Assembly: GCF_964019385.1 (NCBI RefSeq)
Contig: NC_088649.1
Span: 21,035,508 to 21,099,507, forward strand
DNA: 64,000 bases
From: Sycon ciliatum
Lineage: Eukaryota; Porifera; Calcarea; Leucosolenida; Sycettidae
Reading direction: 5' to 3'
The notes under the pieces were generated by a model. The model did not search any database and was not told where the DNA came from. It was given only the letters and a program-made list of their open reading frames with translations. A program made the translations under genes and the position numbers. How positions within the stretch are numbered: position 1 is the first letter of the stretch; every line of letters starts with the position of its first letter. Shown piece after piece: positions 1 through 64,000 of the stretch.

Positions 1-250
1 TGACAAGGAAAAGCAGCGGTGATCACTTGTCACTCCAAACGACAAGCTTCTCCCTGTGCCAACAACATTTTTCGCTGCAACAGTTGATGCAAAAGTGACT
101 GAATTTTTGCGTGTAGTTTAGGGATTTTACCGCAAGAGGAATATATGAAATCACGTGCATCACGACGTAGAAAAATGCTTTCTGATGCACGACACTATGC
201 GCACGATCACGGTCGTTCCTAAGGCGCTATTCGAAACGGACCATGAGGGA
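1..250. mobile_element. Family B foldback element, internal part of a decayed copy
   Basis: The first bases (tgacaaggaaaagcagcggt) match 45144 onward and the inverse strand near 46070, which lie inside the complete family B element at 44506-46717. Identity fades after about base 240. The copy resumes at 3610-4538, so the LINEs between 640 and 3400 sit inside it. No coding capacity seen. Confidence 0.6.
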
Positions 251-648
251 CGAGGTAATAATTTAGTGAATAAGCGAGCGTATCTATAACAAACGAGCGA
301 TCAGTTTCACTAACGAACAAGCTATCGAGCGAGCTAACGAGTTTCATTGATGTGACAAATAATGATTTTTTGAATATTTTTCTATTACAGTTAGATTTTT
401 TCATCTGGTTCAAATTATCACCGCCGACATTTGGGTTCCTGCTGCTTCACTTCGGACTGCTGTTTGGTGTCGAGATATTTTTCAGTGCCGTCGTTGAGCA
501 GCCTTTGTAAGAATAGACTGTTTTGCGGAAATTGCAAGTACTGAGCCCTGTTCTTCGCTGCATCGCGGGAGAAATCTTCCAAACGATGGAGCATAACTTT
601 CACTCGAATGCAGAGTTGACCGAAGCATGTCCTGCGACAGGTTAGCAG
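251..648. other. Non-coding spacer inside family B copy 1
   Basis: AT-rich sequence with no convincing gene. A 14-base direct repeat, gcgagctaacgagt, occurs at 329-342 and again at 3597-3610 on the other side of the LINE pair. It may mark the edges of an older insertion. Several taacga/cgagc motifs recur around both copies. A short minus-strand reading frame at 418-603 is not recognisable. Confidence 0.35.
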
Positions 649-2427
649 ATGCAGAACAAGACATCAGTAGGGTCCACCAAAGCTGCAACGACAACTGAAA
701 CAACTCTCTCCCAGGGCCAGACTCTCTCAACCCCCGCTGAAAAAGCAACCGCCCTGAACGCTTTCTTCATCTCGCAGAGCCAACAGTCAGTCACAGGATG
801 CCACGAGGAACTTCCCTCCATTCATTCCCCAACACCCAATACACCTGGCCTCACTACACTTGAAACAACAGCCCAAGAGGTCTCAAAGTTACTGTCTAAC
901 CTGGACCCGTCAAAGAGCCCAGGCTGTGATGGCATACCAACCCGCCTACTGAAAGAGGCAGCCAGTTCACTTGCGCCGTCCCTAGCAACCCTTTTTAACA
1001 TCTCCTTCGAACGTTGCACTATCCCGCAAGAGTGGAGGGACGCAACAGTCACCCCCATCCACAAGAAGGGCAGCAAAACCGAGCCCTCCAACTATCGACC
1101 GATATCGCTACTCAGCGTGACGTCGAAAGTACAAGAGAGGATAGTTGCTGACCGCATCTCGAAGCACATCCAACCTCACCTCCCCAACGGCCAATCAGGC
1201 TTTCGGCCAAACGATGGCATCACACAGCAGCTATCTCGGTTAATCCATCAGATCACCGAGAAAAGAGACGCCGGGCAAACAGTAATTGCTTGCTTCTTCG
1301 ACCTATCTAAGGCGTTTGACCGGGTGTGGCACCAAGGACTACTCGCAAAATTGGCCCACCTCGGACTCGATGGCAAATGCCTCCAGTGGCTTGCCTCCTA
1401 TCTCACCAATAGACGACAACGTGTGCAAGTGGAGAGCAGCAAATCAACCTGGCTAAACATTCCAGCGGGGGTCCCCCAAGGCTCTGTCTTGGGGCCCCTT
1501 TTGTTCACGGCCTACACAGTTGATCTGCCAACCGCCTGCATAAATGCCAACACTGAGTACAGCCAGTTTGCCGACGACACTGCCATCATTGCCGCTCACG
1601 AGAATTTTCTAGCCGCAGAAGAGCACCTCCAGTCAGCTGTGACAACCGCGGCACAGTGGCTGAAGGATTGGCATCTCCTGGTCAACGAAAGTAAGACCAC
1701 TGTCATCCACTTTCACCACACCAACCGGCCACCTCCCAGACCACCATCAATCACACTCAACGATACCAACCTCACTGTGGCCTCAAGGCATCGCCACCTT
1801 GGCCTCCTCATACAGCAGAATCTACGCTGGAACTCGCATGTTGACTACATCATCACTAAAGCGACCAGGAAGATGTTCCTTCTCCTGCGACTACGCAATT
1901 CCTTAAACACTTCTGCTCTCTCCTCCGTCTATCTAACCTACATCCGCCCTATTCTTGAGTATGCTTGCACTGTCCTCTCACCCCTCCCCGCAACCCTGAA
2001 CGACCGGCTTGAGCGCATCCAACGGCGCGCTGCTCGCCTCTGTTTGCATCTCCCCCTCTTTGAACACAGAACCCACTCCGTGCTGCTGCACCGACTCAAA
2101 TGGCCATCACTCAGCAGCCGCCGTACCCTCTCCCATATCCTTCTTGCACATAGCCTGCATCATAGATATGCACCACCACACCTTCTTGCAATTCACCTAC
2201 CCCGAATACAACCCATTCGCACGCTCAGGTTCCCCCGAACCTTTGAGCTACCCACAACACGTACAAACCGGCTAAGAGACTCCCCCATCTATGCTTCTCT
2301 TGATCTCTTTAATAGCATCCCACCCAGCATCCGGCAAATCAACCCCAGACGAGATTTCAAAGCAAACATTCTACCACTTGTCATCTCTTCCGTATGTACT
2401 TGCTCACACTGCTCAGCACATCGATAG
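649..2427 (+). CDS. LINE reverse transcriptase, Jockey/CR1 group, 5'-truncated
   Basis: An uninterrupted 592-residue frame containing the reverse transcriptase of an APE-type non-LTR retrotransposon. Visible motifs are NYRPISLLS, the catalytic FFDLSKAFDRVWH, AGVPQGSVLGPLLF and the active-site SQFADDTA, followed by the usual C-terminal region (RHLGLLIQ, YIRPILEYA). The endonuclease half is missing: homology with the family, as judged from the copy at 18.9-21.8 kb, begins only just before residue 1, so the ATG at 649 is an internal methionine and the copy is 5'-truncated. The 3' tail to 2592 has an AATAAA-like stretch (gagaataaaagaattc). It runs straight into a second copy. No internal stop, so this is a comparatively young copy, although it cannot move alone. 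Confidence 0.85.
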   Translation: MQNKTSVGSTKAATTTETTLSQGQTLSTPAEKATALNAFFISQSQQSVTGCHEELPSIHSPTPNTPGLTTLETTAQEVSKLLSNLDPSKSPGCDGIPTRLLKEAASSLAPSLATLFNISFERCTIPQEWRDATVTPIHKKGSKTEPSNYRPISLLSVTSKVQERIVADRISKHIQPHLPNGQSGFRPNDGITQQLSRLIHQITEKRDAGQTVIACFFDLSKAFDRVWHQGLLAKLAHLGLDGKCLQWLASYLTNRRQRVQVESSKSTWLNIPAGVPQGSVLGPLLFTAYTVDLPTACINANTEYSQFADDTAIIAAHENFLAAEEHLQSAVTTAAQWLKDWHLLVNESKTTVIHFHHTNRPPPRPPSITLNDTNLTVASRHRHLGLLIQQNLRWNSHVDYIITKATRKMFLLLRLRNSLNTSALSSVYLTYIRPILEYACTVLSPLPATLNDRLERIQRRAARLCLHLPLFEHRTHSVLLHRLKWPSLSSRRTLSHILLAHSLHHRYAPPHLLAIHLPRIQPIRTLRFPRTFELPTTRTNRLRDSPIYASLDLFNSIPPSIRQINPRRDFKANILPLVISSVCTCSHCSAHR

Positions 2428-2592
2428 CTCCATTGCGCCCAGCCTATGTGATTAACTCCCAATTAGTATTACCATCGCTGCTGCCTCAGCAAGCAGCTAA
2501 ACTTTGATCTCTCTGTATCTGATCCCCGTGCCTGTAATTATTTTTCTCTTATTGGCCACAGGCCATCGTGAGAATAAAAGAATTCAAAACTC

Positions 2593-3400
2593 AAGGCATC
2601 GCCACCTTGGCCTCCTCATACAGCAGAATCTATGCTGGAACTCGCAATTGACTACATCATCTCTAAAGCGCCAAGGAAGATGTTCCTTCGACTGCGACTT
2701 TGCAATTCCTTAAACACTTCTGCTCTCTCCTCCATCTATCTAACCTACATCCGCCCTATTCTTGAGTATGCTTGCACTGTCCTCTCACCCCTCCCCGCAA
2801 CCCTGAACGACCGGCTTGAGCGCATCCAATGGCGCGCCGCTCGCCTCTGTTTGCATCTCCCCCTCTTTGAACACAGAACCCACTCCGTGCTGCTGCACCG
2901 GCTCAAATGGCCATCACTCAGCAGCTGCCGTACCCTCTCCCATATCCTTCTTGAACATAGCCTGCATCATAGATATGCACCACCACACCTTCTTGCAATT
3001 CACCTACCCCGAATACAACCCATTCGCACGCTCAGGCTCCCCCGAACCTTTGAGCTACCCACAACACGTACAAACCAGCTAAGGGACTCCCCCATCTATG
3101 CTTATCTTGATCTCTTTAAAAGCATTCCACTCAGCCTCCGGCATATCAACCCCAGACGAGATTTCAAAGCAAACATCCTACCACTTGTCATCTCTTCCGT
3201 ATGTACTTGCTCACATTGCTCAGCACATTTATAGCTCCATTGCGCCCAGCCTATGTGATAAACTCCCTATTGCCATCGCTACTGCATCAGCAAGCAGCTA
3301 AACTTTGATCTCTCTGTATCTGATCCCCGTGCCTGTAATTATTTTTTTCTCTTATTGGCCACATGCATACAGGCCATCGTGAGTATAAAAAAATATTTCA
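2593..3400 (+). pseudogene. Second LINE copy, severely 5'-truncated and frameshifted
   Basis: Starts abruptly at a point matching base 1784 of the first copy and then follows it closely to the same 3' tail (gtgagtataaaaaaatattt). A one-base deletion in the match to aactcgcatgttgac (near 2648) shifts the frame, leaving an open 2632-3234 segment with the RT C-terminal region only. The copies abut head-to-tail: copy 2 begins exactly where the tail of copy 1 ends. This suggests insertion at the A-rich tail of copy 1. It has no catalytic RT blocks. Confidence 0.8.
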
Positions 3401-3609
3401 AACTCAGTGTCGTGCAGGCATACAGTCTCTGTAACTGCGAGTGATTTTCACTTTGCCCGGGCCTGGACTCTGGATCGACCAGAGAGTTTTGAAATATTTT
3501 ATGACTGCCCGATCGGCATGTACTGAAATGTGTACGGAGCACGGTGTTCGTTAGTGCAAACGAGCTGGCCGCACAAACGAGCCAAGTGTCTGGTGAGCGA
3601 GCTAACGAG

Positions 3610-4538
3610 TACACGGTGAGATCGTTTCAACACTAGGTAAGATGGATTATATTTCTTGCATGCTCTGATCAGAACATGCAGAAACTATCGTTATAACACT
3701 AGCAGTATTGCATTGGCGAGAATTTTATGAGATATTTCCTCTTGCAGTAAGAACGGGGATGCATTTTTCCACACTAACCTCACTCATCCCGGGCATGGTT
3801 CAACAGGAACTATGGCTAGTTTACATGCTGATGATCCACGTAGATCTGCAACAGCAAGGAATGACTGTGGTCCATGCCATGAAGGTCGCATGGAGTTGAC
3901 CAGCGCGCGTCCTACACTGGTTGCATGGGGTTCGGGGCTCACCCACATTTCTTACGTCGTGAACAATGTGATTTGACACTAATCGCCCTAGTCTCTGTGC
4001 TGGATGTTGAGGGAAAGTCCCGACTGGACGGCCTACAACACGACATGCGTGCTCTTGAGCTGGACATCAAGATGCACTTGATCCGATCTAGATCAACGAC
4101 TGATCCATGTAAGTGCGGGTGGGGTTGATCAAGGTGACACGTAGCTCGCTGTTTTATCAGCACTTGTAATTTGGCTATTTTCAAGACGATCATTAATTTT
4201 GTGACGTCATGGGATGATTGCCCTCGTGTTCCCGGATGCTGGCGTGGCTAAGTGGTGCTGCCCCAATAACTCTTCTAAGGTGAGGTGATGTTGTCTTGAT
4301 GGAGTTTTGTTCGTTGCTTGTTCTTGTACGCTGTGGCGTGACTTGTATGTAGACCCATAAGTCGTGCTGAGATTGGGCTAATATTGAGGTGTTTGCCAAT
4401 TTCATGGTTCCCTTCAAAAGATTTTGCGCAGCCTTTGGAATGTCGATCTACACCCCAAAGCAAACCTACCGGCAAAATGTGAGCGAAATCTGAGAGAGCG
4501 ACTTGCTCATATGTTCTGGTTTTCTCCGACATGCTCTC
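3610..4538. mobile_element. Family B foldback element, right part of decayed copy 1
   Basis: Matches the core and right arm of the complete element at 44506-46717: the stretch gagggaaagtcccg near 4008 lies in the core, and the end reads gacatgctctc at 4528-4538. The flanking TTAA has mutated to a tattta-like sequence. Divergence from the other copies is clearly greater than that between copies 2 and 3, so this is an older insertion. No transposase. Confidence 0.6.
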
Positions 4539-4558
4539 TATTTATTATTTTGTAGAAG

Positions 4559-4861
4559 TCATGATAATATTATTGTAGTATTAACAAAACTTCGTGAAGG
4601 ATTAAGATGGATATGAAAACGCTTAGAACAGGTCAAGAACAGTTTGTATCGACTGCAAATCACTGGACAAAGGAAGTTCAGCCTATGTAGAGCGTCTTTA
4701 CAAGAGAAACTCTTGGCGGAATGAGCAGAGAGTTCAGTTTGCGTCGCTTTTGCTAGACTCATTTTGGACACTGCGTCGCTGTCATCATCTGCTGAACGAG
4801 AGGCGTCATCTTTCTCGAATAGTTGTTCAGTTCGTGTCAGCCTTGCGGCAAGCTTCCTCAA
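4559..4861 (-). pseudogene. Conserved unknown frame of unit U, copy 1
   Basis: This minus-strand frame of about 100 residues has a longer counterpart at 17423-17812, with most residues shared (RLAARL, RTEQ, DDDSDAVSKMS, FSCKDAL). The region is basic then acidic and could form a short coiled coil. I do not recognise a family. Shared frame between paralogous copies can reflect recent duplication rather than selection, so coding status is uncertain. The copy here lacks the first 30 residues of its counterpart, where the frame is interrupted. Confidence 0.3.
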
Positions 4862-6412
4862 ACTCCTTCTTGGACCGTAATATTGAAGGCAACCTCTTGT
4901 TGATGCCCGCTGGCGTTTTCTTCAGGACCTGTGGCGTATGGTTAGATTGATTGCCCACATACGGGGGCATCGTTGTATTTGAGAACTTAGTCTAACCATT
5001 TGCCTTCAGTATCAAGTTCCAAGAAGGAGTTTCAGGAAGCGCTGCCGGAACATGCTAATGCGCTTGCTGCTGGCGGACACACCACACCTTTAACCTAGAG
5101 CGGTGAAGACACACAGCCGTGTAGAAGGAAGGGGGAAGCGAAATGTGATGGCCTAGTATCAGCGAGAATCGACCTTCGGGTGAAAATCATTTTTTTCAGA
5201 ACACGTCATTTTCTGCAACGGCAAAAAAACTTTTGCTTCGCGCTCTGCACATTCAAACAAGAAATTAGATCATCGCAATGAATGCTTTTGATTGTCCCAG
5301 TAGCACGAGAGTTCACTCACGATGGCCAGCTAGCTGCCGCCCGGCTCTGCCAGAAATCATTGGATTTCCTAGGCAGGAATCGTCGCGTCTGATAGAGAAC
5401 GACGAAAGTTTCCAGAAGATGTTGTTGTCGACGGGCAATTCCTATTTATCTGACATCTAAAAAACCCTTTTAGGGCCCTACTGAATTTAGTACAGCTCCG
5501 CTCAGGAGAAATACTCAACGAGGAGAAACTCGTGGGGCGACGGCAACAGAGGTAGACGAACAGATACGCCCTGGATCAACTCGAGTCAGGACTAAAGAGC
5601 GCTGCCGCTAGTGACATGATCTGAATTTTCCCAGGCTCCCACACTGGACTCCGTGGTGAACACCAAACCCCTTGGAGGGGGGAAGAGCTGAACATTGATT
5701 TATGAGCTACGAACTCTCTGCGCTCAGTGCTGGAATCATGGCGCACTGACGTGCATGCAGCCAGCTCCCACAGAGCTCAAACTTCACAGAGGTGCAGCAG
5801 TGATGGACTACCTCTAAATCGTGTATGAGATGAAATGTGGGTGTTAGAATGTTGTGCCTGTGTCGTATTCCCGTTGGGATGCACAGATTGGGACTCCAGG
5901 TGTAGTTGTAGCCACCCTCCCTCCTGTTCCCTCCTGTTCTGCACTTCTGTGTTGGATGGCGTTCGAACAATTTTCATTGGTATGCAGTGATGAGGATCAA
6001 GGCCATCCATGCTCTATGCCAGAGGTTGCCCAAGAGTTTTTTTGCAACAAAAAATGGATGGATGATTTATTACACTGTCTACTAGTTCGAAGTACACATT
6101 TTTGTTCATCATTTCTTCCATATCACATCTTTTCTTTCTTCCATGTTTTTCACTGCCTTCGAATCCACTCGTTTTTTGAACACAATAAAAGCCTTTGTGA
6201 AAATGTCGGTTCAGCTCGTTCTGTTGATCGCAATTCTAAATCTATTTTTTATTAAATTTTATTTCACTGTAACACATAGTATTCCGATGTGGAAAACACT
6301 GTGATAAATTGTTGTATTTCCTGATAAGTACCTATGCTTGTTTCAGAAGCTTCTGTGTCATCAATATTGCTTGGTTCGGTCTAATACTTTGCCATGTGAT
6401 CACTAGATACCT
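4862..6412. other. Non-coding stretch, mostly unique to unit U copy 1
   Basis: From about 5140 to 6480 this has no match in copy 2, where the flanks join directly at 17998. Either copy 1 gained an insertion or copy 2 lost it. Near 6195-6235 there is a diverged inverse match to the repeat at 41660-41720 (aatgtcggttcagct). I see no gene. Confidence 0.45.
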
Positions 6413-6860
6413 ATGGATGACAACAGCAGAAAAAGTCATTTTGTGAAAAATCACCCTAAGGTCCATTTCCGCAGATACTGGGCCATATGGTTCAACCCTC
6501 CATACAGTGCGAAAGTGAGAACAGACATCGCCGGACAGTTTCTCGCGCTGATATCGAAGCACTTCCCCAATGGATCCAGATTGAGAAAGCTCTTTAACCG
6601 CAATACCGTAAACATGAGCTATAGCTGCATGCCGAGTATGGAACCAGAATAAAAGGTCACAACAAGAAAGTCCTACAACCGAAACGTGATAAGTTGCCAT
6701 GCAATTGCCGTGTTGCAGTGCTATGCCCACTGAATGGTGCATGCAGGACCACCAACATGGTGTACGTAGCAAGCATCAAGTCGGGTAGCACCTTGAGAAC
6801 ATACACTGGGATATCGGTCCACAGGACCGTGCTTATAGATGAGGGCTGTGATAGTGTTAG
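6413..6860 (+). pseudogene. Penelope-like element remnant (linker zinc finger and start of GIY-YIG nuclease)
   Basis: Translating the plus strand in successive frames gives IWFNPPYS, KHFPNGSRLRKLFNRNTV, SYSCMPSM, then CNCRVAVLCPLNGAC and MVYVASIKSGSTLRTYTGIS. This order, a basic linker then a cysteine cluster then VY/YTG of a GIY-YIG nuclease, is what I know from endonuclease-bearing Penelope-like elements. The reverse transcriptase is absent, a frame break follows SMEPE, and about 30 bases after the TGIS motif that survive in the copy at 17999-18390 are deleted here. It is dead. Its presence matters because Penelope-type elements are known carriers of hammerhead ribozymes. Confidence 0.6.
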
Positions 6861-7225
6861 GTGCCTCCTCCCGTACAATCTTACCTACAACCTTTCCGAA
6901 GCTTACATGCACCCGTACTACGTCATACTCACCTTTCGTTCCGTTGGCCTGGGTATCTACTTGCGCACACATGTTTGCCATAGCTACCAAGGCCCTTTAT
7001 ATTGCGTTGTTTTGTTGTTTCTCAGTCGAGCTCTCTCTTCAACTCGTTCTCTCCAATAATCTCGCTCTCTTCAATAATCTCACTCTTCAACGTAGTCGTT
7101 CGTTCGTCTTGGTATCTTGTCTCGTCGTCTATAATAATTGTCGTTCCCAATAACTTGTTCCCGTTGTCTGTTGTAATGTCTGGAGAAGATGTCGTCAGTT
7201 GTCCTTCTTCGAACTCAACAATAGG
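6861..7225. other. Segment present only in unit U copy 1
   Basis: In copy 2 the flanks (ctatgatagg and ctcagctggctagg) are joined directly at about 18400. Here they are separated by about 365 bases, including a TC-rich part near 7020-7130 (ctcgttctc repeated). It is probably an insertion. I could not define terminal repeats. Confidence 0.4.
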
Positions 7226-7256
7226 AGCACTCAGCAGGCTAGGTATGTGAGGGGGA

Positions 7257-7260
7257 TTAA
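7257..7260. other. Unoccupied TTAA target, ancestral state of the A/B insertion site
   Basis: Here gctaggtatgtgaggggga is followed by TTAA and then gggccaggatagaac. In copy 2 the left flank is at 18411-18435 and the right flank begins at 33382, with elements A and B between, each bounded by TTAA. This is the empty paralogous site for both. Confidence 0.7.
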
Positions 7261-7462
7261 GGGCCAGGATAGAACTGACGAGATTTCCTGGGCTGTCAAG
7301 GTGAGTATTAATGCCTAATCCAACGTCGCAGAGCGCTGCAACCTCTACATAGTACCACATCCTTGCACCAGCCCGCAGAATCTCACTCAATAAGCGCAAG
7401 AATATTGTGTGGAAGTGTCGCCATGCTGCGAAGTTCCTGTTTGGCAAATACAAAGGTGTCAC
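7261..7462 (-). other. Region conserved between unit U copies, open on both strands
   Basis: Closely matches 33386-33587. The minus strand is open (NFAAWRHFHTI, EILRAGARMWYY, AALCDVGLGI), as is part of the plus strand. No family recognised and no convincing splice sites: copy 2 has a gtaagt where copy 1 has gtcagt. It could be a lost exon next to the LRR exon at 7781, but I cannot show it. Confidence 0.25.
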
Positions 7463-7780
7463 CTAAATCACTCTTGATAGGGATGCTGAACCCATGTATG
7501 AAATTCCTCACTCTTACTTACACAAATCGCTGCCTCCGTAACACAACTGCATATAATTGGATATTGGCTATTCATCCAGTATTAGTTTTCTGGTGATTGC
7601 CTATGGGCATGAAACTATTAATTACAACGCCTGATGCATGGTGCTCTGTGCCATGTGTGAGATAGCTCTATTCGAACCGTTCGGAACGAATATTGAGCAC
7701 TCTACTGAGCCAGAGGACTCTCATTTGTAGAAGCCATAATGTTCAAATCAATCATAATAATGGTGACAGGCCAGACTCAC

Positions 7781-7852
7781 AGCGATTGTAATTCTTTAGT
7801 TGTTCGAAACAATCCCTCTGGTAGCCGAGTGAGCTGATTCGTGTCCAAATCT
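7781..7852 (-). CDS. LRR exon 1 (72 nt, one leucine-rich repeat)
   Basis: On the minus strand the acceptor tgtgttgtag is followed by exactly 72 nt and the donor gtgagt. The exon encodes one 24-residue repeat of the form LDTNQLTRLPEGLF plus RTTKELQSL. It begins with one and ends with two bases of a codon, so it is a symmetric phase-2 exon that can be duplicated or skipped without frame change. Its paralogue at 34014-34085 lies in unit U copy 2. LRR exons of this size and phase are typical of animal LRR receptors and matrix proteins. Expression is not shown. Confidence 0.7.
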
Positions 7853-7999
7853 CTACAACACAGAAAGGTTCAGTGGTTTCGTTTTAGTACACAGAGCAGT
7901 GAAAGAAAGTGTTTTAAAGGATTGGGAGAATTTAAAATGTCACAGGGTCCATCGGGGATGTGAACTGGGGTTTTTTGGGAATGGGTTTGCTCCCACACT

Positions 8000-8330
8000 G
8001 GAGCTCACGCTATTCCGCCGACTTTACTTGACACTTGACTGATGACTCACGACTGCCATCCAGAGCACACGAGAAGTCCATCGAACCTTCGACTCGGCAA
8101 ACCTGCAAGAAAGCTCTTGCTCGTGCTCTCCAGGCACAAACATCACCAGGGAAACAAACTAACAGAAAACGCTCCGTTTCCAGCTCGACAAACACCTCCT
8201 GAACACCAGATAGCAGCGTGAGTAAGTGTCGCTGTTGGACGGTGAGAACAGACGTCGAGGACCCTCGGTCATTCACAACACTGTCACCTCCAAACCAGCT
8301 AGTCGCAAGCCCGCGCTGGGTACAAGATAA
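8000..8330. mobile_element. H1-family remnant, ribozyme part deleted
   Basis: Strong match to the arm of the 12 kb palindrome (cgctattccgccgac through cccgcgctgggtacaag), in the orientation of the left arm. Between gcaagaaagc and tcttgctcgtg the whole hammerhead segment present at 12130-12235 is missing. The neighbouring tail (accaaagtcg, aaccactatttcg) matches the tail of the H1 insertion at 12890-12923. Confidence 0.6.
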
Positions 8331-8429
8331 AATGTATAAAAAATCATCACCAAAGTCGAAACCACTATTTCGTAAGAGATGTTTAGGCAGTTCAATTCCC
8401 CGACTGATCCTTTGAAATTATTAGTAATA

Positions 8430-8856
8430 CAGGTGGAATCCTGATAATTCGAACTCCAACATGCTATGGAAATTTTCCAATTATCCGGACATTCTTATTG
8501 TCATTATGTATGTCAAAAATGCCAGCATTGACACACATTATTGCACTATGCATCTAAGACGCAGGTTTAGTGGACACTAAACTGCCTGCGCATGGAAACG
8601 AAACTGATTTGCAGAAAATAAAGCGAACATCTAAATATGCTTTGCTAACTTAGAATTATCAGCACAAATCCCACCCATTTTCTATGAAAGTGGATTCGAT
8701 GGGACTTCTAATTGACCGGACATACCCAGTTCGAAGTTGGAATTACCAGAAATTGTTATTTGGAAATCGTATTGACAGAAATCGGTGGCAGGAGAAACTT
8801 CTGATTGAGCAGTATGTTCTAATTACGCCATAATCTAAATATCAGGATTCCACCTG
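8430..8856. mobile_element. MITE with pogo/Tigger-like ends, copy 1
   Basis: Left end CAGGTGGAATCCTGATAATT and the inverse at the right end (atcaggattccacctg) form terminal inverted repeats. GATAATTCGAAC and TTATCCGGA just inside resemble pogo/Tigger ends from Tc1/mariner relatives. The element is 427 bp and has no coding capacity. A TA precedes the left end; the right TA is mutated. The same MITE sits at 34642-35068, so it predates the unit U duplication. Confidence 0.65.
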
Positions 8857-9103
8857 TGTTAAATTATTATTATTCCCGGCAGTGGCAGTAGATTTTTCCT
8901 TCAGACTTTTCCCTTTTCTATTCCCTCAAACAATGAATATTTTCATTATCACTATCAGCCCGTTTGCCTGTTTGCGAGTGAATGAGGTGCTTATACGCTT
9001 GGTAGCGCAGAATAGGTAATACAGAAAATATCAAAAAAAAGTCCTAAAAAGACACAAACGTTCGTGATGTACAAGGAAATATCGACATACGTGTCGTCAA
9101 AGT

Positions 9104-9107
9104 TTAA
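9104..9107. other. Unoccupied TTAA target in unit U copy 1
   Basis: The flank tgtcgtcaaagtttaaacaa is intact here. At 35313-35316 the same TTAA is followed by a piggyBac-type end (CCCTTTACC), and at 44502-44505 it is followed by family B copy 3, which ends in TTAA at 46718-46721. Confidence 0.75.
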
Positions 9108-9379
9108 ACAAGCAACAATACTCTGATTTGCTCTTTTCACGTCAAACATGGATATGGCCAGCATCAGTAATGTCGTGTCGTGTGGTGTTAGATCCATCCT
9201 ATCTCAGTTCATACGTCGCTGTAAACTGGATAGCGCCCCCAACTGCCTGGATAAGAGAGATGTCAGTGAACATCAGGACATCAAAGATGTTTTGTATGTG
9301 GGTTTTTCTGTGTGGCTGGGTGTAGACGGGGGACTAGGGCTGTGTGCAACACTCTCACAGTGAGAGCTGGATCACTTAC

Positions 9380-9451
9380 ATCTGTAACAAAGCCGTCGTG
9401 GTTTGAAACAGTCCAACAGGTAAGTGCCGAATTCTATTGTTTACCAAATAC
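9380..9451 (-). CDS. LRR exon 2 (72 nt)
   Basis: Minus strand: acceptor ctcttcag, then 72 nt, then donor gtaagt. It encodes one repeat containing VNNRIRHLPVGLF and QTTTALLQ. Phase 2 on both sides, as in the other five exons. It shares the GLF-Q-TT core with the exons at 15.1, 43.0 and 48.9 kb. Confidence 0.65.
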
Positions 9452-9583
9452 CTGAAGAGAGTAGGGATACAGAAATACATGTACTGTTCTGTGACTTGAA
9501 AAGCCTACACTAGTACTAGCTAATGCCTACACACCACTCCCCTCTTCATTAGCATTCTAACATCTCGATGAAGATACAGAAGC

Positions 9584-10350
9584 ATGTCCTTTGTCCGAGT
9601 TATTAAAATGTGCGTTTCGCTTCGAACGTCAGCCAAACAAATTCAAATAATCTCAGGACGGAACAAACTTTCCAGCTACCTAACACTATCCTTCAGTTGT
9701 CGATTTGTGATGTTGAAGAAGAAATGGCTCCAACCCCAAAGGAGGCAGCGCTTCAGGATCGTAGTCGACTCGAGCATTTTCCGTGCAAATTTTGTCGTCA
9801 GAGGACTCCTGTTGCTTCTCGCGCAACACAGAGAAGGCCTGGTGTTGAAATCAACATCCCACTGCGATGGGGAATTGTCACGGAGTACCAGAAACTCCTG
9901 GGCGATCGTTCTCGAGTGCTTCCTGGGGGATTGAAATCGCTGCAGTCGCTGTTTCCTTGGAAGAATCAAGTTCAGCAAACGCGTCATCAAGAAACCCGTG
10001 CAGAAAGCACCTGCATCGCTTCATCCAGTTTGTGCTGATCTCTCTCGCATTCGTTCACGATGTTGCGGCCGACGAATCAAGGTCGCAGAAGAGATCATCG
10101 AGAAGTTGATCGATATAAACAACCGCCATTGAGGTCGACTTTCAGACGACAACCTGGCTGGAAAATTGAAGCGCAGAAGGGTGAATACGGTGCGTGAATG
10201 GTGCGGAGTCCTCGCCGACTCCTCGGAGCCGCGATGCGTCACAAGATCGCCAGTCTCCGGGGCCAGTGGATTCGTGAAACAGGCAAGGAAGAGCACGCAT
10301 GGTCTGATCGACACAGATCAGACTCAGTAGTTCCACGCGCGCGGCACACG
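9584..10350 (+). other. Unresolved, possibly coding stretch
   Basis: Several overlapping open frames occur on the plus strand. The longest runs from 9610 to 10038 and contains a CKFC cysteine pair (EHFPCKFCRQRT). I see no known domain and no duplicate elsewhere in the window. Base composition is less AT-rich than the surrounding introns and repeats. It could be unique host sequence belonging with the following two entries. Confidence 0.25.
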
Positions 10351-10356
10351 GTGATC

Positions 10357-10551
10357 ATGGTGATGAGAAGTGCTTTTTTATGCGCGGTGGTTTACTTGTT
10401 CGCCTCATTTGAAAGTCTCGTGGCAGCGTCAGGCGAAAACACCTACAGCCACCATTCTGGCAGTCGTTCTGCACGAGGAGGAGTCGATCGTGTAAATCGT
10501 GCCTATGGAGTGGAAAAATCAAAGAAGTGCAGTGTAGCTTGGAGGAGATGA
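10357..10551 (+). CDS. Possible small secreted peptide or first exon
   Basis: From either ATG (10357 or 10363) the frame begins MRSAFLCAVVYLFASFESLV, followed by AASGENTYS. This is a short basic start, a hydrophobic stretch of about 14 residues, then small residues suitable for signal peptidase cleavage. The rest is basic and serine-rich, with one cysteine near the end, and stops at 10551. I do not recognise a family and no donor site is obvious. The first in-frame methionines fall just before the hydrophobic segment, which favours a real start, but the length makes chance likely. Confidence 0.3.
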   Translation: MVMRSAFLCAVVYLFASFESLVAASGENTYSHHSGSRSARGGVDRVNRAYGVEKSKKCSVAWRR

Positions 10552-10899
10552 AAAAAATGTCGACGTTTTGCAGGTTGACGCACTTGAAGAAGCGCCCTGA
10601 GACACCAGCAGAGATGAAAACTAGAAGGTCAGGTCAAGAAACGACACTGTAGTTATCTATCTATCGTCTCTTGGTCAATTTTTTAGTACAGGTGCTCCTT
10701 TGGACATAGGCTTGAGTTTTGAAGCGAAGCGCACATTTTAATAAGTCGGACCAAGTACAGGAATGAAAGGCCGAAACTCCGAATATACTTTTCTGGCCTG
10801 GATATGTAGATCTTAAAGTGAGCCAGAGCGCGCTAAAACATGACCACAGATATTTTGGAAAAGTCGAGAAAATCGCAATTTGAATTCCGCGGCAAAAAA

Positions 10900-11172
10900 A
10901 ATACAAAGTGTTTTGCAACGCCAGTTGCTGTTCTTGTTCTCTGAGCTCAGTCAACTGGACCATGGACAATTCTGGATGCAATTCATTGTTGCAAGTAAGT
11001 AAGGTATTTGTTTGAGTTTGTATTCCATGTTGTACTGAGTTTCTCAAACAGATCGTCATCGATGTATAGAGGGAAAAGCCTACTGTACTGCGAAGCGGAA
11101 GAAGACAACATCCTCGCGCTCCATACGGAGGATGAAATATTTTGTGGATTTGCATCGGAAACAGAAGTAAGA
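10900..11172 (+). CDS. Candidate spliced coding segment with a 57-nt intron
   Basis: The plus strand reads SELSQLDHGQFWMQFIV up to a gtaagt at 10995. A ctcaaacag acceptor ends at 11051. Removing these 57 nt keeps an open frame (NRHRCIEGKAYCTAKRKK onward) to a stop near 11170. A second frame after the acceptor is also open and acidic (CEAEEDNILALHTEDEIF), and related acidic sequence continues past 11180 (HSDESFEIDTFIEFKRID) in another frame. I cannot choose between them. No family recognised. This is the best candidate for a non-LRR host gene. Confidence 0.3.
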
Positions 11173-11316
11173 CCATGACGGCCACAGCGACGAGTCATTT
11201 GAGATTGACACTTTCATCGAGTTTAAAAGAATTGATGCGGGCAATCCTACGATCTGCAGTGACAAGGAGATTTACACTGGTGCCAACCTGTCGAGCGATT
11301 GGCATCGACACTGACT

Positions 11317-11577
11317 TCTGACATTTCCCACAAGTAATCTTCCGTGCCCTTCCCTCGGGTGAAATACAGACAAGAACAAACAGGAATGAAAACAGGCTGC
11401 CCGAGTCATGCTGCTCTTTTCTCTCCGAAACTAAACACGGGCAGCCTTAGAGTGGAGTGAGTTGCCAGTATAATTCAACCCAAGTATTGATTGATAGGAG
11501 AAGGATACATTTTCCAACACCGTAGATGGAAATCATTTTTGTCGCTCAGCTGGTTAGAGCATTGCTCGCGAAATTCC
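11317..11577. repeat. Dispersed repeat ending in a tRNA-like box A, copy 1
   Basis: Matches 15960-16225 (starting ctgacatttcccacaagtaa). At 11541-11560 it reads gtcgctcagctggttagagc, the 5' half of a tRNA including pol III box A. No box B follows; instead the sequence changes to the H1 family within 20-30 bases. It looks like a SINE head joined to, or interrupted by, a ribozyme element. Confidence 0.5.
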
Positions 11578-11963
11578 TTTATCAGTTTTGTATTACTGGT
11601 GAGAGTGGAGAGCTCTATGTAAGTGGTGCTCACCAGGCTCAACTTGGCCTAGTAAAGCTCAACTGATGAGGGGTGAATTCCTAGAAGCACGGTGTGTTGA
11701 GCAGGGAGTGGTGCTGTCTTGCAGCTTAGCCGAATGCAAGGCTTGAAGTACGTCTCTTCTGGTCTGGATTGCAGTCGTAAGTCAGTCAACATACAATTAA
11801 AGCGAGAAAAACACGACCTGCAGTGTGGAGAGCAATACTTCAGAGCGATCCATTTTCTGTTTTAGGATTCATTGTTCCTATATGAACCCAGAACAATATT
11901 GATTTTGGACGTATATCTAGTCTCCAATGTGTGCCCGACCCTCAACACTGAGCCAATTTAGTG
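11578..11963 (+). mobile_element. H1-family copy with a decayed hammerhead
   Basis: Begins gttttgtattactggtgaga and follows the H1 arm through ctcaactgatgagg to gcagtcgtaagtcagtc. It shares a further tail with 41148-41528 (cacgacctgcagtgtg, gagcgatccattttc). The ribozyme at 11651-11709 keeps CUGAUGA and stem I (GCUCAA/UUGAGC), but the GAAA box is GAAG and stem II ends CCUA, so cleavage is not expected. Confidence 0.6.
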
Positions 11964-12141
11964 TATATCGGAAGCAATTTATGTTTGAAGACTATACCTT
12001 ATCAGAAAGGGTTTGCTCCCCACACCGGAGCTCGCGCTATTCCGCCGACTTTACTTGACACTTGACTGACTCACGACTGCCATCCAGAGCACACGAGAAG
12101 TCCATCGAACCTTCGACTCGGCAAACCTGCAAGAAAGCACC

Positions 12142-12200
12142 ACTCCCTGCTCAATACACAGTGTTTCGGGGAATTCACCCCTCATCAGTTGAGCTTGAGT
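12142..12200 (-). ncRNA. Type I hammerhead ribozyme H1, left arm
   Basis: Mirror image of the copy at 12691-12749. On the minus strand CUGAUGA is at 12188-12182, with the same stems and the same UA cleavage site. Only the strand differs. Confidence 0.7.
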
Positions 12201-12650
12201 AGGCTGAGGAAGATTGTGCCTGAAGAGCACCACTTATATAGTGCTCTCCAGGCACAAACATCACCAGGGATACAAACTTACAGAGACGCTCCGTTTCCAG
12301 CGCGACAAACACCTCGTGAACACCAGATAGCAGCGTGAGTCAGTGTCGCTCCTGGACGGTGAGACAGACGTCGAGGACCCTCGGTCATTCGCAACGCTGT
12401 CACCTCCAAACCAACTAGTCGCAAGCCCGCGCTGGGCACAACAGTACTGTTGTGCCCAGCGCGGGCTTGCGACTAGTTGGTTTGGAGGTGACAGCGTTGC
12501 GAATGACCGAGGGTCCTCGACGTCTGTCTCACCGTCCAGGAGCGACACTGACTCACGCTGCTATCTGGTGTTCACGAGGTGTTTGTCGCGCTGGAAACGG
12601 AGCGTCTCTGTAAGTTTGTATCCCTGGTGATGTTTGTGCCTGGAGAGCAC

Positions 12651-12657
12651 TATATAA
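12651..12657 (+). promoter_or_regulatory. TATA-like box in the loop of a hairpin (H1 arm)
   Basis: Tatataa lies between gtgcctggagagcac (12636-12650) and gtgctcttcaggcac (12661-12675), which pair with one mismatch. The ribozyme begins 16 nt after this hairpin. A mirrored copy is at 12234-12240. The 11.6 kb copy has ctatgtaa and the 16.2 kb copy ctatataatt at the same place. Promoter function is inferred from sequence only. Confidence 0.4.
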
Positions 12658-12690
12658 GTGGTGCTCTTCAGGCACAATCTTCCTCAGCCT

Positions 12691-12749
12691 ACTCAAGCTC
12701 AACTGATGAGGGGTGAATTCCCCGAAACACTGTGTATTGAGCAGGGAGT
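12691..12749 (+). ncRNA. Type I hammerhead ribozyme H1, right arm
   Basis: All conserved core bases are present. Stem I is GCUCAA (12697-12702) with UUGAGC (12737-12742), plus a distal ACUC/GAGU helix across an aa/agg internal loop. CUGAUGA is at 12703-12709. Stem II is GGGG/CCCC with loop UGAAUU. GAAA is at 12724-12727. Stem III is CA-CUG-UG, then UA, so cleavage would fall after 12736. The asymmetric internal loop in stem I is where natural hammerheads make their tertiary contact with loop II. Stem III is too short to be stable alone but CACUGUG pairs with itself around one U-U mismatch, as in dimer-active ribozymes. Confidence 0.75.
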
Positions 12750-12946
12750 GGTGCTTTCTTGCAGGTTTGCCGAGTCGAAGGTTCGATGGACTTCTCGTGT
12801 GCTCTGGATGGCAGTCGTGAGTCAGTCAAGTGTCAAGTAAAGTCGGCGGAATAGCGCGAGCTCCGGTGTGGGGAGCAAACCCTTTCTTACAAATTATCGC
12901 CGAAGTCGCAACCACTACTTCGTACTATACCTTATCATCAATTTTA

Positions 12947-13163
12947 CACAAGGGAACGGTCTCAAACTGCGGAGAATGCTCAATGCAAGCGAGGCAGAGC
13001 TTCATCACACACAAGCGGAAAAACCGTCAGAGATCAAATTCCATTACACAGTGTTTCACCGTTCAAGCAACGGATCATCAGATCATCCATCTGATGATCC
13101 GTTGCTTGAACGGTGAAACACTGTGTAATGGAATTTGATCTCTGACGGTTTTTCCGCTTGTGT
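12947..13163 (+). mobile_element. H2 hammerhead element with 13-bp target duplication
   Basis: Flanked by ATCATCAATTTTA at 12934-12946 and 13164-13176. The 217-bp insertion has a non-repeated head (12947-13008) and a near-perfect hairpin, 13009-13163, with 75-nt arms around a 5-nt spacer (catcc). Its left target duplication overlaps the right duplication of the H1 element by four bases, so both elements entered almost the same target. Confidence 0.7.
13080..13141 (+). ncRNA. Type I hammerhead ribozyme H2
   Basis: CUGAUGA at 13091-13097. Stem II is CCGUU/AACGG with loop GCUUG and a U-U at its base. GAAA is at 13115-13118, then CACUGUG, then UA (cleavage after 13127). Stem I is CCAU (13087-13090) with AUGG (13128-13131), then an internal loop and AGAUC/GAUCU. 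The CC that completes stem I lies in the hairpin spacer, so only the plus strand forms it well. Stem III and cleavage triplet are identical to H1, although stem II and the rest differ, which suggests related families. Confidence 0.65.
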
Positions 13164-13179
13164 ATCATCAATTTTAAAA

Positions 13180-13950
13180 TGTTATATGTTTGGGCTATGA
13201 TATGGGTTTGTGCTTGTAAAATACCGGTGGGATGTGGCCGTTCATACCGAAGTTATAGGCATTTGAAATACGAGAGAGCTTGGAAGCTCAGGGCCCTACG
13301 CTATGCTTTTTTGCCTTGATGACCTAGACAAAAAAAGCATAGGGATGTAAAAAATTCTTATAAGTTTCAATTTTTTTGGTTTTTAGACATAACCTGGAAA
13401 TCGAACCCCCACTATCGCCCTGCATGCATCCACCGATACAATTCGCATACATACTAATTCTTCCAAGTTGCTTCACGTTATGATCTTGTATTTGAAAGCC
13501 CTATTTGAATATGCATTGTGGCCAGCCGTCTTTGAATGTATGGTACGGGATAGGTACGGGACAGGCACGGGACAGGTACGGTCGAGGGTAATACGACACC
13601 GTCTACAGCCTTGTTGACGGCAAAAAAAGAAAAGGGATGTTATAAATTTTTCAATTCTCCTATTTTTTTTTCAGGCATTACCTGGGATTCGAACCCGCAC
13701 TATCGCCCCACATGCATTCCCCCATACACTTCGCATTCATACTCATTCTTCCAAGTTGCTTCACATTATGATCTTGCGTTTGAAAGCCCGATTTGAATCC
13801 TGCGGCCAGCTGTATGTGGCCAGCTGATGGTACGGTACCGTACGGGATAGATACGGGATAGCTCCAGGCGTGGCACAAACACACAACAAATACCTAACGA
13901 GAGAGCTTGGAAAGGCAGGGCCCTACGCTATGCTTTTTTGCCTATACTAA
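13180..13950 (-). repeat. Two tandem SINE-like units with pol III box B
   Basis: On the minus strand ggttcgatttcc near 13409 and gggttcgaatccc near 13696 fit the box B of tRNA-derived SINEs. Around them the two units share cctggRattcgaaccc, actatcgcccYRcatgcat and attcttccaagttgcttcac. A second shared block, cagggccctacgctatgctt, occurs near 13290 and 13925. Box A is not clear. A run of ggtacgg/gataggtacggg repeats lies between (13540-13580 and 13830-13860). Confidence 0.45.
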
Positions 13951-14355
13951 TACTATGAGTGAACTATTGCAAGAGTTGTGATGCAAAGCTGGTCTGAACT
14001 GCGTACAGGGTCAGTAGGCCTCGGTCTGGATCATGAATAACATTGTTTTGTATTGTATTGCTTTTATTTTACTTAGCAAGTCAAACTTGGGAAAAGGAAA
14101 GTGTGAAATACTGTTGACGAGCATTGGACATGCATGCAGCGTCGGAAATTCGGCGCGGAAAATCAATCACTATTCAATGCAGAAACAACGTGCCAGAATC
14201 AGAGTACTATGTAGCTAGTGAGAGTCGGTGTACTAGTTTTGCAGTACTTCACACTTTCCTTTTCCCGCCTTATCACCTCAGCTATGACAGTTTCGTATGT
14301 GGAAACCCCCTTTATAATAGCAGTTTGATCTATATTTTTAATCATTCAACATCTA

Positions 14356-14399
14356 CCTTCACTGATGAGCTATGTATTAGCGAAACAGCTGTCTGAAGG
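14356..14399 (+). ncRNA. Type I hammerhead ribozyme H3, copy 1
   Basis: Stem I CCUUCA (14356-14361) pairs with UGAAGG (14394-14399). CUGAUGA is at 14362-14368. Stem II is GCUA/UAGC with loop UGUAU. GAAA is at 14382-14385. CAGCUG follows, then the canonical cleavage triplet GUC ending at 14393. All core positions match. CAGCUG is fully self-complementary, so stem III would form best between two molecules. No sequence similarity to H1 or H2 outside the core. Confidence 0.75.
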
Positions 14400-14844
14400 A
14401 GTTTATCAATATCGTCTACGGAAGGGTCCTCGCAATGGTGATGGTTGTGTGCAGGAGGGTCTAGTCGGCTAAAGAGCGCTTTCGGCCATTTTGCTGTCCT
14501 ATTTTTATTTTTGGAGGTCTTGAATGCACGGTAACCCCCCTAAAATTATATATTTCTAGGTTCTATGAAGTATAAGGATCTAAAAAATAAAATAAGAAGG
14601 GCATGTCTATGAAGAAATTATGAAGGTGTGCACCCAATTGTACTTTGCGGACGGGCATTTCTGCTAAGTTCATTTTTGTACCAAAATTACTATTTTCTGA
14701 GTAGTCAATGCTGCTTGCCAGATTTTCTTGCTCAAAAGCTTCATTGTGATGTGTGAACGGACTTGCAATCACAAAGAGAAGCCAAACAACCGGTAAATCT
14801 GAAATATGACCCCAAAGCAAGCAAATTTAGGCCGAAATCGATAA

Positions 14845-14865
14845 CCCCCCCCCCCCCCCCCCCCC
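14845..14865. repeat. Run of 21 C
   Basis: An uninterrupted C run. The paralogous positions near 42740 and 43335 read cacccaccccc, so the run expanded in this copy only. Confidence 0.8.
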
Positions 14866-15136
14866 GCCAGAAATACACCTCAATCTCCGCGGAAACACCC
14901 CCTAAATTTGTTGTGAAGTAACATGGGATGATACAGAGCACACTCATCCACAATAAAGGAGGGGGTTTATGAAGAAAAAAATCACCCCCAAAGGGTTGGA
15001 GCCTCCTTAATGGTCCTTTCTTAAACTTTAATCTCTAGTGAAACTCTCTCACTTTAAACTTTAAATTATCTCAAAATAACGTGATTCATGCAAGAAAGTC
15101 TCTTTGCGATCCATATATTATAATGTTATAACTTAC

Positions 15137-15208
15137 AGGCTGGTTAATTTGGATGTGGCTTGAAACAGTCCTGCAGGAAGGTCAACAAGTTGATTATTGC
15201 TTACCACT
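15137..15208 (-). CDS. LRR exon 3 (72 nt)
   Basis: Minus strand: acceptor tttgttttcacag, 72 nt, donor gtaagt. Encodes SNNQLVDLPAGLF and QATSKLTSL. Same phase as the other exons. Paralogue at 43022-43093 in segment S copy 2 with matching intron borders. Confidence 0.7.
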
Positions 15209-15230
15209 CTGTGAAAACAAAGTAGAAATC

Positions 15231-15958
15231 TGCTCAGGCATACCCCATGGTCTGCAGGAAAGTACCCGTTGTACCCAAGGTCCTTCGCATTGTGATATTC
15301 TTCAGTATGGAACAACACACCCATGCCCGGGGCAAGGAAGGTCATGGGTAATAGGAACACTTAATAGATGTGGTATACTGTAATCATTGTTCCATGTCAC
15401 TTGCGTATGAATATTCAATTTGGAAATACCAGAATAGTCTCTTCACTTCCAAAAACTAAACATTCAAAATATTTCCTTCAAGAATACAATTACTCGCCAA
15501 AGGCATAAAGGAGGTTTGCAGAGCTGCACGCAACTCCGAGCTTCTTGCTGAATGCAATCATCATGATCGCTACCTAGGAGACTAAAAAGCGTAAACCCTT
15601 ACAGTCCATTCATCGAACACAGTCCTCCTGGTTTTTGATAGTCCTATCCCGGCCGAGTTGAGGATCAAAAAAATGACTTTTAATATCAAAAATCTGGGGT
15701 TAGGATCTGCTTCTCCTGAAATTAGGCCATGGCATACCTGTTCTGATTTTATAAAACCTGGCTGACTTTCTATTTCCCGGTACTTGGACTTTTTCTGGCC
15801 TAAATGGGGCAAGAAGTAATTGCATGGTTCACACAATGCAGGATGCACTGTTGTTTTGACTATCTACAACTAGGTGCGGGAGACATCAAAAAGTTAGGGT
15901 GCCAGTTTCCAATGAATGGACTTAAGTAGCAGAGCAAAGTTCAGGTCCAACAATAACA
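15231..15958. other. Intron-like or intergenic sequence, no gene seen
   Basis: The first 130 bases continue the intron shared with segment S copy 2 (cccatgcccggggcaaggaa at 15321 and 43207). The rest has no recognised feature and no repeat partner in the window. Confidence 0.4.
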
Positions 15959-15959
15959 T

Positions 15960-16480
15960 TCTGACATTTCCCACAAGTAATCTTTCCTACCCTTCCCTTA
16001 GGTGATATACAGACAAGAACAAACAGGACAGAATTCAGGCTGCCTGAGTCGGGTTGGTCTTTTCTCTGTGAAACTCAACACAGACAGTCTAAGAGTGGTG
16101 TGAGTGGCCAGTATAATTCAACCCAAGTATTGATTGATAGGAGAAGAATAAATTTTCCAACACCGTAGATGGAAGTCATTTTTGTAGCTCAGCTGGTTAG
16201 AGCATTGCTCGTGAAATCCCCTTACAAGTTTGTATTACTGGTGAAGTTTGTGCCTGGAGAGCTCTATATAATTATTATAATTTGTGCTCACCAGGCTCAA
16301 CTTAGCCTACTAAAGCTCACCTAACCCATTGTGAATTCCTAGAAACACTGTGTTTTGTGCAAGGAGTGGTGCTGTCTTGCAGGTTAGCCGAGTGCAAGGC
16401 TTGAAATACGTCTCTTGTGGTCTGGGTGGCAGTCGTGAGTCAGTTAACTATCAATGCAAGTGGAAAAAACATGGGGCTTT
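15960..16480 (+). repeat. Box A repeat copy 2 followed by a broken H1 copy
   Basis: 15960-16225 matches 11317-11577 and contains gtagctcagctggttagagc at 16194-16213, a good tRNA 5' half. From 16226 it continues as H1 (agtttgtattactggtga, cctggagagctctatata) but the ribozyme core is destroyed: CUGAUGAGGGG has become ctaacccatt, while gaaacactgtg survives. Confidence 0.55.
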
Positions 16481-16489
16481 GTTCGTAGT

Positions 16490-16709
16490 GTGTTCTTGTA
16501 CGTTGTGCCGTGGCTTGTTTGTAGACCCAGAAATCGTGCCAATATTGTGCCAATATTGAGGGGCGTACCAATTTCATGGTCCCTTCAAAAGATTTGTGCG
16601 GGCTTTGGAATGCCGATCTACACCCCAAAGCAAACCTACCTGCAAAAACTTGAGCGAAATCGGAGAGACCGACTTGCACATATGTTCTGGTTTTCTCAGA
16701 CATGCTCTC
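16490..16709. mobile_element. Family B right-end fragment
   Basis: Matches the last 220 bases of the complete element (caccccaaagcaaacctacc, gacatgctctc) and ends at a TTAA (16710-16713). Corresponds to 4320-4538 in unit U copy 1, so this insertion predates the duplication. Confidence 0.65.
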
Positions 16710-16754
16710 TTAAATTATTATGTAGAAGTCATGATGTTGTAGTGTTACAGAAGT

Positions 16755-17432
16755 AGCGATTTGTGTACTTTCCCCGTTAGGCCAAGTAAAAATAATTCAT
16801 TGTTGACCGTCTGCGCCCGCCCCGATTTTTCAGTCCGCCCTGGGATTTATTTTATTTTTATTTTCGTGATCAACGGTAGAAAACTCATGTGTTTAGCGAA
16901 GCGCAAACTACTATATTTAGCAGTACGCGCGTACGCGAGCTCTCATGTACATGTACAGCTTCAATGTGCTTTTACCGTAGCGACATTACACAGTGCAGGC
17001 CGTGATTCCAGTGTACTTGTGTGAAATCTGGCAACTACAATACATGGCACTGTAGTCTGTACAGTGTACAGTGTACCACCTGATATTATCTACGCCTGCA
17101 TCCATGGAAACTGCGCAGCCACCGCGTACCGCGTCCGAAGCTGTTGTTGATCGCCGCATGGCAGCAGAAAATTGTATAGCAGGAAATTGTATAACAGATT
17201 TATCTGCACATGTTCAAAGTGTTTGGAGTATGCCCAGGCAGACTGGTAGCAGTCACAACCAACAATGGTAGTACACCCATAACCCCATAGATGTAATACA
17301 TGCTAAGATTTCAAGATGTCTGGTCGATGCAGATATAAAAAAAGTTATAAAGTAAAAAACAAAACCCTCCCGTCCGCCCCGATTTTTCGGAAAATTCTGA
17401 CGATCAGCAATTTTTTTATTTCTTACTTTTCC
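16755..17432. other. 678-bp segment present only in unit U copy 2
   Basis: The flanks (gatgttgtagtgtta and gaacttcgtgacgcat) are joined directly in copy 1 near 4585. The segment has a short direct repeat, ccgccccgatttttc, at both ends (about 16818 and 17376). No coding region. It is probably an insertion of a non-autonomous element. Confidence 0.4.
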
Positions 17433-17812
17433 TTGACAGAACTTCGTGACGCATTAATATGGATATTAAAACGCTTAGGACAGGTCAATAACAGTTTGTA
17501 TCGACTGCAAATCACCGGACAAAGGTAGATCAGCCTTTGTAGAGCGTCTTTACAAGAGAAACACTTGGCGAAATGAGCAGAGAATTCAGTTTGCATCGCT
17601 TTCGCTCGACTCATTTTGGACACTGCGTCGCTGTCATCATCTGCTGCATGAGAGACGTCATCTCTGTCGAGTCGTTGTTCAGTTCGTTTCAGCCTTGCGG
17701 CAAGCCTCCTCAAACTCCTTCTCGCACCTTGATATTGAAGACAACTGCTTGTTGATGCCCGCTGGTATTTTCTTCCAGACCTGTGGTGGATGGTTAGGTT
17801 GATTGACCACAT
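17423..17812 (-). CDS. Conserved unknown frame of unit U, copy 2
   Basis: 129 residues, with the core RRSLRRLAARLKRTEQRLD, then an acidic DDDSDAVSKMS and a cysteine-containing FAKCFSCKDAL. Shorter match at 4559-4861. The arginine/leucine heptad-like stretch at residues 30-50 could be a coiled coil. Not recognised; it may be part of a transposon protein, perhaps the Penelope element whose remnant follows at 17999 on the other strand, although strand makes this unlikely. Confidence 0.3.
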   Translation of the reverse strand: MWSINLTIHHRSGRKYQRASTSSCLQYQGARRSLRRLAARLKRTEQRLDRDDVSHAADDDSDAVSKMSRAKAMQTEFSAHFAKCFSCKDALQRLIYLCPVICSRYKLLLTCPKRFNIHINASRSSVKEK

Positions 17813-17998
17813 ACGGGGGGCATCGTTGTATGTGAGAACTCAATCTCACCATTTGGCTTCAATATCAAGTTCCAAGTAGGAGTTTAAGGAAGCGCCGCTG
17901 GAGAGTGCTAATCCGTTTGCTGCTGGCGGATACACCACACCTCTAACCTACAGTGGAGGTGACACACAGCCGTGTAGAAGAAAGGGGGAAAGCGAAAT

Positions 17999-18390
17999 GT
18001 GATATGGTTCAACCCTCCATACAGTGCAAACATGAGAACAGACATCGCCGGACAGTTTCTTGCGCTGATATCGAAGCACTTCCCCAATGGATCCAGATTG
18101 AGAAAGCTCTTTAACCGCAATACCGTAAACGTGAGCTATAGCTGCATGCCGAGTATGGAAACCAGAATAAAGGCACACAACCAGAAAGTACTACAACCGA
18201 AACGTGATAATTAACCATGCAATTGCCGTGTTGCAGCGCTATGCCCACTGAATGGTGCATGCAGGACCTCCGACATGGTGTATGTAGCAAGCATCAAGTC
18301 GGGCAGCACCTTGAGAACATACACTAGGATATCGGTCCCGGAGTTCAAGAGCAGACACTCCAACCACATGACCGTGCTTATAGATTAGGG
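17999..18390 (+). pseudogene. Penelope-like element remnant, copy 2
   Basis: Same order as 6413-6860 and better preserved: IWFNPPYSANMRTDIAG, KHFPNGSRLRKLFNRNTV, SYSCMPSMETRIKAHNQK, a stop, then CNCRVAALCPLNGACRT, MVYVASIK, YTRIS and FKSRHSNHM. The last motif is the R..H block that follows YIG in GIY-YIG nucleases and is deleted in copy 1. A TAA after the linker and loss of the reverse transcriptase make it dead. Confidence 0.6.
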
Positions 18391-18737
18391 CTATGATAGG
18401 GTAACTCAGCTGGCTAGGTATGTTAGGAGCCTTAAGATAGGGATCTCAGCGCGTGCAGTGCGCAGGGTGTTTGCGCATACATTGCGTCATCGAGTTTTGA
18501 GTGCAGCTCGCGGACACAGCAGAAAAATGGCGACGGTCGATTTTCAACACTAGGGGACGCGGTGGACACTAGCGGAATCGTCATCTTCATCGTCGTTCGA
18601 ACATACTTTGTAATTCCCGCCGAAGGACAGCGTGGCCAAGGCGATATTGCCCCGGTCGATTTTCCTATAATTTTCCATGCGGCAAGAACCCACTTCAGAG
18701 AGGATTCAGTCAAAAATTCAGACGTTTTCTCCGGTTA

Positions 18738-21700
18738 TTATTATTCTTTTATTCCACGATGGCGTGACGCCTATAAGGATGATTAATAAGTGCGATAGAA
18801 CTGGTACTAGCCAGAAACAGCTAGATGGAAAAGAAGCAATGGATCTTGAAAAACAAGCGGGGGCAATAACGTTAGCAGGGGTGATCGAGATAGTTAAGTA
18901 CACGTTCGAGATATCAGAAACCAGGGGGATGCGCGGTGCAGGAGCAGGTACTGCTCAAAAGAAGACTGGATGCATTGTTTCGGAAAGAATTTCTACGAGG
19001 TTGGGTTGTGATGTCGATAGGGAGTGAGTTGTAGAGGGTGAGGGCACTGTTGATGGGGGAATCTCGGTGCCTGTTCGTGTGTGCGAGTCCGATGGAGTAG
19101 GTCCTTGCCTGTCGAATGGTGTATGGTTGGTGTTGACGTTGTGGTGCAAGATGTGGTTGTTGCAGGTGTGGTGGGGAGGTTTGGTGGTGGATGTCCCATG
19201 CTAGTAGGGCTTGTTTAACAAGGAGTCGTGAGCTAAGGGTGGGGAGCTTTGCGTGATGGAGGAGGGAGCTGTGGTGAACTGGTGCAAAGAGGGGAATCCG
19301 AAGGCAGATGCGTATAGCACGGCGTTGAATTCTCTCCAGTGTGCCCCGCTGTTGCTGTGTGGTGTTGGAGAGGGCAAGGCTGCCATATTCGAGAACGGGT
19401 CGGATGTAGGTTGTGTAACAATAGGCTGGAAGCGTTCATTGTGCCACGTGTCTTGTGGAGTTGGTGTAGTAGTTTTTTGGCTTTGTTGGTGGTTTCTATG
19501 ATGTGTTGGGTCCATCGCAAATCGTCTTGGAGTGTAACACCAAGGTGCCTATGTTGGTGGACCTGCTGCAGCCGAGTCGAGTGGAGCGTGATGTGGATGG
19601 TGTGTTGGGGTTGGAAGGAAAGGACGACGGTTTTCATGGTGTTGACGAGGAGATGCCAATCCTTCAACCATCGTCCTGCTGCGTCCACGGCACGTTGGAG
19701 GACTGCAGCTGACAAATCCCTCGTGTAATGCGTCGCGTTGAGTGCCGTGTCATCGGCGAACTGGCTGCATTTAGTGTGAGAGTTTGTACATGCTGGGGGG
19801 AGGTCGATCGTGTACACCAGGAAAAGAAGAGGCCCCAGGACAGAGCCCTGGGGTACTCCAGCTGGAATGGATTTCCATGATGACAAAGCGGAGCCAACCT
19901 TGACGCGTTGTCGGCGGCGAGTCAGGTAGCTTGTGAGCCAGGTAAGGGCAATGCCACGGACACCAAGGTGCTCGAGTTTGGCCAGGAGGCCAGCATGCCA
20001 GACTCGGTCAAAAGCCTTTGATAAGTCAAAGAAGCATGCTGACACTGCCTGACCGGAATCTCGGCTGGCGGAAATCTCATGCACTAGGCGGGAGAGCTGT
20101 AGTTGAGTACTATCCTTAGATCGAAATCCAGATTGGTCCGCCGGTAGGTGGGGCTCAATGTGGATGTAGAGGCGTTGGTGAACAATCCTCTCCTGAACCT
20201 TGCTGACAACGCTTAGGAGCGAGATTGGCCTATAATTGGTTACCTCTGCACGAGAGGCTTTCTTGTGTAGAGGACTGATAGTGGCGTCGCGCCAGTCCTG
20301 TGGCTACTCGCCTCGCGAGAAGGACTTGTTGGAAAGTGTTGCGAGGGAGCACGATATTTCGTCTGCAGTGATCTTGAGCAATTTCGTCGGGATGCCATCG
20401 TACCCAGCCGACTTCCGGAAATCAAGAGCGGAAAGGACTTTTCTGACCTCCTCCTGGGTGGTGATGATTTCCTTCAGTTCGCTTCCGATGATGCGCGACA
20501 CGCCAATCTCTGGCACGGCTTCAGTTGGTCCGGAGACGGACTTCTGGCTTTCCGAAATGAAAAAAATTGTTAAACGCTTCCGCCTTTTCTCCATCTGATC
20601 TAGCCACTGTTTCGTTCGCTGTAATAGGTGGAAGCTCCTTTTTCGGGGACGACCGCAGTGATTTCATTAACTTGTACAGGTTTCGCTGCGGGACACCAGT
20701 TACGTCGCCTTGCGCGGTAGTGGATACGAAGGCGGATTTAGCTTCTCTCAGTAGTGTTGTGGTCCTATTGCGTTGAGTAACGAATGTGAGCCAGTTCTCG
20801 GCGCTGCGAGTTCTGAGATACTGACGGTAGAGCTGATGCTTGAGTTTAATGCTGCAAAGAAGCGGTTGAGTCATCCATGGTCGCCGACCTGGGCATGTCT
20901 GGTGTGTACGTCGTGGTGCGAAGTTAGTACAGTACAAGTGTGCTGTGTTGATAAGCGAGTCATGCCAATGCGACCAGAGGTCTGTCATTGATAACTGCGG
21001 GATTTCCTCAGCTGGTGGCAAAAGCTGCATTGAGCTCAGGGCTTCTTTCAGTGCGACGACGCGATCAGGGTCCCAGTTCCAGCGCCAAGCTTCGACGTTT
21101 TGCTGGGGTGTTGGTGCTTGTGGTGGGCATGCAAGGGACACATTTCCTCCGACGAGTACATGATCTGACGCTCCGACAGGGGGATACGATGTGACAGATA
21201 GGTCTTCTTCTGGTACGTTGGAGATGACAACGTCGAGGCAGGACTTCAAGTTCCCTCTGGAAATACAGGTCGGAAAAGACACGTGCTGGTTTAATCCTGC
21301 AGTGTCTGGTAGGTAGCTCAGCAGGTCGCCAGCTCTATCAGTGATATCAGTGGAAAGCCATGAGGTGTGCTTTGCGTTCATATCTCCTACCAATAGAAAC
21401 GGAGAGTTCATGTTGCAGAGACCTAGACAGGGCTCCAGTTGTTGGCAGAATGTGTACAGATCTGTGTTTGGAGGACGGTAGGAGCATCCGACTGTAAGTG
21501 ATGCATTCGGTAGGTCAAGTTCGAGCCAGAGTGATTCGAAGTTGCTCATCGTGATGTTTGTTTTGTGTTTGTGTGGGATGGATGAGTGAACATACACGGC
21601 GACTCCTCCGCCTCTACAGTGCTGCCGATCATGCCTATAAAGGAAGTAGTTGGGGAGTTCGTATAGAGAGTCTGGCTCTAGGGGGTTTGCCCAAGTTTCA

Positions 21701-21849
21701 CATATGGCGATAAGACTGGGTCTCTTTTCTATGGCTACCTGCGCAATCTCGTCCATTTTGTTGAACAGGCTGCGAGCGTTGAAGCTCAGGAAATTGAACT
21801 TGCTTGTCCCGCAGAAAGAGCGATCGTATGAAATATGATCTGATTGCAT
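18738..21849 (-). pseudogene. LINE ORF2 (endonuclease and reverse transcriptase), broken
   Basis: Starts at the ATG at 21849. The APE endonuclease comes first: NARSLFNKMDEIA, ICETWANP, GGGVAVYVHSS, LLVGDMNAKHTSW and a late SDH (GASDHVLV). Then the reverse transcriptase: DLSKAFDRVWHAGLLAKL, AGVPQGSVLGPLLF and SQFADDTA. Breaks are a frame shift in a run of T/A near 20567, an in-frame TAG near 20302-20304 and another shift near 19490 (the frame resumes as YIRPVLEY). The frame can be followed to about 18935; the 3' tail at 18738 reads aataaaagaataataata on the minus strand, like the tail of the 2.4 kb copy. Same family group as the LINE at 649. Confidence 0.8.
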
Positions 21850-21887
21850 AGCATTGTGGGGGAGAAAAGATTGTGCGTGAGGATTAA

Positions 21888-23200
21888 CCCTTTATGTACT
21901 GAAAAATTGTACACAGACTGAATTTGATCTAGACTCACCTCAAATTCTATAATTATCCGGGTCATAACTTTAGTCTCCTTTTGACGATTTTTTCAATCCT
22001 GGGCTTCCTGGAAAGCTCGTCGCAAGAGGAACACATTGAGCCCACGCTTGCCACCACGAAGGTCAAAACGCCAGCGCTACAGCCCAGCGTCTTAGCTGCA
22101 ACGCCAATATTCCGACAGAAGTCGTCTTGCATCAGCCATTTACAGAATGGCTCAGACCACGCAGTGGTCGCCAGCTATTCTGGATTATATGAAGAATGTG
22201 ATGTCGAACATATCAACGTGTTTGGCCTAATTCTCTAACTTGACAGCTAGTTTGTAGTGTATTTTACATGTTTTATGTGAATTTTGTGTTTTATTTTGTG
22301 CGCATGCCCTTTGGCATCTTGGAAAGCGCACATTTTTTTGTTGTCGAAACTGTCCGTTCCACACTTGCTCTTCGGCCTTTTTTCTAGCTCGCCTTGAGGG
22401 ACGGCTGCGTTTTTGTACGTCTTGTACCTTTTCAGTTTTGAAACATTTCTTAGTCTTTGTACTTCTTCTAGTTATGGATACTGGTATGGAGACGTCGTCT
22501 ACACCGTCCAGCGAGATGGTTGGAATCCTGGAAAATATCCAAGCCAGCATGCAAAGCATTGCTGATCGTGTAACGAGAATCGAGGATAGTCAAAGACAAA
22601 ATCCTTCAACTGTCTCATTCCTCGGCACGTCCACACCATACAAGGAGCAAAGCTCCAAGTCATGGCCGGATGATAGCAGTGTGATGGAGGAAATGGAGAA
22701 AGAGACGGAAGAGTTGGACTCCAAAGGGGTCAAACTTTTTCCTGTGTCTGATTCAACTATGGGTTTGTTGAAGTCGAGTTTTTGTTCCGCCTTGCCGAAT
22801 CCGAGCAGGCGACAAATTCGTGACAAGTTTGGTGCCCCAAACTGTCCACACTCGGCTTGTCCTGGACTTGACAAAGTCATGAAGTCCAGGATGTCCAATG
22901 AGACAAAGTCTCGAGACAAACAATTGCTCTCCTTGCTCGTAACAACTAGCTGTTACTTCAGAAAAATTTCACAAACTGCCATGAGTCCGTTTACCATTTT
23001 GAACGTGTTTCTACGTCACTACATGCCCAGAATGATGGGGAAATCCCTCATTCAAATTTGCGCGAGCGGCTATTGAGCGTCATTTGCCGCGATTCGACTT
23101 TCGAGCTTCGTAACTCTGGAACCACACATCGGCGCGCTTCAGCGATTGTTTCAATGGACAGCCCAGGGGATCGAAAGTTGTACAGTCCGTACACAAAGGG
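21888..23200. mobile_element. Element C: piggyBac-type, 1.3 kb
   Basis: Ends CCCTTTATGTAC and, inverted, CCCTTTGTGTAC, flanked by TTAA at 21884-21887 and 23201-23204. It lies exactly between ORF1 and ORF2 of the LINE. Beyond the ends, TTGTAC recurs subterminally on both sides. No piggyBac transposase is present, so it is non-autonomous; it carries one unrelated frame (next entry). Confidence 0.75.
22474..23076 (+). CDS. Cargo frame in element C, unknown protein (200 residues)
   Basis: Begins MDTGMETSSTPSSEMVGILE. Residues 12-45 could form a coiled coil (ILENIQASMQSIADRVTRIE). Later come LPNPSRRQIRDKFGAP and a TKSRDKQLL stretch, a layout that reminds me of the N-terminal gag-like proteins of DIRS/tyrosine-recombinase retroelements, but this is weak. 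The frame is fully open, which is unusual for a non-autonomous piggyBac relative surrounded by decay. Related sequence (gggcttcctRgaaWgctcg) also occurs near 49295, outside the element. Function unknown. Confidence 0.35.
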   Translation: MDTGMETSSTPSSEMVGILENIQASMQSIADRVTRIEDSQRQNPSTVSFLGTSTPYKEQSSKSWPDDSSVMEEMEKETEELDSKGVKLFPVSDSTMGLLKSSFCSALPNPSRRQIRDKFGAPNCPHSACPGLDKVMKSRMSNETKSRDKQLLSLLVTTSCYFRKISQTAMSPFTILNVFLRHYMPRMMGKSLIQICASGY

Positions 23201-23204
23201 TTAA

Positions 23205-24100
23205 GCATGAGTATTGAAAGAAATGAAAGGACTAGCAAAGTAGTATAGTGACTTACTACTGGCATTGCGAGTCGATTCCTGTTGGCTTGTTCTTTTTCTT
23301 CGATTCGATGGAGAGGCCGCTAGCACCGTGATGCACTTCCTGGGGGCTGCTTTCTCTTCTTGTGATTCCGTGATCTCATGCCATTATCCTCAGGTCTGTT
23401 GGGGGTAACACTCGGGCGCAAACGCTTGGAGTTGCCCAAGTTGACTTCGCCTTCGCATGAATCTAAATTGCAGTCTTGAGCCGGTGGTCGGTGTTGATGG
23501 TGGACATTTGTGGTCTGGTTTGATGCTACTGCTTGCCCCAGCGGTTCATGATCTGAGTTGTTTGGCGTAGCACCAAAGTCTTCTGGCTCGGAGGAGCTTG
23601 ACTGATGGTCATCGTCTGATTCGCTATCAGATTCCTTGCCTTGTTGGTTACCTTGTCGGTTGGCAACTATGTCTGAAAGAAGTACCTCCGCTCGCTCAGA
23701 CTCGGTGGAGAGAAGGCTGGTGTTGTTTTTGGTTTTATGTTCGGAGGATGAGTCTACAGCTCTGTTGTTGGCCGAAGTCTTGGTGGTTGATTTGCTTATT
23801 TGAGTCTTTTCCGGGCAGTCCTAGGCGATGTGCCCTGGCTTGTTGCATAGCCTGCATGTGGGTGTTTGTTCAGCATGGTACACGCGGAAATTGCTCTTCC
23901 CGTACCGTGATTTCACGTACGATGGTACGGTCTTGTTTGTGCCAAGTTTGAAGGTGATATTGTCCTAACTTCGATTTTCAGTGCATCAGCCATCGCGAAC
24001 ATCACCGCCATTATCACTCGGAGAGAAGACATCGCGCTCAGTAGAAGAGGTGTTCACGCTGCGTCCAAGAGTGAAAGATTGTGCTCTTTGACCCTCCATA
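23205..24100 (-). pseudogene. LINE ORF1 with CCHC zinc knuckle, broken
   Basis: The minus strand starts near 24095 (MEGQRAQSFTLGRSVNTSS), shifts frame near 23980, then reads TKTVPSYVKSRYGKSNFRVY and the zinc knuckle CRLCNKPGHIA-stop-DC. A TAG thus falls inside the knuckle. It is followed by a charged serine-rich tail (SDSESDDDHQSSSSEPE) ending at tandem stops near 23250. ORF1 of Jockey/CR1 elements binds the element RNA. The ORF1-ORF2 gap is where element C inserted. Confidence 0.6.
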
Positions 24101-24320
24101 GTCCCTCTGAGAGAGTGTCTGGGAGATAGGTAGCTTGGAGATGGCCGTAGAACGTGCTTTCCTGGACGCATTATTCAGCCATTTCTACTGTCTTCTTCAA
24201 CTTGATTTATTTCGAAAAAAAATGTTCTTTTCCACGATTTCTGCACTGGACGCGTTTGGGATCGAAAATCTCTCCTGCGCAGACTGGCTGCGCAGTTCAC
24301 GCGCTGAGATCCCTACTTAA

Positions 24321-24934
24321 GAGAGCATGTCTGAGAATACCAAAGTATGTGTGCAAGTGGATCTCTCTGATTTCGTTCAAAATGTGAAGGTAGGTTCCCT
24401 TTGGGGTGTGGATCGATTGTGCAAAGCCCTTGAAAAAGTTTCTGAAGGGAACCTTGAAATTTGCATACCCCTCAAAAATGGCCGAAATATCACATTATTT
24501 ATGGGTCTAGAAACGAGTCACGCCACGCTATGAACAAAACTCCATCAAGGCAACATTGCCTCACCTTAGAAGAGCTCCTGGAGCAGTACCGCTTAGCCAC
24601 GCCCGCATCCCAGAAGACGAGGTCCATCACCCTCTGACGCCACAATTGATCGTCTTGAAAATAGCCAATTTACAAGCGCTGGCAAAATAGCCAGCTACGT
24701 CCTCAATTGGCCAGAACTATACACCGGCAGATAGTAGAACACCTCTTCTAGCGCTGAGGACATGTTCCCTTTCTTCCATTTGGGATTTTCTTGAAATAAA
24801 CTTTTTTTGTATTTTCCACTCGACCATGCTGAAATCGGGCCAAAGTCATACCTGCGCAGGAAAGCTCGCCCCTCCGCGACGTCTCCTCAGAAAGTTCTAC
24901 TCCAACACTACTCCGAAGGCTGCAGAACAAAGTG
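24321..24934. mobile_element. Family B copy 2, left part
   Basis: Begins gagagcatgtctgagaatac after TTAA 24317-24320. Nearly the same as 44506-45130. Interrupted at 24935 by the BEL element. The last five bases, aagtg, are that element's target duplication. Confidence 0.75.
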
Positions 24935-25470
24935 TGAGTAGACGGTGAACCTCTTTCAGTAGTCTATATATGGTGTTATGGCAAATCACTGCCGCTAGCC
25001 TTTGGGTGTCATTACGTTCATGGTAATTCCAATGCATGCCCGCATCAACGTGCCCTTCTTTGGTGTCAGTTATGCTGTGTGCACGCATAGAGGTGATACA
25101 TTTATTGTTCCTGTGTGGACCAGTCTAATCATAATTATTCCTGGCTGTTCTTTTGTGCTATTCATGCTATTCATGATGCATGTAGTAGTAGTAGTGCATC
25201 GTGTTGTGTTGTTATGCATGTCTCATGTGCCGTTTCCCGCGCGCGCGTGAAACGGACTTCGCGGCTTGTAGTTTCTGTGCCTAATTAGTTGAGTCGGCGT
25301 CTTGTTGTTTGGACTGGAGACTACACCGAGTTGTGTTTCTTTTCGTTGTTTTCAGTCAGTTACAGCTTGCAGTTATTCCTCTCGTGTAGTTCAGTTGCTT
25401 TGCTAGTGTCTCATCCTGAAGTAAAGTATATTCGTTATTATCTCTGTGAGTCAGATCCCTCTCTCGTCTA
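24935..25470 (+). repeat. BEL/Pao 5' LTR (536 bp)
   Basis: Starts TGAGTAGACGG, ends CTCTCGTCTA. About six differences from the 3' LTR by eye (roughly 98.9% identity), so the insertion is young. Contains ctatatatgg near 24964 as a possible TATA. Preceded by aagtg, repeated after the 3' LTR. Confidence 0.9.
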
Positions 25471-25471
25471 A

Positions 25472-25489
25472 TGGTAGCAGAGGATGGTT
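25472..25489 (+). promoter_or_regulatory. Primer binding site
   Basis: Tggtagcagaggatgg starts one base after the 5' LTR with the TGG expected opposite a tRNA CCA end. I did not identify the tRNA. Confidence 0.65.
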
Positions 25490-25522
25490 ATCTTCACCTA
25501 GTCGGAAGTCCATCGGAGCGAG

Positions 25523-27693
25523 ATGTCTGAACACAGCGACGATATCAGTCACGAGCGGAACAGGGTCACGGTAGGCGATGATGTTGGGCCTGGCGATTAT
25601 GTTGAGCCTGGCAATTATGTTGAGCCTGGTAATACGGACGGCCAGGAAGAACAAGTCAACGATGCTGTGACCTCGGCATCTGCAGACATGAGAGTGGCAA
25701 AAATTCAAATGAAACGGCGCTTGACGTCGCGGCGACGAGGCTTGATTTTGCAGATCCGTGACGAGAAGTTGAGTTTGGATGCCGTGAGAGACGAATTCGA
25801 GGCAGTGCAATGGTTCGCCAACGAGGTGAATCAGGTGTTGGAGTCACTGGTGACGTGTTTTCAAGCCGAGAAAAAGGCAAAGCAGTCGACGCAGCAATAA
25901 CGGAGCTGGAGGAAGTGGCAGAAGCAATGGCGCACCTGGAGCAGCAGGTGGAGATGTACGAGGAGCAACAACATATTCGTGCGCGTCATTCCGCAGGGTT
26001 CAGTCAGTACCACCCTGTTATGCCATCAAGCTTCAACGCTGCTCACGACCCATTAGGTGGGGTGTCAGGAACTGCTCAGTCTGCGAGTTCTGCACAGTCC
26101 GCTAGACCGTCTTCCGCGCCTGGTGGCGTCAGTGCGGACTTCACTCCTGTCACAAGCAACACGGACACATCTGCAGCAAGCAACACATTCAGCACCAACA
26201 GGCCTGTCAGTGCCAGTGTCTCAAGTAAAAGCGCAATCACCTCACTTTCTTCGTCTGTAGGTGCACCCACAAGCTCCAGCTCTACTCCACCAGCCAGTGT
26301 GAGTGCAGGGAGCAGTCACCACTCCAGTTCTAGTACCAGTAGTAGCCATAGCATCAGTTCCCGCACAAGTAGCAGTGCGCCAGCAGCAGCAGCAGGCCCC
26401 ACAGTGCCACTGAGTCAGGCCAGCAACACCAGCGCACCTGTAGCTGTACAAGCAACCAATAGCAATGTACTGCCCAGGCAATCAGCCCCTGTTCACTCCA
26501 GCAGGGTACACACAGCAGTCATGAGTGGAAGTAGCCAGAGACCAGCCCATACATTACACCAGTCTGTGGCCGCCGTCCCATTTGTACCTAGAGCCAGTTT
26601 CAGGCCTACACAGAGTGTGGCACATGGCCATGGCGGCAGCTACAATGGTCTACCAGTACCAACCCCATTGAGACCATCTAGTTTTGCTGCACCACCAGCT
26701 GGAGCCACAGACGTCTTCAGCAAAATGAGAAGCATTTCAATACCCGTGTTTGATGGTGATAAGCGTGCCTATGAGTTATGGAAGGCCGCGTTCCTGGCGT
26801 GCGTGGACAGTGCGCCAATCAGCCCAACCCTGAAGCTGTTGCAGCTACGACAGTATGTAGCGGGAGAAGCGCTAAGATGCATCGAGCGGCTAGGGTACGC
26901 CCCGGACTCATACCACAAGGCAATGGAACGCCTGGAACGGAAATTCGGAGGTACGCGGCGCCAAGTGATGGTGTACTTAGATGAACTGGAACGATTCAAG
27001 CCATTGCACGGAGATCGAGTCAACGCACAAGATCTGGAACAGTTCTCAGATTTGTTGGAAGTAGCCGTGACCAACTTGAAAGCAGCGGGTCGCCAATCGG
27101 AGCTAGAGGTGGGCACTCTGTACGCGCGAATCCAGCAGAAGCTGCCAAAAGACCTGCTGACAAGATACCATAGGTGGCTCTATGAGCATCAGCGCCCAGA
27201 AGGGGTGGAGGCGTTGCTCGAGTGGGTCAATCTCGAGGCCGACTTTCACATTACCGCCAATGAAGCCATCGCAGGCCTAGCACCTGGTCGCCATAGACAT
27301 GGCCGAGAGCGCCCAGCAGCCCGAGGCCACTCATTCCATGCAGCAGAGTCACCCAATCCGACACCGGCAGAGTGTCCAGTATGCTCCCAGGACCATCAAG
27401 TGTGGACATGCAAAGAGTTCAAGGAAATGGATGTGGACAAGCGTTGGAAAGTGGCGAAAACACATCGGCTCTGCTATCGCTGTCTGGGCAAGGGCCACCG
27501 AGGTGCTAACTGCCAGCGGAAGAGAAAGTGTGGCGTAGACAAGTGCAGCGATACCCACAACTATCTGCTTCACAGGGCAGTAGCCATTGACACGTCTAGA
27601 GCCAGAAATGGCACGGAAAGGGTCGTACCAGTGAGACAGCCAGAACCACAACCACTGCTAACATCGGAGCAGGCGTCAGACCATTGTCACTGA
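25523..27693 (+). CDS. gag: BEL/Pao Gag, with one frame change
   Basis: The ATG at 25523 opens MSEHSDDISHERN, followed by a charged helical region; this frame stops at 25900. The continuation is in the next frame, open from before 25870 to 27693. The change falls at or near the five-A run 25871-25875, so a one-base indel would explain it; a sequencing error there is equally possible. Then come a coiled coil (LEEVAEAMAHLEQQVEMYEE), about 250 residues of Ser/Thr/Pro-rich linker, the capsid-like DUF1759 region (FDGDKRAYELWKAAFL to near 27270), and cysteine clusters CPVC...H..WTC and CYRCLGKGHRGANC that bind RNA. The gag end overlaps the pol frame. Confidence 0.85.
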
Positions 27694-30600
27694 GAACCTT
27701 GCCGGTCGTTTTACGAAACGGTGACCGCAACCTCAGGGTGAATGCGCTGTTGGATGATGGGAGCACCCAAAGTTATGTGAACACAGAGGTAGCGGACCAG
27801 CTCAACTTGCAGGGACCCATGAAACAGGTTTCGATCAGCACCCTCAACGGAGCAGTGGAGTCTTTCGAGTCAATGCCAGTGGATCTGCTGGTAGAGAGTG
27901 TAGATGGCAAGTACATCAGTCCGTTCTCAGCCATCACAACTAGTCACGTCACAGGCACACTGAAACCGTACGATTGGACCGTCGAGTCAAGTCAGTACCA
28001 TCATCTGCTGGACATACCCTTCGAACAGCCAGCAACTCGCCAGATTGATATGCTGATTGGCTTGGATCATGCCGAGCTTCACTACTCTCTGGAGGAGGTG
28101 AGGGGTGATCAGGGAGAACCGGTGGCGAGGAGAACCGCGCTAGGTTGGACCTGTGTTGGACCTGTGAGTGGAAGCTCAGATCATCACCGCACTCACTTCA
28201 GCAGAGTCGATGACGGTAATCTGGAGATGCTGGTCCGGCGTATGTGGGAGGTGGAAGAGCCTCGCCGACAGAGCCCGCTTGCAGCAAATGACCGACAAAC
28301 TCTTGCAGATGCAGAGGCAGCAACAAAGTACTGCAACGGCAGGTACACCGTCAAGCTGCCTTGGAAGAGAAGCCCGCCAGAGGAGAACGTTAGCTACGAG
28401 ATGGCACTGAAGAGACTGCGCTCGACAGAGAAACGCCTCCACAAGGAACCAGAAGTAGCAAAGGAGTACTGCCGTGTACTGCAGCATCATGTGAACGCTG
28501 GATACGTGACTGCAGTAAAGCTCGAGTCAACAGGTGGTTGGTACCTCCCGCACTTTCCAGTCACCAGACCAGATGCAACAACAACTAAAGTGAGGGTGGT
28601 CTTTGACGCATCAGCCAAATGCAAAGGAGCAAGCCTGAACGACTACCTCCACCCAGGACCGAAGCTGCAGAGAGAGCTACCGCACATATTGCTGCGATTC
28701 AGGGCAAAGCCAGTTGCTATCGTGGCCGATGTAGCAGAGATGTACCTCCAGATCGAGCTGTCTGAAGATGATCAGAAATTTCATCGTTTTCTGTGGCGGG
28801 ACTTGGATGCGTCAAAGGAGCCAGTCGCCTACCAGTACCAACGGGTGGTGTTTGGCGTGAATTCGTCCCCATTCCTAGCGCAAATGGTGTCTCAGAAACA
28901 TGCTGAGCAGCTAAAAGAAGATTTCCCACGTGCTGCAGAAGCGGTGTTGAAGTCGACTTATATGGACGACACTATGGATTCCACCGACGATGACAAGGAT
29001 GCCATCAAACTGTACCAGGACCTGAGTGAGCTGTGGCACCGTGCCGGAATGCATCCTCGCAAGTGGATTTCGAACAGCACCGAGCTACTCCAACTGATCC
29101 CACCGGAAGATCGTGCCAAGCAGGTGAATATTCAGGATAGTATTCTGCCGTCAACCAAAGCGCTTGGTGTGCAGTGGGATGCAGAGACGGATGTCTTTAC
29201 GTTCAGGTGTCGAGCACCAAGTTACTCAGTCCTGACCAAGCGGACCTTTCTGAAGATTCTGGCGACTCTGTTCGACCCGCTGGGGTTCGTCTTGCCCTTC
29301 GTGATGAGTGGCCGCATCCTGTTCCAGGAAATGTGGGTCGATGGTATTCAGTGGGATGAGCCACTGCAAGATGATCTACATGCCCGAGCAGTGCAATGGT
29401 GTGATGAATTCGAGAAGCTAGAAGCCGTGGCTGTGCCCCGTTGTTTGAGACTGTCAAACACAGAAGCGATCACTGCCACGGAACTGCACGTCTTCAGCGA
29501 CGCATCGCAAGACGCATATGGAGCAGTCGCCTACCTCCGTCACAGCTACGAATCCGGGGCTGTGACCTGTCGCCCGGTGGCAAGTAAAGGCAAGGTAGCT
29601 CCGATAAAAAGCACCAGCATCCCGCGTTTGGAGCTGACTGCGGCGGTAGTTGCAGTAGATTTGGCTGTGTCAGTGGGTGAAGTGCTGGCTATACCCGAGA
29701 GCAGTTGGCATTGGTGGACGGATAGCATGAACGTCTTGTGGTGAGTGCGCAATCGAAGTCGCCAGTTCAAGCCATTCATTGCCAACAGAGTGGCAGAGAT
29801 TCAAGCCTCAAGTCAGCCAGGTCAGTGGCACTACGTCCCGACAGAGTGCAATCCTGCAGATGTGGTTTCCCGTGGGTCCAGTGCCGCCAAGCTTGTACAG
29901 GAGGCCCAATGGTGGAATGGACCGCAGTATCTTCTCCTTGACAAGTCCCAGTGGCCGCCACCACCCAGCAAACTCACTTGTCCTGTCGTGCCCGAGGTGA
30001 GGTCCGCATGCAAGGAAGCCACAATGAGCACAGTTGAAGGAGTGTCACTCTTCACGTTTGTGAGCAAAGATTGGAAGCTGGAACCCAGGAACTTCTCATC
30101 GTGGAGAGTCGCCGTACGTCGTCTAGCCTTGGTGCTTCACTTTGTCAGCAACTGCCGCACCCCGGTTGATGAGAGGCAAGTCGGCAGCTTGAGCCCTGAG
30201 GAAGTGACAGACGCGGAGCTTTCCTTCACCAGAACAGCTCAACAAGAGAGCTTCCCAGAGTATGCTCTCCTGAGAAAGGGGAAGGCAATCCCAACGACCA
30301 GCAAACTGGCTAGTCTTTGTCCTCGGCTAGATGAAGATGGAGTCATGCGAGTGGAAGGACGGACCCAGAATGCAGAATTCCTACCCGAAGCAACTAAGCA
30401 TCCAATCGTTCTACCACGTCACAACTGGGTTACATACCTGATTGTCAAGGACCAACATGAGGCTGCGAACCATGCTGCTGGAGTCAACCACACGTGGTCC
30501 CTGCTGAGGCAACGCTTCTGGATCATTGCGGGACGAGAAGCAGTTCGTGAGTGCGAGCAGAGGTGTACTGAATGCAGAAAGAGGAAAGCCAAACCTGTCA

Positions 30601-31562
30601 CTCCAATCATGGCCCCTCTGCCGAAGATACGGTTAGAGTCACCGCGTCGTGCCTTCGGCCGGGTTGCTGTGGACTACGCCGGGCCATTTACGACAGTTCA
30701 GGGTCGAGGACAGAGGCGGGCAAAGAGATACCTCTGCCTCTTCACTTGTCTCACGTGCCGTGCTGTGCATTTGGAGTTGTCCTATTCCCTGGACACCAGT
30801 AGCTTCTTGAATGCCTTCGAGAGAATGAGCAACCGCCGAGGCGTGCCAGAAGAGGTCCTGTCGGACAATGGGACGAACTTTGTAGGAGGACAACGCGAGC
30901 TGAAAGAGCTAGAGCAAGAACAGGCGGCGCTCCAGTTGAAGTACCCACGTGTACGGTGGCACTTCATTCCTCCAGGTGCCCCGCATTTCGGCGGCGTTCA
31001 CGAGACCATGGTCAAAGCCGCCAAGAAGGCCATTCATGCAGTTCTGAGTGATGCCAGCATCACCGATGAGGAGCTTCAGACCGCTTTCTGTAGTGCCGAG
31101 TCTCTCCTCAACTCAAGACCGCTAACAATCCCTTCTGTGGATGCCAGAGACGACTTGCCCTTGACTCCGAACCACTTCTTGGTTGGACGTGTGGAGCAGT
31201 TCTCCATCGGCACCAGCAGTGACGATTACCGCCTACAACAAAGATGGAGGAGAGTGCAAGAACTTGTCACACACTTCTGGCACCGTTGGATGAAAGAGTG
31301 GGTCCCCGGACTGAATCGCCGTGCTAAGTGGTCAGCCGAGGAAAGGAACATAGCAGTTGGAGATATCGTCCTGGTGATCACGGCAGATACGCCACGGGGT
31401 AAATGGCCCCTTGGAAGAGTGACGGAAGTGATGCCAGGTCAAGACGGCACCGTGCGTGTGGCAAGAGTGCTAGTTGGCGGGAAGACAGTGACCAGGCCTG
31501 TGGTGCGACTGTGCCCAGTTGTCACGGTGGGCGTCGCTGGACCTGATGATAGTGAGGACTGA
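27684..31562 (+). CDS. pol: BEL/Pao Pol, one in-frame TGA
   Basis: In the -1 frame relative to the end of gag and overlapping it; no ATG marks the start, so it probably depends on frameshifting or fusion. Domains in order: aspartic protease ([13 protein letters not shown]), reverse transcriptase ([32 protein letters not shown], active site TYMDDTMDS), RNase H ([29 protein letters not shown]), integrase with an HHCC zinc region (30390-30590) and DDE residues in [19 protein letters not shown] and HFGGVHETM, and a C-terminal DUF5641-like domain. A TGA at 29742-29744 stands where the family has tryptophan, inside RNase H before the last catalytic Asp (NPADVVSRG). The rest of the frame is open. 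Confidence 0.9.
29742..29744 (+). other. In-frame TGA in pol
   Basis: TGG TGA GTG: the second of two tryptophan codons usual at this point is TGA. The reading frame continues unchanged for 606 codons. It could be a point mutation, a sequencing error or readthrough; a single G-to-A change explains it. Confidence 0.8.
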
Positions 31563-31738
31563 TTCTGAATCGCCCTAGCATGCTTACCGGCTGGATGTGT
31601 CTCTCTTGTGCATCAGTCGTCCGTTTTTGCAGCCATTTATGTTTCTGTACAGCTAGCTCATAGCTCGTTACGTTTCGTTTTCTTTTCTGATAGTTCATTT
31701 TAGTTGTATCAACGTTGATACTTACCGGTAGTTGTATC

Positions 31739-31751
31739 AAGGAGGGTGGAA
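31739..31751 (+). promoter_or_regulatory. Polypurine tract of BEL element
   Basis: Aaggagggtggaa directly precedes the 3' LTR; expected plus-strand primer. Confidence 0.75.
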
Positions 31752-32287
31752 TGAGTAGACGGTGAACCACTTTCAGTAGTCTATGTATGGTGTTATGGCA
31801 AATCACTGCCGCTAGCCTTTGGGTGTCATTACGTTCATGGTAATTCCAATGCATGCCCGCATCAACGTGCCCTTCTTTGGTGTCAGTTATGCTGTGTGCA
31901 CGCATAGAGGTGATACATTTATTGTTCCTGTGTGGACCAGTCTAATCATAATTATTCCTGGCTGTTCTTTTGTGCTATTCATGCTATTCATGATGCATGT
32001 AGTAGTAGTAGTGCATCGTGTTGTGTTGTTATGCATGTCTCATGTGCCGTTTCCCGCGCGCGCGTGAAACGGACTTCGCGGCTTGTAGTTTCTGTGCATA
32101 ATTAGTTGAGTCGGCGTCTTGTTGTTTGGACTGGAGACTACACCGAGTTGTGTTTCTTTTCGTTGTTTTCAGTCAGTTACAGCTTGCAGTTATTCCTCTC
32201 GTGTAGTTCAGTTGCTTTGCTAGTGTCTCATCCTGAAGTGAAGATTATTCGTTATTATCTCTGTGAGTCAGATCCCTCTCTCGTCTA
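31752..32287 (+). repeat. BEL/Pao 3' LTR (536 bp)
   Basis: Same ends and length as the 5' LTR. Differences cluster near the end (gtgaagattatt against gtaaagtatatt). Followed by the target duplication aagtg. Confidence 0.9.
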
Positions 32288-32292
32288 AAGTG

Positions 32293-33381
32293 TATTGTTG
32301 ACTCTGACAAGGATTAGCAGCGGTGATCACTTGCCACTCCAAACGACAAGCTTCTCCTTGCGCCACCAATAATTTTTTCTGCGACTGATGATGCAAAAGT
32401 GACTGAAGGCCTGAGCGCAGTTTTTGAATTTTATTGCAAGATGCACGGTGAGATCGCGTGCTTTGTGACGTAGGATGACACTTCCTGCATCACGATACAC
32501 GGCTATCGATCGCGAATATGCCTGGACTGCTACTCGGAACAGACCATGATGGCAGAGGTAAGATGAGCTTCATTTCCTGCTTGAACTGCTGAGAACCCCC
32601 ACAAGCTGTCCTAGGAGTGTTGCAATGGCAGCAAGCCGTTGAAATATGCCCCGTACAGCATGGGGAGTTATTCGTCTTTCACACTTATCTTCTGAAATCC
32701 CGAACATAGTCCAATAGTAAAAGTCCCTTGTTTTCATGTCGATGCTCAACAAAAGCGGCTAGCTCAGTCCCTTTGTGTTGACTGGCACGCGAGCAGCACT
32801 GGCTGCACGCACTTGTCGAGTGAACTGCATGAGAGATTTCTTAGGTCATCAAGAATGTGATTTCATCATCATTTCACTGGTCTTCGACCTACATGGTCAG
32901 GGGACGTCCCGGTTCTTAGGCCAACAACACGGTCAGCGTGTTCTTGAGCGCAGTAACAACACAAGTGTGATCACTTCCAGACTAACGGGCGTTCAAGGCG
33001 AGTAACAAGCGGACTTGACAAAGGTGACTCTGAAATCTCGTGAGCCGTGGGCCACGCGACTTGGCATTCTTGCGTCACAAGGCACGTGGTTTCACCGTGC
33101 ATCTTGCAATAAGATTCAAAACTGCGCTCAGGCCTTCAGTCACTTTTGCATCAACAGTCGCACAAAATATTATTGAAGGCGCAAGGAGAAGCTAGACCCA
33201 TAAATAATGTGATATTTCGGCCATTTTTGAGGGGTGTGCAAATTTCAAGGTTCCCTTCAGAAACCTTTTCAAGGGCTTTGCACAATCGATCCACACCCCC
33301 AAGGGAACCTACCTGCAAATTTTGAGCGAAATCAGAGAGATCCACTTGCACACATACTTTGGTATTCTCAGACATGCTTTC
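32293..33381. mobile_element. Family B copy 2, core and right part
   Basis: Continues from 24934 with tattgttgactctgac, contains the core (gacctacatggtcaggg) and ends gacatgctttc before TTAA 33382-33385. Compared with copy 3 it lacks the stretch corresponding to about 46035-46530, so its right arm is shortened. Confidence 0.75.
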
Positions 33382-33759
33382 TTAAGCGCCAGGATAGAAC
33401 TTACGAGATTTCCTGGCCTGTCAAGGAGCGTGCTTATGCCTAGTGCAACGTCGCACAGCGCTGCAACCTCTGCATAGTACCACATCCTTCCACCAGCCCG
33501 CAGAATCTCACGCAACAAGTGCAAGGATATTGTGTGGAAGTGTCGCCATGCTGCGAAGTTCCTGCTTGGCAAATACAAAGGTGTCACCTAAATCATTCTT
33601 GCTAGGCATGCTGAATCCATGTACGAAATTCCTCACTCTTGCTTACACAAATCGCTGCCTCCGTAACACTACTGCATATAATTGGATCTTGGCTGTTCAT
33701 CCAGTATTAGTTGTCTAATGATTGCCTATGGGCATGAAGCTATTAGTTACCACGAATGA

Positions 33760-33903
33760 TGCATGGTGCTGTGTGACGTGTGTAAGATAGCAATGCATGG
33801 TGCTCTGTGTGACGTGTGTAAGATAGCAATGCATGGTGCTCTGTGTGACGTGTGTAAGATAGCAATGCATGGTGCTCTGTGTGACGTGTGTAAGATAGCT
33901 CTA
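33760..33903. repeat. 36-bp minisatellite, four copies
   Basis: Unit gcaatgcatggtgctctgtg plus tgacgtgtgtaagata. Copy 1 of unit U has a single, slightly different copy at about 7636-7672. The expansion is therefore specific to copy 2. One frame reads as a 12-residue repeat with CDVC, but I take this as accidental. Confidence 0.75.
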
Positions 33904-34013
33904 TTCGAACCGTTCGGAACGAATATTGAGCACTCTACTGAGCCAAAGGACTCGCATTAGTAGAAGTCATAATGTTCAAATCAATCATAATAATGGTGAC
34001 AGGCCAGACTCAC

Positions 34014-34085
34014 AACTGGTATAATTCTTTAGTTGTTCGAAACAATCCCTCTGGTAGCTGAGTGAGCTGATTCCCATCCAAATCT
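34014..34085 (-). CDS. LRR exon 4 (72 nt)
   Basis: Minus strand: acceptor tgtgttctag, 72 nt, donor gtgagt. Encodes LDGNQLTQLPEGLF and RTTKELYQ. Paralogue of 7781-7852; the frame, splice sites and length are all kept. Confidence 0.7.
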
Positions 34086-34199
34086 CTAGAACACAGAAAG
34101 GTTCAGTGGTGTCGTTTTAGTACACAGAGCAGTGAAAGAAAGTGTTAAAAGGATTGGGAGAAAATAAAAATTTAGAAGGGTCCGTCGAGGATGTAAACT

Positions 34200-34530
34200 G
34201 TTTTTTTCTCTGCCTAAAAGGTTTTTGGGAATGGGTTTACTCCCACACTGGAGATCACGCTATTCCGTCGAATTGACTTGACACTTGACTGACGACTTAC
34301 GGCTGCCATCCAGAGCACACGGCAAACCGGAAGAAAGCACCACTCCCCGGTCAATCCACAGTGTTTCAGGGAGTTCACTCCTCATCAACTGAGCTTTAGT
34401 AGGCTGACGAATATTGTGCCTCAAGAGTACCACTTCAATGGAGCTCTCCAGGCACAAACATCACCAGGGATACAGACTTACAGTGACAACACTGTCACCT
34501 CCAAACCAGCTAGTCGCAAGCATGCGCTGG
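34200..34530 (-). mobile_element. H1 remnant with a decayed hammerhead
   Basis: Matches the palindrome's left arm from cacactggagatcacgc to agcatgcgctgggtacaag. Unlike the remnant at 8.0 kb it keeps the ribozyme region (minus strand, 34341-34410), but the core reads UUGAUGA instead of CUGAUGA, so it should be inactive. GAAACACUGUG is intact. Confidence 0.6.
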
Positions 34531-34641
34531 GTACAAGATAAAAGGTATAAAAAAATTATCACCAAAGTCGCAACCACTATTTCGTAAAAGATGTTTAGGC
34601 AGTTCAATTCCCCGACTGATCCTTTGAAATTATTAGTAATA

Positions 34642-35068
34642 CAGGTAGAATCCTGATAATTCGAACCCAAAAAAGCTATGGAAAATTTCTTATTATCCGG
34701 ATATTCTTATTGTCATTATATATGTCTAAAATGCCGGCATTGACACACATACTTGCACTATGCACCTAAGAGGCAAGTTTAGTGGACACTAAACTGCCTG
34801 CGCATGGAAACGAAACTGATTTGCAGAAAATAAAGTGAACATCTAAATATTCTTTGCTAACTTAGAATTATCAGCACAAATCCCACCCATTTTCTATGTA
34901 AGTGGATTCGGTGGGGCTTCTAATTGACCGGACCTACCCAGTTCGAGGTTGGAATCATCAGAAATTGATATTTGGAAATCGTAGTGACAGAAACCGGTCG
35001 CGGGTGAAACTTCTTATTGAGCAGTATGTTCTAATTGCGCCATAATCTAAATTTCAGGATTCCACCTG
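34642..35068. mobile_element. MITE with pogo/Tigger-like ends, copy 2
   Basis: Same element as 8430-8856 at the same place in unit U. Ends caggtagaatcctgataatt and its inverse. Confidence 0.65.
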
Positions 35069-35316
35069 TTTTAAATTATTATTATTTCCGGCAGTGGCAG
35101 TAGATTTTCCTTTAGACTTTTCCCTTTTCTATTCCCTCAACCAAAGAATATTTTCATTATCATTATCAGCCTGTTTGCCTGTTTGCGAGTGAATGAGGTG
35201 CTTATACGCATGGTAGTGCAGAATAGGTCACACAGAAAATATCAAAAAAGTCCTAAAAAGACACAAACGTGCGTGATGTACAAGGAAATATCGACATACT
35301 TGTCGTCAAAGTTTAA

Positions 35317-35911
35317 CCCTTTACCGTTTTAGGTATTTGTACAGCAAAAACCGACCATCATTGTTCATGCCATAACTTTTTTTTATTTTTCACTTTTATT
35401 ATGTGCAACATGGGATGATTCTGAAAGTAAAAACTCTCAGGAACCTGAAGCAATAACTTTCAGGTCCAAAAGATGAACCGAAATGACAATTTCCGGCACT
35501 TGAAATTTTGGCTCATTGCCGATCTGGCAAAATTCTGCTAGATGCCAAGTAATTGGGGTCTGTAGACCAGTATATATGCATATAGAACATGGCAAACACA
35601 TTTACAAGTGCACTGTAAACAATGCAACACGGCCAGCCCAAAAGCATACCTCAACCAGCATGGAAATCGTAGAAGCAGTTGAGGCCTTCAATGTTCAAAT
35701 TGCGGCCGCAGGTGGCCCACTTGACCTGGCACTTCCTCTCCACCTTCTCACGTAGGTAGCAGAGGAAGCAGTTCCTTCTGGCTCCAGGGGTAGGGATGGG
35801 AAGATGAGAGCCCACAGGCACCTCTGCAGGTTTGCCAGTGTTCCTGTACACTGGAACTGGTGCGTTCTCCTCGATGCCGCCCCGCCGCCGAATCAGGCGT
35901 ACCGGAACTCT
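35317..35911 (-). pseudogene. Element D: piggyBac transposase C-terminus and 3' end
   Basis: The element end CCCTTTACCGTTTTAGG follows TTAA 35313-35316. On the minus strand a frame ends at 35651. It carries RRRGGIEENAPVP and a cysteine-rich tail, NCFLCYLREKVERKC, KWATCGRN and LNCFYDFHAG. C..C spacing ending in CF..FH is the usual piggyBac cysteine-rich domain that recognises the ends. Upstream coding continues at 39372-39475 beyond the LTR array. After virtual removal of the array the frame shifts by one base shortly after the junction, so the transposase was already dead or has decayed since. The catalytic DDD domain is missing. Confidence 0.6.
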
Positions 35912-35916
35912 TCGTG

Positions 35917-36298
35917 TGTTGTGAAACCACAAGTTCTCGAGAGTCAAAGGCCTTCTCGCTTGTGACATTGTGTTCGTGTCAATGCAGTTGTATCCCAACT
36001 CCGCCGTACCGCTGATGATTACGACGTAGTATACGCTACAGGCGCTATGTGCGGTTTGCTGTGTGCGCTGTAGTTGTATGTTATATGTGTATGCTTTCTC
36101 ATATACGCTGTCATTTTCATGCTATAACTACCTGGTGGTTTTAGTGTTAGTTATTCAGTTAGTTTCAGTTGTTCATTCATTGTTCATTGTTTAGTTAGTC
36201 GATGGAAGTGAAATATATTGTTGAGAATAAATAGTTGTCCTCGTGCCGTGTGGGGTCGTTCGTTCCTGATACTTTAGAGAACCAGAGGGTTCACAACA
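35917..36298 (+). repeat. LTR 1 of triple-LTR array (382 bp)
   Basis: Starts TGTTGTGAA and ends TTCACAACA, a perfect 9-base inverted repeat. Preceded by the target duplication tcgtg (35912-35916). A polyadenylation signal lies at gagaataaatag near 36225. Confidence 0.9.
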
Positions 36299-36300
36299 TT

Positions 36301-36317
36301 TGGCGACCACGCCAGGA
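36301..36317 (+). promoter_or_regulatory. Primer binding site, unit 1
   Basis: Tggcgaccacgccagga, two bases after LTR 1. The same sequence at 37733 serves unit 2. Confidence 0.7.
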
Positions 36318-36329
36318 TACGAAGCGAGC

Positions 36330-37301
36330 ATGGCACAGGAACTATTGATCATTGAAGCCAGCTTTATCGCCAACGGAATTCGGTATGGATTTGAAGGCGA
36401 TAGGTTGAGAGAATACGTGGAGAAGAGGCTCCGACAGAGCGAGATGTTTGAAGAGCGCAGTGCTAGACGGCAAGAGTGTGCGCTCCGCACAGAGTTTAAC
36501 GAAAAGCTCAAGAAGATGGACGAGCGCATCGCCGTCAGTACATATTATGAGGAAGCAAAGCGAGATTTGCTTGCCTCGCCCAGAAGGACGCCGGACACGG
36601 CGTGTAAGACTTTGCTTACAGACAAGCAGCGGTCAGAAGAGTATTCGAAGCCAGTGGGAGGATCAGATCCAAGGCCCACTGGGTCGGTACAGTGCATGGC
36701 GACATCGGTCGGAGACGCTCAGAAGCAGCTGGAGTCTCGGCCGAACGAGTTGGAGGCGCAAGAGTTGGAGGCGCAAGAGTTGGAGGCGCAAGAGTTGGAG
36801 GCGCAAGAGTTGGAGGCGCAAGAGTTGGAGGCGCAAGAGTTGGAGGCGCAAGAGTTGGAGGCGCAAGAGTTGGAGGCGCAAGAGTTGGAGGCGCAAGACT
36901 TAGAGGCGCAAGACTTGGAAACGCAAGGCGTAGAAGCCGAGAAAATGAGAAGGGCGATACTACTGGTTAGCACGGAAGAAGTAAGCGGCGAGACTGTGTG
37001 GAACACAGAGATCCGATGTGTGTCCTCGGATTCCGCGCCCGCCCCGGGTCAAAGCAGTGTACCGGTGACCATGTCGTGTGTGACAGCCCACATCGTCGAG
37101 CTTTATGACATTATCGGTTGTGTGTTGTCTGGTCCAGCGTCTGCCCCATGTCGAAGTGGATCGGTGACAGTGTCGTGTGCGACAGTCCACAGCGGCAAGC
37201 TTCGCGATGTCGAGTTTTCTGAATTGGTGGGCATTAGTGATATTCTACCATGGCCACCACCGCAGCAGCAGATGACGCGTAGTAAGCCCCAAATCGTTTG
37301 A
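36330..37301 (+). CDS. Gag-like protein 1 with LEAQE repeats
   Basis: The first real ATG is at 36330 ([20 protein letters not shown]); upstream codons are the primer site. Residues 1-100 are helical and highly charged ([20 protein letters not shown]), fitting a capsid or coiled-coil region. Then a tandem repeat of ten ELEAQ units and two variants (36747-36926), strongly acidic. The C-terminus shares [16 protein letters not shown] and WPPPQQ-MTRS with protein 2 but lacks its protease-like DSGA. There is no zinc knuckle. Likely supplies or decoys structural protein for a related autonomous element. Confidence 0.7.
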   Translation: MAQELLIIEASFIANGIRYGFEGDRLREYVEKRLRQSEMFEERSARRQECALRTEFNEKLKKMDERIAVSTYYEEAKRDLLASPRRTPDTACKTLLTDKQRSEEYSKPVGGSDPRPTGSVQCMATSVGDAQKQLESRPNELEAQELEAQELEAQELEAQELEAQELEAQELEAQELEAQELEAQELEAQDLEAQDLETQGVEAEKMRRAILLVSTEEVSGETVWNTEIRCVSSDSAPAPGQSSVPVTMSCVTAHIVELYDIIGCVLSGPASAPCRSGSVTVSCATVHSGKLRDVEFSELVGISDILPWPPPQQQMTRSKPQIV

Positions 37302-37347
37302 CTTGTGAGTTGGTGTACGGCGGTGAGAAGCCCTTTGGTGGGGAGAA

Positions 37348-37730
37348 TGTTGTGAAACGACAAGTTCTCGAGAGTGAAAGGCCTTCTCGCTTGTGACATT
37401 GTGTTCGTTTCAATGCAGCTGTATCCCAACTCCGCCGTACCGCTGATGTTTACGACGTGGCATACGCTACAGGCGCTATGTGCGGTTGGCTGTGTGCGCT
37501 GTAGTTGTATGTTGTATGTGTATGCTTTTCTCATATACGCTCTCATTTTCACGCTATAACTACCTGGTGGTTTTAGTGTTAGTTATTCAGTTAGTTTCAG
37601 TTGTTCATTCATTGTTCATTGTTTAGTTAGTCGATGGAAGTGAAATATATTGTTGAGAATAAATAGTTGTCCTCGTGCCGTGTGGGGTCGTTCGTTCCTG
37701 ATACTTTAGAGAACCAGAGGGTTCACAACA
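37348..37730 (+). repeat. LTR 2 (383 bp)
   Basis: Same ends as LTR 1; differs at gaaacgacaag. The polypurine tract is 37337-37347. Confidence 0.9.
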
Positions 37731-37761
37731 TTTGGCGACCACGCCAGGATACGAAGCGAGC

Positions 37762-38937
37762 ATGGCACAGGAACTATTGATCATTGAAGCCAGCTTTATC
37801 GCCAACGGAATTCGGTATGGATTTGAAGGCGATAGTTTGAGGGAATACGTGGAGAAGAGGCTCCGACAGAGCGAGGAGTTTGAAGAGCGCAGTGCTAGAC
37901 GGCAAGAGTGTGCGCTCCGCGCAGAGTTTAACGAAAAGCTCAAGAAGATGGCCGAGCGCATCGCCGTCAGTACATATTATGAGGAAGCAAAGCGAGATTT
38001 GCTTGCCTCGCCCAGAAGGACGCCGGACAAGGCGTGTAAGACTTTGCTTACAGACAAGCAGCGGTCAGAAGAATACTTGAAGCCAGTGGGAGGATCAGAT
38101 CCAAGGCCCACTGCGTCGGTACAGAGCGTGGCAACATCGGTCGGAGACGCTCAGAAGCAGCTGGAGTCTCGGCCGAACGACGTAGAAGCGCAAGACGTAG
38201 AGGCGCAAGACGTAGAGGCGCAAGACGTTGAGGCGCAAGTCGTAGAGGCGCAAGACGTAGAGGCGCAGGACGTAGAGGCGCAAAAGTTAGTGGCGCAAGA
38301 GTTAGAGGCGCAAGAGTTAGAGGCGCAAGAGTTAGAGGCGCGAGACTTAGAGGCGCGAGACTTAGAGGCGCGAGACTTAGAGGCGCGAGACTTAGAGGCG
38401 CGAGACTTAGAAGCGCAAGGCGTAGAAGCCGAGAAAATGAGAAGGGCGATACTGGTTAGCACGGAAGAAGTAAGCGGCGAGACTGTGTGGAACACGGAAA
38501 TCGGATGTGTGTCATCTGGTCCAGCGTCCGCCCCACGAGGCAGTGACCCAGTGACTGTGTCATGTGTGACATCCCACAGCGGCAGGCTTCGCGTGTTGCT
38601 GGACTCGGGTGCCAAGGCGTCATCTGTGGCTGCAGCATTGGTGTCCACAATCGATGCAGAGCACGTTGGTGTTAATGTTGAGGTGAAGCCGTCCGGTGCG
38701 GAATCAACCCAACAGCGGATGGACAAGTTCGCCATCACGATCTTGGGTAGCTCCGCAGTCATTCTGGTATGTGCTCTCGTGAAGCCAACGTTAGAGCTTC
38801 ATCTGAAGTGCGCAAGCCCGCAGACCGTTGCTCAGTTGGCAGAAATGGTGAGCACTGGTAATATTCCACCTTGGCCACCCCCACAGCAGCGGATGACTCG
38901 TTCTGAGCGTGTAGTCAGAGCCCCGGTCGTTTTTTGA
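37762..38937 (+). CDS. Gag-like protein 2 with pentapeptide repeats and a retropepsin motif
   Basis: ATG at 37762. The first 130 residues are almost the same as protein 1. The pentapeptide region has about 16 units but has diversified into blocks: DVEAQ, then ELEAQ, then DLEAR. After the shared [12 protein letters not shown] block it has [20 protein letters not shown], where LLDSGA is the catalytic loop of retroviral-type aspartic proteases, followed by about 100 residues and the [11 protein letters not shown] tail. Protein 1 has lost this domain. No polymerase or integrase follows before the polypurine tract and LTR 3. Confidence 0.75.
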
Positions 38938-38983
38938 CTCGTGAGTTGTAGTACGGCGGTGAGAAGCCCTTTGGTGGGGAGAA

Positions 38984-39366
38984 TGTTGTGAAACCACAAG
39001 TTCTCGAGAGTGAAAGGCCTTCTCGCTTGTGACATTGTGTTCGTGTCAATGCAGTTGTATCCCGACTCCGCCGTACCGCTGATGATTACGACGTAGTATA
39101 CGCTACAGGCGCTATGTGCGGTTTGCTGTGTGCGCTGTAGTTGTATGTTGTATGTGTATGCTTTTCTCATATACGCTGTCATTTTCATGCTATAACTACC
39201 TGGTGGTTTTAGTGTTAGTTATTCAGTTAGTTTCAGTTGTTCATTCATTGTTCATTGTTTAGTTAGTCGATGGAAGTGAAATATATTGTTGAGAATAAAT
39301 AGTTGTCCTCGTGCCGTGTGGGGTCGTTCGTTCCTGATACTTTAGAGAACCAGAGGGTTCACAACA
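38984..39366 (+). repeat. LTR 3 (383 bp)
   Basis: Same 9-base inverted ends. Polypurine tract at 38973-38983. Followed by target duplication tcgtg. Confidence 0.9.
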
Positions 39367-39371
39367 TCGTG

Positions 39372-39475
39372 GTCATATGACGCTGGGCGCTGGATTTCCG
39401 GATGCGTCTTCCTGTACAGGTTGAACAGGATCATGCTGTTCTCTTCAGCGATTTCCACGAAGTCATTGAAAATGT
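39372..39475 (-). pseudogene. Element D piggyBac transposase, part upstream of the LTR array
   Basis: The minus strand reads HIFNDFVEIAEENSMILFNL then YRKTHPEIQRPASYDHE up to the LTR insertion. This is the helix before the cysteine-rich domain in piggyBac transposases (the H..YF.N...N...L pattern). Nothing more of the transposase lies beyond 39480, where unrelated repeats begin. Confidence 0.55.
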
Positions 39476-39479
39476 GTAG

Positions 39480-39605
39480 CGTTGGTCAAGCGTTGGTCAC
39501 GCTACAAGCTCAGCATTTCCGTATACGCCCAGCGTACTGTTCAATACGACGTTCGCTACAAGCTCAGCATTTGCGTATGCGCTCAGCGTACTGTTCAATA
39601 CGATG
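39480..39605. repeat. Tandem repeat of about 53 bp, also at 41069-41146
   Basis: Two units of cgctacaagctcagcatttg followed by cgtatRcgctcagcgtactgttcaatacga. The same pair recurs at 41069-41146, where the second unit is cut short and joins an H1 copy. The two sets flank 39606-41068 as direct repeats. Confidence 0.65.
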
Positions 39606-40381
39606 TTTTTTCTACCGTACTACGGTCCCATGACAGTACGTTGCTGTTTGTGATTATTTTCCATAAATTGCGTTTATTTTATCTTTCACAATGAGTTCAG
39701 AGTTTTACTGCTAGAGGCAGTTTTGCCGTTCTAGAGAGAGAGGGAATTGTTAATAAAGTTAGTTTCGAGTTGTTAGGTTGTTTTGCCTCCAGGCCCGCTA
39801 CATAATTGGTGGCAGCGGTGGTTAAAGTCAACTTTGTCAGATTCAACCCCACCTGTTTTTACATTGGTAGCAATGGTTCTACAGAATTGGCGGCAGCGGT
39901 AAAGTTTTGTTCTAATTGCATGTGTTCTGACGTCATGGCCGCTACACATTTGTGACAGCCGTCCATTTTAGTTTTAGTTTTCATCGACGTTTCGCTGAGG
40001 GCTCAAGTTTAGTGTATCTGAAGGAGCACCCGCCGTCACCCGCTGCTGCCCCAGCTCCGCTGCTCCGACCGCCTGCCACAACTAGCCAGTCATGATGGCA
40101 GCCAGCGTGTGTTTCTCTAGGGATTGGGCTCCATAACAGATAGCGCTAGCGTCTCATCAAAGGATGGAGCTCCATGTACATTGCCAGTGTAAGCTAATTC
40201 CAGATTTGGCATTTTCTTTCCTGTCTTCCTTCAGTCTTCCTGTTCTCTTCAGTCTCCCTTTACGCGAGCGTGTGAATTCAGTATAGTTTCGTAGGCGTCT
40301 GATCATGGTGAACCCCGGATTGTTTAATTAATCTGGGACGATGTTAATATTATAATAATAGTGCGCAGATTGAGTAATAAT
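39606..40381. other. Possible LTR remnant with a primer-site-like motif
   Basis: At 39752 taataaagttagtttcgag could be a polyadenylation signal, and about 50 bases later ctacataattggtggcagcg resembles an LTR end followed by a BEL- or Ty1-type primer site. A second similar motif, gaattggcggcagcgg, is at 39884. No coding follows. The identification is weak. Confidence 0.3.
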
Positions 40382-40724
40382 AGGGACGTTTAGCAATGCG
40401 AAAGTTCGAAAGAAAATTCGAGTCTGGGAATGAGTACAGAAAAAAAGCTCGAAAAAAAAGCTCGAAAACTTGGACGCGAAGTTGCAGTGATTTGCGAAAG
40501 TAAATTTCTCTTTTCTCCGTACGCATTTGACTACAGAGAGTAGTAATTTTACAGCCCCTGTTTGAGACTGAGCTCCATATACGGTACGGTACTACAAGAT
40601 TCAAATAACTTCGAGAAAAAGTCATTTCGCATTGCTAAACCTCACAAGTTTTCTTTTTCGAACCAGATTTTCGCGAAATATCACCACCACAAAAAGTTCG
40701 AATTTTCGCACTGCTAAACGTCCT
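40382..40724. mobile_element. MITE, 343 bp
   Basis: Left end AGGGACGTTTAGCAATGCGA and inverted right end AGGACGTTTAGCAGTGCGAA. Imperfect repeats continue inwards (aaagttcgaaagaaaattcg). The flanks both contain taata, a possible target duplication. A related motif, catttcgcattgctaaac, occurs internally near 40620, so the element may itself be composite. No coding. Confidence 0.6.
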
Positions 40725-41068
40725 TAATAGTGTAATCAGTTCGGTTCTGAACTGCTGTTTTCCTGGCGGGTTGCGCCAGCGTTTTACAGGAAGTGTGGTG
40801 ATGTTTCCCTTTTGAACCCGTGAGATAGTTTGACCCCCGGTGTGCTTCTATTCTTATGATTTGTTGTCAGTTCATTTCTTCTGTCTACTCTATAAACGTT
40901 ATAATTTCCGATATTTGCCATACATATCCCAGTTGACGCCCTATGTTCTTTCGTCGAGGTTGTCCCGGCGCGACCATGCATACCGCCAAATGTTTCGACC
41001 ACCAACCCGCTACTAATCACGAGGACGTGATGGTCTTTGATAGGGGGGGTAGTTTTGCTCACGCGTTG
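40725..41068. other. No gene seen
   Basis: Short frames on both strands; none recognisable. Confidence 0.35.
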
Positions 41069-41147
41069 TCACGCTACAAGCTCAGCATTTGCGTATACGC
41101 TCATTGTACTGTTCAATACGACGTTCGCTACAAGCTCAGCATTTGCA

Positions 41148-41528
41148 GTTTGTATTACTGGTGAGAGTGGAGAGCTCTATGTAAGTGGTGCTCACCAGGC
41201 TCAACTTGGCCTAGTAAAGCTCAACTGATGAGGGGTGAATTCCTAGAAACAAGGTGTATTGAGCAGGGAGTGGTGCTGTCTCGCAGCTTAGCCGAGTGCA
41301 AGGCTTGAAGTACGTCTCTTGTGGTCTGGGTGGCAGTTGTGAGTCAGTCATTATACAATTAAAGTGAGAAAAACACGACCTGCAGTGTGCAGAGCAATAC
41401 TTCAGAGCGATCCATTTTCTGATTTACGATTCATTGTTCCTATATTAACCCAGAACAATTTTGATTTTGGACGTATATCTAGTCTCCAATGTGGGCCGGA
41501 CCCTCAATACTGAGCCCATTTAGTGTAC
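41148..41528 (+). mobile_element. H1-family copy, with core-intact hammerhead
   Basis: Same extent as 11578-11963, starting gtttgtattactggtgagag. The ribozyme at 41213-41271 keeps CUGAUGA, GAAA, stem I GCUCAA/UUGAGC and UA. Its stem II is GGGG/CCUA and stem III CAAGGUG has lost self-pairing, so activity would be weak if any. No TATA-like box (ctatgtaa). Confidence 0.6.
41213..41271 (+). ncRNA. Degenerate hammerhead, H1 family
   Basis: Core bases all present (CUGAUGA 41225-41231, GAAA 41246-41249, UA 41257-41258), but the base of stem II has a G-A mismatch and a G-U pair. Confidence 0.45.
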
Positions 41529-42128
41529 ATGTACTAGGAGTGAACTATTGCAAGAGTTGTGATGCAAAGCTGGTCTGAACTGCGTTCAGGGTCAGTAGGC
41601 CTCGTCCTGGATCATGAATACCGTTGTATTGTATTGCATTTAAACACACGACGAGGAGACAATAATTTGATAACCGCAATCAATAAAACTAGCTGAACCG
41701 ACATTTGTGTAGATTCAGAACATCTATCTGAGGCTGGGTGTATCTCGATTTAAAATATTATTTAAACACACGGCGAGGAGACAATAATTTGATAACCGCA
41801 ATCAATAAAACTAGCTGAACCGACATTTGTGTATTGTATTGCCTTTATTTTACATCGCAAGTCAAACTTGGGAAAAAGAAAGTGTGAAATACTGTTGACG
41901 CGCATTGGACATGCATGCAGCGTCGGAAATTCGGCGCGGAAAATCAATCACTATTCAAAGCAGAAATAACGTGCCAGGATCAGAGTACTATGTAGCTAGT
42001 GAGAGTCTGTGTACTAGTTTTGCAGTACTTCACACTTTCCTTTTCCCGCCTTATCACCTCAGCTATGACAGTTGGAAACACCCTATATAATACCAGTTTC
42101 AACTATATTTTTAATCATTCAACATCTA

Positions 42129-42172
42129 CCTTCACTGATGAGCTATGTATTAGCGAAACAGCTGTCTGAAGG
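42129..42172 (+). ncRNA. Type I hammerhead ribozyme H3, copy 2
   Basis: Identical to the copy at 14356-14399 across stems and core: CUGAUGA 42135-42141, GAAA 42155-42158, GUC ending 42166. Flanks differ at scattered positions, so the ribozyme looks at least as conserved as its surroundings. Confidence 0.75.
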
Positions 42173-43021
42173 AGTTTATCAATATCGTCTACGGAAGTGT
42201 CCTCGCAATGGTGATGGTTGGGTGCAGGAGGGTCTAGTCGGCTAAAGAGCGCAGTGTAATGGTGGCGGTGACTCAACATTTTATACAATGGCTGAGAGCT
42301 CTGTCGCACCCTGTAATAATGCATGGAATGATCACCTTACCTAAAAAATAGTAATTCCAAGAATGGTGGAAAATCGGCCATTTTGCTGTCCTATTTTTAT
42401 TTTTGGAGGTCTTGAATGCACGGTAACCCCCTTAAAATTATATATTTCTAGGTTCAATGAAGTATGAGGATCTAAAAAATAAAATAAGAAGGGCATGTCT
42501 ATGAAGAAATTATGAAGGTGTGCACCCAATTGTACTTTGCGGACGGCCATTTCTGCTAAGTTCATTTTTGTACCAAAATTACTATTTTTCTGAGTAGTCA
42601 ATGCTGCTTGCCAGATTTTCTTTCTCAAATGCTTCATTGTGATGTGTGAAAGGACTTGCAATCCCAAAGAGAAGCCAGACAACTGGTAAATCTGAAATAT
42701 GACCCCAAAGCAAGCAAATTTAGGCCGAAATCGATTAATGCACCCACCCCCAGAAATAAACATCAAACAGCCTTATCTCCGCGGAAACACCCCCTGATTT
42801 TTTGTGAAGTAACATGGGATGATACAGAGCACACACACCAACAAAAGGAGGGTACTATTTATGAAGAAAAAATCACCCCCAAAGGGTTGGAGCCTCCTTA
42901 ATGGTCCTTTCTTAAACTTTAACCTCTAGTGAAACTCTCTCACTTTAAAGTATCTCAAAATAACGTGATCCATGCAAGAAAGTCTCTTTGCGATCCATCT
43001 AATTATAATGTGATAACTTAC

Positions 43022-43093
43022 AGGTGTGTTAATTTGGTTGTGGCTTGAAACAGTCCTGCAGGAAGGTCAACAAGCTGATTTTTGTATAGTTCT
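43022..43093 (-). CDS. LRR exon 5 (72 nt)
   Basis: Minus strand: acceptor tttgttttcacag, 72 nt, donor gtaagt. Encodes LYKNQLVDLPAGLF and QATTKLTHL. Paralogue of the exon at 15137. Confidence 0.7.
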
Positions 43094-43230
43094 CTGTGAA
43101 AACAAAGTAGAACTCTGCTCAGGCATACCCCCATGGTTTGCAGGAAAGTATCCGTAGTACCCAAGGTCCTTCGCATCGTGATATTCTTCAGTATGGAACA
43201 ACACACCCATGCCCGGGGCAAGGAAGGTCA

Positions 43231-43460
43231 TTGTGATGTGTGAAAGGACTTGCAATCACAAAGAGAAGCCAGACAACTGGTAAATCTGAAATATGACCCC
43301 AAAGCAAGCAAATTTAGGCCGAAATCGATAAATACACCCACCCCCAGAAATACACCTCAAACAGCCTTATCTCCGCGGAAACACCCTCTAATTTTTTTGT
43401 GAAGTAACATGGGATGATACAGAGCACACTCATCCACAAAAAGGAGGGGGTTTATGAAGA
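43231..43460. repeat. Extra partial copy of a segment S block
   Basis: Repeats 42635-42865 in direct orientation on the far side of the LRR exon (tgtgatgtgtgaaaggactt, gaccccaaagcaagcaaatt, aaggagggggtttatgaag). Confidence 0.7.
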
Positions 43461-44339
43461 AAAAAATCCTGAGGAAGAAATTCATCGGCCTTTCCCACGT
43501 GCTGGAGCTGGAGAACCCTTACAGTCTTCGGTGCTGCTTTTAGGAAAGGTTTTCCAAGGACCAGGGAACAGCGAAAACTCATTTTCGCCATACCTTTGCC
43601 ATTCCAGAGTGAAAGATCTCGCCAAGGTATTCCTTCGGAACGACAGCAAACTAACCCCTGGTTCAAAATTTAGAATTTCCCGCACTTGTTTCCACGAAAA
43701 TTCATATCGCCATGGTTGTCACGACTACTTCGTCTGAACTATAGCGTACATTGTGCTAAGGGAGAAGTCAGCTTGAAAGATCCGAAGTACGGAAAGGTTT
43801 ACGTTTACGTTAGCGTTTATTTAGCTAAGGATATCTAATAACAACAAAGCTGTCTTTGACGGTACGGTACGGGATAGCGCCAGGCATGCCGATGGCACAA
43901 ACAAACAAACAAACACCGAATTAAGGCTGTGTGGACCCTGGCTAGCACTTTTGCATAGCTACGGGAATAAAATTGGTTCAGTGACTGACGAGTTCGAGAC
44001 CACAAAATGCTGTCAAAAGCGGCTTGATTACGAATCCAGCCAAGTTGCTTGCAATGTAGTCCTCAAATTGTACTCCTCTTTATCCGTTTTAGCCCTTTCA
44101 CTCAGGCTCTCTCTAGGAATTCTGCCTCATTGCAGAAACTGTCCATGTGCCTCATTGCAGAAATCGTCCTGTGGAGAAAGTCTAAGCACTTGAGATGAGG
44201 CGCGACCAACTTACAACCTTCCTGGAAAATTTGCGGAACAATATTTGGTCGTCCATTGTAATAAGTTTTGTATGGTTTAGCATATGGAGTTGTCAGTAAA
44301 AAGTGACAAGTCACTACTCAAACTGCGACAATTTCGATG
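43461..44339. other. No gene established
   Basis: Short open frames exist on both strands near 43430-43740 (for example FSPYLCHSRVKDLAKVFL). None is recognised. Near 43860 there is a match to the gataggtacggg repeats of 13.8 kb and a (caaa)n run. Confidence 0.35.
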
Positions 44340-44505
44340 ATGCGGAGGCAGTAGGCTAAATGGAATGAAGAATGAGGATTGAGCGGAGTGAATGAAGTGT
44401 TTTTACGCATGCAAGTGCAGAACAGGCAACACAGAAAATATCAAAAAAGACGCAAATGGGTGTGATGTGCAAGGAAATATCGACACACTTGTCGTCAAAG
44501 TTTAA
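44340..44505. repeat. Unit U copy 3, left piece
   Basis: Matches 8965-9107 (gtgaatgaRgtgYttWtacgc, aaggaaatatcgac) up to the TTAA. It continues at 46722 beyond family B copy 3. Confidence 0.7.
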
Positions 44506-46717
44506 GAGAGCATGTCTGAGAATACCAAAGTATGTGTGCAAGTGGATCTCTCCGATTTCGCTCAAAATTTGCAGGTAGGTTCCCTTTGGGGTGTGGATCA
44601 TGCAAAGCCCTTGAAAAAGTTTCTGAAGGGAACCTTGAAATTTGCATACCCCTCAAAAATGGCCGAAATATCACATTATTTATGGGTCTAGAAACGAGTC
44701 ACGCCACAGCGTATACGAACAAGCTATGAACAAAACTCCATCAAGCCAACATTGCCTCACCTTAGAAGAGTTCCTGGAGCAGTACCGCTTAGCCACGCCA
44801 GCATCCCAGAAGACGAGGTCCATCACCCCCTGACGCCACAAATGATCGTCTTGAAAATAGCCAATTTACAAGCGCTGGCAAAACAGCCAGCTACGTCCTC
44901 AATTGGCCAGAACTATACACCGGCAGATAGTAGAACACCTCGTCTAGCGCTGAGGACATGTCCCCCATCTTCCTTTTGGGGTTTTCTTGAAATAAACTTT
45001 TTTGAATTTTTCCACTCGACCATGCTGAAATACGGCCAAAGTCATACCTGCGCAGGAAAGCTCGCTACTCCGCGACGTCTCCTCAGCAATTTCTACTCCA
45101 ACACTACTCCCAAGGCCGCAGAACAAAGTGTAGTGTTGACTCTGACAAGGAAAAGCAGCGGTGATCACTTGTCACTCCAAACGACAAGCTTCTCCTTGCG
45201 CCACCAATAATTTTTTGTGCGACTGTTGATGCAAAAGTGACTGAAGGCCTTAGCGCAGTTTTTGAATTTTATTGCAAGATGCACGGTGAGATCGCGTGCT
45301 CTGTGACGTAGGATGACGCTTCCTGCATCACGTTACGCGGCCATCGATCGCGAATGTGCCTGGAACGCTACTCGGAACAGACCATGATGGCAGAGGTAAG
45401 ATGAGCTTCATTTCCTGCTTGAACTGCTGAGAACCCCCACAAACTGTCCTAGGAGTGTTGCAATGGCAGCAAGCCGTTGGAATATGCCCCGTACAGCATG
45501 GAGAGTTATTCGTCTTTCACACTTACCTCCTGCAATCCCGAACATAGTCCGACAGTAAAAGTCCCTTGTTTTCATGTCGATGCTCGACAAAAGCGACTAG
45601 CTCGGTCCCTTTGTGTTGACTGGCACGCGAGCAGCACTGGCTGCACGCACTTGTCGCGTGAACTGCATGAGAGATTTCTTACGTCATAAAGAATGTGATT
45701 TCATCATCATTTCACTGGTCTTCGACCTACATGGTCAGGGAAAGTCCCGGTTCGTAGGCCTACAACACGGTCAGCGTGTTCTTGAGCGCCGTAACAACAC
45801 AAGTGTGATCACTTCCAGACCAACGGGCGTTCAAGGCGAGTAACAAGCGCACTTGACAAAGGTGACTCTGAAATCGCGTGAGCCGTGGGCCACGCGACTT
45901 GGCATTCTTGCGTCACAAGGCACGTGATTTCACCGTGCATCTTGTAATAAAATTCAAAAACTGCGCTCAGGCCTTCAGTCACTTTTGCAGCAACAGTCGC
46001 ACAAAATATTATTGGTGGCGCAAGGAGAAGCTTGTCGTTTGGAGTGACAAGTGATCACCGCTGCTTTTCCTTGTCAGAGTCAACACTACACGTTGTTCTG
46101 CGGCCTTGGGAGTAGTGTTGGAGTAGAAATTGCTGAGGAGACGTCGCGGAGTGGCGAGCTTTCCTGCGCAGGTATGACTTTGGCCGTATTTCAGCATGGT
46201 CGAGTGGAAAAATTCAAAAAAGTTTATTTCAAGAAAACCCCAAAAGGAAGATGGGGGACATGTCCTCAGCGCTAAAAGAGGTGTTCTACTATCTGCCGGT
46301 GTATAGTTCTGGCCAATTGAGGACGTAGCTGGCTGTTTTGCCAGCGCTTGTAAATTGGCTATTTTCAAGACGATCATTTGTGGCGTCAGGGGGTGATGGA
46401 CCTCGTCTTCTGGGATGCTGGCGTGGCTAAGCGGTACTGCTCCAGGAACTCTTCTAACGTGAGGCAATGTTGGCTTGATGGAGTTTTGTTCATAGCTTGT
46501 TCGTATACGCTGTGGCGTGACTCGTTTCTAGACCCATTAATATTGTGATATTTCGGCCATTTTTGAGGGGTATGCAAATTTCAAGGTTCCCTTCAGAAAC
46601 TTTTTCATGGGCTTTGCAGAATCGATCCACACCCCAAAGGGAACCTACCTGCAAATTTTGAGCGAAATCGGAGAGATCCACTTGCACACATACTTTGGTA
46701 TTCTCAGACATGCTCTC
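44506..46717. mobile_element. Family B copy 3: complete 2.2 kb foldback element
   Basis: Ends GAGAGCATGTCTGAGAATAC and inverse, flanked by TTAA at 44502-44505 and 46718-46721; empty site at 9104. The arms are about 800 bp (44506 to about 45320 and about 45905 to 46717), almost perfect inverted copies, around a core of roughly 590 bp. The core has only short frames and no transposase motif. TTAA fits piggyBac or Kolobok; ends do not start CCY. Non-autonomous. Confidence 0.8.
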
Positions 46718-46756
46718 TTAAACATGCAACAATACCCTGATTTGCTCTTATCACGT

Positions 46757-47012
46757 AAAGTAAGTAAATTATCGTGTCCGTTAAGGAAAGGGAACTCACG
46801 ACGGCCGCTAACACCCGAAAAACCCTAACGGCAGATACAGCGCCTAACGGTGGGGGTGAGTGGATAAGTCTCACAACCCCTGGCACAAGTGCCGAAAACG
46901 ACCCCATTAGCTGCATCCATGTACCCCTTGTGCCTGGCCACAAGTTCCCAGTTGACTGTGGGTAGCAGCACGGCTGGAAAAACCGCTCCCACGCAGGACT
47001 TGAACCGGCGAC
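46757..47012 (-). mobile_element. SINE with tRNA-type box B and 12-bp target duplication
   Basis: Flanked by ctcttatcacgt at 46745-46756 and 47013-47024; the empty site near 9127 reads ctcttttcacgtcaaacatgg. On the minus strand the head is gtcgccggttcaagtcctgc, containing box B (GGTTCAAGTCC), and the tail is taatttacttacttt. Box A is absent, so the head is 5'-truncated. The body (gtgggtagcagcacg read on the plus strand) is not recognised. Likely mobilised by a LINE. Confidence 0.65.
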
Positions 47013-47044
47013 CTCTTATCACGTCCAACATGGATATGTACACC

Positions 47045-47850
47045 ATCAGTAATGTGGTGTAGTGGTGTTAGGGCCGCGTTACACTGCGGTTTCAATGCTC
47101 GTCATCGGCGTGACACATCATCATTATTATCATAGTGACCGCGGCTTGAGCTGGAGCATCGAGGCTGCAGCTCACCACGAGCCTTCACTGTGATTCTTGA
47201 TCAAACACTTTGAGCCGCGGTCGCGGCTTGACCTGCTTCCCGTACTTTGCATTGTTTCGTATGCGATAGTTTTAAAATTCAAAGTTTAATTCGTAGGCAG
47301 GCCAGGCTTTTTTGGATTCCCGAGTGCTTTGAAAGCAAGCACCCAAACCCACAATTTAACGTACAAGCCCATATACCCATTTTTGTTTGATTTGTTCCAG
47401 TATCTACACGATCTCCAAATATTGGCGCGTGAGCTGCAGTTCATTTCAAACCATAGGCAACGTGCGGTGCTTGATTTTCCGCAGTGCGCAGACTGCAGCT
47501 GAATTATGTAATGAAAGCAGAGATAACAGTTGCATACTTTGTTCATGAACGCTTGGTGTTAGCCATTCATTTAGCTATCGTGGGAATAATGGACTAGATT
47601 CATAGCGTTCAAAATGCTAAAATTTCCGAATACGAATTGGGAGGAGTCGGTGCATGCCACCACCTCCTGTTCACGCTCGAAATACAGATGTTTGTAAGCT
47701 TGCGTCCCTGCATATGGTATGAAAAGCTGAACACGTTCAACTCTTCCCGTCGTATATAATGATGATCTGTACGGTAGTACGGTTACGTTCCTGTTCCTGG
47801 TGTTCACATTGGACGCCGTCAGACCGTCCCGTTGGTTCCCGTTGCTCCTT
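47045..47850. other. No gene seen
   Basis: Contains a pair of inverted cgcggcttgagc/gagccgcggtcgcggc motifs (47140-47235), which may be the ends of a small element. Otherwise unremarkable. Confidence 0.35.
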
Positions 47851-48215
47851 ATAGGCCATTCACACGACGTGCAAACACTTGCACGTGTATGACTAAGATA
47901 ACATTTGCAAACCATGATCCAGTTCACACGGTGCTGGGCAAATTGTGCAACCATCAATGTATACAATCATAGTGACCTGAAAATACCGGGAAATGCGAAA
48001 TTTTGAATTTTCCTTTGATCAAGCACTGCATTTGCAATACGTACTTTCAACAACCGACACTTTTCCTGGCATGCAAAGATAATCGCGAGCAATAGGGCCT
48101 CGGCCAAGATAAAAATAATAATTTGCAAGCGTGTGTCCAAGTTTATCATATCGGAGTAAATATCCTTGGAAACGGTACGATAAAAGTGAGTTTGGACGTC
48201 GTGTGAATGGCCTAT
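47851..48215. mobile_element. MITE with GGCCATTCACACGAC ends
   Basis: ATAGGCCATTCACACGACGT at the left and its inverse at the right (48196-48215). GGCC-N-CACACG-type ends are seen in PIF/Harbinger relatives, but the target duplication is unclear because the ends run into a TATA palindrome. Directly after it, at 48218, a second copy of the end begins (taggccattcacacgacat), so another element of the family may follow. Confidence 0.55.
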
Positions 48216-48236
48216 AGTAGGCCATTCACACGACAT

Positions 48237-48911
48237 CCAAACTCTACCGCAACGCACGATGCTACTCGGAGAGTGAAAACTGCAATGGCTTCAGCGATGG
48301 AAACTTATAATTTGGATTCAAATTATGAGACTTCACTCGAATCGCTGCTACAAATTTCTCCAGACACCATCACTAGTAGATATCGACGGCAGCTACAGCA
48401 AACTATATTCCTGGTACAAGCAGCGTAATTGAGCAAAACGTGATCGAAATTGCAAAACTACTCTAGTATCACCAAGCACCGTACACTTTGGACGAATACA
48501 ATCAAAAAGGTCATCTATGAGTACATCATGGTAGATCTACACAATACAGCAAAACGGGAACATGCTGGTGACTGGAACAGGGCCAGTTCTTCACTGACTA
48601 AAACTTGTCACTTGTCACTTCTTCAGTTCCGGTGGGCACGCTGACCGTGCCCCTTCTTGTAGTAAATGTACAGCGGTACAGCAAATCGTACAAGATCAAT
48701 GCATGCAATGGCCCGTTGATGCATGCACTAAACCCCTGTCGACCTTCGCTCTAATCGAAAACGAAGGTTCGTTTCAACGGAAAACGAAAGTTCTTCGAAC
48801 CTTTGACTACTTCGTTTCACCCCTATCAAATTGGCTTTAACTTGTAACACAGCGTTTGGTAGGAGGATGAGACGAGAGCTTTGCAACTCAGAATTCCAGT
48901 GCTAAACTAAA
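48237..48911. other. No gene seen; possible second MITE body
   Basis: Follows the second TIR start. No matching right end found before the LRR exon. Short frames only (48207-48428). Confidence 0.3.
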
Positions 48912-48917
48912 ACTCAC

Positions 48918-48989
48918 AACTTTCCCAATTTTGTTGTGGCTTGGAACAGTCCAGCAGGTAGAGAACTGAAGTTATTAGAATCCATAAAT
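48918..48989 (-). CDS. LRR exon 6 (72 nt)
   Basis: Minus strand: acceptor cttcatttag, 72 nt, donor gtgagt. Encodes MDSNNFSSLPAGLF and QATTKLGKL. It is the most 5' of the six exons if they belong to one minus-strand gene. Confidence 0.7.
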
Positions 48990-49807
48990 CTAAATGAAGA
49001 TATAAAAACAAGTACAGAAATCAAAGGTCGTGATTTCTGCCGTGGATATTGATATGTAAATCCTGCACTTGTATTTAATTTTAAAAGTACAAATGTTATA
49101 CTTGCGCCTAGATAAAAACACTCCCTTCTTCATTCAAGCCATAAGCCGCTTGGACTCCAACTTTTGCAGTGCAGTGTTTCAACACGGATGCTCAACTTTT
49201 TCACATCACAGAATGAAATTTGCGAGAATAGACGTAAATGGGGATGCAGAAGGATTCAAAAAGTCAGTTTACCTTGTGCGATCTTTATGATGATGGGGCT
49301 TCCTAGAATGCTCTCGCCAAGAGGACCAATTTGAGCTTAAACTCAAGTCAACACACGTGTATGCGACCTACAGGTTTCTGTGCACTCGTAATCATGTTTT
49401 GTTTCATCTGGCGATGTTTGCATGATGCATGTAGCACCCTATTTCAATCCTTTTTGCTGTCGTGCCCTCCACTCGCACTCGAGGAGGCCAAAGCAACTTG
49501 CTTGTGGTCCCACCTGCTAGCACTGCTCGTTATGCTAAGTGCCTAAAGCACAGTGGAGCCATTTTGTGGAAAAGATTGTGAGAGCTGGACCGTGACGATC
49601 ACTCCTTCCATTTGGTGCTACCTTTGCACGGTCTTGTTAGGTGTTGACACTTCCATAGGGAGCACTTGTGCTGCCGCCACACTTACCATACTACACACTA
49701 ACCACACCATACCACACGTCATATCTGCGCTTGTGCGGCCTGCAACGCTTGGCGCCTATTGCTGGCTACTCTCACGCCTTGGCCATATATAGTTAGGCCT
49801 CAGGTGA
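48990..49807. other. Non-coding; part resembles element C interior
   Basis: Around 49285-49340 (ggggcttcctagaatgctcg, caagaggaccaatttgagc) resembles 22003-22045 inside element C. No terminal repeats seen. The remainder has no recognised feature. Confidence 0.35.
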
Positions 49808-50117
<310 letters not shown>

Positions 50118-50426
50118 GGTGACAAGCCTCTTTTACGGGCAAAATAGCGGAAACGTGAAATCGTAAATCATTGAAGATCAATTCAATTAAAAAAAGAAAA
50201 CTCTTTTAAAGAACGTCAAATCAATAAATGAGCGTTAGCATGCTAACGCGAGTTAGCAGCCAGCCCAGCGAGCTGGCCCAACCTGCACGCATGCGCGAGT
50301 CACGTGGGCACGCGCCCTTCAATATCCTGTACAATGTCTCTTTCATGTCATTGCTGTTTGGACTTTCGAGCGTGCAACATGCGGAACAGGTGTTCCCGAA
50401 ACAATTTCCTAGCATTTGGCGGCTCT

Positions 50427-50830
50427 ATTCAGAGTCATTGGCGGCTCCATGCGGAGGCATTGGCGGCTCCATGCGGAGTCATTCGGCGGCTCCATGCGGA
50501 GTAATTGGCAGCTCCATGCGGAGTAATTCGGCGGCTCCATGCGGAGTCATTCGCTGGCTCCATGCGGAGTCAATTGCCGGCTCCATGCGGAGTCATTCGC
50601 CGGCTCCATGCGGAGTCATTCGCAGGCTCCATGCGGAGTCATTTGCCGGCTCCATGCGGAGTCATTCGCCTGCTCCATGCGGAGTCATTTGCCGGCTCCA
50701 TGCGGAGTCATTTGCCGGCTCCATGCGGAGTCATTTGCCGGCTCCATGCGGAGTCATTTCCCGGCTCCATGCGGAGTCATTCGCCTGCTCCAAGCGGAGT
50801 CATTTGCTGGCTCAGCTGCGAGCCATTATA
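50427..50830. repeat. 23-bp minisatellite, about 17 copies
   Basis: Unit agtcattcgccggctccatg plus cgg, in the 3' UTR of RLE-LINE 1. Because 23 is not a multiple of 3, all three frames stay open and give spurious repeat proteins. Confidence 0.85.
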
Positions 50831-51217
50831 CCAGGTGCTCGAATCGGCACTCCCAGCTTAATGCAAAACTCGGTTGCTCTGTTGTGAGGTGGGGGATGCT
50901 AATTAGTAAATCCAATGTCAAATCCAATGTCAAAAGAAGAAAACTTTAAACTCAAAGTGAAAATTAAAGTAACAGGTCGCGTCATGTATGCAAGTCTAAG
51001 CCAATGTCAATATAAATTACCTGTCATGAATGTTATGAATGGATGTGCATGCATTGTGGAGAACTGTCCGTACACCTATCCAATTCAACAAATAGACAGA
51101 AAAATGACAACAGAGTGAAGTACCTACATTGTACATACATCCTACACCGTACCATCGGCAGCGAGTCCAACCGGTGCCAAGCCGGCGTCTCAGCAGCCCC
51201 CTTGCCATGGCAACAGC

Positions 51218-54200
51218 TCATCGGCCACCCATCTGCCGGCACACCACCAGGAAAGACGGCTGGCGACGCCGCTGATACGAGGCCCGGCACCCGCGGAAAC
51301 AGGTGACGGCCCACCGAAGTAAGCAAAATGAGATGCGTACCCGCAACCGGTTGATGAGGATGGAGTACGGGATATCGGTGTGACGCCTGGACAGGTATGT
51401 CGCCAGCGTCGATAGAAATTTCGCGCACTCCGGTGCCGCCAGGCCCTGCGTCGTAAACACAAGCGGCGTAAATGACGCACACTCAATGTTGACGATCCGT
51501 GGCCCATACTCGGCCTTCTTACGCCGCTCGTGAGACCTGAGCTGGCCAAGGACTTCTGAACGAGACAGCACAGACGCCTTAGGGTGGGTTACCCTAACAT
51601 CAAAATAGGCGTCCTGCTGCCTTGTCCAGAAGCCCCTGGCTCGGATGTCCGCTCGGGCCTCGTCCTGGCGATTCAGCTGGCGTCCGGGTAGATCCTCCCC
51701 ATGCATGGCCGCCAGCCTAGGCTCCTTTTCAATGTCCTGGGCGACATCAACCAACACCTCCGCGAGCAGATCACGGATGTTGTCGTGCCGCGCACCAGGA
51801 TAGCCGCCGGTCGGGCATACAAACATGTGATCCCGCACGGCAGGCTGACCACACACACAGGTTGTCGCGGTGTCCCTGAAATCCAGGTCGTAACGGATAC
51901 AGAGGGCGTCTCTGAAGTCATTGCAATTCAGCACGGTGCCATACCGGGACATCGGGTCCGCCGTCAGCCATGACGATATGCCGGGCTCACCCGCAATCTC
52001 GATCAACAACTGCTGCGGGGGCGATAGCTCACGAGAAACGGCAGCAGCCAGATCCGATGCCTGGCGGTCCCTCTCCCGCCGCATGGCAACAGCACGAGTC
52101 CGTGCGAGGGCAAGGGCAGCGAGGATGGGATAGTCATCCCCAGGCCGAGGATCTCGAGATGCTGAGGCTCAGTGCGAGAGCGATGGAGTAGATCCCACAT
52201 GGGCTCAGTCGCACGCAGGGCACGTTGGTGCTCATGCTCTGCAACAACCGAGGCGATTGGCAACCCAATTCCACCACATCGACAGGGCAGAGACAGCACT
52301 CCATGGCCCGTGATAGAAATTTCCACCTTGGCACCAGGGATCTTACGGCAACGGCGTAGCTGGCATGAGGCTGGGTAGTGGCGTACTCTCCACAGCGATT
52401 CATCTGGGCTGTAAGTCCCTGAACCCGCTGATCCAGAAACTCACGACGGAACTCGACTGTGCCAAAGGCACCACCCAGGCAACGAGCGCCGTCCGTCCGA
52501 ATAGAGACGCCGGTATCCCGGAAAAGATCCCGGGCCTCCACCTCGACTTCCGGCTTCACAACGAGTACCGTCTTCGTGGGGTTGGGCAAGTACCCATACA
52601 CCGGACCCAGGTTGCTGATGCTCCGCCAGTACTTGCGTAGAGCACGAAGACGTCCCAGTGCGGAATCGTCATCAGCATACCATAACTGCTCAGCATCTGG
52701 GACAAGCTCCTGCAGTCGATGGATAAGCGGTATGATGGCTAGTGCATACATAGCCATGGCAATTGGGTCGCCTTGGCATGTACCCTCACGAGATTGACCC
52801 TCACCACCACCCGTCACGAAAAGCCGGACCGGTTCTCGGTAGGAGTTTCCCACGATCAGTGACATAGCGGGACAAGTACGGGCGATGTTGTAAATAGCTG
52901 CTGAACGGTTAACGCTGTTAAAGGCATTGCTGGCGTCAACCAGCAATACGCCCTCGACATCATCCTGGGCGAAACGTGATGTTATGTGATGGACACCAAC
53001 CTCACAGGCAGAGGGTACGCCCACACACAGCTGATGCGGCACGGTGATACCGACAACGTCCGTCTCCACAATCTGCATAATGGCTCGTGAGATGATCCGC
53101 CCGAATACTTCACCCACGGCAATGGGCCTAACCCCAGGGCGCTTGTCAAGGGGAATCAGTCTCGCAGCAGTGAAACCCTCCATCTCACCATCCGCTATCC
53201 GCTCCGTACAGATCAGCCGGCCAGCAGCCGCCAGGGCGCTGCATAGTTGGTCTGAAGCAGCATCAAAGCACGTCGTCATTCGTCTCCACCCATCGGCATC
53301 GACACCGGATGGCCCAGAGGAACCCTGAACAACTCGGGAGACCTTCTTGATCCGATCGGCTGTAAGCCCAGCAAATATAGCTGCACGAGGCTGTACAGGG
53401 TCGCCAGCAACCTCACACTCCGGAGCAAGGTCAGCAGGCGCAGGGTGCTTCTCCCTCAGGACATCCATGACCGTCCTGTCCCCTGTGGCGTCAACAACAT
53501 CATCCAGTCGAAGAACTCCACCCCCAGCCTCATCGGAGAGACCACGGGCCGCTGAATGTAGTTTGCCATCAAAGACCAACTTGGCAAACTGGGTGTCGGG
53601 CATGCGCCTGTCATCCCCTACCGAACCTCCAACCCTGGGTTTCAGATGGGCCTGGATGCAGCGGGCCTCTGCGAGGAGTTCCTGAACCCGGCCAGCTCTC
53701 CACAACACCAGGCGCTCCCTCAGCACCTTGGCCAGGTCACTGCCGTTGCCAGAGCCCAAAGGCTTCTGGAGCAGTAAGTGACAGGCAACGGTGACCGTTT
53801 TCCAGGCCATGGGGCGCCAGCCAGCTCCCTCCGCGAACCCACGGACAATACAGGCCAACTCCAGGACAAACTCTTTTCCCGACTTGCCATATGGCACGAG
53901 AAGCAGATTCCTCCTATAATGCACCACCTCATCGTAGATGGTACTGACGGCGGCATTTAGCGTCCCGGACGACCACGGATCACCACCGCCACCACCACCA
54001 CCACCAGAATCCGCAGTGCCAGGTGCATCAGAAGCAGCAGCGCCATCACGATCACTGAACTGATGGGTCGAGGCACCATTGGCAATCACACTGGGGACAT
54101 CCACTGCCGCAATGGAGACAGCAGCAGCTGCAGCACCATCAACACACCCGGCATGCGGTGGAGTGGAAGCGCTACGCACAGGGCCATCAATGGGTCTGAA

Positions 54201-54536
54201 TCGGGGCGACAGTGCACGACGGCTACGACCACGGCGTCCCGGTACACGAGCCACCGGAGACCTGGAGGCCGACCCATCCGGAGCATGACTCCCGCCCCTT
54301 CCGACAGCGCCAGGTGATGAGCGGCGCCGCCTGCCCAAAAAGCCTGGCCTCTCAGGAGATCTATCCGAATGGAATGCTGGATTCGGATCTGCAACCGGCA
54401 CAATCGGAATCAGCTGAGCATTGCCAAAATTGCTCTCGCAGGCCCTGGCCGACACAGCACACGAGCAGCCACGGCAGCTCCCAGTCGACTTGCTGCACAC
54501 ACAGCATGGCTTCGATCCACCAGCGGGCTGCGACAT
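51218..54536 (-). pseudogene. RLE-LINE 1 ORF: zinc region, reverse transcriptase, restriction-like endonuclease
   Basis: ATG at 54536. Residues 11-33 have a cysteine cluster CCVCSKSTGSCRGCSC, a likely nucleic-acid-binding zinc region. A Gly/Ser/Arg-rich stretch follows. The RT has RPIAVGEVFGRI, VDASNAFNSVNRSA, GTCQGDPIAMAMYAL and the active site WYADDDSA. The frame shifts near 52290 (resuming as RCGGIGLPIAS) and again near 52100. The last part, 51218-52084, has TCVCGQPAVRDHMFVC, a CCHC knuckle, then RADIRARGFW and YFDVRVTHPKA, which fit the PD-(D/E)XK-like endonuclease of R2/R4-type elements. Intact equivalents are at 56316 and 58729. It is defective. Confidence 0.75.
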
Positions 54537-54615
54537 GCTACCAGAGCGCTAGAGATCGATCACAACTCCACAGTGCACACGGTAACTATGCACACGGTAA
54601 CCATGGCGAGAAAGC

Positions 54616-54755
54616 TGATTAGAAAGCTGATCCGACGCCCTCCACAAGCTGAAGATGTGTGTGCGACGCCACTCGCCAGCTGATTAGAAAGCTGATCCGA
54701 CGCGCTCCACAAGCTGAAGATGTGTGTGCGACGCCACTCGCCAACATTGGGCACG
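54616..54755. repeat. Direct repeat of about 66 bp, two copies, in the RLE-LINE 1 5' UTR
   Basis: Gctgattagaaagctgatcc through gtgcgacgccactcgcca occurs twice in tandem. Tandem 5' UTR units are common promoters in non-LTR elements; here that is inference. Confidence 0.65.
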
Positions 54756-54917
54756 ATGAAGCTGCGACACCAGCAAGGCAGCGCTGGTACTGTAATACGG
54801 CTGGGACTAGAATATTGTAGAAATTTCGCAAAACTCTCGATGCTCTCCAAGTCCCTAACTGAAGGGACTACCGCTGAAAGGATAATGACCAGGCTAGATA
54901 GCTAGATAGCTAGCAGG

Positions 54918-54934
54918 TAGTAGTAGTAGTACTG

Positions 54935-54964
<30 letters not shown>
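54918..54964. repeat. Short microsatellite that switches strand: (TAG)n then (CTA)n
   Basis: Tagtagtagtagtactgcta then ctactac. The repeat reverses orientation through gtactgct, forming a small foldback at the 5' end of RLE-LINE 1. Confidence 0.8.
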
Positions 54965-54965
<1 letters not shown>

Positions 54966-55796
54966 CGTAAAGTCCGGAGCAAACGCCCACCCCATTTTTG
55001 CAAGATCTGCTGGCCTGTACACACTGACCCCAAGCACTGTCACCCCTACTGTACGAAAGTGCATCTCACACCGTAGCGGGAAGAGCATTTTGCTACGGTA
55101 AACTATGTCCACTTTCCTGGTTTCAAAATCTCTTTGTGCACTAGCGCTATAGCCACGAGCTAGCTAGCTCGTAGTGATGTTATAATGATGGTTGTTTTAT
55201 TTCGCAAATCCGAACGGGTTTTCTTCCGAATAACAAGGTACCGAAGAACAGAGTATTGAAGGAACCAAATACACTTCTGACGGTGTTTCAAGCCATCATT
55301 AATTTTCGAGATAACGCAGCGCCCAAAGGCAAATGTTTTTCTTGGGCACTTCGGAGTTTTCAACAAGTTAGCAGCGACGTTGTAGGTGTAGCTTCTGTTA
55401 CATACCCTGTTCGACTTGCAACTGCAATATTGGGACCAGTCGAGCCGTTGACTGACGCTTCATCAGAACAATTATTGTTCCTGACAGCGTGATATCGTGG
55501 CAATGCACACATTTATGCGGCATTACTCGTACCACATGGAGAACGAACTACCACATTTATTGAATGAAAGGAAATCTCGACAGAAGTTATTTCTTTGCAG
55601 GAAGATAATGACAATCGCTTTTGCACAGCCTCCTGGTAGGACATAGGCAGTTTGTAGGCATTACAGTCGTTCTCGTACGCATTCGACCTTCATGCCAGTT
55701 GTTTACAACTTTATTGACCTGAAAAAGACGAAAATAGTATGGACTCGCTGGGGTGGGCGTTTGCTGCGAAGTGGGCGTTTGCTCCGGACTTTACGG
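54965..55796. other. 832-bp segment with 26-bp inverted ends between TAC runs
   Basis: Left end CCGTAAAGTCCGGAGCAAAC plus gcccac at 54965-54990 is perfectly inverted at 55771-55796. Both ends abut (TAC)n. A second, related gtgggcgtttgct lies just inside the right end. No transposase. May be a non-autonomous DNA element inserted into, or flanked by, the microsatellite. Confidence 0.55.

Positions 55797-64000
<8,204 letters not shown>

Follow-up and report, generated by a model that had tools for sequence, protein, structure and literature searches.

The hammerhead-type motif on the two arms of a palindrome in the genome of the calcareous sponge Sycon ciliatum belongs to a non-coding unit of about 477 nt, named here unit A, which is retrozyme-like, carries a type I hammerhead and quite probably relies on Penelope-like elements (PLEs), whose machinery would move it in trans. 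The stretch of DNA analysed, referred to as the window, comprises 64,000 nt (C8:21035508-21099507) of a genome of 538 Mb in 313 contigs. The palindrome is a single insertion in which two A units meet head-to-head at their nt 1, and the 14-bp target duplication ACTATACCTTATCA lies on either side. Compared with its own reverse complement, the segment 12004-12887 is identical over 884 bp (100%), and taken as arms of 452 nt the identity is 99%. Nucleotides 1 to 479 of unit A correspond to window 12446 to 12924, and the predicted cut follows nt 291. Table 1 gives the coordinates.

Table 1. Features of the palindrome and of the related hammerhead elements, in window positions.
Feature	Position	Strand	Remarks
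Unit A, right arm, complete	12446..12924	+	unit nt 1-479; final 1-2 nt common to target duplication
Unit A, left arm	12005..12445	-	unit nt ~442 to 1; without 3' tail
Head-to-head arm junction	12444..12447		GTAC common to both arms
Hammerhead A, right arm	12691..12749	+	predicted cut 12736/12737, GUA triplet; sequence, strict scan, covariance model
Hammerhead A, left arm (mirror copy)	12142..12200	-	sequence, strict scan, covariance model
Left target-site duplication ACTATACCTTATCA	11991..12004		position read on sequence
Right target-site duplication ACTATACCTTATCA	12924..12937		position read on sequence
Tail, between outer 3'-end classes (unit ~442-453, ~475-479)	12888..12924	+	right arm only
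Tail stem-loop CGAAGT-CGCAACCACT-ACTTCG	12901..12922	+	predicted fold, -5.5 kcal/mol
Element B, second head-to-head palindrome	12947..13162		own hammerheads 13083-13135 (+), 13040-13086 (-)
A2, diverged relative of unit A	41149..41530	+	hammerhead 41217-41266
A2, another copy	11587..11968	+	hammerhead 11655-11704 reads GAAG, not GAAA

The first-pass annotation had described a conserved hammerhead core with a mirror copy on the opposite strand, and the motif is confirmed on both palindrome arms. The right-arm segment reads GCUCAA-CUGAUGA-GGGG..CCCC-GAA-ACACUGUGU-A/UUGAGC with all conserved hammerhead positions present, and the conserved core, the three stems and the open stem I place it in type I. 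The strict structural scan and a covariance model built from this genome agree with this reading, the mirror is an exact copy within the perfect 884-bp palindrome, and the cleavage position proposed earlier coincides with the predicted cut after H17, which is A12736. Hammerhead A is a putative self-cleaving RNA. The strict scan gave 6 matches in the window and none in any of 20 first-order Markov shuffles; a looser pattern gave 12, with 3.0 expected, and 1 of 100 shuffles reached 12. The predicted RNA fold contains stems I and II as well as the distal helix; its energy is ordinary (z -1.4), with 18 of 200 shuffles folding equally well.

The covariance searches gave a divided answer. At its gathering threshold Rfam returned 0 matches of any family in the whole window, and the search at E<=10 showed no hammerhead within 11000-13600 or 12680-12765, so that the Rfam search named in the first-pass annotation as its own check failed. 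Hammerhead A has the core and topology of Rfam Hammerhead_1 (RF00163) but is not matched by this model even at E<=10. RF00163 gives 30.1 bits to a member of a different hammerhead family in the same genome, and its 21 genome-wide matches at E<=0.001, four of them above the cut-off, belong to family D and not to A. The positive half of the answer comes from R1, a covariance model based on ten further hammerheads found in this genome, none from family A, which finds both A copies with 38.0 bits and an E-value of 3.6e-9. R1 has 11 matches in the window in total: the others are those in element B at 13083 (32.5 bits) and 13040, in A2 at 41217 and 11655, three weaker ones at 33707, 7582 and 15532, and those at 14354 and 42127, which belong to family C, represented in R1 itself. 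A search of this genome with RF00008 was empty, which says nothing about the genome because the control genomes were empty too. Rfam matches such as mir-2329 and MIR862_2 at 13031-13141 were discarded, being under their own cut-offs and on the hairpin of palindrome B, and the covariation in alignment A1 is inflated because most of its rows were taken from a scan in which pairing was a requirement.

Selection holding the hammerhead constant is suggestive only. Among 40 aligned units, 16 of 2360 alignment cells differ inside the hammerhead and 176 of 15694 outside (p 0.052), and the identity between A and A2 is 53/59 inside and 155/208 outside (p 0.012).

At other loci, unit A often forms exact tandem arrays with a period of 477; arrays in one direction contain four near-complete copies in L049, five in L051 and seven in L064. 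The unit has a GC content of 53.4% and no long open frame: the longest stop-free run in the doubled unit is 90 codons, and the same frame check found neither an RT nor a GIY-YIG open frame. Its RNA is predicted to be strongly self-paired (-202.5 kcal/mol, z -5.1), 0 of 100 shuffles reaching so low an energy. A genome search with unit A gave 327 first-look candidates spread across many contigs, 40 of which were scored and all matched, with 124 matches in all; copy counts are therefore lower bounds, the other candidates being unconfirmed.

The inverted insertions were compared in two samples, a first locus set (the window and the L-numbered loci) and the 40 scored genome places. Inverted junctions are present at 12 loci of the first set, 11 of them independent, and at 22 of the 40 genome places, which add 19 independent cases, and all 30 independent junctions are head-to-head. 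For this count L051 was merged with L050 (one target site) and C12:2059575 with C12:2038493, recurrences of the window and of L055 were counted once, and the A2 copy on the plus strand, 170 bp before the left arm of the window palindrome, was left out as a separate element.

The outer ends fall into two classes. All 20 A insertions with both outer ends resolved have one end, and no more than one, at unit 475-479; the other, non-tail end lies at 442-453 in 15 and is shorter in five (433, 415, 388, 387, 259), of which the two at C10:11390674 and C11:13244393 could be search-edge effects. The 20 comprise eleven insertions of the first set (window, L049, L050, L052, L053, L055, L057, L059, L061, L062, L063) and nine genome places (C9:8823015, C10:11390674, C11:12759210, C11:13244393, C11:15395568, C11:16070293, C13:12695736, C14:2823854, C14:5889835); C3:17638304, C4:36298413 and C12:21950904, seemingly cut by the search edge, were left out, as were places with an edge piece of about 50 nt. 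Mixed ends, one of each class, in 15 of 15 insertions would have a probability of 3e-5 if the chance per insertion were one half; the query contains the tail, so sampling favours tail-bearing copies, which does not explain the absence of copies with two tails. In insertions without a clear inverted arm the ends lie at 443 (L054 and one of L063), 447 (L056), 479 (L058) and 474 (L064), and L054, L056 and L058 begin at unit nt 1 after short flanks that resemble inverted stubs by eye.

Target duplications of 10-15 nt were found in 9 of the 17 rows compared, two rows representing a single site, and the shared flanking stretch is at most 7 nt in the remaining 8. L053 has the same junction as the window beside a different duplication, ACAACCAACCCA. 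In L049, with the duplication ATTATTGAATGTA, the minus arm runs from 446 through an array to 444 and the plus arm from 97 to 479, and in L062 the minus arm runs from 448 to 80 and the plus arm from 171 to 479, followed by two further units. Unit A lies beside the same 164-bp flank (89% identity) in L049 and L055 with different junctions, so that target sites may be reused. Junction microhomology is mixed and not decisive: 4 nt in the window, L053 and L051, 1 in L055 and 0 in L049 and L062, with one extra base at the L050 junction and no clean answer for L057, L059, L061 and L063. Stops at unit nt 1 resembled full-circle stops, with 10 of 27 inner ends in the first set, but this excess is doubtful because some of these loci came from a query centred on that junction; the inner end is at nt 1 in only 1 of the 19 further inverted genome places.

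The arms also carry information on their template. Nine private variants, absent from the other examined insertions, recur in both arms and in every unit that covers them in five insertions (two in L049, four in L052, one each in L055, L061 and L062), which points to one RNA species behind both arms. Differences between arms occur at family-variable sites, namely 140 in L053, 117 in L052, 117, 351 and 450 in L061, and 450 in L063 and L055, while one unit of L062 deviates at site 363; the arm differences could stem from recurrent mutation or from a second template.

A PLE as the putative helper of A is supported by the orientation plan, the two end classes and the single tail. Matches to PLE-type RTs indicate that they are abundant in this genome: the RT fragment of L065 gave 1545 candidates, of which 150 were scored and all matched, and that of L055 gave 2130, of which 131 were scored, and many matches of both queries sit in long stop-free frames. 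Pfam RVT_1 matched the L055 fragment only, not that of L065. The stretches after both fragments presumably resemble a GIY-YIG endonuclease, a likeness not confirmed by Pfam. PLEs here share the orientation plan of A. In 62 of the 150 scored L065-type rows, mostly chosen by eye for neighbours, 17 same-family pairs within 6 kb (identities to the query differing by at most 3 points) comprise 10 head-to-head, 7 tandem and 0 tail-to-tail pairs, and different-family neighbours form one tail-to-tail and one head-to-head pair. Arrays such as C7:1366261(-), 1369692(+), 1372627(+), 1375562(+) show, by eye, the same [-]n[+]m plan.

A sequence link between A and the PLEs finds no support in the six PLE terminal regions compared (L069-L074): exact stretches in common with A reach at most 12 nt, so that on this comparison none of the six has unit A as its terminal repeat. 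The first-pass annotation had taken the self-cleaving motif as the mark of a short non-coding mobile element, a retrozyme or a Penelope-type terminal repeat. The mobile element is borne out from both sides, since the unit is retrozyme-like and the insertions have Penelope-type anatomy, while the terminal repeat itself found no match among these regions. Group 1 regions (L072-L074) carry, by eye, an apparent minimal PLE hammerhead type ending GAAACGUUGU, to whose candidates R1 gives 12.9-18.7 bits (E 0.0027 to 0.17). The A tail has a weak likeness to two tails of one group 1 family (51 and 69 of 2000 shuffles doing as well) and none to those of two other families (1622 and 1372 of 2000). In L049, unit A is inserted at the right junction of a group 1 PLE terminal palindrome at about 1597-2362, whose arm ends are 36 nt apart and which has a 12-14-bp duplication.

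The origin of A could also be sought in the PLEs themselves, A being a reduced PLE, an ORF-less terminal repeat and not an independent retrozyme, with the same movement. The hammerhead in the group 2 terminal regions (L069-L071) agrees with that of A in its 9-nt stem-loop III and its GUA site, and a 2024 review, in its accessible part, proposes that retrozymes arose by PLE reduction (PMC11722881). The failure to find a homologue of A among the six regions and the lack of a long open frame speak against this descent, which we consider conceivable but somewhat doubtful.

For the movement of A as a retrozyme by a PLE, the following course would fit. Tandem A units would be transcribed and cut by the hammerhead, and the monomers ligated into circles, or uncut multimers might serve. 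The PLE RT/endonuclease would cut the target strands some 10-15 bp apart, a spacing given by the duplication lengths seen, and reverse transcription would begin at two positions inside the RNA, one per target strand, namely unit ~445 and unit ~477; the assignment of the two starts to the two strands is inferred from the two end classes and the one tail end per inverted insertion. One cDNA may pass through several units, as arrays of up to seven suggest, and the cDNA 3' ends would be joined head-to-head; in the window palindrome both cDNAs would have stopped at unit nt 1 and met at GTAC. This course has its counterpart in the published accounts of PLEs, as far as their accessible text goes. With the purified lizard PLE protein, each of the two target strands is cut and extended, and reverse transcription begins internally at two sites, between which lies the tail of PLE genomic copies (PMC11167929), and in rotifer PLEs the inverted pLTRs are head-to-head, with an optional 31-bp tail on one of them (PMC3846280). 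A more tentative proposal, made with reservations as to the whole, is that two RT subunits of the PLE protein, each primed by one target strand, copy a single circular hammerhead RNA simultaneously from two fixed sites about 33 nt apart, each subunit being able to go round several times; the differences between arms make this slightly less probable. If true, such two-headed rolling-circle retrotransposition would have left its record in the [-]n[+]m arrays and the perfect palindromes.

The palindromes might instead arise by self-priming, through fold-back of a single cDNA or on an antisense template, and not from two primed cDNAs. The palindromes of the window and L053 are indeed perfect at the junction, and self-priming on an antisense template is favoured in the rotifer PLE paper, in the part accessible (PMC3846280). 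However, a model with one cDNA predicts equal arm positions, whereas the outer ends form two classes with a single tail each and most junctions join unequal unit positions (446-array-444 to 97 in L049, 80 to 171 in L062), which makes self-priming unlikely. Spread at the DNA level, with A as an ordinary tandem or inverted repeat (satellite or fold-back) and the hammerhead incidental, draws on L050 and L051, which share one target site with unequal unit number, so that DNA-level duplication and array change do occur; as the general explanation it is very improbable in view of target duplications that differ between copies, fixed outer ends and copies over many contigs. Perfect palindromes can be assembly artefacts and Rfam has no hammerhead match here, but an artefact or a chance match is scarcely credible given many insertions with varied duplications and junctions, the R1 E-value and the 0 strict matches in 20 shuffles.

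Unit A is not the only hammerhead element of the window and the genome. Element B has TATCATCAATTTTA on both sides (12933-12946 and 13163-13176), a left arm about 63 nt longer, and a left duplication that overlaps the right target duplication of A. Family C hammerheads (GUC site, stem II GCUA/UAGC) lie at 14354-14401 and 42127-42174, in the window repeats 14046-15345 and 41827-43231. Weak hammerhead-like R1 matches at 7582-7631 (23.8 bits) and 33707-33756 (28.9 bits) are held in larger repeats, 7257-9107 and 33382-35316, together with pieces of unit A. Family D (L011, L012, L027, L065, L067) is retrozyme-like, with units of 226-228 bp, tandem at some loci, RF00163 scores of up to 34.9 and mostly a single orientation, with one head-to-head case (L027). 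The copies examined have a near-fixed 3' end at unit ~40-50, mostly 45-50, about 14 nt past the predicted cut; a cut linear monomer would yield only about 14 nt of cDNA, so the template should be circular or multimeric. The motif TTGAGCACTCT is, by eye, common to family D and the group 2 PLE terminal regions. The window further contains a LINE-type RT frame (649-2427), a BEL/Pao-type element (24935-32288) with Peptidase_A17, RVT_1 and integrase-type domains, which sits inside a fold-back repeat and has LTRs (24935-25471 and 31752-32288) that are 98.9% identical, a large inverted repeat at 44500-46723 (arms 44500-45308 and 45911-46723, 97%), and long tandem arrays with match offsets of about 51 bp at 57744-64000.

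Compared with metazoan non-LTR retrozymes, as described in the accessible text of PMC7229834, A agrees in the type I hammerhead, the non-coding tandem units, the highly self-paired RNA and the target duplications, which, when present, exceed 4 bp in those elements too. It differs in unit length (477 nt as opposed to about 170-400 nt, a described range and not a mechanism) and GC content (53% as opposed to below 50%), and because both values are outside those reported A is not classed as a standard metazoan retrozyme. It also differs in its head-to-head palindromic insertions with a single tail, the word "inverted" being absent from that text. EN-bearing PLEs, in the accessible parts of their descriptions, likewise have head-to-head arms, tandem units, a tail on one arm, a target duplication and a terminal-region hammerhead (PMC3846280; PMC11167929), and A has their trait of inverted head-to-head arms with a tail of about 30-40 nt on one; A, however, has neither an RT nor an endonuclease frame, for which reason it is not classed as a PLE, and a homology to the six terminal regions was not found. 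A retrozyme-like RNA that is moved by a PLE is the best reading. The largely open-access literature searched yielded no paper on retrozymes with inverted and palindromic insertions and none that combines hammerhead ribozyme, head-to-head, tandem repeats and retrotransposon.

As the enzyme that moves animal retrozymes, LINEs or PLEs have so far been proposed, and a recent review, in its accessible part, still names both (PMC11722881). PLEs were called a strong candidate (PMC7229834) and are favoured, in the accessible texts, because they are found alongside retrozymes, contain type I hammerheads and occur in tandem (PMC7229834; PMC7761336; PMC11722881). Here the insertions themselves bear PLE-type marks. 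They give precise predictions, namely a separate start site for each of the two strands and, for the most part, a single template, and the outer ends of A would correspond, in the genome, to the two internal RT starts that a PLE showed in vitro.
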